Assembly: GCA_021782315.1 (NCBI GenBank)
Contig: JAJXVG010000006.1
Coordinates: 1 to 42,411 of the forward strand
Length of the DNA: 42,411 bases
Direction: 5' to 3'
Source of the DNA: Pseudomonadota bacterium
GTDB lineage: Bacteria; Pseudomonadota; Gammaproteobacteria; Burkholderiales; Rhodocyclaceae
Positions 1 through 42,411 of this stretch are shown here, piece after piece. Each line of letters begins with the position of its first letter. Positions within the stretch are counted from its first letter, which is position 1. The translations under genes were made by a program, and so were the position numbers. The notes under the pieces were generated by a model, which saw only the letters and a list, made by a program, of their open reading frames with translations, did not search any database and was not told the DNA's origin.

Positions 1-126
1 GGATTTTTGGTCAGGGCAAGGCGCAAACCACAGCGATACCCAGTGGTATCGCGCGGATTTGCAACGCCGCCATGGCCGAAAAGACTAGGTTTTAAGTGCC
101 GGAGAGCGTGCAACACTACACTAGGC
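1..126 (-). repeat. MITE-like intergenic repeat, copy 1 (cut by window edge)
   Basis: The reverse complement of this stretch matches 20331-20464 closely over about 90 bases, including the core GTTGCAAATCC...GGTATCGCTGTGGTTTGCGCC. The end at 110-126 reads GTGCAACACTACACTAG, the same end as the right side of copy 2, so the two copies together suggest terminal inverted repeats starting CTAGTGTAGTGTTGCAC. An inner palindrome, GATACCCAGTGGTATC, is visible. The element lies upstream of the MFS-PlsC gene and its other end is outside the window. No coding function is seen. Confidence 0.75.
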
Positions 127-221
127 TTCGATTTCTCCCTCAAGCACCTGCTCGATCGGCAGGGGCATTCCTTTTCTCCGGCAGTCTTCGACAGCCGCCG
201 ACTTTTTACTGAGAGCCAGCC

Positions 222-2102
222 ATGAGCGGTCAGTTCGGACTCCTGAAAACACGGCGTTTTGCGCCCTTTTTCGTCACCCAGTTCCTCGGCGCCTTCAACG
301 ACAACCTGTTCAAGAACGCACTGGTCGTCCTGCTCACCTTCCATGCGGCGCAATGGACGGTGATCAGGCCGGAATTGCTGGCCAATGTGGCGGCGGGCAT
401 TTTCATCCTGCCTTTTTTTCTGTTCTCGGCGACGGCCGGGCAGCTTGCCGACAAGTACGACAAGGCGCGCCTGGCCCGGCTGGTCAAGCTGCTGGAAATG
501 TTCATCATGCTCATCGCCGCCGTCGGGTTCTCACTGCACAGCCTGCCGGTGCTGATGGCGGCGCTCTTTCTGCTCGGCCTGCATTCGACGCTGTTCGGGC
601 CGGTCAAGTACGCCATCATTCCGCAGCATCTGCGCCCGGAAGAGCTGATCGGCGGCAATGCGCTGATCGAGGCCGGCACCTTCGTCGCCATCCTGATCGG
701 CACGCTGGCCGGCGGCCTGCTCGCCGGTTCGGTGCAGCATCCGGCCTGGATCGCCATCGGCGGACTGGTCGTCGCCCTGGCCGGTTACCTGGCCAGCCGC
801 GGCATTCCCACCGCGCCGCCGCCGGCGCCGGAACTGAAGGTCAGCCTCAATCCCTTCTCCGAAACCTGGCGCAATATCGCCTTCGCCCGGCAGAACCGCA
901 CGGTTTTCCTGTCCATCCTCGGCATTTCGTGGTTCTGGCTCTACGGCGCGCTCTTTCTCGCCCAGTTCCCGGCTTACGCCAAGTTCGTGCTGGGTGGCGA
1001 CGAAGCTTCGGTGACCCTGCTGCTGGCCGTGTTTACGATAGGTATCGGGGGCGGCTCCATGCTCTGCGAAAGGATGTCCGGCAAGCGTGTCGAGATCGGT
1101 CTGGTGCCCTTCGGTTCCATCGGTCTGACCCTCTTCGGCCTGGACCTCTATTTCGCCTCGCCGGTCGGCCTGGTCGGCGCGACGCCGCATCAACTGCTCG
1201 GGCTGCTCAGCGTGCCGACCGTCTGGCGCGTGCTCTTCGATCTCCTGATGCTCGGCGTTTTCGGCGGCTTTTTCATCGTGCCGCTCTATGCCCTGGTCCA
1301 GTTGCGCAGTTCGCCCGAACACCGGGCGCGCATCATCGCCGCCAACAATATCCTCAACGCGCTGTTCATGGTGGTCGGTGCGCTCGGGGCGGGCAGCCTG
1401 CTCGGCGCCGGCTTGTCGATCCCGATGCTGTTCGGGCTGGCGGCGCTGCTCAATGCCTGCGTGGCGATCTACATCTACGGGCTGGTGCCGGAATTCCTGC
1501 TGCGCTTCATCGCCTGGCTGCTGGTCAAGGCGGTGTACCGGCTGCGCGGCGAGGGGCTGGAAGCCATTCCGCAGGAAGGCGCCGCCGTGCTCGTCGCCAA
1601 CCACGTCAGTTTCGCCGACGCCGTCATCATCATGGGCGCCTCGCCGCGGCCGATCCGTTTCGTCATGGATCACCGCATTTTCAAGACCCCCATGCTCGGT
1701 TTCGTTTTTCGTCATGGCGGCGCTATTCCCATCGCCTCGGCCAAGGAGGACCCGGCGATGATGGAAGCGGCTTTCGCCGAAGTCGGCAAGGCCCTGGCCA
1801 ACGGCGAACTGGTCGGCATTTTTCCGGAGGGACGGATTACCCTCGACGGCGAGATACAGCTTTTCCGTCCCGGCATTTCCCGCATCCTCGAGGCCAACCC
1901 GGTGCCGGTCGTGCCGATGGCATTGGCTGGGCTGTGGGGCAGCTATTTTTCGCGCATTGACGGCGAGGCGATGAAATCGCCATTCAGGCGCGGCTTCTTT
2001 TCGTCGATCAGCCTGCGGGTCGGCGCGCCGCTGGCCGCCGCCGAGGCGACGCCGGATAATCTGCGACGGGCGGTGTCGGACCTGCGCGGGAGCGAGCGCT
2101 GA
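222..2102 (+). CDS. MFS transporter fused to 1-acylglycerol-3-phosphate acyltransferase (LplT-PlsC type)
   Basis: The N-terminal ~420 residues are a hydrophobic MFS permease with about 12 membrane segments; the opening FVTQFLGAFNDNLFKN resembles lysophospholipid transporter LplT. The C-terminal ~200 residues are a PlsC acyltransferase with the catalytic NHxxxxD motif (NHVSFADA, near residue 459) and the FPEG substrate motif (near 533). The likely role is to flip lysophospholipid or a related lipid across the inner membrane and re-acylate it. In E. coli the transporter and the Aas acyltransferase are separate and Aas also carries an acyl-ACP synthetase domain; no such ligase domain is present here. 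ATG at 222 is the first start before the conserved region. The substrate is inferred from family. Confidence 0.87.
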   Translation: MSGQFGLLKTRRFAPFFVTQFLGAFNDNLFKNALVVLLTFHAAQWTVIRPELLANVAAGIFILPFFLFSATAGQLADKYDKARLARLVKLLEMFIMLIAAVGFSLHSLPVLMAALFLLGLHSTLFGPVKYAIIPQHLRPEELIGGNALIEAGTFVAILIGTLAGGLLAGSVQHPAWIAIGGLVVALAGYLASRGIPTAPPPAPELKVSLNPFSETWRNIAFARQNRTVFLSILGISWFWLYGALFLAQFPAYAKFVLGGDEASVTLLLAVFTIGIGGGSMLCERMSGKRVEIGLVPFGSIGLTLFGLDLYFASPVGLVGATPHQLLGLLSVPTVWRVLFDLLMLGVFGGFFIVPLYALVQLRSSPEHRARIIAANNILNALFMVVGALGAGSLLGAGLSIPMLFGLAALLNACVAIYIYGLVPEFLLRFIAWLLVKAVYRLRGEGLEAIPQEGAAVLVANHVSFADAVIIMGASPRPIRFVMDHRIFKTPMLGFVFRHGGAIPIASAKEDPAMMEAAFAEVGKALANGELVGIFPEGRITLDGEIQLFRPGISRILEANPVPVVPMALAGLWGSYFSRIDGEAMKSPFRRGFFSSISLRVGAPLAAAEATPDNLRRAVSDLRGSER

Positions 2103-2140
2103 GCCGCTAAAATGTCGCCTTTCCTTCCTTTTTTCGCGCC

Positions 2141-2902
2141 ATGACGACTGCCGCCCGGATTCCCGCCGATCAACTTGCCTGTCTGGTCAATGCCGAGACG
2201 CAGCGTCTGGCCGCCCGCATGGTGCAGGATGTTTTTGCCGGAACCTTCCGCCAGGCGGCGAGCGCCGACGGGGCGCCGGATGTCGCGGTGCTCGGCGAGG
2301 TGGCGGCGCATTGTTTCGACTGGTGCCGGACGGGGGGCAGCGACGAGGCGCGGGCCTTGCGGCTGGCCTTGCTGATCAGCGGTCTCGACCAGTGGGGGCT
2401 GGCCTATACCCAGGCCTTCAATCTCGAAGCCATCCATGCCCTGACGGCCTTGATCGGTGGTCTGCGCACCCGCCTGGATGCCCGCGACGACACGCTTTTC
2501 CAGCAGTATTTCGCGCAGATCGACGACATCGAGTCGGCCGCGGTCGATTTCAAGGTGGAGCTGCGGCGCGGCATTCACCTGGCCTTGTGGCATGCCATGG
2601 TGGCCTGCGAAACGGTGGAGCAGGTGCAGGGCATAGTCCAGCCGCTGGGCAACATGATGCTGGCGCTCGACCGCCGCATGCCGACCCTGGGCTGGCGCCT
2701 GCTGGCCGATGCCCTGGCCAATATCCAGATCGCCCTGCTCTCCGACATCGCTCTGAAATCCCCGCTGGTCCAGGAGGGAACGCAACAGTTGTTCGCCTCC
2801 CTGCGCCACGCCTTGCCGGCGGAGCGTTACCAGACCATCATGGCTCACGCCGGGCAGGCGGTGGTCGCCTGGCAACAGGCCAGCCGGCACGGTACGGCCT
2901 GA
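2141..2902 (+). CDS. conserved-looking protein of unknown function
   Basis: A 253-residue soluble, probably all-helical protein with no signal peptide or membrane segment. I do not recognise the family. It sits between the lipid transporter/acyltransferase gene and ubiA on the same strand, 38 bases after the former and 27 before the latter. A TAAAAT hexamer at 2108-2113 could be its -10 box. Codon use looks like the neighbours, and the ORF is long with the expected GC pattern, so it is very probably a real gene. The position next to ubiA-ubiD hints at a link to quinone or membrane metabolism, but nothing in the sequence demonstrates it. Confidence 0.75.
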   Translation: MTTAARIPADQLACLVNAETQRLAARMVQDVFAGTFRQAASADGAPDVAVLGEVAAHCFDWCRTGGSDEARALRLALLISGLDQWGLAYTQAFNLEAIHALTALIGGLRTRLDARDDTLFQQYFAQIDDIESAAVDFKVELRRGIHLALWHAMVACETVEQVQGIVQPLGNMMLALDRRMPTLGWRLLADALANIQIALLSDIALKSPLVQEGTQQLFASLRHALPAERYQTIMAHAGQAVVAWQQASRHGTA

Positions 2903-2917
2903 TCGCGCCGGGCAAGG

Positions 2918-2923
2918 TAGAAT
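2918..2923 (+). promoter_or_regulatory. possible -10 box (TAGAAT) for ubiA, near-leaderless
   Basis: TAGAAT lies only six bases before the ubiA ATG at 2930, so a start site at normal spacing would fall at or next to the ATG and give a leaderless mRNA. The -35 position is weak. No Shine-Dalgarno sequence precedes this ATG, which fits. This is a motif call only. Confidence 0.35.
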
Positions 2924-2929
2924 CCGCCG

Positions 2930-3817
2930 ATGAACTGGCTGGCCCTCAGGGAAAAACTCGATCTCTACGAAAAGTTGATGCGGCTCGACAAGCCCATCGG
3001 CATCCTGCTGCTGCTCTGGCCGACGCTCTGGGCGCTGTGGCTCTCCGCACTTGGCCGGCCGGACTGGCAGGTGGTGTGGATCTTCATTCTCGGCACGGTG
3101 CTGATGCGTTCGGCCGGCTGCGTCATCAACGACTATGCCGACCGCGATTTCGACCGGCATGTCGAACGGACCAGGGAGCGCCCGCTGACCGCCGGCCGGG
3201 TGACGACCCGGGAGGCGCTGATGCTTTTCGCGGTCCTGTCGCTGCTGGCCTTCGCACTGGTCGTCGCCCTCGGCAACCGGCTAGTCATCTGGCTGTCGGT
3301 GCCGGCCCTCTTCCTGGCCGGCAGCTATCCCTTCACCAAGCGTTTCTTCGCCATTCCGCAGGCCTATCTCGGCATCGCCTTCGGCTTCGGCATCCCGATG
3401 GCCTATGCGGCGCATCTCGGCGAGGTGCCAGCCGAGGCCTGGTGGCTGCTGCTCGCCAACATCTTCTGGGCGGTGGCCTACGATACCGAATACGCCATGG
3501 TGGATCGCGCCGACGACCTGAAAATCGGCATCAAGACCTCGGCGATCACCTTCGGCCGTTTCGATGTGGCGGCCGTCATGGCCTGCTATGCCGCGACCCT
3601 GGCCATCATCGGCGGCATCGGCTGGTGCCTGCATCTCGGTCCGGCTTTCTATGCCGGGTTGCTCGTCGCCGCCGGCATCATGGGGGTGCATTACACCTGG
3701 ATACGCGGCCGGGAGCGGATGCCCTGCTTCAGGGCCTTTCTGCACAACAACTGGGTCGGCCTGGCGATTTTCGTCGGTATTGCCGTCGATTTCCTGCTCG
3801 ACAGGTATTTCGGATGA
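2930..3817 (+). CDS. ubiA: 4-hydroxybenzoate polyprenyltransferase
   Basis: A 295-residue integral membrane prenyltransferase that attaches the polyprenyl tail to 4-hydroxybenzoate, the membrane-committing step of ubiquinone synthesis. Both Asp-rich diphosphate/Mg2+ motifs are present: NDYADRDFD near residues 66-74 and [13 protein letters not shown] near 184-196. The N-terminal [18 protein letters not shown] is typical of UbiA. Length matches the family (about 290). It is followed at 3933 by ubiD, the next carboxyl-removing step of the same pathway. There is no visible ribosome binding site; a -10-like box lies immediately upstream. Confidence 0.96.
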
Positions 3818-3932
3818 CGATCCCGATCCTCGTTCGGGCTGGCCCGTCGCTCGCGGCATGGTCCGCCGCCAGCACCTTCCTGTCCAATCCGGCCGGTCCC
3901 TGCTCCGGCTGTCACCTGGTTTGCCCGAACCG

Positions 3933-5408
3933 ATGAAATATCACGATCTGCGCGATTTCATGTCGCAACTGGAAAAAACCGGTCAATTGAAACGTGTCGC
4001 CGTCGAGGTCGATACCCACCTCGAAATGACCGAAATCTGCGATCGCGTGCTGCGCTCCGCGGGACCGGCCATCCTCTTCGAAAAGCCGCGCAGCGGCCGG
4101 ACCAGCCATAGCATGCCGGTGCTCGCCAACCTCTTCGGCACGCCGCAGCGGGTGGCCCTGGGCATGGGCGAGGAATCGGTACAGGCCTTGCGCGAGGTCG
4201 GCAAGCTGCTCGCCTATCTCAAGGAACCCGAGCCGCCCAGGGGGTTGAAGGATGCCTGGGGCAAGCTGCCCATCCTCAAGCAGGTGATGAACATGGCGCC
4301 GAAGACGGTCTCGTCGGCGCCCTGCCAGGAAATCGTCTGGGAAGGCAAGGATGTCGATCTCGGCCGCTTGCCGATCCAGCATTGCTGGCCGGGCGACGTC
4401 GCGCCGCTGATCACCTGGGGGCTGGTCGTCACCCGGGGGCCGCACAAGAACCGGCAGAATCTCGGCATCTATCGCCAGCAGGTGCTCGGGCCGAACAAGG
4501 TGATCATGCGCTGGTTGGCCCATCGCGGTGGCGCGCTCGATTTTCGCGACCATCAACTGGCCAGTCCCGGTCAGCCTTTCCCGGTGGCGGTGGTGCTCGG
4601 TTGCGATCCGGCCACCATCCTCGGCGCCGTCACGCCGGTGCCGGACAGTCTTTCCGAATACCAGTTCGCCGGCCTGCTGCGCGGCGGCAAGACCGAACTC
4701 GTCAAGTGCCTCGGTTCCGCATTGCAAGTGCCGGCTTCGGCCGAAATCGTCCTGGAGGGGGTCATCCACCCAGGCGAGTCGGCGCTGGAGGGGCCGTACG
4801 GCGACCATACCGGCTACTACAACGAGCAGGCGGAGTTTCCGGTGTTCACCATCGAGCGCATCACCATGCGCCGCGACCCGATCTACCACAGCACCTATAC
4901 CGGCAAGCCGCCCGACGAACCGGCGGTGCTCGGCGTGGCGCTCAACGAGGTCTTCGTGCCGCTGCTCCAGAAGCAGTACCCGGAAATCGTCGATTTCTAC
5001 CTGCCGCCGGAAGGCTGCTCCTACCGCATGGCCATCGTCAGCATCAGGAAGGCCTATGCGGGCCACGCCAAGCGCGTCATGTTCGGCATCTGGAGCTTCC
5101 TGCGGCAGTTCATGTACACCAAGACCATCGTCGTGGTCGACGACGACATCGACATCCGCGACTGGAAGGAAGTGATCTGGGCGATGACGACGCGTATGGA
5201 CGCCAGCCGCGACACGACCCTGGTGGATAACACGCCCATCGACTACCTCGACTTCGCCAGCCCGGTCGCCGGTCTCGGTTCCAAGATGGGGCTGGACGCA
5301 ACCAACAAGTGGCCGGGCGAGACGAACCGCGAGTGGGGGCGCCCCATCGTCATGGATGCCGACGTCAAAAGGCGGGTCGACGGGTTGTGGCAGGACCTCG
5401 GCCTGTGA
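3933..5408 (+). CDS. ubiD: 4-hydroxy-3-polyprenylbenzoate decarboxylase
   Basis: The product is 491 residues starting [17 protein letters not shown], which matches normal UbiD length; the longer ORF in the track (from 3564) runs into ubiA in another frame and is not used. UbiD removes the carboxyl group from the prenylated benzoate using prenylated FMN made by UbiX, which is not in this window. The family signature around [11 protein letters not shown] and the C-terminal TNREWGRP region are intact. The 115-base gap after ubiA holds no convincing gene. The stop codon overlaps the GTG start of the next gene, suggesting coupled translation. Confidence 0.95.
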
Positions 5409-5896
5409 GCCTGCAGGTCCTTCCCCTCGACCTGTCCGATCCGGACCAGGCGGAAGTCTGGCTGGACTTGCTCGATCATTACGCCACCGACCCGATGGGC
5501 GGCGGCGACGGCCTTTCCGATTACGCCAAGCTGCATTTGGTCGAGACCATGAAGGCGGTGCCGGGTTTCCACGGCGGCCTGGCCTGGCTCGACGGCCGGG
5601 CGGTCGGTCTGATCGATTGTTTCGCCGGTTTCTCGACCTTCGCGGCCAAGCCCCTGCTCAATGTCCACGATATCGTGGTGCTCGCATCGCTGCGCGGCCG
5701 GGGAATCGGCCAGGCATTGCTGGCCTGGGCCGAAGCGCGCGCCCGCCAGTTGGGCTGCTGCAAGCTGACGCTGGAAGTGCTTTCCAATAATCAGCGGGCA
5801 ATGGCATCCTACGAAGCGGCCGGTTTTGTCCCGTACATGCTCGACCCCCAGGCCGGCCAGGCCCTGTTGATGCAAAAATATCTTTCCGAGGATTGA
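5405..5896 (+). CDS. GNAT-family N-acetyltransferase
   Basis: A 163-residue protein from GTG at 5405, overlapping the ubiD stop by four bases (GTGA). The ORF-track start at 5309 lies deep inside ubiD and is unlikely. The acetyl-CoA-binding motif A is clear as [15 protein letters not shown], followed by the motif-B-like [17 protein letters not shown]. The family transfers acetyl from acetyl-CoA to an amine of a small molecule or protein; the substrate cannot be read from sequence. Translational overlap places it in the ubiA-ubiD unit, but no functional link to ubiquinone is known to me. Confidence 0.88.
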
Positions 5897-5899
5897 AAC

Positions 5900-6313
5900 A
5901 TGCAGGAACCCGTGCCGCAACCGACGCCCGATACGCGGTCTGTTCGCCCCTCGCTGGTCCAACTGACCCATTTCATCTACGGCCTGCACGCCATCGCCGT
6001 GCTGGTCGGCATCTCTTCGGCGGCGACCGTCGCCGGCGGCTTCGTCTTCGGGCTGCCCTCGCTCTGCGCGGTCTTCCTCAATTACCTGAAGCGTGGCGAG
6101 GTCAACGGTAGCTGGCTGGAAAGCCATTTCCGCTGGCAGATCCGCACCTTCTGGTTCACTTTTCTGGGGATGGTGATTTACGGCCTTCTCATCATCACCA
6201 TCATCGGGATTCCGCTCGCCTGGTTACTGATCGCCTTGCTCGGCCTGTGGGTCGGTTATCGCGTGATTCGCGGCTGGGCGGCGCTGTTCGGCGAGCGTAC
6301 GGTAGGCGTTTGA
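5900..6313 (+). CDS. small integral membrane protein, DUF4870-like
   Basis: A 137-residue protein with a short polar N-terminus and three or four membrane helices (around 25-55 and 80-130). The FHFRWQIRTFW-type stretch (SHFRWQIRTFWFTFLG) and the layout resemble the DUF4870 group of small membrane proteins; this assignment is from memory of the pattern. It starts three bases after the GNAT stop and ends as the next gene begins, so it is probably co-transcribed. Function unknown. Confidence 0.75.
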   Translation: MQEPVPQPTPDTRSVRPSLVQLTHFIYGLHAIAVLVGISSAATVAGGFVFGLPSLCAVFLNYLKRGEVNGSWLESHFRWQIRTFWFTFLGMVIYGLLIITIIGIPLAWLLIALLGLWVGYRVIRGWAALFGERTVGV

Positions 6314-6330
6314 ACGCTTTCGGACGACCG

Positions 6331-8592
6331 GTGAGCATTCACCCCAGCCAACGCAACCTGACGCTGTCGGCGATGGGCTTGATCGGCCTTTTGCTGTGCA
6401 TCCTGTTTGTTGTCGAACTGCTTGGCGGCCGCAGCATCGTTTCCGGGGCGGATCCCTACAGGTTGTACGAAATCGGACTGGGTATCGCCGTTTCCATGGC
6501 GCTGCTGTATTTCTATTGGCGCGGCCGCGATTATGCGGCGAAGCTCACCGTGCTGCTCATGGCCTTGACCATGCCGCTGATCTACAAGCCGCTCCATTTC
6601 GAGTACGTCATACCGCAGGCGATCTGGATTCCGTTTATCCTGGCCCTGCTGCTGACCGGTCTGCGCTGGGCCTTGCTCGTTGCCGGCATCACGGTTGCTC
6701 TGCTCCTTTACCGCTTTCCCCATGTGTACGGTAGTGCGCCACAGGTGGTGGCCTCGCTGATCATCCTGCTCATGCTGGTGGCCGGCCGCCTGACCCAGCG
6801 CGAGATGCTGCGCGAAACCCTGCTCGCAAAGCGGCGGGCCGAAGAAACGAGTGCCTCGTGGCGGGAGAACGAAGAGAAGTATCGACTGCTGTCCGAGCAA
6901 CTGCCGCTGGCTATTCAGGTTTTTTCCCCCGACGGGCGGACGGTGCGGGTCAACCAGGCCTGGGAGAAACTGTGGGGGGTTTCGCTCGCCGTTCTCGGCG
7001 ATTACCGGATTTTCGACGATGAGCAACTGGCGGCGGCCGGCCTGCTGGATTTGCTGCGCGGCGCCTTCGAAGGCGAGCGTGTCGAGATGCCGGTGGTCAA
7101 ATACGACAAGGCGCGCAACCCGGTCTTGCCGGATGCTCGCGGCACGCTCTGGATACGTGCCTTTGCCTATCCCTTGTATGGCAGCGACGGCGAGCTTCGC
7201 GAGGTCGTCCTCGTCCAGGAGGACATTACCGAACGCATCCAGGCCGAAGAGCAGATCCGGAATCTGGCCTACTTCGATCCGCTCACGCGCCTGCCCAATC
7301 GTCGTCTTCTCACCGACCGCCTCGGCCAGGCGATGATATCGGGAGGGCGCAGCCGGGAATACGGCGCCATGTTCATCCTCGATCTCGATTATTTCAAGGC
7401 GCTCAACGATACCCAGGGGCACGATGTCGGCGACCAGTTGCTGGTCCAGGTGGCCGGGCGCCTGAGCGGCGCGGTCCGCGCCAAGGACACCGTGTCGCGC
7501 TTCGGCGGCGACGAATTCGTACTCATTCTGGAGGAACTCGGTGCCGACGAGACGACGGCGATTGCCAATGCCGAGCGGGTTGCCGAGAAGGTTCTCGAAG
7601 CGATTCGCCAGCCCTTCGAACTGACCGGGCGCATCGGCCGCTACCAAAGCTCGACCAGCATAGGCATTACCTTGTTCCTTGGCCTGGACGAGCCCTCGGA
7701 AACCCTGCTCAAGCAGGCGGACGTGGCTCTCTATCAGGCCAAGGGCACGGGCCGAAACTGCATCAGTTTTTTCAATCCCGCCATGCAGGCCGTCATCGAC
7801 GAGCGCATGGTGCTCGATGCCGCATTGCGCAACGGCTTGGCGCGCGGCGAATTTGAACTGTTCTACCAGCCCCAGTTCGATCGGCAGCAGCGCATCGTCG
7901 GCGTCGAGGCCTTGCTGCGCTGGTGCTCGGCCGAGCACGGCCTGGTTTCGCCGGCCCGTTTCGTGCCGCTGGCCGAAGAAAGCGGCTTGATTCTGCAGAT
8001 CGGCAAATGGGTGCTCGAAACTGCCTGCGCGCAACTCAAGGCCTGGTCGAGCGATGAGCGGACGGATGGCCTGCAGCTCTCAGTCAATGTCAGCGCCCGC
8101 CAGTTCATGCAGCCGGATTTCGTCAGGCAGGTTGCCCAATGCCTGGCCGAGAGCGGGGCAGCGCCCTCCCTGCTAAAGCTGGAGCTGACCGAAAGCGTCG
8201 TTCTCGACAATGTCGAAGGGGTCATCGGCAAGATGCTGCAACTGAACGAACTGGGTGTCGCCTTCGCCCTCGACGATTTCGGCACCGGCTATTCCTCGCT
8301 CTCCTACCTTAAGCGCCTGCCACTGGAGCAATTGAAGGTCGATCAGTCCTTCGTTCGAGACAGCGACAGCGACCCTAATGCCGCCGCCATCGTTCGCGCC
8401 ATTCTGGCCATGAGCCAGTCGCTCGGCTTGCAGGCAATCGCCGAGGGAGTAGAAACCGAAGCCCAGCGCGAATTCCTGGCCGCCAGCGGCTGCCTGATCT
8501 ATCAGGGCTATCTGTTCGGCAAGCCGATGCCGGTCGCGCAGCTCGACGCCAAGCTCAAGGCGGGCGAGTTCAGCCTGTCGGCGGCTCAATAA
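6331..8592 (+). CDS. membrane PAS-GGDEF-EAL cyclic-di-GMP enzyme
   Basis: From GTG at 6331 the product is about 753 residues; a TTG at 6310 is an alternative start. Five or so membrane helices fill the first ~165 residues, followed by a PAS sensor domain, a GGDEF domain with intact RFGGDEF (near residue 392) and an EAL domain with EALLRW (near 525), the LTES motif, DDFGTGYSSL and AEGVETEAQ. Both the diguanylate cyclase and the phosphodiesterase residues are present, so it could make or break c-di-GMP, with net activity set by the sensor part. The signal is unknown. The stop codon overlaps the end of the convergent iron-sulfur gene by seven bases. Confidence 0.93.
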   Translation: MSIHPSQRNLTLSAMGLIGLLLCILFVVELLGGRSIVSGADPYRLYEIGLGIAVSMALLYFYWRGRDYAAKLTVLLMALTMPLIYKPLHFEYVIPQAIWIPFILALLLTGLRWALLVAGITVALLLYRFPHVYGSAPQVVASLIILLMLVAGRLTQREMLRETLLAKRRAEETSASWRENEEKYRLLSEQLPLAIQVFSPDGRTVRVNQAWEKLWGVSLAVLGDYRIFDDEQLAAAGLLDLLRGAFEGERVEMPVVKYDKARNPVLPDARGTLWIRAFAYPLYGSDGELREVVLVQEDITERIQAEEQIRNLAYFDPLTRLPNRRLLTDRLGQAMISGGRSREYGAMFILDLDYFKALNDTQGHDVGDQLLVQVAGRLSGAVRAKDTVSRFGGDEFVLILEELGADETTAIANAERVAEKVLEAIRQPFELTGRIGRYQSSTSIGITLFLGLDEPSETLLKQADVALYQAKGTGRNCISFFNPAMQAVIDERMVLDAALRNGLARGEFELFYQPQFDRQQRIVGVEALLRWCSAEHGLVSPARFVPLAEESGLILQIGKWVLETACAQLKAWSSDERTDGLQLSVNVSARQFMQPDFVRQVAQCLAESGAAPSLLKLELTESVVLDNVEGVIGKMLQLNELGVAFALDDFGTGYSSLSYLKRLPLEQLKVDQSFVRDSDSDPNAAAIVRAILAMSQSLGLQAIAEGVETEAQREFLAASGCLIYQGYLFGKPMPVAQLDAKLKAGEFSLSAAQ

Positions 8593-9287
8593 AACTGCCG
8601 GATCATGCGCAGCGACAGGGCGTAGCTATGGTGTAGCTGCGCATCGTCGTAGCGGTGTTCGCTGCCGACCGGGCAGGCCGTGCGGGCCAGGCAGGTGAAT
8701 TGGCAGGCGGCGTTTGTGCCCAGGCGATAGGCGACGCATGCGGCAAGCGAGAACTCGCCGGCTAGCGCACCGGCCGGGCAGGCCGCGGTGCACGCCCGGC
8801 TCTGGCAGCTCAGACAGGGGTCTCGGCCGGCCAGCGGCGGAAAGGGCTGGAAATCGCTGTCGACCAGAACGACGGCCCGGTAGGCGAACCAGCTGCCCCA
8901 TGTCTCGTCGATGCCGACCATGAAGGGGGAGGGGCGATGCCAGCCGGCCAGCCGGCCGAGTTGCTGCAGGCCGATCACCTGTTCGCCGGGATAAAGAATC
9001 CGGTAAGGCCTGCCCGGCAGAAAGGCGGCCAACCAGCGCGTCACCGTCTGCAGGGTGTATTGGTCTATGGGATGCTCGCCGCCGATGCCGCTGGCCTTGA
9101 TGCATTCCCACAGCCGCCGGCCGCCGTGGCCGATGAGGATCAATTGCCGGTAGCCCTCGCCATCGCCCAGCGTCTGGCGGACTGCCGGCGGCAACTGCGC
9201 CAGGTCGAAAACGTGCTGGCGGTTCAGGCCCGCCTCGTTCAGGAAGGTCGCTGGAAAGAGGGGGGGCACGGGAGGCTGTTCGCGCAT
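8586..9287 (-). CDS. 4Fe-4S cluster protein, distantly QueG-like
   Basis: A 233-residue cytoplasmic protein. The C-terminal third has two cysteine groups: CLSCQSRACTAACP (Cx2Cx4Cx3CP), and later ACQFTCLARTACPVG, consistent with one or two 4Fe-4S clusters. The N-terminal part (IGHGGRRLWECIKASG) recalls the cobalamin-binding half of epoxyqueuosine reductase-like proteins, but it is shorter than QueG (about 350-380) and I cannot assign the reaction. It begins two bases after dacB ends on the same strand, so the pair is an operon. Confidence 0.75.
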   Translation of the reverse strand: MREQPPVPPLFPATFLNEAGLNRQHVFDLAQLPPAVRQTLGDGEGYRQLILIGHGGRRLWECIKASGIGGEHPIDQYTLQTVTRWLAAFLPGRPYRILYPGEQVIGLQQLGRLAGWHRPSPFMVGIDETWGSWFAYRAVVLVDSDFQPFPPLAGRDPCLSCQSRACTAACPAGALAGEFSLAACVAYRLGTNAACQFTCLARTACPVGSEHRYDDAQLHHSYALSLRMIRQFY

Positions 9288-9289
9288 TC

Positions 9290-10732
9290 TTATTGCTCGC
9301 TGTCTTCCCGCTGGGCGACCCAGAGCAGGAGTGCGTCGATGGCCGCGCTGCCTGCCTGGGAACGCGGGTGGTTGATCAGAAAACTGATCGCATAAGCGCG
9401 TCCCCGGGTATCCAGAACATAGCCTGCCGCCGTCTTGGCGCCGTCCAGCGTGCCGGTCTTGATATGGGCGCGGCCGAAGGCTTCGCTGTCGTTCAGCCTT
9501 TTCTTCATCGTGCCGTCGATGCCGACGATGGGGAGGCTGGCGACGAATTCCGGCATGAGCGGATTTTTCCAGGCGTCGAGCAGAAGGCGGTTGAGGCTGT
9601 CGGCGCTGATCCGCTCGACGCGCGACAGCCCTGAACCGTTGTCGAGGACGAGCTCGGCAAAATGCAGGTGGCGCCCGGTCAGCCAGTCGACGATGCGCTG
9701 CCGCGAGCCTTCGGCGGTGGCCGGCACGCTTTCCTGCGGCGCGCCGCTGCCCAGGGTGAGAAAGACCTGGCGCGCCATCACGTTGTTGCTGTACTTGTTG
9801 ATGCCGCGCAGGATCTCGGCCAGCGGCGGCGATTCGTGCTCGGCCAGCAAACCGCTCGCGGCCGGCAAGACGCCGTCGCGTACGCGGCCGTCGATGCTAC
9901 CGCCGAGTTCCTTCCAGACGGCACGGATCAGGCCTTCGACCTGGGCGTCGGCGGCCAGCGGCGACAGGTTGAGTTGTCTTTCGCCGCACAGCGTGGCGTA
10001 GCTGCCGGTGAACACCAGTCGATCGCCCTGGCTTTCCCGGATTAGTCGCAACTTGATCAGGTCCTTCCAGTTGCTGCCGCATTCACCGTTGGTGGCACGC
10101 AACTGGTTGTCGACGGTCAGGCCGTCGCTGGGGGTTTCCATCAGCAGGCGGGGCCGCTCGTTGTCCGCCTGCAGGGTGAAGGTCAGAGCGCGGAAATTGA
10201 GCAGCAGCGCGTCCGGGCCGACGTTGTAGGGGCGCATCGGCTTGTCGTCGAAAGCGCCGGGGTCGCTGGCCGGGATGTCGAATGCCCTGCGGTCGATGAC
10301 GATATCGCCACTGATCCGCCTGATGCCGCGTACGCGCAACTGGCGAAGCAGGGCGGACAGGTCTTCGATGGCGAAACGGGGGTCGCCGCTGCCCTTGAGG
10401 TACAGATTGCCGTCCAACACCCCGTCGACTGCGGGAGCTTCGGACCAGGCTCCGGTTTTCCAGGTGTAGGCCGGGCCGAGCAGGTTGAGCGCCGCATAGG
10501 TGGTGAGCAGTTTCATGACCGAGGCCGGATTCATCGGCTGCATTGCATTGTGGCTCAACAGCGGCGAGGCGGCATCGACGGCCTGGACGGTGACGGCGAC
10601 GCTGTCGGCCGGAATCTGCGCCGCCTTGAGTGCCTGTAGAACGCCGGGCGGCAGGTTGCCGGCCATGACCGGCCAGGACAGACAGGCGAGAGCCAGGGCC
10701 AGTATCCGGGCCAGGGGAAAGCGGAGGAGCAT
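9290..10732 (-). CDS. dacB: D-alanyl-D-alanine carboxypeptidase/endopeptidase (PBP4, DacB family)
   Basis: A 480-residue periplasmic penicillin-binding protein with an N-terminal signal peptide ending near VMA-GNLPPG. The three serine-peptidase motifs are present: SVMK (SxxK) near residue 70, SNN in KYSNNVMARQ, and KTG in HIKTGTLDGAK. It trims or cleaves peptidoglycan peptide cross-links. Length matches E. coli DacB (477). It heads a two-gene minus-strand operon with the iron-sulfur protein gene. Confidence 0.94.
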   Translation of the reverse strand: MLLRFPLARILALALACLSWPVMAGNLPPGVLQALKAAQIPADSVAVTVQAVDAASPLLSHNAMQPMNPASVMKLLTTYAALNLLGPAYTWKTGAWSEAPAVDGVLDGNLYLKGSGDPRFAIEDLSALLRQLRVRGIRRISGDIVIDRRAFDIPASDPGAFDDKPMRPYNVGPDALLLNFRALTFTLQADNERPRLLMETPSDGLTVDNQLRATNGECGSNWKDLIKLRLIRESQGDRLVFTGSYATLCGERQLNLSPLAADAQVEGLIRAVWKELGGSIDGRVRDGVLPAASGLLAEHESPPLAEILRGINKYSNNVMARQVFLTLGSGAPQESVPATAEGSRQRIVDWLTGRHLHFAELVLDNGSGLSRVERISADSLNRLLLDAWKNPLMPEFVASLPIVGIDGTMKKRLNDSEAFGRAHIKTGTLDGAKTAAGYVLDTRGRAYAISFLINHPRSQAGSAAIDALLLWVAQREDSEQ

Positions 10733-10822
10733 GGTGCGATTTGGCGAAAAACGGGCGAAGGGGGATAGCCTAACATTGCCCGGGGCGATTGCCCTTCAAG
10801 CGAGGCTGACGGGCCGGCAACT

Positions 10823-10850
10823 GCGGGATGGAGGGCCGTCTCCATCCCGC
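10823..10850. terminator. hairpin downstream of the chemoreceptor gene
   Basis: A perfect 11-bp stem, GCGGGATGGAG / CTCCATCCCGC, with a six-base loop. It lies 27 bases after the minus-strand chemoreceptor stop and upstream of dacB. There is no T run, so it may be a Rho-independent-like or processing hairpin rather than a classical terminator. Confidence 0.6.
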
Positions 10851-10876
10851 GTGTCGTTCGGACAAAGCCCTGCCGA

Positions 10877-12505
10877 TCAGAGCCGGAACCTGCCGATCTG
10901 CTGCTTCAGGTTATTGGCGATAACTTCGAGTTGATGTGCCGTTTCCGAGGTGTCGCGGATTGTTCCTGTCGTTTCATCGACCATGTTGGCGATCTGCTCT
11001 ACGCGTTGGGCAATAGAGGTGCTGGTTGTGCTTTGCTCATGGGTGGAGTCGGCCACCTCTCCGATTCTGAGCAGGGTCCGGCGGGCACCGTCTTCGATGG
11101 CGCGCAGCGATTCGGTGGCTGAAGCGGCCAGCTGAACGCCTTCCTGAACCTCGGGCAATGCTGCATCCATGGCCTCCACTGCGCCGATGGTGTCGTTCTG
11201 GATACCGACGATCATCTGTTCGATTTCGGCGGTGGCCGCCGAGGTGCGTTCGGCCAGCTTGCGGACTTCGTCGGCGACGACGGCAAAGCCGCGGCCTTGC
11301 TCGCCGGCGCGCGCCGCCTCAATGGCTGCGTTGAGCGCCAGCAGATTGGTCTGGCCGGCGATGTCCTTGATTACGTTGGCGATCGAAGAAATTTGACTGG
11401 CCCGTTCTTCCAGGGCGCGGATACGGTTGGAGGCATTGCTCACCGTATCGGAAATTTTCTCGATGGCTTGCGATGCCTGTTGGACGCGGGCGGTGCCTTG
11501 TCCCGCCAGTTCGACCGCCTGATTCGAGTCGAGCGAGGTGTCGCGGGCGCTGTCCGAAATATGGTTCGAGCTGACGGTCAACTCTTCGATTGCCGCTGCC
11601 ATCGCCGAAGTGGCATCGGATTGTTGCTCGGCCGCACGCGATACTTCTGCCGAGGCTTGGGCTATTCTGGAGGCGTTGCTAACCAGGCTATTGGCATCGT
11701 TGTTGATCTCGCCGACCAAAGTACGCAGGGAAGCGACCATATTGGCCAATGCATGGAGCAGGCTTCCAGCCGGTGCGTTGTCGAGCGAAGCGGTCAAATC
11801 GCCACTGGCAACGCGTTCCATGATGGCGGTTGCCGCCGCCGGTTCTCCGCCGAGTTGGCGTACGATGCTACTGCCTACTTGCCAGCCTACCAGGCTCAGC
11901 AACAGTAACAATCCCAGCGAAATGCCGCCGAGGAGAATGGCTTCTCGCCGGAATTCGCTATCGACGTCGTCGATATAGATGCCGGTGCCGATCACCCAGC
12001 CCCAGAGAGCGAAATTGCCGACATAGGCGAGCTTCGGTTCCGGGGTGGTCTGGCCCGCCTTGGGAAACCAGTAATCGACGAAGCCACCGCCGGCCAGGGC
12101 TGTAGCGACGATCTCCTTCATCAGGAATTTACCCCGGGCATCCTTCATGTCGGCGACATCCTTGCCTTCGTTTTCCGGCTTGGGCGGAATCAGGATGTAG
12201 TGGTGGCTGTTGTCGAGAATGAAAAAATAATTGGTCTTGTCGTAACGTTGGGCGCGCAATGTTTCGATGGCCTGTTTCTTGGCTTCTTCCTCCGACATCT
12301 TTCCTGTTTCGACCTGCTTCTGGTGATAGGAAAGCACGCCCATCGCCGATTCGACCAGGGCTTGCGTCGTTTGTTTGCGATCCTCCAGCATGCCCGATTT
12401 CAATTGGAAGAGGGCGGTCAGGCATAGGCTCAGTAAACCGAGGAGCATCAGGCCAACCAATATCTGCATGCGTGTCGATACGCGCAGGGTATGCATTGAG
12501 TTCAT
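10877..12505 (-). CDS. methyl-accepting chemotaxis protein with single Cache domain
   Basis: A 542-residue chemoreceptor. One membrane helix (about residues 14-34), a periplasmic sCache-type sensor (about 36-185, with [18 protein letters not shown]), a second membrane helix (about 190-212), a HAMP region, then the cytoplasmic signalling domain. The CheA/CheW-binding hairpin tip [41 protein letters not shown] is typical (only part quoted as evidence: [20 protein letters not shown]). The first ATG is chosen because GGAGGAG sits just before it. No C-terminal CheR-binding pentapeptide is seen. Cache domains of this class often bind small organic acids; the ligand is unknown. Confidence 0.95.
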
Positions 12506-12699
12506 ACGGGCTCCTCCGTTTTATGTTTTTCCTTGGATTCTAGTCTTGGATGGCAAGAAATGTGTAACTGCTTGCCGTGATGCAGGCGGATTTTTATTAC
12601 TAAAGTGGTAGTCATTCGGATAGGCGCAATATGCCACACGGGATTATGGTTTGGTGTTATTTTTACATTTAGCGTATTCCTCAAGGCGCAGTCTCTCGA

Positions 12700-14844
12700 A
12701 TGAAGGACACGGTCGGCCGGTCTTCCGAAAGCGATTTTTTCCTTAGCCTCGGCTATCGGGTCTGGCTGTTGATCGGGCATCTGCTGGTTGTGGCCCTGTG
12801 TGGGCTGGGCATCTCGATGGAATTCCGGCAGATCGACGAAAATGTCGAAACATTGGCCAGGGAGCGAGGCAGTGTCCTCTTCCACCTGCTCGAATTGATG
12901 CGCGACTGGAACGCCATGCACGGTGGCGTCTATGTCCCGGTGACGGCGACGACCCAACCGAATCCCTATCTGATTCATCCCCGGCGTGACTTGCTGACGA
13001 CGGATGGCGAGCGCCTGACCATGGTCAATCCCGCCTTCATGACACGTCAGATCGGTGAAATTGCCGAACGGGCCGATGGGGTGAAATTCCATATCACCAG
13101 CCTGCGGCCGATACGTCCGGGCAATGCGGCGGATGCTTGGGAGATGGAAGGTTTGCTGGCCTTCGAAAATGGCAGCAAGCACGAAGTCCTGGCCCTGTTG
13201 GCAACGGATAAGGGGATGGTTCATCGTTACATGGCGCCCTTGTTGGTCAAGCAGTCCTGCCTTGCTTGTCACCTGCAACAGGGATACAAACTGGGAGATG
13301 TTCGTGGTGCCATCAGCATCTCGATGCCCGCCGAAAAAATTCTTGCCGTACGCAGCGAGCAGCGGGTGCGCGTCGTTTCGAGCATGGGCGCGGCGGGCCT
13401 GATCATCGCCTTGCTGATGCATTATGTAATTCGACGATCCCGGCGTCAGTTCCTTCATTTGAAAGAGATAAGCGCCGGTCAGGAGCGGCTGATCGCCGCG
13501 CGGACACAGACCCTTTCCAGGGTCAACGACCAGTTGCTGGCGGAGGTGGCCGAACGCAAGCGCAACGAGGCGCGGATCGGCGAGAGCGAGGCGCGCTATC
13601 GTTCGGTGATCGAAGCCAGCCAGAATGGGATCATCATCATGCAGGTTCCGGATTTTCGTATCAGCTTTGCCAATGAGCAGGCCGCCGCCATGCTCGGGCT
13701 GGAGTCGGCGCAGCTGTTGAATCGGCCCGTGCTCGATTTCATTCACGCCACGGACCGCCCCCTTGCTGCCGAGCGCCTTGACCGCCGGGCTCGAGGCGAA
13801 CCAGTGTCGGCGACGATACGCCTGCGTCTTGCCCAGCCGGATGGCAGTCATGTGCGAATCGCCGATGTCCATGTCGCGCGTATCGAAGACGCTTCGGCGC
13901 AGGTGCAATGGGTGGCCAGCGCGCAGGACGTGAGCGATCGTCTGGCCGCTGAGCGTGCCTTGCAGATATCGGCTGCCGTCATGGAGAGCGCGGCCGAAGC
14001 TATCGTCGTCACCGATGCCGAGAACCGCATCATTCAAACCAATCCGGCTTTTACGGCGATTACCGGATATCTTCCTCAGGAGGTTCTCGGCAAGGATCCC
14101 GGCATTCTCGGGGCTGGCCGGCACGATACCGAGTTCTTCCGCGACATGTGGCAATCCCTGGGCAGGAATGGGCATTGGGCCGGCGAAGTCTGGAATCGTC
14201 GACCCGATGGCACGCTATATGTCGTCTGGCTGACCATTTCGGCAATTCGCGGCGAGGGGGTGGAGAGTGGCGGCAGGCATGTGGCTACCTTCATCGATAT
14301 CACGCAGCGCAAGGAAGTCGAGGAGATGCTCCGGCATCGTGCCCAAAGCGATCCATTGACCGATCTGCCCAATCGGACGTTGTTCTACGACCGCCTGCAG
14401 ATGGCGCTGACCCATGCGCGACGCTATGGCGAGTCATTCGGGCTGTTCTATATCGATCTCGATCATTTCAAGGGGGTCAATGACTCGCTGGGTCACGCCG
14501 CCGGCGACGAATTGCTGATCGAGACCGCTCACCGGCTGCTGCTGGCCGTTCGCCAGTCCGATACGGTGGCCCGCTTGGGCGGCGACGAATTTGCCGTCAT
14601 CCTCCCCAAGATCGGCAGCCAGACCGAGGTGGAGGAGGTCGCCCAGCGCGTGGTCGCCGCCCTGGCCTGCCCATTCCGACTGGCGGCAGGGGAAGCTTGC
14701 GTTTCGGCCAGTGTCGGCATCGCCGTCTACCCGCAGCATGGCGACGACCTGGAGTCCTTGCGGGCCAGTGCCGATGCTGCACTTTATGCGGTCAAGCATG
14801 GCGGGCGCAACGCCTACCGCTTCGCGCCACACGGTGCCGGCTGA
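12700..14844 (+). CDS. haem-motif (DUF3365-like) PAS-PAS-GGDEF sensor diguanylate cyclase
   Basis: A 714-residue membrane protein. An N-terminal helix is followed by a periplasmic DUF3365/Tll0287-type sensor containing CLACH at residues 187-191, a c-type haem attachment motif. Then come a second helix (about 228-246), a coiled linker, two PAS domains (about 295-420 and 425-545) and a GGDEF domain with intact LGGDEFAVIL (near 627). It should make c-di-GMP in response to a periplasmic redox, gas or ligand signal. No EAL domain is present. It is divergent from the chemoreceptor across a 194-bp AT-rich gap; no strong ribosome binding site is seen. Confidence 0.9.
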   Translation: MKDTVGRSSESDFFLSLGYRVWLLIGHLLVVALCGLGISMEFRQIDENVETLARERGSVLFHLLELMRDWNAMHGGVYVPVTATTQPNPYLIHPRRDLLTTDGERLTMVNPAFMTRQIGEIAERADGVKFHITSLRPIRPGNAADAWEMEGLLAFENGSKHEVLALLATDKGMVHRYMAPLLVKQSCLACHLQQGYKLGDVRGAISISMPAEKILAVRSEQRVRVVSSMGAAGLIIALLMHYVIRRSRRQFLHLKEISAGQERLIAARTQTLSRVNDQLLAEVAERKRNEARIGESEARYRSVIEASQNGIIIMQVPDFRISFANEQAAAMLGLESAQLLNRPVLDFIHATDRPLAAERLDRRARGEPVSATIRLRLAQPDGSHVRIADVHVARIEDASAQVQWVASAQDVSDRLAAERALQISAAVMESAAEAIVVTDAENRIIQTNPAFTAITGYLPQEVLGKDPGILGAGRHDTEFFRDMWQSLGRNGHWAGEVWNRRPDGTLYVVWLTISAIRGEGVESGGRHVATFIDITQRKEVEEMLRHRAQSDPLTDLPNRTLFYDRLQMALTHARRYGESFGLFYIDLDHFKGVNDSLGHAAGDELLIETAHRLLLAVRQSDTVARLGGDEFAVILPKIGSQTEVEEVAQRVVAALACPFRLAAGEACVSASVGIAVYPQHGDDLESLRASADAALYAVKHGGRNAYRFAPHGAG

Positions 14845-14927
14845 GCACTCCCTCGGCAATTCGCCGGGTTCGGCAAGGCGGGGAACATGTGCAAAAATTC
14901 AGGCATGCGATTGGCCTGCTTGTGTCT

Positions 14928-14933
14928 TATAAT
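14928..14933 (+). promoter_or_regulatory. possible -10 box (TATAAT) upstream of the Pat-like gene
   Basis: A consensus TATAAT lies in an AT-rich stretch 55 bases before the ATG at 14988. No good -35 hexamer is found at 17-bp spacing, so an activator or another sigma recognition mode may be needed. The rest of 14845-14987 holds no gene. Confidence 0.4.
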
Positions 14934-14987
14934 GATACATTAATAATTAAATTATAAAAATTTTTGTAACATGTTTAACGAGCCAAC

Positions 14988-17654
14988 ATGCAAACCCAAC
15001 ACTACCTGAATTCTCTTTTCGCGCCGGGTTCTGTGGCCATCATCGGCGCTTCCGAACGGGAAAGCTCGGTCGGGGCCGTGATCCTGAACAATCTGCTCGG
15101 CGCCGGATACGGCGGCAAGATATTTCCGGTTAACCCGCATCACACGACGGTATTGGGCCATACGGCCTGGCCGTCCGTCGAAGCGGTAGGCTGCAGGGTG
15201 GATCTGGCCATCATTGCGACACCGGCTCGGAGCATTCCCGAGATCATGGCCCAATGCGGCCGGGCCGGCGTGCGCAATGCCATCATCGTCGCCACCGGTT
15301 TTTCCGAAACCGGCAACAGCGGTGCGACCCTGGAGCGCAAGATCAGGGAAATCGCCCGAACCGGGAATGTCCGGATTCTCGGCCCGAATTGCATCGGCAT
15401 CATGCGGCCGGATCAAAGACTGAATGCCGCCTATACGCGGATTCCGGCTATGGCCGGGGACTTGGCGCTGGTTTCCCAGTCCGGCGCGATGTGTTCCGCC
15501 GTGCTCGACTGGGCCGCCAGCAACGGGGTCGGCTTTTCGTCGGTGATTTCGCTTGGCCGCAGTGCCGACGTCAATTTTGGCGAGGTGCTGGATTTCCTGG
15601 TTTACGACGAGAAGACGCGAAACATCCTGATCTATCTCGAACATGTCGGCGATGCACGCCATTTCATGAGCGCCCTGCGCTCGGCCGCCCGGGTCAAGCC
15701 GGTGATCCTGCTCAAGGCCGGCAGGCATCCCTTGACCATTCTGGAAAATCCCGACGCCGACGCAATTTTCGATGCCGCCATCCGGCGGGCCGGCGTCGTC
15801 CGCGTTCAGAACATCGATCAGCTGTTCCACGCCGCCAAGGCGCTGAGCACCGGTTTCCGCCCCCATGGCCGGCAATTGTCCATCCTGACCAACGGCGGCG
15901 GGCCGGGTGTCATGGCGGCGGACCGGGCGGGCGACCTGGCCATTCCCCTGGCGTCATTGGCCAGCGATACGACGGAAACGCTCAATCGCCTGCTGCCGCG
16001 CGGCTGGTCACATGGCGGCCTGGTCGACATCGGCGGCGACGCGACCGTGGAGCGTTATCGCGAGGCGCTGCGTGCCGTTACGAGCGATCCCAATGTCCAT
16101 AGCACCCTGGTCCTCATGGCGCCCCATGCGATGATCGAACCGACCGCCGTCGCCCAGGCCGTTATCGAGATTGCCCGGAAGACGTCGAAAACCATCTGCT
16201 GCTGCTGGATGGGCGGGGAGCAGGTGAGTGCGGCGCGCCGTCTGCTGGAAGAGGCCGGTTTGCCGGTCTTTCGCACCCCGGATACGGCAATCGAGCTGTT
16301 TCACAATATTGCCAAGTATTACCGCAACCAGAAGCTGCTGGTGCAAACCCCGGGACCGGATGCAAAGCAGGCCGGCAATCGCCAGGGGAACGCCCGCCTG
16401 CTGATCGAAACCCTGCTCGCCGAGCGGCGGAAGGTCCTCTCCGTCATGGAGTCGAAAGCCGTTCTCAACGCCTTCGGCATCGCGGTATCGCCGAGCGTGG
16501 TCGCTCACAATGCGACGGAAGCCCTGTTCATCGCCCAGCAGGTTGGTTTCCCGGTAGCCATGAAGGTGGACTCCCCCGACCTGGCGCAGAAGTCGGAGGC
16601 CGGTGGCGTCCGGCTCAACATCGCCAGTACCGAGTCGGTGCTCAATGCTTATCACGACATCGTTGCGGCGGTCGGCCGACGCTATCCCGAGGCTCTGATC
16701 AAGGGCGTCTCCATCGAACCCCACCTGGTTTCGCCGAGCGGCCTGGAGTTGATGGTCGGCGTTTTTCGCGACCCGCTGTTCGGTCCGCTCATCACTTTCG
16801 GGGCGGGCGGCAGCGATGTCGATGTCTTCAGCGACCGGGCCTTGGCCCTGCCGCCGCTCAATGCCTTCCTGGCCAGGGATCTCGTCGATTCGACCAAGAT
16901 CGGGCTGGCCCTCGGGCAATCGGACCTGCGGCCACAGTCCGACCGCAGTGCCCTGGAGAGGGTCCTGGTCGCCGTCTCGGCGCTGGTTTGCGAATTGCCG
17001 TGGGTGAGGTCACTGGAAATCAATCCCTTGATCTTCGACGAAAAGGGGGCGATTGCCGCCGACGCGCGGATCGTCATCGATCATGCCCTGGGCGGGCCGT
17101 CGGGCAGCTACGCGCATCTGGCCATTGCCCCCTATCCTTCCCACCTGCAGCAAACCTGGCAGATCGACGGCGTCAACCTGACCGTGCGGCCGGTGCGGCC
17201 GGAAGATGCCCCCCTTGAACAGGCTTTCGTCAGCGGTCTGTCGGAGGCGTCGAGATTCTTCCGTTTCATGGATTCGATCAGCGAACTGCCGCCCTCGCTG
17301 CTGGCCCGTTTTACGCAAATCGACTACGGCCGGGAAATGGCCTTGCTGGCGACCGCCAATGAAGACGGCAAGGAACGGCTGGTGGCCAGCGCCCGCTACG
17401 CCCAGGCCGGGGACGGCGAGTCGGTCGAATTCGCCCTGGCCGTCGCCGACGACTGGCAGCGCTGCGGGCTCGGTCGCCGGCTGTTGGCGGCCTTGATCGA
17501 CTGTGCCCGGCAGGCCGGTTACCGGATCATGCTGGGCGACGTCCTGTCGGACAATGCAAAAATGCTGTTCCTGATGGAGAGTTTGGGATTCGCCGTCCTG
17601 CCGCATCAGGAGGACAGGCGTGCCAAGCGGGTGGTGAAGATGCTGTCGGTTTGA
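14988..17654 (+). CDS. Pat-like protein lysine acetyltransferase (inactive NDP-forming acyl-CoA synthetase + GNAT)
   Basis: An 888-residue protein with CoA-binding (GSVAIIGASE), succinyl-CoA-ligase-like and ATP-grasp parts (about 1-700) and a C-terminal GNAT domain (about 730-888; DDWQRCGLGRRLLAALI). In active ADP-forming synthetases a phosphorylated histidine lies in an SHTG segment after the AGR motif; here AGRHPLTILENPDADAIF follows with that segment missing, as in the Pat/PatZ acetyltransferases. Such enzymes acetylate the catalytic-loop lysine of AMP-forming acyl-CoA ligases. Its place beside paaX and near paaK (which has the TLTGK lysine motif) makes PaaK a plausible target; this is inference. 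Confidence 0.85.
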   Translation: MQTQHYLNSLFAPGSVAIIGASERESSVGAVILNNLLGAGYGGKIFPVNPHHTTVLGHTAWPSVEAVGCRVDLAIIATPARSIPEIMAQCGRAGVRNAIIVATGFSETGNSGATLERKIREIARTGNVRILGPNCIGIMRPDQRLNAAYTRIPAMAGDLALVSQSGAMCSAVLDWAASNGVGFSSVISLGRSADVNFGEVLDFLVYDEKTRNILIYLEHVGDARHFMSALRSAARVKPVILLKAGRHPLTILENPDADAIFDAAIRRAGVVRVQNIDQLFHAAKALSTGFRPHGRQLSILTNGGGPGVMAADRAGDLAIPLASLASDTTETLNRLLPRGWSHGGLVDIGGDATVERYREALRAVTSDPNVHSTLVLMAPHAMIEPTAVAQAVIEIARKTSKTICCCWMGGEQVSAARRLLEEAGLPVFRTPDTAIELFHNIAKYYRNQKLLVQTPGPDAKQAGNRQGNARLLIETLLAERRKVLSVMESKAVLNAFGIAVSPSVVAHNATEALFIAQQVGFPVAMKVDSPDLAQKSEAGGVRLNIASTESVLNAYHDIVAAVGRRYPEALIKGVSIEPHLVSPSGLELMVGVFRDPLFGPLITFGAGGSDVDVFSDRALALPPLNAFLARDLVDSTKIGLALGQSDLRPQSDRSALERVLVAVSALVCELPWVRSLEINPLIFDEKGAIAADARIVIDHALGGPSGSYAHLAIAPYPSHLQQTWQIDGVNLTVRPVRPEDAPLEQAFVSGLSEASRFFRFMDSISELPPSLLARFTQIDYGREMALLATANEDGKERLVASARYAQAGDGESVEFALAVADDWQRCGLGRRLLAALIDCARQAGYRIMLGDVLSDNAKMLFLMESLGFAVLPHQEDRRAKRVVKMLSV

Positions 17655-17804
17655 GCGCTGCGCCGAGTTCCGGGCTGATCGACATGTTGAAATTGTATTG
17701 ATTTGTTACTTGTATTTTTTATTTGTTAAATGTTTTGTGTCGTTATTGGGGGCTGATTTTGCCGATATCCGGATGGCGGTTGAAAAACGAGCCAGCACTT
17801 TGTT

Positions 17805-17833
17805 TTGAAGCGATACGGTACCTTGGGTAAAAT
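17805..17833 (+). promoter_or_regulatory. sigma-70-type promoter of paaX (TTGAAG-N17-TAAAAT)
   Basis: TTGAAG at 17805-17810 and TAAAAT at 17828-17833 have the ideal 17-bp spacing. A transcription start near 17840 leaves about a 59-base leader to the chosen GTG of paaX. The AT-rich stretch 17690-17760 upstream holds no gene that I can support. Confidence 0.6.
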
Positions 17834-17898
17834 GATCGAAATACCGAGTGGCGCATGAGGCCAATGAATTCCTCCCGTTTTTTTTGCTGGTTACTCTT

Positions 17899-18846
17899 GT
17901 GAGCAATCTGATACAGGCGCGCCTGGACGAATTCAGGCAGCGGCGTCGCGTTCAGGCCGGATCGTTGATCATCACCGTTTTCGGCGATGCCGTTCTGCCG
18001 CGTGGCGGCCGGATCTGGTTGGGCAGCCTGATTCAATTGCTGGAGCCTCTGGCGCTCAATGAACGCCTGATTCGCACCTCGGTTTTCCGTCTCGTCAAGG
18101 AAGAGTGGCTGCGGGCGGAGTCCGTCGGTCGACGCGCCGAATACGCGCTCACCTCATCCGGCAAGCGGCGCTTCGAGGAGGCGGCGCAGCACATTTACGC
18201 CTCCAACGCACCGCTTTGGGATAGACGCTGGCGTCTGATACTGGCCGTTCGGGGCATGGATCCCAAGGTTCGCGAGCAGTTCAGGCGGGCCTTGTTCTGG
18301 CAGGGCTTCGGGGTATTGGGCGACGACTGCTTCGTGCATCCGAGCGCCGATCTGTCTAGCGTTTTCGATGCCCTGATCGCCGATGGCCTGTCCTCCGTCC
18401 TCGGCGGCCTGTTGCCGCTGTTCGCCGCCGATTCGCGTTTGGCGCAGTCGGCCAACGACGCTGACCTGGTGCGCCGGGCCTGGGATCTCGGCATCCTGGC
18501 CAACGCCTACCGCGAATTCGTCGCCTGCTATCAACCCATTCTCGACGAGATGCAACTGGATAGCCTGTTCGAAGTCAGCGAACAGGATGCCTTTTTGCTG
18601 CGCATCCTGCTCATCCACGATTACCGTCGATTGCTGTTGCGCGACCCGGAGTTGCCGGAGGTGTTGTTGCCGCCGAATTGGCCGGGTCAGAAGGCACGCC
18701 TGTTGTGCAAGGAACTGTACAAGCGCCTGGAACCGGTCTCCGCTCGCCATCTCGATCAATGGCTCTGCCTTGCAGACGGCCGGATTCCGGCGCAGGACGC
18801 CCTGCTCACCGAGCGCTTTCCGCAATACGACCCCTTGGGCGCCTAG
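17899..18846 (+). CDS. paaX: phenylacetyl-CoA-responsive repressor PaaX
   Basis: A 315-residue transcription factor, nearly the same length as E. coli PaaX (316). After a winged-helix N-terminus ([16 protein letters not shown], close to the E. coli GDSLSHRGGEIWLGSL) it keeps the PaaX core with [27 protein letters not shown] and [15 protein letters not shown]. It represses paa genes until phenylacetyl-CoA binds. GTG at 17899 is preferred over GTG at 17848 because it aligns with the E. coli start and avoids an odd hydrophobic extension. Its stop overlaps the convergent paaY stop. Confidence 0.94.
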
Positions 18847-19460
18847 CCCTGCCTGTTTTTCAACTCGCTTAGAGGTACGATGTCTGGCATTTCGATGCGC
18901 TTGCGCCCGGCTTCGACCGCCGTCAGTGGCGTCGTTTCGACCAGGGTGGCAAGGCAGCGCCGGGTCAGTTCCTGATAGGTACGGGTACCGTCGGCTTTCC
19001 AGGCCAGTTCCTCGTCGCTGAGGAGGCGAACGACCCTGGCCGGGATGCCGGCCAGCAGGGAGCGTGGCGGCAGTTCCTGCTTGGCCTTGACGAAGGAGGA
19101 GGCGGCGACGATGCTCGACTCGCCGACGATGGCGTTGTCCATGATCACCGCGTTCATGCCGACCAGCGCGTTGCGGCCGATGCGGCAACCGTGCAGCACG
19201 GCACCGTGGCCGATATGTCCGTTCTCTTCGACGACGGTGTCGGTGCCGGGAAAGCCGTGCATGACGCAGGTATCCTGCAGGTTGGCGCCGGCCTCCAGGA
19301 TCAGTCGGCCGAAATCGCCGCGCAGGCTGGCGCAGGGACCGACATAGCAATGCGGGCCGACGATGACGTCGCCGATGAGGACGGCGCTGGGGTGAACATA
19401 GGCAGTCGGATCAACGACCGGTACGATGCCGTCGATGGCATAAACGCGAAGTTGTGACAT
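18843..19460 (-). CDS. paaY: PaaY hexapeptide-repeat thioesterase
   Basis: A 205-residue left-handed beta-helix protein of the gamma-carbonic-anhydrase type (hexapeptide repeats from about residue 18 to 150, with metal-type histidines in HGFPGTD and [12 protein letters not shown]). PaaY is known as a thioesterase that clears toxic 2-hydroxycyclohepta-1,4,6-triene-1-formyl-CoA formed by a side reaction of the aerobic phenylacetate route. Convergent with paaX, as in many paa loci, and divergent from the IclR regulator 73 bases away. Confidence 0.9.
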
Positions 19461-19533
19461 AGGTCAGTGTTTTCCTTTGGGAATTTGCATTATTCTAGAA
19501 CCAATTACGAAGTATGGAATCAAGGGGGCGGTG
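19461..19533. promoter_or_regulatory. short divergent control region between paaY and the IclR-type gene
   Basis: The 73-bp AT-rich gap carries the palindrome TTCTAGAA (19493-19500) and related half-sites (GGAATTTGCATTATTCTAGAACC). It must hold the promoters of both genes and is a plausible operator for the IclR-family protein. Only the palindrome is seen directly. Confidence 0.45.
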
Positions 19534-20331
19534 ATGGCGGAAGAACTCGAAGGCAAGCATGGCGTCCAGTCGCTGGAAATCGGCATGGGAATTTTGCGGG
19601 CGATGGCCAACGGCCAGCGCTCGATGATGCTCAAGGATATTGCGGCAGCGGCGGACATGCCTGCCTCGAAGGCGCACCGTTACCTGGTCAGCCTGATTCG
19701 CGCCGGGCTGGTGGATCAGGATCCGATGACGTCCCGCTACGATCTTGGCGCCTTTGCGCTCAATCTCGGCCTGGTCGCGCTCGACCGCCTGGATCGCGTC
19801 CGCCTCGGCCTCAACGTCATCGCCCAGATGCGCGACGAAATCAACCAGACGACGGCGCTGGCCATCTGGGGCGACCGCGGCCCGGTCGTCATCCGCTGGG
19901 AACGGCCGCGTCGGCCGATCACCGTCAATGTCATCACCGGTACCACGCTCGAATTGCTGGTGACTTCCGCCGGGCGTGTCTTTGCCGCCTGGATGCCGAA
20001 AAAGATCATCGCCCCGCTCATCGCCGAAGAGTTGAAACGCACCTCCCTGCCCGCCGAACTCAGGAGCAGGGAGGCCGTCGAAACGATGCTGTCGCAAATT
20101 CGCGCCCAGGGTTATGCGTCGACCAACGGCCAGCACAAGGTCGAGGGCATCGAGTCGGTGGCGGCGCCAGTCTTCAATTTCAAGAACGAAATCACCATGG
20201 CCCTGCTCGTGGTCGGTGTCCAGGGAATGTTCGATACCAGCCCGGCGGGCGAGGTTGTGAACAGCCTGCGCCAGTACGCCGGTGAGCTCTCGGTACGTCT
20301 CGGCGCCCACGGCGAGCCGAAGCTGACATGA
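19534..20331 (+). CDS. IclR-family transcriptional regulator
   Basis: A 265-residue regulator with an N-terminal winged helix (MLKDIAAAADMPASKAHRYL, about residues 30-60) and a C-terminal effector domain. ATG at 19534 is chosen because an AGGGGG Shine-Dalgarno lies just before it; the 19477 start has none. IclR proteins often control aromatic catabolism and sense a pathway acid or CoA ester. This is a second regulator in the locus beside PaaX. Its stop codon abuts a repeat element. Which genes it controls is unknown. Confidence 0.9.
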   Translation: MAEELEGKHGVQSLEIGMGILRAMANGQRSMMLKDIAAAADMPASKAHRYLVSLIRAGLVDQDPMTSRYDLGAFALNLGLVALDRLDRVRLGLNVIAQMRDEINQTTALAIWGDRGPVVIRWERPRRPITVNVITGTTLELLVTSAGRVFAAWMPKKIIAPLIAEELKRTSLPAELRSREAVETMLSQIRAQGYASTNGQHKVEGIESVAAPVFNFKNEITMALLVVGVQGMFDTSPAGEVVNSLRQYAGELSVRLGAHGEPKLT

Positions 20332-20464
20332 AAAACCTTGTTTTTTCGGCTATGGCGGCGTTGCAAATCCTCGCGATACGACTGGGTATCGCTGTGGTTT
20401 GCGCCTTGCCCTGACCAAAAATCCGTCGGTTTTAACCGTACCGAGTGCAACACTACACTAGCCC
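20331..20464 (+). repeat. MITE-like intergenic repeat, copy 2
   Basis: The stretch matches copy 1 (window positions 1-126) in opposite orientation over about 90 bases. Its right end, GTTTTAACCGTACCGAGTGCAACACTACACTAG, reverse-complements to CTAGTGTAGTGTTGCAC...TTAAAACC, matching the left end shown by copy 1, so the element has imperfect ~35-bp terminal inverted repeats with CTAG ends. The left end here is missing: the copy begins at the iclR stop. Its last bases supply the TAG stop of the downstream crotonase gene on the minus strand. Confidence 0.75.
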
Positions 20465-21240
20465 ATCCAGCCCGCTGGTCGTTTGTCGAGGAAGGCTGAA
20501 ATGCCTTCCCTGGCTTCGTCCGTGGCCCGCTGGCGGGCGATGCGCAACGCTGTCTCCTCGCTCAGCCCGGCATCGATCGGGCGGCCGTTGACCGCCGCAA
20601 TCAGATCCTTGGCCGCCTTCTGGGCCTGCGGCCCGCCTGCGAGCAGGGCTTGGGTCAGGCGGTCGATGCAGGCGTCGAGCCGGTCGAGTTCGACGACCTC
20701 GCCAACCAGTCCGATGGCCAGGGCGCGTTCGGCGCTTATCCTTTCGGCGCTCTGGAAATAGCGCAGGGCATGCCGTGGGCCGATGGCGCGCAGGACGTAG
20801 GGGCTGATCGCGGAAGGAATGATGCCGAACCTGACTTCCGAGGTCGAAAACACCGCGTCGCTGCTCGCCACCGCCATGTCGCAGGCGGCGGTCAGGCCGG
20901 TGCCGCCGCCCAGTGCGGCCCCCTGCACGCGGGCGATGGTCGGTTTGCTCATTTCGGCCAAAGTACGAAGCATGCCGGCGAACTTGCGGGCGTCCTCAAC
21001 ATTCTGTTCATGGCTGAATTGTGCGGCGCGCTTCATCCAGTTGAGGTCGGCGCCGGCCGAAAAATGCTTGCCGCGACCGCCGAGGACGACGACGCGGACA
21101 GCCGCATCGGCGTCGAGGTCGAGACAGGCGGCGGCCAGCTCGGCAATCAACTGCTCGTCGAAGGCGTTGAAGACAGCCGGCCGGTTCATCCATACGGTGG
21201 CGACCTTGCCGACGCGTTCGATTTCCAGGGTTTGGTACAT
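20458..21240 (-). CDS. crotonase-family enoyl-CoA hydratase/isomerase
   Basis: A 260-residue crotonase-fold protein and the last gene of the paaN-led operon, 11 bases after paaF. The CoA oxyanion-hole motifs are HFSAGADLNWMK and GAALGGGTGLTAACD. At the first catalytic-glutamate position there is a Gly/Thr (GGGTG), while the second acid is kept (SEVRFGIIP), a pattern like methylglutaconyl-CoA hydratases (LiuC/AtuE). In this pathway it could hydrate an intermediate or serve the ring-opening step that PaaN here lacks; both are inference. Its stop codon lies inside the repeat element. Confidence 0.85.
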   Translation of the reverse strand: MYQTLEIERVGKVATVWMNRPAVFNAFDEQLIAELAAACLDLDADAAVRVVVLGGRGKHFSAGADLNWMKRAAQFSHEQNVEDARKFAGMLRTLAEMSKPTIARVQGAALGGGTGLTAACDMAVASSDAVFSTSEVRFGIIPSAISPYVLRAIGPRHALRYFQSAERISAERALAIGLVGEVVELDRLDACIDRLTQALLAGGPQAQKAAKDLIAAVNGRPIDAGLSEETALRIARQRATDEAREGISAFLDKRPAGWMG

Positions 21241-21251
21241 GGCCGGTTGCC

Positions 21252-22025
21252 TCAGCGGTTCCTGAATACCGGCTTGCGTTTTTCGACGAAGGCGGCCATG
21301 CCCTCCTTCTGGTCCTCGACCGCGAAGGCGGCGTGGAAGACGCGACGTTCGAAGAGCAGGCCTTCGTTCAGTGAAGATTCGAAGGCGCGGTTGACCGATT
21401 CCTTGATCATCATGACTACCGGCAGCGAGTAGCCGGCAATGGTCTGCGCCGCCTTCAGGGTTTCGTCGAGGAGTTGATCGGCCGCTATGACGCGGGCGAC
21501 CAGGCCGGACTTCTCGGCTTCGGCGGCGTCCATCATCCGCCCGGTCAGGCAGAGGTCCATCGCCTTGGCCTTGCCGACGGCGCGCGGCAGGCGTTGTGTG
21601 CCGCCGGCCCCGGGCAGGGTACCGAGCTTGATTTCGGGCTGGCCGAATTTGGCGCTATCGGCGGCGAAGATCATGTCGCACATCATCGCCATCTCGCAGC
21701 CGCCGCCCAGGGCGAAGCCGGCCACCGCGGCGATGACCGGCTTGCGTGCCGTCTTGATCCGTTCCCAGTTGCGGGTGATGAAATCGGTCCGATAGGCGTG
21801 CATGTAGTCGAAATCCTTCATGAAGCCGATATCGGCGCCGGCGGCGAAAGCTTTCTCGTTGCCGGTGACGACGATGCAGCCGATGGCGTCGTCGGCTTCG
21901 AAAGCGTCGATGGCGGTGGCGATGCCGTCGACCACGTCATTGTTCAGTGCATTCATCGCTTCCGGGCGGTTGATGCGGATCAGGCCGACTTTGCCGATTA
22001 CTTCGGTGAGGACTACGGGGTTCAT
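21252..22025 (-). CDS. paaF: enoyl-CoA hydratase PaaF
   Basis: A 257-residue crotonase from ATG at 22025, which has a GGAG ribosome binding site; the track start (TTG at 22037) lies in the terminator T run. Motifs [11 protein letters not shown] and [13 protein letters not shown] hold the oxyanion hole and first catalytic Glu, and [17 protein letters not shown] the second. PaaF hydrates 2,3-didehydroadipyl-CoA to 3-hydroxyadipyl-CoA in the lower phenylacetate pathway. Similarity to short-chain enoyl-CoA hydratases in general means the exact substrate rests on context. Confidence 0.88.
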
Positions 22026-22035
22026 GGCTAACTCC

Positions 22036-22074
22036 AAAAAAATGACCGCCCCCCGAGGGAGCCGCGGGGCGGTC
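22036..22074 (-). terminator. Rho-independent terminator between livK and paaF
   Basis: On the minus strand a GACCGCCCC / GGGGCGGTC stem (9 bp) is followed by ATTTTTTT. It lies inside the operon, right before paaF, so it probably acts as a partial terminator that lowers paaF and crotonase expression relative to livK. Confidence 0.8.
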
Positions 22075-22165
22075 CAAGTGCAGATTCTGTTCGACTGTAA
22101 TTCAGCGTTCGGCGAAGCGGTCGACCGGGCGCTTGCCGGTGGGGCAGATCAGGCATGGACCGCGG

Positions 22166-22190
22166 TGCCGGAACGACGAATGCTCCGGCA
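22166..22190 (-). other. hairpin just after the livK stop
   Basis: TGCCGGA / TCCGGCA forms a 7-bp stem with an 11-base loop, nine bases after the livK stop codon. With no T run it may protect the 3' end of the livK message. Confidence 0.4.
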
Positions 22191-22198
22191 TTGCGCTC

Positions 22199-23344
22199 TC
22201 ACTGGACGATGGTCCAGTCGCCGCCCTTCACTTCGAGCAGGCGGAAAGCCGACAGGTCGAGGCCCATGTGGTCGCTGGCCGACATGTTGTAGGTGCCGCT
22301 GGTGCCGACGAAGCCCTTGGTAGCTTCGATGGCGTCGCGGACCTTGGCCTTGTCGGTCGAACCGGCGCGCTTGATGGCGTCGACCGCCAGCATCAGGCCG
22401 TCGTAGGCATAGCCGCCGAAAGTCGATACCTCCTGTTTGTAGGCTGTCTTATAGGTGTTCTCATAGGCGGTCACGACCGGTTTCTGCGGATCCTTGGCGG
22501 CCAGTTTTCCGGGAATCAGTTGGGCCGGGGAGGGCAGGCGGACGCCTTCGGCCGCCGGGCCGGCCAGCTTCAGGAATTCGTCGGAGGCCACGCCGTGCGA
22601 CTGGTAGAGCGGCAGGTTCATGCCCAGTTGCTTGAAGTTCTTGGTGACGATGGCCGGCCCCTGGCCGAGACCGAAGACGAATACCGCCTGGACTCCCGGC
22701 GTGTTCTTGATCTTGGTCAGTTGCGGGCTCATGTCGGTATCCTTGGGGCCGTAGGTCTCGTTGGCCACCAGCGTGATCCCGTACTTGGCGGCGACGCCTT
22801 CCGTTTCCTTCTTGCCGGACTGGCCGAAGCCCGAGGTTTCGGAGAGCAGGGCGACCTTGCTCAAACCGCGTTTTTTCATGTCTTCGAAGACCTTTTCGGC
22901 CGCCATGCGGTCGGTATGCGGCGTCTTGAAGACAAATTTCTTGACCGGCTCGACAATGACGACGGCGCCCGCCAGGGAGATGAAAGGGGTGCCGGATTTT
23001 TCGGCCAGCGGCGCCATGGACATGGTGGCGCCAGTGGTGGTGCCGCCGACCATCAGGTCGACCTTGTCGTCCTCGAGCAGGCGCTTGGCAAAGCCGTTGG
23101 CCTTGTTGGCATCGCTACCGTCGTCGTAATGGACCAGTTGCAACTGGCGGCCGAGGACGCCGCCCTTCTTGTTCAGTTCGTCAACGTACAGTTGCAGGGT
23201 CTTCAGCTCCGGGTCGCCGAGAAAGGCGGCCGGGCCGGTGACGGAGAGGACGGAGCCGATCTTGATCGGATCGGCTGCCAGGGCGCCAAAGGCGCCAAGC
23301 GTCAAGGCAGCGGCGGCAACGAGCTTCTTCATGCTGTGCTTCAT
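22199..23344 (-). CDS. livK: Liv-type ABC transporter substrate-binding protein
   Basis: A 381-residue periplasmic binding protein from ATG at 23344 (AAGGAGA ribosome site). Signal peptide MKHSMKKLVAAAALTLGAFGALA followed by the mature start ADPIKIGSVLSVTGPAAFLG. It belongs to the branched-chain amino acid/aromatic acid receptor family (peripla_BP_6). Embedded between paaJ and paaF, it should bring phenylacetate or a related aromatic acid to the permease encoded by livHMGF in the divergent operon; the ligand is inferred from context. Confidence 0.93.
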   Translation of the reverse strand: MKHSMKKLVAAAALTLGAFGALAADPIKIGSVLSVTGPAAFLGDPELKTLQLYVDELNKKGGVLGRQLQLVHYDDGSDANKANGFAKRLLEDDKVDLMVGGTTTGATMSMAPLAEKSGTPFISLAGAVVIVEPVKKFVFKTPHTDRMAAEKVFEDMKKRGLSKVALLSETSGFGQSGKKETEGVAAKYGITLVANETYGPKDTDMSPQLTKIKNTPGVQAVFVFGLGQGPAIVTKNFKQLGMNLPLYQSHGVASDEFLKLAGPAAEGVRLPSPAQLIPGKLAAKDPQKPVVTAYENTYKTAYKQEVSTFGGYAYDGLMLAVDAIKRAGSTDKAKVRDAIEATKGFVGTSGTYNMSASDHMGLDLSAFRLLEVKGGDWTIVQ

Positions 23345-23373
23345 GGGTTTGTCTCCTTTATTGATATATGTGG

Positions 23374-24579
23374 TCAGACACGCTCGATCACCATGGCGAT
23401 CCCTTGCCCAACACCGATACACATGGTGCACAGGGCGTAGCGACCGCCACGGCGTTTGAGTTCATAGGCGGCGGTGGTGATCAGGCGGGCGCCGCTCATG
23501 CCGAGCGGATGCCCCATGGCGATGGCGCCGCCGTTGGGATTGACGTGGGCGGCATCGTCGGCCAGCCCGAGATCGCGGAGGACGGCCAGACCCTGGGCGG
23601 CAAAGGCCTCGTTCAGTTCGATGACGTCCATCTGGTCCAGCCTCAGGCCGGTCCTGGCCAGCACCTTGCGTACCGCCGGAGCCGGGCCGAAGCCCATGAT
23701 CCGGGGCAGGACGCCGGCGGTCGCCATGCCGACGACGCGGACCAGCGGGGTCAGCCCGTGGCGGCCGGCCGCGGCCGGCGAGGCCAGCAACAGGGCGCAG
23801 GCGCCGTCGTTGACGCCGGAGGCGTTGCCGGCGGTGACCGAGAGTTCGGGTCCATTGACCCCCTTGAGCTTGGCCAGCATGTCCAGCGTCGTTTCCGGAC
23901 GCGGGTGTTCGTCGGTATCGATGACCAGCGGCTCGCTCTTTTTTCGGGGAATGAGCACCGGCACGATTTCGTCCTTGAAGCGGCCGGCGGCGTGGGCGGC
24001 CGCCCAGCGCTGCTGCGAGCGCAGCGCGAAGGCGTCCTGGTCGGCGCGGCCGACGGCGAAGTCGGCCGCCACGTTGTCGGCCGTCTGCGGCATCGAGTGG
24101 GTGTCGTACAGCTTTTTCATGGCCGGGTTGACGAAGCGCCAGCCGATGGTCGTGTCGTAGATCGCCGCCTGGCGGGAATAGGCGCTTTCCGCCTTGGCCA
24201 TGACGAAGGGGGCGCGCGACATGCTTTCGACGCCGCCGGCCAGCATCAATTCGGTTTCGCCCGACTTGATCGAACGGGCGGCGAGGCCGACGGCATCCAT
24301 ACCCGAGCCGCACAGGCGGTTGACGGTGGTACCCGGCACTTCGATCGGCAGCCCGGCGAGCAGGCCGGACATGCGGGCGATATTGCGGTTGTCTTCGCCG
24401 GCCTGGTTGGCGCAGCCGTAGATGATGTCCTCGACGGCCGTCCAGTCGACCTGCGGATTGCGCTCGATCAGCGCCTTGAGCGGGACGGCGCCGAGATCGT
24501 CGGCGCGCACGCCGGCCAGGGCGCCGCCGTAACGGCCGATGGGGGTACGGATGGCATCGCAGATAAAGGCTTCGTTCAT
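23374..24579 (-). CDS. paaJ: 3-oxoadipyl-CoA / 3-oxo-5,6-dehydrosuberyl-CoA thiolase
   Basis: A 401-residue thiolase, the normal PaaJ/PcaF length. Nucleophilic Cys90 in NRLCGSGMDA, the GHPLGMSGAR histidine motif and the C-terminal CIGVGQG active-site cysteine are intact. PaaJ acts twice in aerobic phenylacetate degradation: it cleaves 3-oxo-5,6-dehydrosuberyl-CoA and later 3-oxoadipyl-CoA, giving acetyl-CoA and succinyl-CoA. It begins 10 bases after paaK and is followed by livK after 29 bases. A pcaF role in protocatechuate degradation is possible by sequence, but context favours paaJ. Confidence 0.94.
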   Translation of the reverse strand: MNEAFICDAIRTPIGRYGGALAGVRADDLGAVPLKALIERNPQVDWTAVEDIIYGCANQAGEDNRNIARMSGLLAGLPIEVPGTTVNRLCGSGMDAVGLAARSIKSGETELMLAGGVESMSRAPFVMAKAESAYSRQAAIYDTTIGWRFVNPAMKKLYDTHSMPQTADNVAADFAVGRADQDAFALRSQQRWAAAHAAGRFKDEIVPVLIPRKKSEPLVIDTDEHPRPETTLDMLAKLKGVNGPELSVTAGNASGVNDGACALLLASPAAAGRHGLTPLVRVVGMATAGVLPRIMGFGPAPAVRKVLARTGLRLDQMDVIELNEAFAAQGLAVLRDLGLADDAAHVNPNGGAIAMGHPLGMSGARLITTAAYELKRRGGRYALCTMCIGVGQGIAMVIERV

Positions 24580-24589
24580 GTTCTTTTCC

Positions 24590-25915
24590 TCAATTCTGCT
24601 TCGGACGTTCGTCGAGTACGCGCTTGGCCTTGCCGGTCAGCGTGCGGGGAATGGAGTCGTGTTCCATCAGCGTGATCCGCGTCGAGATGCCGATGATGGT
24701 CTTGATGCGATGCTGCAGTTCCTTGCCGATGGCCTGGATTTCGTTCGGCGCCAGTCGGCCGGACAACTCGCGCTGCAACTCGCAGCGGACTTCGACATTA
24801 TCCAGATGACCGTCGCGGCTGACCAGTATCTGGTAGGTGCCGGCCAAGCGCTTGTCGCGCAGTATCTGCTCCTCGATCTGGGTCGGGAAGACGTTGACGC
24901 CGCGGATGATCAGCATGTCGTCGGAACGGCCGGTGATCTTGTCGATGCGGCGGAAGGAGCGGGCGGTCGGCGGCAGCAGGCGGGTCAGGTCGCGGGTGCG
25001 GTAGCGGATGACCGGGAAGGCTTCCTTGGTCAGCGAGGTGAACACCAGTTCGCCTTCCTCGCCGTCGGGCAGCACTTCGCCGGTATCCGGATCGATGATC
25101 TCCGGGTAGAAGTGGTCCTCCCAGATGACCGGGCCGTCCTTGGTCTCGATGCATTCGCTGGCGACGCCGGGGCCCATCACTTCGGTCAGGCCGTAGATGT
25201 CGATGGCGTCGATGCCGAGCTTGCGTTCGATCTCGCTGCGCATGCCCTGGCCCCAGGGTTCGGCGCCGAAGATGCCGACCTTGAGGGAAATGTCCTCGGG
25301 CTTGATGCCCAGGCGCTCGAATTCCTCGGCGATGACCAGCGAATAGGAGGGGGTGACCATGATGATCTCGGGCCTGAAATCCATGATCTGCTGCACCTGC
25401 TTTTCGGTCTGCCCGCCGGATATCGGCACCGCGCAGCAGCCGGCGCGCTCGACGCCGTAGTGGGCGCCGAGGCCGCCGGTGAACAGGCCGTAACCGTAGG
25501 CGACATGGACCATGTCGCCGGGACGGCCGCCGGCGGCGCGAATCGAACGGGCGACGACGGAGGCCCAGTTGTCGATGTCGTTGCGGGTGTAGCCGACGAC
25601 GACCGACTTGCCTGTGGTGCCCGACGAGGCGTGGAGGCGGGCCAGCTGGGTGCGGGGCACGGCGAAAAGGCCGAAGGGGTAGTTGTCGCGCAGATCCAGC
25701 TTGGTCATGAAGGGGAACTTGCCGAGATCGCCCAGGGTTTTAAGGTCGTCCGGATGGACGCCCTTTTCCAGGCACTTGCGGCGGTAGGGTTCGACGTTGT
25801 CGTAGCAGTGGCGCACAGACCACTTCAGGCGTTCGAGTTGCAACGCCGAAATTTCATCGCGGCTGGCGGTTTCGATCGGATCGAGATCGCCGGTCTGAGG
25901 TTTCTTGACGGTCAT
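24590..25915 (-). CDS. paaK: phenylacetate-CoA ligase
   Basis: A 441-residue AMP-forming ligase that activates phenylacetate with ATP and CoA, the first step of the route. P-loop SSGTTGKS at 97-104; the adenylate-binding YGLTEVMGPG; and a C-terminal lysine loop IPRTLTGKAKRV whose Lys is the usual catalytic and acetylation-regulated residue. Length matches PaaK (about 437-440). An AGGAGA site precedes the ATG. It could serve anaerobic phenylacetate use as well, but all neighbours belong to the aerobic route. Confidence 0.96.
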   Translation of the reverse strand: MTVKKPQTGDLDPIETASRDEISALQLERLKWSVRHCYDNVEPYRRKCLEKGVHPDDLKTLGDLGKFPFMTKLDLRDNYPFGLFAVPRTQLARLHASSGTTGKSVVVGYTRNDIDNWASVVARSIRAAGGRPGDMVHVAYGYGLFTGGLGAHYGVERAGCCAVPISGGQTEKQVQQIMDFRPEIIMVTPSYSLVIAEEFERLGIKPEDISLKVGIFGAEPWGQGMRSEIERKLGIDAIDIYGLTEVMGPGVASECIETKDGPVIWEDHFYPEIIDPDTGEVLPDGEEGELVFTSLTKEAFPVIRYRTRDLTRLLPPTARSFRRIDKITGRSDDMLIIRGVNVFPTQIEEQILRDKRLAGTYQILVSRDGHLDNVEVRCELQRELSGRLAPNEIQAIGKELQHRIKTIIGISTRITLMEHDSIPRTLTGKAKRVLDERPKQN

Positions 25916-25945
25916 GATGGTCTCCTGTTTGTCATTTTGACAGGC

Positions 25946-26410
25946 CTAATCGGCCTGCTCCAGACCGGCGATGACTTCGCCGGCGATGCGGTAGCTCTTG
26001 CCCCGGAACAGGGCGATGGTCTTGCCGCCGGCGGTACGCACCGTGACGTCGTAGACGCCGGTGCGACCGGAGGCGGATTGTTCGACGGCTTCGGCCTCCA
26101 GAGTCTCGCCCTCCCTGGCCGGGGCCAGGAAGTCGATATGGCAGGCGGAGGCGACGGTGTTCCTGTTATAGCTGTTGCAGGCATAGGCGAAGGCGGTGTC
26201 GGCCAGGCTGAAAATCATGCCGCCGTGGCATATGTGGTGGCCGTTGACCATGTCGGAACGGACCGTCATGTCGAGCCGGGTGGCGCCCGGTTCGATGCGG
26301 ACGATCCTGATGCCGAGCGCCTGGGCCGCGCGGTCGCGCGGCCACATCGCCGCAGCGGTGGCTTCGGCCAGTGCCTGTGCTTCGGCGGGGGAGGGTTTAT
26401 GTTCAGTCAT
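25946..26410 (-). CDS. paaI: PaaI hotdog thioesterase
   Basis: A 154-residue hotdog-fold acyl-CoA thioesterase, from ATG at 26410 (the track's 26437 start lies inside paaH). The motif NGHHICHGGMIFSLADTAF carries the HGG turn and catalytic Asp. PaaI removes CoA from hydroxylated phenylacetyl-CoA dead-end products, protecting the CoA pool. Its start overlaps the paaH stop by eight bases, indicating coupled translation. The PaaI label rests on motif and operon position. Confidence 0.93.
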   Translation of the reverse strand: MTEHKPSPAEAQALAEATAAAMWPRDRAAQALGIRIVRIEPGATRLDMTVRSDMVNGHHICHGGMIFSLADTAFAYACNSYNRNTVASACHIDFLAPAREGETLEAEAVEQSASGRTGVYDVTVRTAGGKTIALFRGKSYRIAGEVIAGLEQAD

Positions 26411-27932
26411 GGATGTTTCTTCCGGCAAATACGGCACGCTGGATCAGCGGGGAGATGCGATAGCGGTCTTCGCCATAGCTGCCGCCGAGATTGGCCAGCA
26501 CCTCGCGGATGCGCTCGACGCCGACCCGGTCCGCCCAGGCCAGCGGCCCCAGCGGGTAATTGACGCCGAGGCGCATGGCCGAGTCGGCCGCCGCTTCGGA
26601 ACAGACCCCCTGGTTCACGGCGTCGGCCGCTTCGTTGGCAAGCATGGCAAGGCTGCGCATGACGGCCAGCCCGGGGACGTCGAGGAAGCGCGAAACGGCG
26701 AAGCCGGCTGCCTGCAGCAGGCCGATGGCGGCCGAGATGGCGCTCGGCTCGCACTGCTCGGCGGCGGCGATGGCGAGGCGGCTGGCCTGGTTGTAGTCGA
26801 GCGCGAGGTCGATCAGCACGGTGTTGGCGATGCCGCTTTGGTGGGCGCGTTGCGTCGCGCTGCGGCCGTCCGTGACGAAGATCGTGGCGCGGCCGATTTC
26901 GGCGACCCGGCCATCGGTTTCGGGGGCGCGACCGAAGGACAGGCGGCTGTGCTCGAGCCGTTCGGCCAGCGCTTCGGCGACGGTCGACTCGCCGAAGACG
27001 GTGATCTTGCCGGCCGGCGCCTGGGCTGCTTCGGTCTGCGGCTGGGGACGTTGGGCGCCTTCGCGGTAGTCGTAGAAACCGCGTCCGCTCTTCCTGCCCA
27101 GGAATCCGGCATCGACCAGTTCCTGCTGGAGCAGCGACGGCAGAAAACGGGGGTCGTTATAGAAGGCGCGCCAGACCGAGCCGGTCACGGCGAAATTGAC
27201 GTCGTGGCCGATCATGTCCATCAGCTCGAAGGGGCCCATGCGGAAGCCGCCGGCCTCGCGCATGACGGCATCGATGGTGGCGTAGTCGGCGGCGCCCTCC
27301 TGGGCCAGGCGCAGGGCCTCGGCGTAGTAGGGGCGGGCGACGCGATTGACGATGAAGCCGGGGGTCGACCTGGCGTGCACCGGGGTCTTGCCCCAGGCGG
27401 CGGCGGTGGCGAACAGTGTGTCGGCAACGGCCCGGTCGGTGGCCAGGCCGGAAACGATCTCGACCAGTGCCATGAGCGGCGCCGGGTTGAAGAAATGCAG
27501 GCCGGCCAGTCGTTCCGGGCGTTGCAGCGCGGCGCCGATGGCAGTCACCGAGATCGACGAGGTATTGGTGCCGAAGATACAGTCGGGCGCGACGATGGCT
27601 TCGAGGTCGGCATATAGCTTCTGCTTGGCTTCGAGGTTTTCGACGATGGCCTCGACGACCAGCGCGCAATCGACCAGGTCGGAGAGCTGCCCGGCCGCCA
27701 GCAGGCGGTGGCCGGCGGCTTCGGCGGCGGCTGCCGTCATCCGTCCTTTTTCGGCCAGCTTGGCGAACTGGCCGCGAATGCCGGCGATGGCCCTGTCGGC
27801 CGCGCCCGGGCGATTGTCGAGCAGCTTGACCGGGTGGCCGGCCGCCGCCGCGATCTGGGCGATGCCGGCGCCCATGGCGCCGGTGCCGACGACGGCGATG
27901 ATCGCCTGTTGGGGGAGGGTTGTGTTGCTCAC
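26403..27932 (-). CDS. paaH: 3-hydroxyadipyl-CoA dehydrogenase PaaH
   Basis: A 509-residue NAD-dependent 3-hydroxyacyl-CoA dehydrogenase from GTG at 27932, four bases after paaG; the longer track ORF reads through paaG in another frame. Rossmann motif VVGTGAMGAGIAQIAA near residues 14-29; catalytic His in HFFNPAPLM; C-terminal helical domain duplicated, as in long PaaH/HbdA forms. It oxidises 3-hydroxyadipyl-CoA to 3-oxoadipyl-CoA. It sits in the expected paaG-H-I-K order. Confidence 0.93.
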   Translation of the reverse strand: MSNTTLPQQAIIAVVGTGAMGAGIAQIAAAAGHPVKLLDNRPGAADRAIAGIRGQFAKLAEKGRMTAAAAEAAGHRLLAAGQLSDLVDCALVVEAIVENLEAKQKLYADLEAIVAPDCIFGTNTSSISVTAIGAALQRPERLAGLHFFNPAPLMALVEIVSGLATDRAVADTLFATAAAWGKTPVHARSTPGFIVNRVARPYYAEALRLAQEGAADYATIDAVMREAGGFRMGPFELMDMIGHDVNFAVTGSVWRAFYNDPRFLPSLLQQELVDAGFLGRKSGRGFYDYREGAQRPQPQTEAAQAPAGKITVFGESTVAEALAERLEHSRLSFGRAPETDGRVAEIGRATIFVTDGRSATQRAHQSGIANTVLIDLALDYNQASRLAIAAAEQCEPSAISAAIGLLQAAGFAVSRFLDVPGLAVMRSLAMLANEAADAVNQGVCSEAAADSAMRLGVNYPLGPLAWADRVGVERIREVLANLGGSYGEDRYRISPLIQRAVFAGRNIHD

Positions 27933-27936
27933 GCTT

Positions 27937-28731
27937 TCACTCTCCGGTGAACTTCGGGGCGCGCTTCTCCATGAAGGCGGCGACCCCCTCGGCGTAGTCC
28001 GGACTCCAACCCAGTTCGCGCATGAAGCCGCCCTCCAGCGACAACTGCTGCTCCAGCGTGTGGCCCGGCGCGGCATGCATGGCCTGACGGGTGCGCACCA
28101 GCGCCTTGGTCGGCGCGGTCGATAGTTGCTTGGCCAGGGTGTCGATGCGGGCGGCAAAATCGGCATCCTCGGCGCATTCCCAGATCAAACCCCATTCGGC
28201 GGCTTTCTCGGCAGGCAGTTTGTCGGCGAGCAGGGCGAGGCCCATGGCCCGGGCCATGCCGACGCGTTGCGGCAGGAACCAGGTGCCGCCGGTATCCGGG
28301 ATCAGGCCGATCTTGGAAAAGGCCTGCAGGAAGGAAGCCGACCGGCTGGCGACGACCAGGTCGCAGGCCAGGGCGAGCGAGGCGCCGGCCCCGGCGGCGA
28401 TGCCGTTGACCGCCGCGATGGTCGGCACGCGCAGGTTCTGCAGGCGGAGTATCAGCGGTTTGTAATTGCGTTCGACGACATTGCCGATGTCCGGCATCCG
28501 GCCGGCTATCATCTGCATCTCCGGATCGGCCAGGTCCTGGCCGGCGCAGAAGGCGCGGCCGGCGCCGCTGAGGACCAGGACGCGGACGGCCGGGTCGTTC
28601 TGGACCATGTCCAGAACGACGCGCAATTCGTCATGCATCTCGCCGGTGAAGCTGTTCAGCTTGTCGGGACGGTTCAGCGTCAGGCGGGCAATGCCGGTGT
28701 CGACGGTAAAGGTGATGGTCTGGAAATTCAT
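27937..28731 (-). CDS. paaG: 1,2-epoxyphenylacetyl-CoA isomerase PaaG
   Basis: A 264-residue crotonase-fold isomerase. It converts the ring epoxide of phenylacetyl-CoA to the seven-membered oxepin-CoA, and also shifts a double bond lower in the pathway. The motifs AFCAGQDLAD and GIAAGAGASLALACD form the oxyanion hole, with the catalytic Asp in IGLIPDTGGTWFLP as typical for PaaG (no Glu pair as in hydratases). It follows paaN by nine bases. Its presence argues strongly that an epoxide intermediate is made by this locus. Confidence 0.93.
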   Translation of the reverse strand: MNFQTITFTVDTGIARLTLNRPDKLNSFTGEMHDELRVVLDMVQNDPAVRVLVLSGAGRAFCAGQDLADPEMQMIAGRMPDIGNVVERNYKPLILRLQNLRVPTIAAVNGIAAGAGASLALACDLVVASRSASFLQAFSKIGLIPDTGGTWFLPQRVGMARAMGLALLADKLPAEKAAEWGLIWECAEDADFAARIDTLAKQLSTAPTKALVRTRQAMHAAPGHTLEQQLSLEGGFMRELGWSPDYAEGVAAFMEKRAPKFTGE

Positions 28732-28740
28732 CTTGCCCTC

Positions 28741-30408
28741 TCAGATATGGTAGCGGCGTTGGACGACGACGAATCGATTGGCGACGAAGGCGGCGTCGGC
28801 ATAGGAAGCATTGGCTGCCGGGTTGCCGCCGGTGCCATGGTAGTCGGAGTAGGCGGCCGACTGGTTCACGAAGACGCCGCCGCTCAGGTTGATCGAAAGG
28901 GCGACCTTGGAGCGCAGCGTGGCGGCGGTCATCGCGTCGATCACCTCGGCCCTGGTCGAATAGATGCCGGCGGTCAGGGCGCCATGCGTCGTCACGATGC
29001 GCTCGGAGAGGGCGATGGCTGCCGCCGTGTCAGCCACCTTGACGATGAAGCTGATCGGGCCGAAACGCTCTTCCATGTAGGCCTTTTCGTCGGCGGCATC
29101 GCAGGCGAGGAGGACCGGGGTGCGGACTTCCGCCTTCGGGAACTCCGGGTTGTCGAGCTTGCCCGAAGCGAGGACGACCTTGCCCAGTGCGCCGCTGTCG
29201 GCTTCGGCGATACGTTTCAGGGTATCGGTCGATTGCACGGCGCCGAGCACGGCCAGCGCGACTTCCGGTTTGGCCAGGAAAGCGGAGACGGCGCCGGCGA
29301 GGTCGGCGCAGACCTCGTCGTAGGATTTGTGGCCGTCTTCCGTTTCGACGCCGCCGGCCGGGACGAAAATGGCCTGCGAGGTGGTGCACATCTGGCCGGA
29401 ATAGAGCGCCAGGGAGAAGGCCAGGTTGCCGAGCATGCGCTTGTAGCTGTCGGTGGAATCGACCACGATGTTGTTGACCCCGGCCAGTTCAGCGTAGACG
29501 CGGGCCTGGCGGCAGTTGTCGATAAGCCATTGGCCAAAGACATTGCCGCCGGTGAAGTCGATCGACTTGACGGCCGGGTGGGTGACCAGGGCTTGTGTCG
29601 TGCTCCGCTGGCCGGCGACGCACAGGCTGACCAGATTGGGGTCTATACCGTTTTCGGCGAGCACCCGGCGGATGGTGCGTACCGTAATGGCGGCCGGCAG
29701 GATGGCGTTGCCGTGCGGCTTGACGATGACGGCGTTGCCGGTGGCCAGCGCGGCGAACAGGCCGGGGTAGGTGTTCCAGGTCGGGAAGGTGCCGCAGCCG
29801 ACGACGACGCCGACGCCATGGCCGACAATTTCGAAATGCTTCTTCATGACCAGCGGCGGGTTCTTGCCCTGGGGTTTTTCCCAAGTCGCTTCGGCCGGTA
29901 CGAAGCTCTGCTCCCGCCAGGCGTAGGCAACCGCTTCCAGGCCGCGCTCCTGGGCATGCGGCGCGCCGGCCTGGAAAGCCATCATCCAGCCTTGGCCGGT
30001 GGTCATCATGACGGCGTGGGCGATTTCAAAACTCTGGGCATTGAGTCGTGCCAGGATCTCCAGGCAGAGGCCGGTGCGCCCGGCGGCGCCAAGCTTCTGC
30101 CAGCCGTTCATGGCTTGTTGCCCGGCGGCGATCAGCGCTTCGTGGTCGCAGACCGGGTATTGCACGTCGAGGGTTATGCCGTAGGGCGACTGCTCGCCAC
30201 CCTGCCAGCCGGACTGGCCGGGCTGGTCCAGTTCGAATCGTTGGCCGAGATGGGCCTCGAAAGCCTTCTTGCCGTCCTCGGCAGCTGTTTCGCCGTAAAC
30301 CTTGGGGCTTGGCATTTCACTATAAGCCGACCAGTAAGCGCGGGTCTGGATGGCATTCAGGGCGCCATCGAGCGTGGCGCGGTGCTTGTCGAGCAGGGGC
30401 TGGGACAT
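28741..30408 (-). CDS. paaN: PaaN aldehyde dehydrogenase (PaaZ-type, lacking the MaoC domain)
   Basis: A 555-residue aldehyde dehydrogenase, first gene of the minus-strand operon, from ATG at 30408 with an AAGGAGA site. Catalytic Cys in SGQMCTTSQ and general-base Glu in VYAELAGVNN are kept. It resembles the single-domain PaaN group rather than E. coli PaaZ (about 680), whose C-terminal MaoC-like domain hydrolyses the oxepin ring. It should therefore oxidise the ring-opened semialdehyde to 3-oxo-5,6-dehydrosuberyl-CoA and rely on a separate hydrolase. It is divergent from the di-iron gene. Confidence 0.9.
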   Translation of the reverse strand: MSQPLLDKHRATLDGALNAIQTRAYWSAYSEMPSPKVYGETAAEDGKKAFEAHLGQRFELDQPGQSGWQGGEQSPYGITLDVQYPVCDHEALIAAGQQAMNGWQKLGAAGRTGLCLEILARLNAQSFEIAHAVMMTTGQGWMMAFQAGAPHAQERGLEAVAYAWREQSFVPAEATWEKPQGKNPPLVMKKHFEIVGHGVGVVVGCGTFPTWNTYPGLFAALATGNAVIVKPHGNAILPAAITVRTIRRVLAENGIDPNLVSLCVAGQRSTTQALVTHPAVKSIDFTGGNVFGQWLIDNCRQARVYAELAGVNNIVVDSTDSYKRMLGNLAFSLALYSGQMCTTSQAIFVPAGGVETEDGHKSYDEVCADLAGAVSAFLAKPEVALAVLGAVQSTDTLKRIAEADSGALGKVVLASGKLDNPEFPKAEVRTPVLLACDAADEKAYMEERFGPISFIVKVADTAAAIALSERIVTTHGALTAGIYSTRAEVIDAMTAATLRSKVALSINLSGGVFVNQSAAYSDYHGTGGNPAANASYADAAFVANRFVVVQRRYHI

Positions 30409-30473
30409 CGGGGGGTCTCCTTGAGTATGTCTTGTTTGGGCGGGCGCCCAGGTGGCGCTTCCGATCTGTGGCA

Positions 30474-30502
30474 ACGATACTAATAGTACTGCATGATGTC
30501 AA
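30474..30502 (-). promoter_or_regulatory. sigma-70 promoter of paaN operon (TTGACA-N17-TATCGT)
   Basis: On the minus strand the consensus -35 TTGACA (30497-30502) and TATCGT (30474-30479) are 17 bp apart. The -10 box is part of one AACGATACTAA repeat, so a protein bound to the repeat would block RNA polymerase. This fits a repressor-controlled operon. Confidence 0.65.
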
Positions 30503-30683
30503 ATGTTGGTATCACGTAAACGATATTTGTTTGTTGTTATGTTTAGCGAAAATTGTTCCTTGCATTGTATATACATGAATAAAAACAATATGTTAAATAT
30601 TTAAATTACATTGATTGTTTGTTGTATTCTGTATGGCGTAAATAGTTCCTTGATAACTTTTTCTGTAAACGATACTAAAAATG

Positions 30684-30713
30684 TTGACACACTTCGATGT
30701 TGTGTATCATTAT
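30684..30713 (+). promoter_or_regulatory. promoter of the di-iron oxygenase operon (TTGACA)
   Basis: A consensus TTGACA at 30684-30689 is followed by TATCAT at 30705-30710 (15-bp spacing) or CATTAT at 30708-30713 (18-bp spacing). The second AACGATACTAA repeat ends five bases before the -35 box. Confidence 0.6.
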
Positions 30714-30789
30714 CGGTCTTGCCCCATCCGTGCATCCGGATGGATCATCAACCCGATGACAAGACTTGGATCGAAAAGGAGACATAGAC

Positions 30790-31818
30790 ATGGCCAGTAA
30801 CAAGGAACGTTTTGCAGACAAGATGGAGTTTCCGCCGGCAACGCCGCAGCCGAACATCTATCCGCTGTCCTGGAACAGCAAGACCAAGAAGCTTCAGGAA
30901 GTATGGGAAGCCGCGCTGCGCGAGAACTGGGATCCGGAAAAGCTCCCCTGGGACACCCTGGATGTCGACAGCTACTCCTGGGAAGAGCGCGAATCCATCG
31001 CCTACTGGTGGAGCCTGCTGTCGGTGTTCGACGCTTCCGCGCCGCCCGTTTTCGCCGAAGCGCTGATCAAGACCTACGAGGTGCACGAGGAGGACCCGGT
31101 TCGCAAGTGTTTCTTCTCGGTTACCCGCGACGAACAGAATCACGAAATCATGTGCGGCCTGGCCATCACCAAGATGCTCGGCCACCCGGACCCGCTGACC
31201 TACGTGCCGAAGACCGAACTGGGCAAGCGCCTGCAGAAGAACGTGCAGTGGCTGTACTTCAATGGCGGCCGTTACTGGACAGGCTACAAGCAGGCGGTGC
31301 CGAAGTACGACCTGGCCGTGCTGTTCAGCTCTTTCCTGATGGGCGAGATCGCCGCCGCCACCATCTTCAAGCAGATGTTCGACAATTCCCGTGAAGCGGT
31401 ATTCAAGGAGGGATTCAAGAATATCGGTCGTGACGAAGGCCGTCACATGGCCATCTGCATGGCGGTCATGGAGCGCGACTACCCGGGCCTCGACGAATCG
31501 ACCAAGGCCATCGTCACCAAGCAGATTCGCGCCGGCTATCTTTTCCTGTCGGCCGTGCTCTTCGAGCCGCCGATGGAATTCTGGGACCTGCCGTCCGACT
31601 TCATCGCCAACCAGCGCGAAGCCGAGGAGGTCGCCCGCGGCGCCGGCTTCGGCATTCCGACCTACGAGGCCAAGCTGGAAAACTGGAGAAATGCGATGAT
31701 CAACCTGAAGGGCGTGCTCGATCGCTACAACATCCCCTTCCCGGCCATCCCCGAAGTCGGCATCACCGGTCAGGAAGTTTCGGAAATCGACATGGAAGAC
31801 ATCATCCCGGTCTTCTAA
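30790..31818 (+). CDS. ferritin-like di-iron protein, putative single-subunit oxygenase
   Basis: A 342-residue soluble protein from ATG at 30790 with AAGGAG before it. Two ExxH metal motifs of the ferritin/ribonucleotide-reductase R2-like four-helix fold are seen: E115-Q-N-H118 and E216-G-R-H219, with E186 thirty residues before the second. The first-helix ligand is uncertain (D81 or E90). It is unlike PaaA or BoxB in the parts I recall. It leads the plus-strand operon, before a 2Fe-2S/FAD reductase and the Liv genes, divergent from paaN. By position it may epoxidise phenylacetyl-CoA in place of PaaABCE. The di-iron class is well supported; the substrate is inference. Confidence 0.82.
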   Translation: MASNKERFADKMEFPPATPQPNIYPLSWNSKTKKLQEVWEAALRENWDPEKLPWDTLDVDSYSWEERESIAYWWSLLSVFDASAPPVFAEALIKTYEVHEEDPVRKCFFSVTRDEQNHEIMCGLAITKMLGHPDPLTYVPKTELGKRLQKNVQWLYFNGGRYWTGYKQAVPKYDLAVLFSSFLMGEIAAATIFKQMFDNSREAVFKEGFKNIGRDEGRHMAICMAVMERDYPGLDESTKAIVTKQIRAGYLFLSAVLFEPPMEFWDLPSDFIANQREAEEVARGAGFGIPTYEAKLENWRNAMINLKGVLDRYNIPFPAIPEVGITGQEVSEIDMEDIIPVF

Positions 31819-31820
31819 AT

Positions 31821-31851
31821 TAGTGTAGGTGCTGCAAGCAGCACTACACTA
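31821..31851. repeat. collapsed MITE-like hairpin after the di-iron gene
   Basis: TAGTGTAG-G-TGCTGC AA GCAGCA-CTACACTA forms a 14-bp stem with one bulged base, two bases after the oxygenase stop. The outer arms equal the ends (CTAGTGTAG / CTACACTAG) of the repeats at 1-126 and 20331-20464, so it looks like the two terminal repeats joined with the middle lost. As RNA it would fold strongly and could limit read-through or protect the upstream message. Confidence 0.65.
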
Positions 31852-31874
31852 GCCATCGCTAGATAATGGCGTCC

Positions 31875-31902
31875 GGCCGGGGCCCCGTCAGGGGTTCCGG
31901 CC
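31875..31902 (+). terminator. GC-rich hairpin between oxygenase and reductase genes
   Basis: GGCCGGGGCCCC and GGGGTTCCGGCC pair around a GTCA loop (12 bp, two G-T pairs). There is no clear T run, so it more likely gives partial termination or RNA processing, letting the oxygenase be made in excess over the reductase and transporter. Confidence 0.55.
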
Positions 31903-31942
31903 TTGCCGCAAAGAAAAGAACTCAGACAACAGGAAGAAGAAA

Positions 31943-32992
31943 ATGGCCCGTATCATCATGCAGCCCTCTGGCAAGTCCGTAGACTGCGCCTATGGCGATA
32001 CCGTTCTGATGGCGCTCGAAAAAGCCGGCTACGCCCTGCCCAACAACTGCCGCGCCGGCGCCTGCGGCGAATGCAAGGTCAAGGTCACGGGCGGTCAGTT
32101 CGATCAGGGCATGGTGCTCGACATGGCCTTGTCGCAGGATGAGCGCAAACAGGGGTACGGTCTGATGTGCATGGCCAAGCCGATTTCCGAAGAACTGACC
32201 ATCGAGTGGGGCACCGAGGATGCCAAGCCCAAGCTCTTCCCGCCGCGCGAGGATGCGCTCTTTGTGGTCGTCGACAAGAAGCGGATCGCCGCCCGTGTCG
32301 TCGAGTTGCGCCTGCGTCCGGTCGGTCAGCCAATCCGTTACTGGCCAGGCCAGTACGTGACCCTCGGCAATCCGCGTGCCGACATTCCGGCACGCGCCTA
32401 TTCCATTTCCAACGCGCCGCGCCCGGATGGCGAACTGGTGCTGCAGGTCGCCCGCGCCGACGGCGGCGTCACCAGCAACTGGGTTCACGACCAGCTGACC
32501 CTGGGCGAAAGCGTCAAGATTTCCGGTGCCTACGGCACCTTTATCGGCGATCCCTCGGTCGATACGCCGGTGCTGTGCATCGCGGCCGGTACCGGCCTGG
32601 CGCCCGTGCTTGCCCTGGCCGAAGCGGCGCTGCGCAGAGGTTACAAGAAGCCGGTGACGATGCTCTTCTCGGCCCGTACCCGGGACGATGTCTATAGCCA
32701 GGGCATGATGTCCTGGTGGCGGACCAAGCATCGCAGTTTCGACTACAAGGTGACGCTGACCCGCGAAACGGCCGACGGTTTCCTGCAGGGGCGGATCGAT
32801 GTCGTGCTGCCGCAACTATTCAAGGATTTGTCGAAGCACACCATCTTCGTTGCCGGCAGCCCGGAATTCGTCAATAGTGCCGTCGCTGCAGCCAAGGCCC
32901 AGGGCGCACTGGACGAGTTGATCCATACCGAGGGTTTCTTCGCCCAGCAACAACCCGTGGTGGCCGATGCCGCGCATCTGCTGCCGGGCTGA
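31943..32992 (+). CDS. 2Fe-2S/FAD/NAD(P)H oxygenase reductase
   Basis: A 349-residue electron-transfer protein. An N-terminal plant-type ferredoxin domain has the cluster cysteines in CRAGACGECKVKV plus the later GLMC; the middle domain has the FAD motif RAYSISNAP; the C-terminal domain has the NAD(P) motif AAGTGLAP. Domain order (ferredoxin first) is as in benzoate dioxygenase and methane monooxygenase reductases, and opposite to PaaE, where the ferredoxin domain is last. It should pass electrons from NAD(P)H to the di-iron protein encoded just upstream. The start has an AGGAAGAAG site. Confidence 0.9.
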   Translation: MARIIMQPSGKSVDCAYGDTVLMALEKAGYALPNNCRAGACGECKVKVTGGQFDQGMVLDMALSQDERKQGYGLMCMAKPISEELTIEWGTEDAKPKLFPPREDALFVVVDKKRIAARVVELRLRPVGQPIRYWPGQYVTLGNPRADIPARAYSISNAPRPDGELVLQVARADGGVTSNWVHDQLTLGESVKISGAYGTFIGDPSVDTPVLCIAAGTGLAPVLALAEAALRRGYKKPVTMLFSARTRDDVYSQGMMSWWRTKHRSFDYKVTLTRETADGFLQGRIDVVLPQLFKDLSKHTIFVAGSPEFVNSAVAAAKAQGALDELIHTEGFFAQQQPVVADAAHLLPG

Positions 32993-33007
32993 TTTTCCGG
33001 CCGCCTT

Positions 33008-33037
33008 CGAGGCCATCCTTGGGCTTCGGCGGCCTCG
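33008..33037 (+). other. inverted repeats after the reductase gene
   Basis: CGAGGCC (33008-33014) pairs with GGCCTCG (33031-33037). An overlapping alternative pairs GGCCGCC (32999-33005) with GGCGGCC (33028-33034). The two folds exclude each other and sit in the leader before livH. No T run follows, so termination is uncertain. Confidence 0.4.
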
Positions 33038-33067
33038 CAGTACTCAAATAACGAAAAAGGAGACGAG

Positions 33068-33103
33068 ATGAAGCGCATGTGCCTGCAGAGAAGGAGGATC
33101 TGA
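33068..33103 (+). CDS. possible 11-residue leader peptide before livH
   Basis: ATG at 33068 has a strong AAGGAGA site and opens MKRMCLQRRRI, whose TGA overlaps the livH ATG by one base (TGATG). The livH ribosome site AGGAGG lies inside this short frame. It may couple translation of livH or be a remnant of a lost start region. There is no evidence yet that the peptide itself has a function. Confidence 0.4.
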   Translation: MKRMCLQRRRI

Positions 33104-33978
33104 TGCTGTCGCAGTTCTTGCAGTTTTTATTTTCCGGGGTGACGGTAGGGGCGACCTACGCACTGGCGGCCCTGGGTTTCACGCTGATATACAACGCGAG
33201 CAACGTGATCAATTTCGCCCAGGGCGAATTCATCATGCTCGGCGGCATGCTGGCGGTGTTCTTCACCCAGGCCGGTCTGCCTTTGCCGGTGGCCTTGCTG
33301 CTCGCCATGCTGATTCCGGCCGCGGTCGGCGTGCTCATCGAAAAACTGGCCATCGAACCGGTCAAGGGCGCCGAGCCGGTTACCCTGATCATCATCACCA
33401 TCGGTGCCTCGCTGGTCATCCGCGGCCTGACAGCCGTCATTTTCGGCAAGGGAACGCACAGCCTGCCCGCCTTCTCCGGCGACACGCCGATCGAGATCCT
33501 GGGCGCCACGCTGCTGCCGCAGAGCCTGTGGGTGCTCGGCATCACCGCCCTGGTCGTCGTCCTGCTCTGGTATTACTTCAACCGCACCTTGCAGGGCAAA
33601 GCCATGCTCGCCACCTCGTTCAACCGGCTGGCTGCCGAACTGGTCGGCATCAATACCAGCTGGGTGCTGTTCATGAGTTTCGCCATGTCGGCGGCGCTCG
33701 GCGCCCTGGGTGGCATCCTGATCACGCCGATCACGCTGACCTCCTACGACGTCGGCATCATGCTCGGTCTCAAGGGTTTCGTCGCCGCCGTGCTCGGCGG
33801 CCTGGGCAACGGTCTGGGCGCCGTGGTCGGCGGCTTGCTGGTCGGCATTCTCGAAGCGATGGGAGCGGGCTACATCTCCTCGGCCTACAAGGACGCCATC
33901 CCTTTCGTGCTCATCCTGTTCATTCTCTTCTTCATGCCGCGCGGCTTGTTCGGCGGCCAATCGACGGATCGGGTGTAA
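33103..33978 (+). CDS. livH: Liv-type ABC transporter permease LivH
   Basis: A 291-residue membrane protein with about eight helices and the family signature NVINFAQGEFIMLGG near residues 38-52. ATG at 33103 follows AAGGAGGA. It forms half of the transport channel with LivM. The set livH-M-G-F directly follows the oxygenase and reductase, with the binding protein livK in the divergent operon, so it likely imports an aromatic acid for this pathway rather than leucine. The substrate is inferred. Confidence 0.94.
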   Translation: MLSQFLQFLFSGVTVGATYALAALGFTLIYNASNVINFAQGEFIMLGGMLAVFFTQAGLPLPVALLLAMLIPAAVGVLIEKLAIEPVKGAEPVTLIIITIGASLVIRGLTAVIFGKGTHSLPAFSGDTPIEILGATLLPQSLWVLGITALVVVLLWYYFNRTLQGKAMLATSFNRLAAELVGINTSWVLFMSFAMSAALGALGGILITPITLTSYDVGIMLGLKGFVAAVLGGLGNGLGAVVGGLLVGILEAMGAGYISSAYKDAIPFVLILFILFFMPRGLFGGQSTDRV

Positions 33979-33980
33979 GC

Positions 33981-34913
33981 ATGCCAAAGAACGTCTATCG
34001 CGGTCTCTACCTGGTCATCGCCATTTTGCTGGTGCTGCCCCACGTCCTGCCCAACAGCTATTACCTCGATCTGGCAGTGCGTATGGCGATCAATGCCGTC
34101 ATCGTCCTCGGCCTCAACCTGCTGATCGGCTTCGCCGGCCAGATCAGTCTCGGCCACGCCGGTTTTCTCGGCATCGGCGCCTACGCCTCGGCGGTCCTGC
34201 CCACCCATTTCGGCTGGCATCCGCTTGCCGCCATGGGTGCCGGCGCCCTCGCCGCCGGTCTTCTTGCCGCCCTGGTCGCCCGGCCGATTTTCAAGCTCAA
34301 GGGCAATTACCTGGCGATGGCGACTCTCGGTCTCGGCATCATCATCAGCATTGCGCTCAGGAACGAGGCGCAGTGGACCGGTGGGCCGGACGGCATGCCG
34401 GTGCCGTCGATGGGCCTGTTCGGCTTCGAACTGAGCAACGACCGGCAGTGGTACTGGGTCGTCGCGCTGCTGCTCTCGGTCTCGGTCTGGGCCTCGCTGA
34501 ACCTGATCGACTCGCCCTTCGGCCGTGCCCTGCGCGCCCTGCACGGTTCCGAAGTCGCCTCGCAGGTGGTCGGTGTTGACATCGTCCGCTACAAGGTGGC
34601 CATCTTCGTCCTCTCGGCCGTCTTCGCCAGCCTGATGGGCAGCATCACGGCGCACTACGTCGGTTTCGTCAGTCCCAACTATGCCGATTTCTTCCACTCC
34701 ATCGAACTGGTCACCATGGTCGTCATCGGCGGCATGGCCTCGGTTTACGGTTCGCTGGTCGGTGCCGTGCTGCTCACCGCCCTGCCGCAGGCGCTGGCCA
34801 CCTTCGAAGGTTGGGAAACGGTGGTTTTCGGCGCCATTCTCATGCTCTGCATGATCTTTTTGCCGAAAGGCCTGGTGCCGACCCTGGCGGCCAAATTCGG
34901 AAAGGGCGAGTGA
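33981..34913 (+). CDS. livM: Liv-type ABC transporter permease LivM
   Basis: A 310-residue membrane protein from ATG at 33981, two bases after livH; the longer track ORF overlaps livH in another frame. The family motif LIGFAGQISLGHAGFLGIGAYASA is typical (partial quote GQISLGHAGFLGIGAYA). About nine membrane helices; the cytoplasmic EAA-like loop FGRALRALHGSEVASQVVG couples to the ATPases. Normal LivM length without the extra N-terminal segment of the E. coli form. Confidence 0.94.
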   Translation: MPKNVYRGLYLVIAILLVLPHVLPNSYYLDLAVRMAINAVIVLGLNLLIGFAGQISLGHAGFLGIGAYASAVLPTHFGWHPLAAMGAGALAAGLLAALVARPIFKLKGNYLAMATLGLGIIISIALRNEAQWTGGPDGMPVPSMGLFGFELSNDRQWYWVVALLLSVSVWASLNLIDSPFGRALRALHGSEVASQVVGVDIVRYKVAIFVLSAVFASLMGSITAHYVGFVSPNYADFFHSIELVTMVVIGGMASVYGSLVGAVLLTALPQALATFEGWETVVFGAILMLCMIFLPKGLVPTLAAKFGKGE

Positions 34914-34915
34914 CC

Positions 34916-35677
34916 ATGTCCATGCTCGAAGTCAAGGACCTCTCCATCCATTTCGGCGGCGTCAAGGCAGTCCAGAACGTCAGCTTCGCCATCGACCCCG
35001 GCATCGTCTACTCGGTGATCGGTCCCAACGGGGCCGGCAAGACGACCCTGTTCAACCTGATCACCGGCGTCTACAAGCCGAGTGCCGGCGAAATCCGGCT
35101 CGACGGCGAAGCCATTCACGGCAGGTCGCCGAACGAACTGGCTCGGCGCGGCGTCGCCCGCACCTTCCAGAATCTGCAGATATGCATGAACATGAGCGCC
35201 CGGGAAAACGTCATGGTCGGTGCCCACCTGCGACTTGACCGCAATCTGCTCAAGGCTGCGCTGCATTTGCCCGGATTGAGGAAGCGCGATGCCGAATTGC
35301 GCGACGAAGCGGCCGAACTGATGCGCTTCGTCGGTCTTGAGCAATACGTCGAGGCCAGGGCCGATGCGATGTCCTACGGCCTGCTCAAGCGCCTGGAAAT
35401 CGCCCGGGCGCTGGCGATGAAGCCGCGCCTGATCTTCCTCGACGAACCGGCCGCCGGACTCAACCCCAAGGAAACCATCGAGGTCGACCAACTGGTCCGC
35501 AAGATCGCCGATGCCGGTGTCACTGTCGTCCTCGTCGAACACGACATGAAGATGGTCATGAACCTGTCCGACCGCATCCTCGTGCTCAACTACGGCAAGA
35601 AACTGGCCGAAGGCACGGGCGAGGAGATCCGCCGGAACCCGGACGTGATCGCCGCCTACCTGGGCGCCCACGCTTAA
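34916..35677 (+). CDS. livG: Liv-type ABC transporter ATPase LivG
   Basis: A 253-residue ATPase. Walker A GPNGAGKTT, Q-loop TFQNLQ, Walker B LIFLDEPAAGLNP and the H-loop VEHDM are in place. The signature region reads MSYGLLKRLEIARAL, departing from the usual LSYGQQRRLE by replacing QQ with LL; LivG signatures already lack the canonical LSGGQ form, so activity is probably kept. It starts two bases after livM. It works as a heterodimer with the hemerythrin-LivF fusion encoded next. Confidence 0.93.
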   Translation: MSMLEVKDLSIHFGGVKAVQNVSFAIDPGIVYSVIGPNGAGKTTLFNLITGVYKPSAGEIRLDGEAIHGRSPNELARRGVARTFQNLQICMNMSARENVMVGAHLRLDRNLLKAALHLPGLRKRDAELRDEAAELMRFVGLEQYVEARADAMSYGLLKRLEIARALAMKPRLIFLDEPAAGLNPKETIEVDQLVRKIADAGVTVVLVEHDMKMVMNLSDRILVLNYGKKLAEGTGEEIRRNPDVIAAYLGAHA

Positions 35678-35688
35678 AAGGAAAAAGC

Positions 35689-37005
<1,317 letters not shown>

Positions 37006-37079
37006 GCGTTGTCAGAATGACCGGGATCGCCTCGTCGTCGCCAGGCGACAGGAGGCACCGGACGGGGGCCGGGCGCACC

Positions 37080-37187
37080 TCAGCGGTGCGTCTTCCTGCG
37101 TTGCAGCCAATGCCAGAGGGCTTCGGCAAGATAGGGAAGAACGGCGCTTCCGCCAAGAATGGTCAGCATTTCAGTCGATAGCATCAT
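37080..37187 (-). CDS. possible 35-residue membrane-associated peptide
   Basis: The frame MMLSTEMLTILGGSAVLPYLAEALWHWLQRRKTHR has a GAGGAAAAC ribosome site and one hydrophobic helix followed by a basic tail, typical of small membrane proteins. It lies downstream of three small genes on the same strand and is below the ORF track cutoff. Function unknown, and at this length chance is possible. Confidence 0.45.
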   Translation of the reverse strand: MMLSTEMLTILGGSAVLPYLAEALWHWLQRRKTHR

Positions 37188-37357
37188 GTTTTCCTCACGT
37201 CGGCCATGTCGCTGCTCGATGCCTTACCAGCGATTTTCATGCCGGGCTTGAGTCGATTGCCCGGCGTGCGGCGGAAAAGACGGCCACCGCTGCCCGGGCA
37301 GACCGTTGTTGGGAAAAATTCCTTGTTCGGGGCAAGCGATGGCGACGCCATCGGCCG

Positions 37358-37579
37358 TTACCGGACCGTCAAGTGCTTGACGGTCGTCTCGTTCCCCGGG
37401 CTGTCTTCGCCCAGTATCTGCCAGACATACATAAGGCTGGATTCGTTAAAGGTCAAACCGGTGTCGAGGTCGGTCCACCAGGCGGCCGCGCGGCTATCCG
37501 TGCCGAGGTAGCGCCAGCGGCGCTGCTCGCCGCTGCACAGCCCGATCCGATAAACAACGCCTATCCCGGGGGCCGTCAT
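37358..37579 (-). CDS. small protein of unknown function (73 aa)
   Basis: The third gene of a tight minus-strand set, three bases after the preceding stop. It is soluble, with a Trp-rich middle (RRWRYLGTDSRAAAWWTDLD) and no signal peptide. I do not recognise it. The tight spacing and the lack of a competing frame support it as real. Its ribosome site is weak. Confidence 0.6.
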   Translation of the reverse strand: MTAPGIGVVYRIGLCSGEQRRWRYLGTDSRAAAWWTDLDTGLTFNESSLMYVWQILGEDSPGNETTVKHLTVR

Positions 37580-37582
37580 CGT

Positions 37583-37792
37583 TCACTCGGGCGCTTCGTC
37601 GGCGCCACCCGTTTTCGGCCCGGGCTTTTCCTGCCTGGCCTGTTTTTGCAGCAGACGTTCGTTTTTCCCGGGGTTGGCAAAGACATAGCGGCCGTAGAGC
37701 ACGCATCCCTTCATGCCCGGATCGCAAGGCCGTCCCTCGATTTTGTGGCACTGGCCATCGATTTCGTGCGGGCACCCCCATGAGCCAGCCAT
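37583..37792 (-). CDS. small cysteine-containing protein (69 aa)
   Basis: From ATG at 37792 (GGGGAGA site) the product is MAGSWGCPHEIDGQC..., with four to five cysteines in the first 30 residues (CPHEIDGQC, RPCDPGMKGC), suggesting a metal or iron-sulfur site, and a charged Lys/Gln-rich tail. The longer 119-residue ORF in the track extends back into DUF3079 and is not used. Two bases separate it from the DUF3079 stop. Function unknown. Confidence 0.7.
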   Translation of the reverse strand: MAGSWGCPHEIDGQCHKIEGRPCDPGMKGCVLYGRYVFANPGKNERLLQKQARQEKPGPKTGGADEAPE

Positions 37793-37794
37793 TG

Positions 37795-38031
37795 TCAGTC
37801 TCCCCTTTCCGGCGTTTCGCCCTGATCGATGCCCCAATCGCCCCACTTGTACCAATCGTCGCCCAGCATTTCGGCCGGATGCTGGGTTCGGCCGGAGCCG
37901 TTGCCGCACTGCAGGGCATCGACCGAGCAATATTTGTCGCATCCCCAGCAGGTCCGTTCCGGATGCTTGGGGTGCAGCGGGAATTTCTTCGCCATTTCGG
38001 GCGTTTTGAAAAAGGTGGGGCTCTTTGTCAT
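37795..38031 (-). CDS. DUF3079 domain protein
   Basis: A 78-residue protein; a start at Met13 (37995) is an alternative. The segment AKKFPLHPKHPERTCWGCDKYC followed by CGNGSGRTQHPAEMLGDDW matches my memory of DUF3079, a small proteobacterial family of unknown function with a cysteine group (CWGCDKYC) that may bind metal. It heads a run of small minus-strand genes and faces an FNR-like box about 75 bases upstream. Confidence 0.8.
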   Translation of the reverse strand: MTKSPTFFKTPEMAKKFPLHPKHPERTCWGCDKYCSVDALQCGNGSGRTQHPAEMLGDDWYKWGDWGIDQGETPERGD

Positions 38032-38100
38032 GCTCGGGGTCTCGTCGTATTGGTGCTTGCCATATACCTGATTAGATTACTCGGGTATTGGCAGGGGTGT

Positions 38101-38114
38101 TTGATTTCGCTCAA
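38101..38114. promoter_or_regulatory. FNR/Dnr-type binding box (TTGATTTCGCTCAA)
   Basis: TTGAT-N4-CTCAA matches 9 of 10 consensus positions of the FNR family site TTGAT-N4-ATCAA and extends to a TTTGA/TCAAA palindrome. It lies between the DUF3079 operon (start 70 bases left) and the small exported protein (start about 190 bases right), so low-oxygen control of one or both is likely. The rest of 38032-38302 shows no gene. Confidence 0.6.
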
Positions 38115-38302
38115 ACAATTTGTACTGCCTCTCCTTCCCGGCCGCCGGAACGGGGCTGGTCTTAACATTTGTTTACATCTGCCCCCTGAAATTTACACTT
38201 TTACGGTAAGTTCCAAATCCGTTGCAGGCGTTAATTGCAGCATGGCCACAGCGGCCGAACCTGTTGTCCGAGTCCATTTTTACATTTGCGAGGAGAAATA
38301 CC

Positions 38303-38626
38303 ATGTCCAAGTTGTTGTCGGTGCTATTGTTGTCGATGTTGGTGAGCGCCGGGTCGGCTGTCGCCGCCGAAGGCCAGTGGGCGAAGAACCACCCGCGTCG
38401 AGATCAGGTCAACGATCGTCTTGAAAACCAGAACAATCGAATCAAGCAGGAACGCAAGGAGGGCGAGTTAAGCAAGGGCCAAGCCGCAAAACTGCATCGC
38501 GAGGATCGTCAGATTCGTCATGAAGAGCGAGCGATGGCCAGCCAGAACGGCGGCCATATCACCCGGCAGGAGCAGCGCACCCTGAACCAGCAGGAAAACG
38601 GCGTCAGTCGCCAGATCGGTCGCTGA
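38303..38626 (+). CDS. small exported hydrophilic protein
   Basis: A 107-residue protein with an AGGAGA site. The signal peptide MSKLLSVLLLSMLVSAGSAVA is followed by a highly charged helical mature part rich in Glu, Arg, Gln and Asn, with RIKQERKEGELSKGQAAKLH and HEERAMASQNGGHITRQEQ as paired turn-helix repeats. Similar short periplasmic proteins are common in proteobacteria with unknown function. A strong hairpin follows. Confidence 0.8.
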   Translation: MSKLLSVLLLSMLVSAGSAVAAEGQWAKNHPRRDQVNDRLENQNNRIKQERKEGELSKGQAAKLHREDRQIRHEERAMASQNGGHITRQEQRTLNQQENGVSRQIGR

Positions 38627-38648
38627 GCCGACCGATCAAGAAACGGAT

Positions 38649-38700
38649 GCCCGGGGTGGGGGGGCGATGCCGGCCGGCATTCCCCCCCCACCCCCGGGGC
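38649..38700 (+). terminator. very GC-rich hairpin after the small exported protein
   Basis: GCCCGGGGTGGGGGGG pairs with CCCCCCCCACCCCCGGGGC around an 18-base loop that contains the palindrome TGCCGGCCGGCA. The G runs could also fold as a G-quadruplex. No T run follows. Likely a transcription end for the gene at 38303. Confidence 0.6.
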
Positions 38701-38746
38701 TGTGACCATTGCTCGCCGCTATTCATCGTGACGTGCCTGCACGGCG

Positions 38747-38860
38747 AAACGGTGTGCTATGGCTGGTGTAAAAAAATGTAATTTCGCACCGTTTTTTTTG
38801 AAATTGTTAGATATTTAGGTTTTATGGTGAGGCTGCGCTGGGTGCGGCCTCAGCGTTTTT
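38747..38860 (+). promoter_or_regulatory. two hairpin-plus-T-run units ahead of the serine-rich gene
   Basis: Unit one pairs AAACGGTG (38747-38754) with CACCGTTT (38787-38794), followed by a run of T. Unit two pairs TGAGGC (38828-38833) with GCCTCA (38847-38852), followed by GCGTTTTT to 38860. Two terminator-like folds in the leader suggest attenuation or insulation of the gene at 38912. I see no known riboswitch core. Confidence 0.5.
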
Positions 38861-38911
38861 CTTGGGATTTGTTGCCCGTTCGCTGCAAATCTCGCGGCCA
38901 AGGAGACCTCT

Positions 38912-39541
38912 ATGTCAGTCAGCGGCGTATCGAACAGCAATAACTGGATTTCCCAGTTGTCCGGGGTAAATCAAACCAGGGGCCAGCGTCCGGACAACGA
39001 CGGCGGCGTCCAGGGGGCCGGAAATTCCGGCGGTGGTGGCGGCTTGTTCGACGCCATCGCCAATGCCCTGTCGCAAATCGGCGTCGGCAGCAGCGCTTCC
39101 GCCTCGGCGAGCAGTTCTTCGTCGGATCCGTCAAGCTCTTCCCAGGATCCGGCGCAAGCCCTCGGCTCCTTCATGCAGACCCTGATGGCGGCCTTGCACG
39201 CCCAGTCGCAAGGCACCGCCACGTCGACTTCTTCCACTTCAAGCGGTACGGACGGCGACAACGATGGCAGTAGCTCGGCGGTCCAGGGGCAGGGACATCA
39301 CCGTGGCGGGCATTTGCAGGCCGACCTGCAGAGCCTGGTGCAGCAGCTTGCTTCGAGCAGCGGTTCGACCTCGTCCACGTCGAATTCGACGGTCAGTTCC
39401 TTGCAGCAGAGTTTTCAGAGCCTGATGACGAGCTTGGGAGACAGTGGCAGTAGCGCGACGCTGTCCAATTTTCTGACCGCCTTGTCCGGGCAGCTTGGCG
39501 GTGCATCTGCGAGCGGCAACGTGGTCAAGACTTCGGCCTGA
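38912..39541 (+). CDS. serine-rich low-complexity protein
   Basis: A 209-residue protein with an AAGGAGA site. No signal peptide or membrane helix. Ser, Gly, Gln and Thr dominate, with Ser/Thr tracts at about 65-82, 110-125 and 148-163 separating short amphipathic helices (FDAIANALSQIGVG, LGSFMQTLMAALHAQ, LQADLQSLVQQLAS, LQQSFQSLMTSLG). The repeated helix-plus-linker layout suggests self-assembly or a surface or secreted role, but I do not recognise the family. A palindromic hairpin ends the gene. Confidence 0.75.
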   Translation: MSVSGVSNSNNWISQLSGVNQTRGQRPDNDGGVQGAGNSGGGGGLFDAIANALSQIGVGSSASASASSSSSDPSSSSQDPAQALGSFMQTLMAALHAQSQGTATSTSSTSSGTDGDNDGSSSAVQGQGHHRGGHLQADLQSLVQQLASSSGSTSSTSNSTVSSLQQSFQSLMTSLGDSGSSATLSNFLTALSGQLGGASASGNVVKTSA

Positions 39542-39561
39542 TACGCCGTCGATCCAGAAAA

Positions 39562-39587
39562 TGGAGGCCCGCCATGGCGGGCCTCCA
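39562..39587 (+). terminator. perfect 26-bp palindrome after the serine-rich gene
   Basis: TGGAGGCCCGCCA and TGGCGGGCCTCCA are exact complements. It lies 20 bases after the stop codon at 39541, and 31 bases past the end of the convergent small membrane gene, so it may serve both transcripts. It lacks a T run. Confidence 0.65.
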
Positions 39588-39617
39588 CGCATTGCGGCGA
39601 GACGCCCGCCACCGGCA

Positions 39618-39785
39618 TTATTTTCCGACGGCGTCCTGTACCGTCGTCGGGCTGATCATTTCCGGCGCGAAGTAATAGTCGACGGCCCACCCGCCGGCGA
39701 TGACCAGGATGATGAAAATGGAAACCGATATCCACAGGATGGCATGGGGATTGGATTTTTCCGTATCCTTTTTTTCGTCGGTCAT
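39618..39785 (-). CDS. 55-residue single-pass membrane protein
   Basis: Below the ORF track limit. The frame opens MTDEKKDTEKSNPHAILWIS, has one strong membrane helix (about residues 16-37, WISVSIFIILVIAGGWAV) and ends AVGK. An AGGAG site precedes the ATG at 39785. The short cytoplasmic N-terminus and small outside tail resemble small respiratory-complex accessory proteins, but I cannot identify it. The AGGAG site and coherent hydrophobic pattern support a real gene. Confidence 0.7.
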   Translation of the reverse strand: MTDEKKDTEKSNPHAILWISVSIFIILVIAGGWAVDYYFAPEMISPTTVQDAVGK

Positions 39786-40085
39786 TTAGCGGCTCCTGTT
39801 GTGGAGCGCGAATCTTACTCTTTCCGGACGGACTCGCCTGCATCGTCGTCGCCGGGCTGCGGGCTTTCGGTACGGTATGAACGACGGGCACAGCCTGTGC
39901 TGCCAAGGGGGTTACCTGTCAAGCTGCCCATTTTTAAATTGATTGACATATTTGGTGGCTTAGGGATTTCCCTCGGGGTGCTTGTATTACAGGGCGAATC
40001 GTCAAATACTTTGACTAAATGAAGGCAATCCCGATTCAATAGAGTTTTTTGTCGCCACAACAACAACGGGTTGGAGGATAGAGAC
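39786..40085. other. 300-bp intergenic region before the CBS gene
   Basis: AT-rich from about 39930 on; it must carry the promoter of the CBS-sigma-54 activator operon. I see no clear promoter pair, no terminator and no gene. The 99-residue minus-strand ORF crossing it has no ribosome site and runs into the CBS start. Confidence 0.4.
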
Positions 40086-40673
40086 ATGACTTTGCCTGCC
40101 AGAGCGCTGCACACTCACAGAATATCCAGGAACGCGGTGCTGAGTGTTGCCGGATATAACCCGATCGGACCCGATTCTCCGGCCATCGAGGCGATGACCG
40201 ATTTTTGGCGAGTCAATGCGGTCACCATCGGTGCCGACGCCTCGATGAAAGAGGCGAATGCGCAGATGATTTCACGCGGCGTCCGCCTGTTGATGGTGAC
40301 GGCGGTTGACGAGCGGGTGGAGGGGCTGATCACCGCACGCGACATTCTGGGCGAAAAGCCCATGCAGATCGCGCAGGCCCGCGGCTGCAAACGCGATGAA
40401 TTGATGGTGGCCGATCTGATGACAGCGGTCAGCCATGTCGACACCCTGTACCTGGGCGAAGTGCTGAATGCCCGTGTGGCGGATATCCTGGAGGCGCTCA
40501 AACGTCTCGGTCGGCAGCATATCCTGGTCGAGGATGTCGATGCGATCAGCGGCCTGCCGCGCGTTCGCGGCCTGTTCTCGGTGACGCACATCGGGCGCTT
40601 GCTCGGGGTGCCGGTACTCGGCTTCGAGTTGGCCAGCACCTTTGCCGAAATCGAGACGGCCCTCGCCCATTGA
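40086..40673 (+). CDS. CBS-domain protein
   Basis: A 195-residue soluble protein from ATG at 40086 with GGAGG before it. Two CBS motifs: about residues 40-95 (VNAVTIGADASMKEANAQMI, then VEGLITARDIL) and 110-175 (VADLMT, then RVRGLFSVTHIGRLLG). CBS pairs bind adenine nucleotides and act as energy sensors. It is seven bases upstream of the sigma-54 activator gene, so it may feed cell energy state to that regulator; this is inference. Confidence 0.85.
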   Translation: MTLPARALHTHRISRNAVLSVAGYNPIGPDSPAIEAMTDFWRVNAVTIGADASMKEANAQMISRGVRLLMVTAVDERVEGLITARDILGEKPMQIAQARGCKRDELMVADLMTAVSHVDTLYLGEVLNARVADILEALKRLGRQHILVEDVDAISGLPRVRGLFSVTHIGRLLGVPVLGFELASTFAEIETALAH

Positions 40674-40680
40674 CCTTGAC

Positions 40681-42084
40681 GTGAATACGCCGGACGATCT
40701 GCGCCAATTGGCGTCGCAGTCTCTGCTTTCCCACTTTGCCGATCTCTGCGAGGGGGCGGTGATTGTCGATGCCCAGGCCAATGTCGTCTGGATGAACGAT
40801 CGCTACCCCGGTCATTTGGGGATCAGCGACCGGGCGGCCATGATCGGTCAGCCGATTGAAGAGGTTATTCCGAACAGCCTGATGCGTCAGGTCGTTCACA
40901 CCGGGCGGCCGATCATGCTCGACATCATGGATTTCGGCGACGAATCCTTTGTCGTGACCCGCCTGCCGCTTCGGGATGCGGCAGGAAGCGTGGTTGGTGC
41001 GGTCGGCTTCATCCTTTACGACGATCCGCGCCAATTGGCCCCGGTTGTTTCCCGTTACCAGCGTCTGCGTGCCGATCTGGCAGAGGCCGAGCGCAAACTG
41101 GCCGATGCCCGGCGGACCAAGTACACCTTTTCCAGTTTCGTCGGGGCCGGTGCCGCCTGCGGCGATCTAAAGCAGGCGGCGCGGCGCGCGGCGCGCACCT
41201 CCTCGTCGGTGCTCATTCTCGGCGAAACGGGAACCGGCAAGGAGCTTCTGGCACAGGCGATTCACGCCGCCAGCCCGCGCGCCGGAGCTGCCTTCGTCGC
41301 GGTCAATATCGCCGCCGTACCGGAAACCTTGCTCGAGGCCGAATTTTTCGGCGTTGCACCCGGCGCCTATACCGGGGCCGACAGGCGCGGTCGGGACGGC
41401 AAGTTCAAGCTGGCCGACGGCGGCACGCTCTTTCTCGACGAAATCGGCGACATGTCGCTTGCGCTTCAGGCCAAGCTGCTGCGCGTGCTGCAGGAGCGGG
41501 AGTTCGAGCCGGTCGGCTCGAACCGCCTGCAGGCGGTCGATGTCCGGATCGTTGCGGCAACCAGTCGGGATCTCGAAAAAATGGTTGCGGACGGCCAGTT
41601 TCGGACCGATCTCTACTATCGCCTGAACGTCATCACCCTGAAGACGCCGCCCTTGCGTGAACGCCCGGAAGATCTGGCCTTGCTGGCCGATTACTTGATT
41701 GAACTGATTTGCCGTCAGCAGGGGATGCCATTGCACGGCATCGGCACGGCGGCGCTCAACCGCCTGTTGCAGCATGACTGGCCCGGCAATGTACGCGAAC
41801 TGGCCAATGTGCTGGAACGCGCCTTGCTGATGAGCGATGGCGACATGCTCGACAGCGCCGGTCTCGAACGGGTCATGCCGAAGTTGAAGGCGGCGTCGCC
41901 GACCCCGCTCGGCAACGCGCCCGGCCTTGCCGAGGTCGTAGCGCAGGCGGAGCGCCAGGCAATTCTCTCGGCTCTCCGCGCCTGTCTCGGCAACAAGGCC
42001 CAGGCTGCCCGCCTGCTGGGCATTTCGCGTGCCGCACTGTACGAGAAAATGGCACTCCTCGGCGTCGATGCCCAGGCGCCCTGA
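40681..42084 (+). CDS. sigma-54-dependent PAS-AAA+-Fis activator
   Basis: A 467-residue enhancer-binding protein from GTG at 40681. An N-terminal PAS sensor (about 15-120), a short coiled linker, the AAA+ domain with Walker A GETGTGKE, the sigma-54 contact loop GAYTGA (a Phe-to-Tyr variant of GAFTGA), Walker B GGTLFLDEIGDM and the arginine-finger region, then a C-terminal Fis-type HTH (NKAQAARLLGISRAALYEKM). Its gene ends two bases before two tandem palindromes and a sigma-54 promoter for a permease, its probable target. Confidence 0.93.
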   Translation: MNTPDDLRQLASQSLLSHFADLCEGAVIVDAQANVVWMNDRYPGHLGISDRAAMIGQPIEEVIPNSLMRQVVHTGRPIMLDIMDFGDESFVVTRLPLRDAAGSVVGAVGFILYDDPRQLAPVVSRYQRLRADLAEAERKLADARRTKYTFSSFVGAGAACGDLKQAARRAARTSSSVLILGETGTGKELLAQAIHAASPRAGAAFVAVNIAAVPETLLEAEFFGVAPGAYTGADRRGRDGKFKLADGGTLFLDEIGDMSLALQAKLLRVLQEREFEPVGSNRLQAVDVRIVAATSRDLEKMVADGQFRTDLYYRLNVITLKTPPLRERPEDLALLADYLIELICRQQGMPLHGIGTAALNRLLQHDWPGNVRELANVLERALLMSDGDMLDSAGLERVMPKLKAASPTPLGNAPGLAEVVAQAERQAILSALRACLGNKAQAARLLGISRAALYEKMALLGVDAQAP

Positions 42085-42085
42085 C

Positions 42086-42126
42086 GTGTCTGCCAAAGCG
42101 GACGGGGTGTCTGCCGTGCCGGACAC
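42086..42126. promoter_or_regulatory. two tandem palindromic sites, likely upstream activator sequences
   Basis: GTGTCTGCCAAAGCGGAC (42086-42103) and GTGTCTGCCGTGCCGGACAC (42107-42126) share the half-sites GTGTCtGC and GC.GGAC and are spaced 21 bp apart, two helical turns. They lie about 100 bp before the predicted transcription start, the usual place for enhancer-binding protein sites. Confidence 0.7.
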
Positions 42127-42189
42127 TTAGGGGCGGCAAATGGCCGGGATAGTCTTCGAATTTCCTCATTTTCAACGAGTTGCACAATC

Positions 42190-42204
42190 TGGCATGGCGT
42201 GTGC
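42190..42204 (+). promoter_or_regulatory. sigma-54 promoter (TGGCATG-N4-GTGC)
   Basis: TGGCATGGCGTGTGC matches the -24/-12 consensus TGGCACG-N4-TTGC at all but two positions, with correct GG-to-GC spacing. It stands 41 bases before the permease start. Confidence 0.7.
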
Positions 42205-42245
42205 GTTGTTTGACCTTCCGCAATAATTATCAAGGAGACACAACT

Positions 42246-42411
42246 GTGGACTTTCTCATCGTTCTCGGGGCCCTGGCCTTTTTGATGTTCGTGGCCTATC
42301 GCGGCTACAGCGTCATCCTTTTTGCACCGATCGCGGCCATGGGGGCCGTACTGCTCATCGATCCCAATCTGGTGGCGCCGATGTTCACCGGCCTCTTCAT
42401 GGACAAGATGG
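42246..42411 (+). CDS. GntP-family permease, N-terminal part (cut by window end)
   Basis: GTG at 42246 follows AAGGAGA. The 55 visible residues (DFLIVLGALAFLMFVAYRGYSVILFAPI and on, quoted in part: FLMFVAYRGYSVILFAPI) give two membrane helices and match the start of GntP-type proton symporters for gluconate or hydroxy acids such as 3-hydroxybutyrate. The promoter and upstream sites point to control by the adjacent sigma-54 activator. The substrate is unknown. Confidence 0.75.
   Translation, partial: MDFLIVLGALAFLMFVAYRGYSVILFAPIAAMGAVLLIDPNLVAPMFTGLFMDKM

Follow-up and report, generated by a model that had tools for sequence, protein, structure and literature searches.

The Phenylacetate Gene Cluster and Its Oxygenase

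The window, i.e., the entire 42,411-nucleotide stretch of DNA analyzed here, harbors a phenylacetate catabolon comprising PaaX, Y, F, J, K, I, H, G, and N, most of which scored above the curated cut-offs (Table 1). The 1,2-phenylacetyl-CoA epoxidase PaaABCDE is absent from the window, and profile searches for PaaA and PaaC revealed neither protein in the whole genome. This absence is not due to a missing contig, as the binding-protein gene and paaF, between which PaaABCDE is located in relatives (L126, L127/L128, and L129), adjoin each other in the window. The only oxygenase within the paa cluster is encoded by the gene pair designated here as DIIR, a di-metal protein, and RED, its putative reductase. 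Pfam analysis of RED showed the ferredoxin-FAD-NAD architecture of the MmoC/BenC type, and RED was found to adjoin DIIR in nearly all the relatives whose contig extends to its place. With a Fer2-FAD-NAD reductase alongside, DIIR fits the oxygenases served by reductases of this type. The first-pass annotation of this DNA dealt with the protein and passed over its genomic setting, a paa catabolon devoid of PaaABCDE, which is the informative part. Among the transporter genes downstream of RED, that at 35689–37005 (+ strand) encodes a hemerythrin domain (residues 4–137) joined to a LivF ABC ATPase, and the fusion forms one open frame in more than 30 related loci. Could it be an O2- or iron-responsive transporter subunit?

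Table 1. Genes and operator-like sites of the phenylacetate cluster in the window, with scores and the corresponding curated cut-offs in bits.
Feature	Position	Strand	Evidence and remarks
PaaX repressor	17848..18846	+	TIGR02277, 275 (cut-off 265)
PaaY	18843..19460	-	TIGR02287, 327 (cut-off 320)
PaaF-like enoyl-CoA hydratase	21252..22037	-	NF004517, 444 (cut-off 396)
Periplasmic substrate-binding protein	22199..23431	-	Pfam; synteny
PaaJ/PcaF 3-oxoadipyl-CoA thiolase	23374..24579	-	TIGR02430, 715 (cut-off 597)
PaaK, phenylacetate-CoA ligase	24590..25915	-	TIGR02155, 699 (cut-off 646)
PaaI-like thioesterase (4HBT)	25946..26437	-	Pfam
PaaH, 3-hydroxyacyl-CoA dehydrogenase	26403..27914	-	TIGR02279, 683 (cut-off 669); start approximate
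PaaG, 1,2-epoxyphenylacetyl-CoA isomerase	27937..28731	-	TIGR02280, 367 (cut-off 345)
PaaN, ring-opened semialdehyde dehydrogenase	28741..30408	-	TIGR02288, 885 (cut-off 579); divergent to DIIR
Palindrome GATAC-N28-GTATC over PaaN-side promoter	30476..30513		Exact copy; conserved
Palindrome GATAC-N28-GTATC over DIIR-side promoter	30671..30708		Exact copy; conserved; TTGACA at 30684
DIIR, di-metal oxygenase	30790..31818	+	342 aa, ATG start; ORF, invariant ligands, AF2 model
RED, reductase (Fer2 + FAD_binding_6 + NAD_binding_1)	31943..32992	+	349 aa; Pfam domains; proposed electron donor
LivH, LivM, LivG, hemerythrin-LivF (uptake transporter of the cluster)	33079..37005	+	Pfam/NCBIfam; order kept in many relatives

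Operator-Like Palindromes

Two exact copies of the palindrome GATAC-N28-GTATC were observed in the window against an expectation of 0.04. Both are located in the PaaN–DIIR intergenic region, where they overlie promoter-like sites in divergent orientation, and the palindrome is retained at equivalent places in most of the relatives. It was also found upstream of LivH in 13 loci, of PaaA in L098, and of a PaaA-like gene in L142. In view of these positions, the palindrome probably serves as the operator for the phenylacetate regulon of these organisms, and DIIR very probably belongs to this regulon since the site is common to DIIR, PaaN, LivH, and the PaaA or PaaA-like genes. PaaX could be the regulator acting at this site; the E. 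coli-type PaaX site showed no enrichment in the window.

Ligand Set of DIIR

DIIR contains two ExxH motifs, E115-Q-N-H118 and E216-G-R-H219, and E186 is placed exactly 30 residues before E216, as the first-pass annotation had pointed out. Alignments of 28 and of 50 relatives showed D81, E115, H118, E186, D215, E216, and H219 to be invariant, indicating that the ligand motif is no chance pattern. The annotation had hesitated between D81 and E90 as the ligand from the first helix. Alignment of this helix across the family settled the choice as D81, whose column is kept, while relatives have A, S, Q, or R at position 90, and E90 was therefore rejected. The D81 column is occupied by Asp in homologs of ∼50% identity and by Glu in remote homologs of 16–21% identity. 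Based on these alignments, D81, E115, H118, E186, E216, and H219 are proposed as the metal ligands.

The description of the spacing as R2-like was found to be loose: the motifs are real, but the distance of 30 residues between the two Glu residues is nearer to that of AurF (31) than to those of R2 and R2lox (34–35). DIIR thereby resembles the AurF/CmlI N-oxygenases (PF11583) in the spacing of the last two ligand helices. It differs from them in having a dedicated reductase and a catabolic context, and in the position four residues before the last Glu, where AurF carries an extra histidine (H223) and DIIR has I212, invariant in the alignment of relatives.

Family and Fold

Profile searches against Pfam and NCBIfam placed DIIR in no curated family above cut-off. 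AurF (PF11583) was the sole Pfam model reaching an E-value of 0.001, with 21.3 bits against a gathering cut-off of 29.6; the closer homologs of DIIR scored 16.8–25.2 bits, likewise below this cut-off. DIIR matched no NCBIfam model, that of BoxB included, nor the PaaA/PaaC models PF05138 and TIGR02156, nor PF00268 of the R2 family. Single-sequence and profile searches revealed no PDB chain with a real sequence relation. Profile comparison of DIIR with PaaA gave a probability of 9%, which does not support a direct relation, though both ExxH motifs lined up nonetheless.

Tertiary structure prediction of DIIR using AlphaFold2 with the alignment of 50 relatives showed an all-helical bundle (pLDDT 82.5, pTM 0.86). 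The best PDB fold matches obtained with Foldseek were R2lox and RNR R2 (probability 1.0, TM ∼0.4–0.5, 14–17% identity), which are weak matches with an E-value of ∼3e-3; R2lox, a Mn/Fe protein, was the nearest fold, and the PaaAC complex (3pvt) appeared lower in the list. The predicted fold is R2/R2lox-like, a ferritin-like bundle with D/E, ExxH, E, and ExxH ligands, an assignment that holds at the superfamily level only. DIIR shares the six-ligand carboxylate/His set with R2lox and RNR R2 and differs from them in its low identity, the lack of a PF00268 match, and its location in a catabolic operon with a reductase. These results bear out the first-pass view that the protein is a di-metal oxygenase of the ferritin-like type and resembles neither PaaA nor BoxB, and DIIR was not found to belong to any characterized oxygenase family with a defined substrate.

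Distribution of DIIR and PaaABCDE

DIIR was present in 22 of the 37 genomes of the genus, almost exactly those with PaaG. It was accompanied by PaaA/PaaC in 12 of them and occurred without these proteins in 10, seven of which are at least 90% complete. G035, a genus member with PaaG and neither oxygenase, retains only a PaaX–PaaG remnant, and PaaG-like genes above cut-off without either oxygenase were found in other genera as well. PaaG alone is hence no proof of the pathway; it was discarded as the sole pathway marker for being too loose, and PaaN was used instead. Among the PaaN-positive genomes of an order sample (n = 30), DIIR occurred in five of the eight without PaaA and in one of the 22 with PaaA (Fisher p 0.002, with two genera only and genomes that are not independent). 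DIIR is dispensable where PaaABC is present, as the order sample included 49 genomes with PaaA and without DIIR, and G024 was the single genus member having PaaABC but not DIIR.

Fifty species with DIIR were obtained from a genome collection, some as draft or metagenome assemblies and several as isolates. PaaA was present in 28 and absent in 22; named isolates from Dechloromonas, Azonexus, Brachymonas, Castellaniella, and Insolitispirillum are among those without it. Mapping the presence or absence of PaaA on the DIIR tree gave 10–11 changes, at least six of them forced. No further member turned up in 370 genomes sampled more widely across the class, which makes the family a patchy one, and no relative of DIIR was found on viral contigs.

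Proposed Function of DIIR-RED

As all the steps of the pathway except epoxidation are represented in the cluster along with one oxygenase–reductase pair under the common operator, it is fairly likely that DIIR-RED is a two-component phenylacetyl-CoA (arylacetyl-CoA) monooxygenase that gives the ring-1,2-epoxide and replaces or supplements PaaABCDE. We infer this role from the pathway gap, synteny, regulation, and fold; a CoA site was not evident in the DIIR sequence. RED would accept electrons from NAD(P)H and relay them via FAD and its 2Fe-2S cluster to DIIR, whose carboxylate-bridged di-metal site is most likely di-iron. Once reduced, this site would activate O2 for the 1,2-epoxidation of the ring of CoA-bound phenylacetate, the product being the substrate of PaaG. 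DIIR-RED would thus act in place of PaaABCDE in the organism of the window and as a second, parallel oxygenase in species possessing both systems.

The two systems are alike in gene cluster, pathway slot, and the diiron helical bundle of the ferritin-like superfamily, with a sequence relation that is not significant. The catalytic part would be a single polypeptide in DIIR, whereas PaaABCDE employs PaaA, PaaB, PaaC, and PaaD, and the ferredoxin domain is N-terminal in RED but C-terminal in PaaE. The window and the DIIR-only clusters contained none of the partners of PaaA (PaaB, PaaC, PaaD, and PaaE). In organization, DIIR-RED can be likened to the benzoyl-CoA 2,3-epoxidase BoxAB, in which a single catalytic diiron subunit with a separate reductase attacks a CoA-bound ring; DIIR differs in matching no BoxB model, and the BoxA model gave a weak partial match to RED.

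The coexistence of PaaABCDE with DIIR in 28 of the 50 species suggests that DIIR may have another arylacetyl-CoA as its substrate or catalyze a different step. DIIR-RED might oxidize another CoA-bound aromatic acid, e.g., hydroxylated phenylacetyl-CoA or indoleacetyl-CoA, that feeds the same lower pathway, and would then broaden the range of substrates instead of standing in for PaaABCDE; the genes for indolepyruvate:ferredoxin oxidoreductase and 4-hydroxyphenylpyruvate dioxygenase near the Variovorax branch of the family point the same way. We consider this unlikely, as DIIR-only genomes retain PaaK, PaaG, and PaaN, which in the window score above cut-offs specific to the phenylacetate route, and the cluster has no other oxygenase. 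It is far less probable that DIIR is an accessory protein, e.g., one that deoxygenates the epoxide or removes O2 or peroxide as protection from epoxide toxicity, and that the oxygenase gene is located elsewhere. Such a role would agree with the operator and cluster common to DIIR and the paa genes and with the frequent occurrence of DIIR alongside PaaABCDE, but PaaA/PaaC are missing entirely from complete genomes that have DIIR, and a dedicated reductase and invariant O2-activating ligands fit a monooxygenase.

The first-pass annotation had also raised the possibility that a changed first ligand signified a Mn/Fe pair or other chemistry. R2lox as the nearest fold, and the helix-1 ligand being Asp in DIIR and Glu in remote homologs, could be taken in favor of a Mn/Fe enzyme with different chemistry. 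This suggestion found no specific support: Asp at the position of D81 is an ordinary ligand in classical R2 proteins, R2lox itself has Glu69, and the metal is not readable from sequence. The genomic setting calls for familiar monooxygenation, and a Mn/Fe enzyme of this kind is thus highly improbable. The Mn/Fe monooxygenase SfbO, considered as a precedent, showed no link to the DIIR family.

As the epoxidizing pair, DIIR-RED would represent an undescribed version of a familiar type of chemistry. No prior description of the DIIR family was found in the open-access literature. It is somewhat more probable than the contrary that a single-subunit arylacetyl-CoA monooxygenase family, so far undescribed, repeatedly replaced PaaABCDE in Beta-, Alpha-, and Gammaproteobacteria, perhaps in adaptation to the low-O2 life of denitrifiers. 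If so, a key oxygenase has given way to a protein with no recognizable sequence relation to it, and a system of two genes that epoxidizes the ring of a CoA thioester would be simpler than PaaABCDE both as a model and as a biocatalyst. Aerobic phenylacetate degradation is scored with PaaA and PaaC as obligate markers, e.g., in a survey (PMC13186573), and species relying on DIIR would accordingly be scored as lacking the pathway.

Related Loci

Variovorax plasmids carry a relative of DIIR (51–54% identical) with a 32% identical reductase (L138, 13959–16011; L139, 13977–16029) in a cluster encoding CoA ligase, thiolase, hydratases, and indolepyruvate:ferredoxin oxidoreductase; PaaN is present in L138, as is the nearby 4-hydroxyphenylpyruvate dioxygenase gene. 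As the product of an arylpyruvate:ferredoxin oxidoreductase is an arylacetyl-CoA, this cluster was counted in favor of such a substrate, and it suggests arylacetyl-CoA substrates for the whole DIIR family. A route for aromatic amino acids is possible for this branch.

A Nonomuraea homolog of ∼50% identity (L140, 13959–14981) is situated near a transposase, with no reductase found adjoining, and looks horizontally acquired. Two tandem AurF-like di-metal proteins are encoded beside liv transporter genes in L116 (1444–2385 and 2327–3316); the second has partly lost the ligand set, with D in the E186 column and Y in the E216 column. L142 (G210:C8:147001-167000), from a different genus of this family, has a divergent PaaA-like gene (∼8925–9668) between PaaN and PaaG. 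This gene matched no model above cut-off, scoring ∼60 bits with TIGR02156, and may encode another variant epoxidase.
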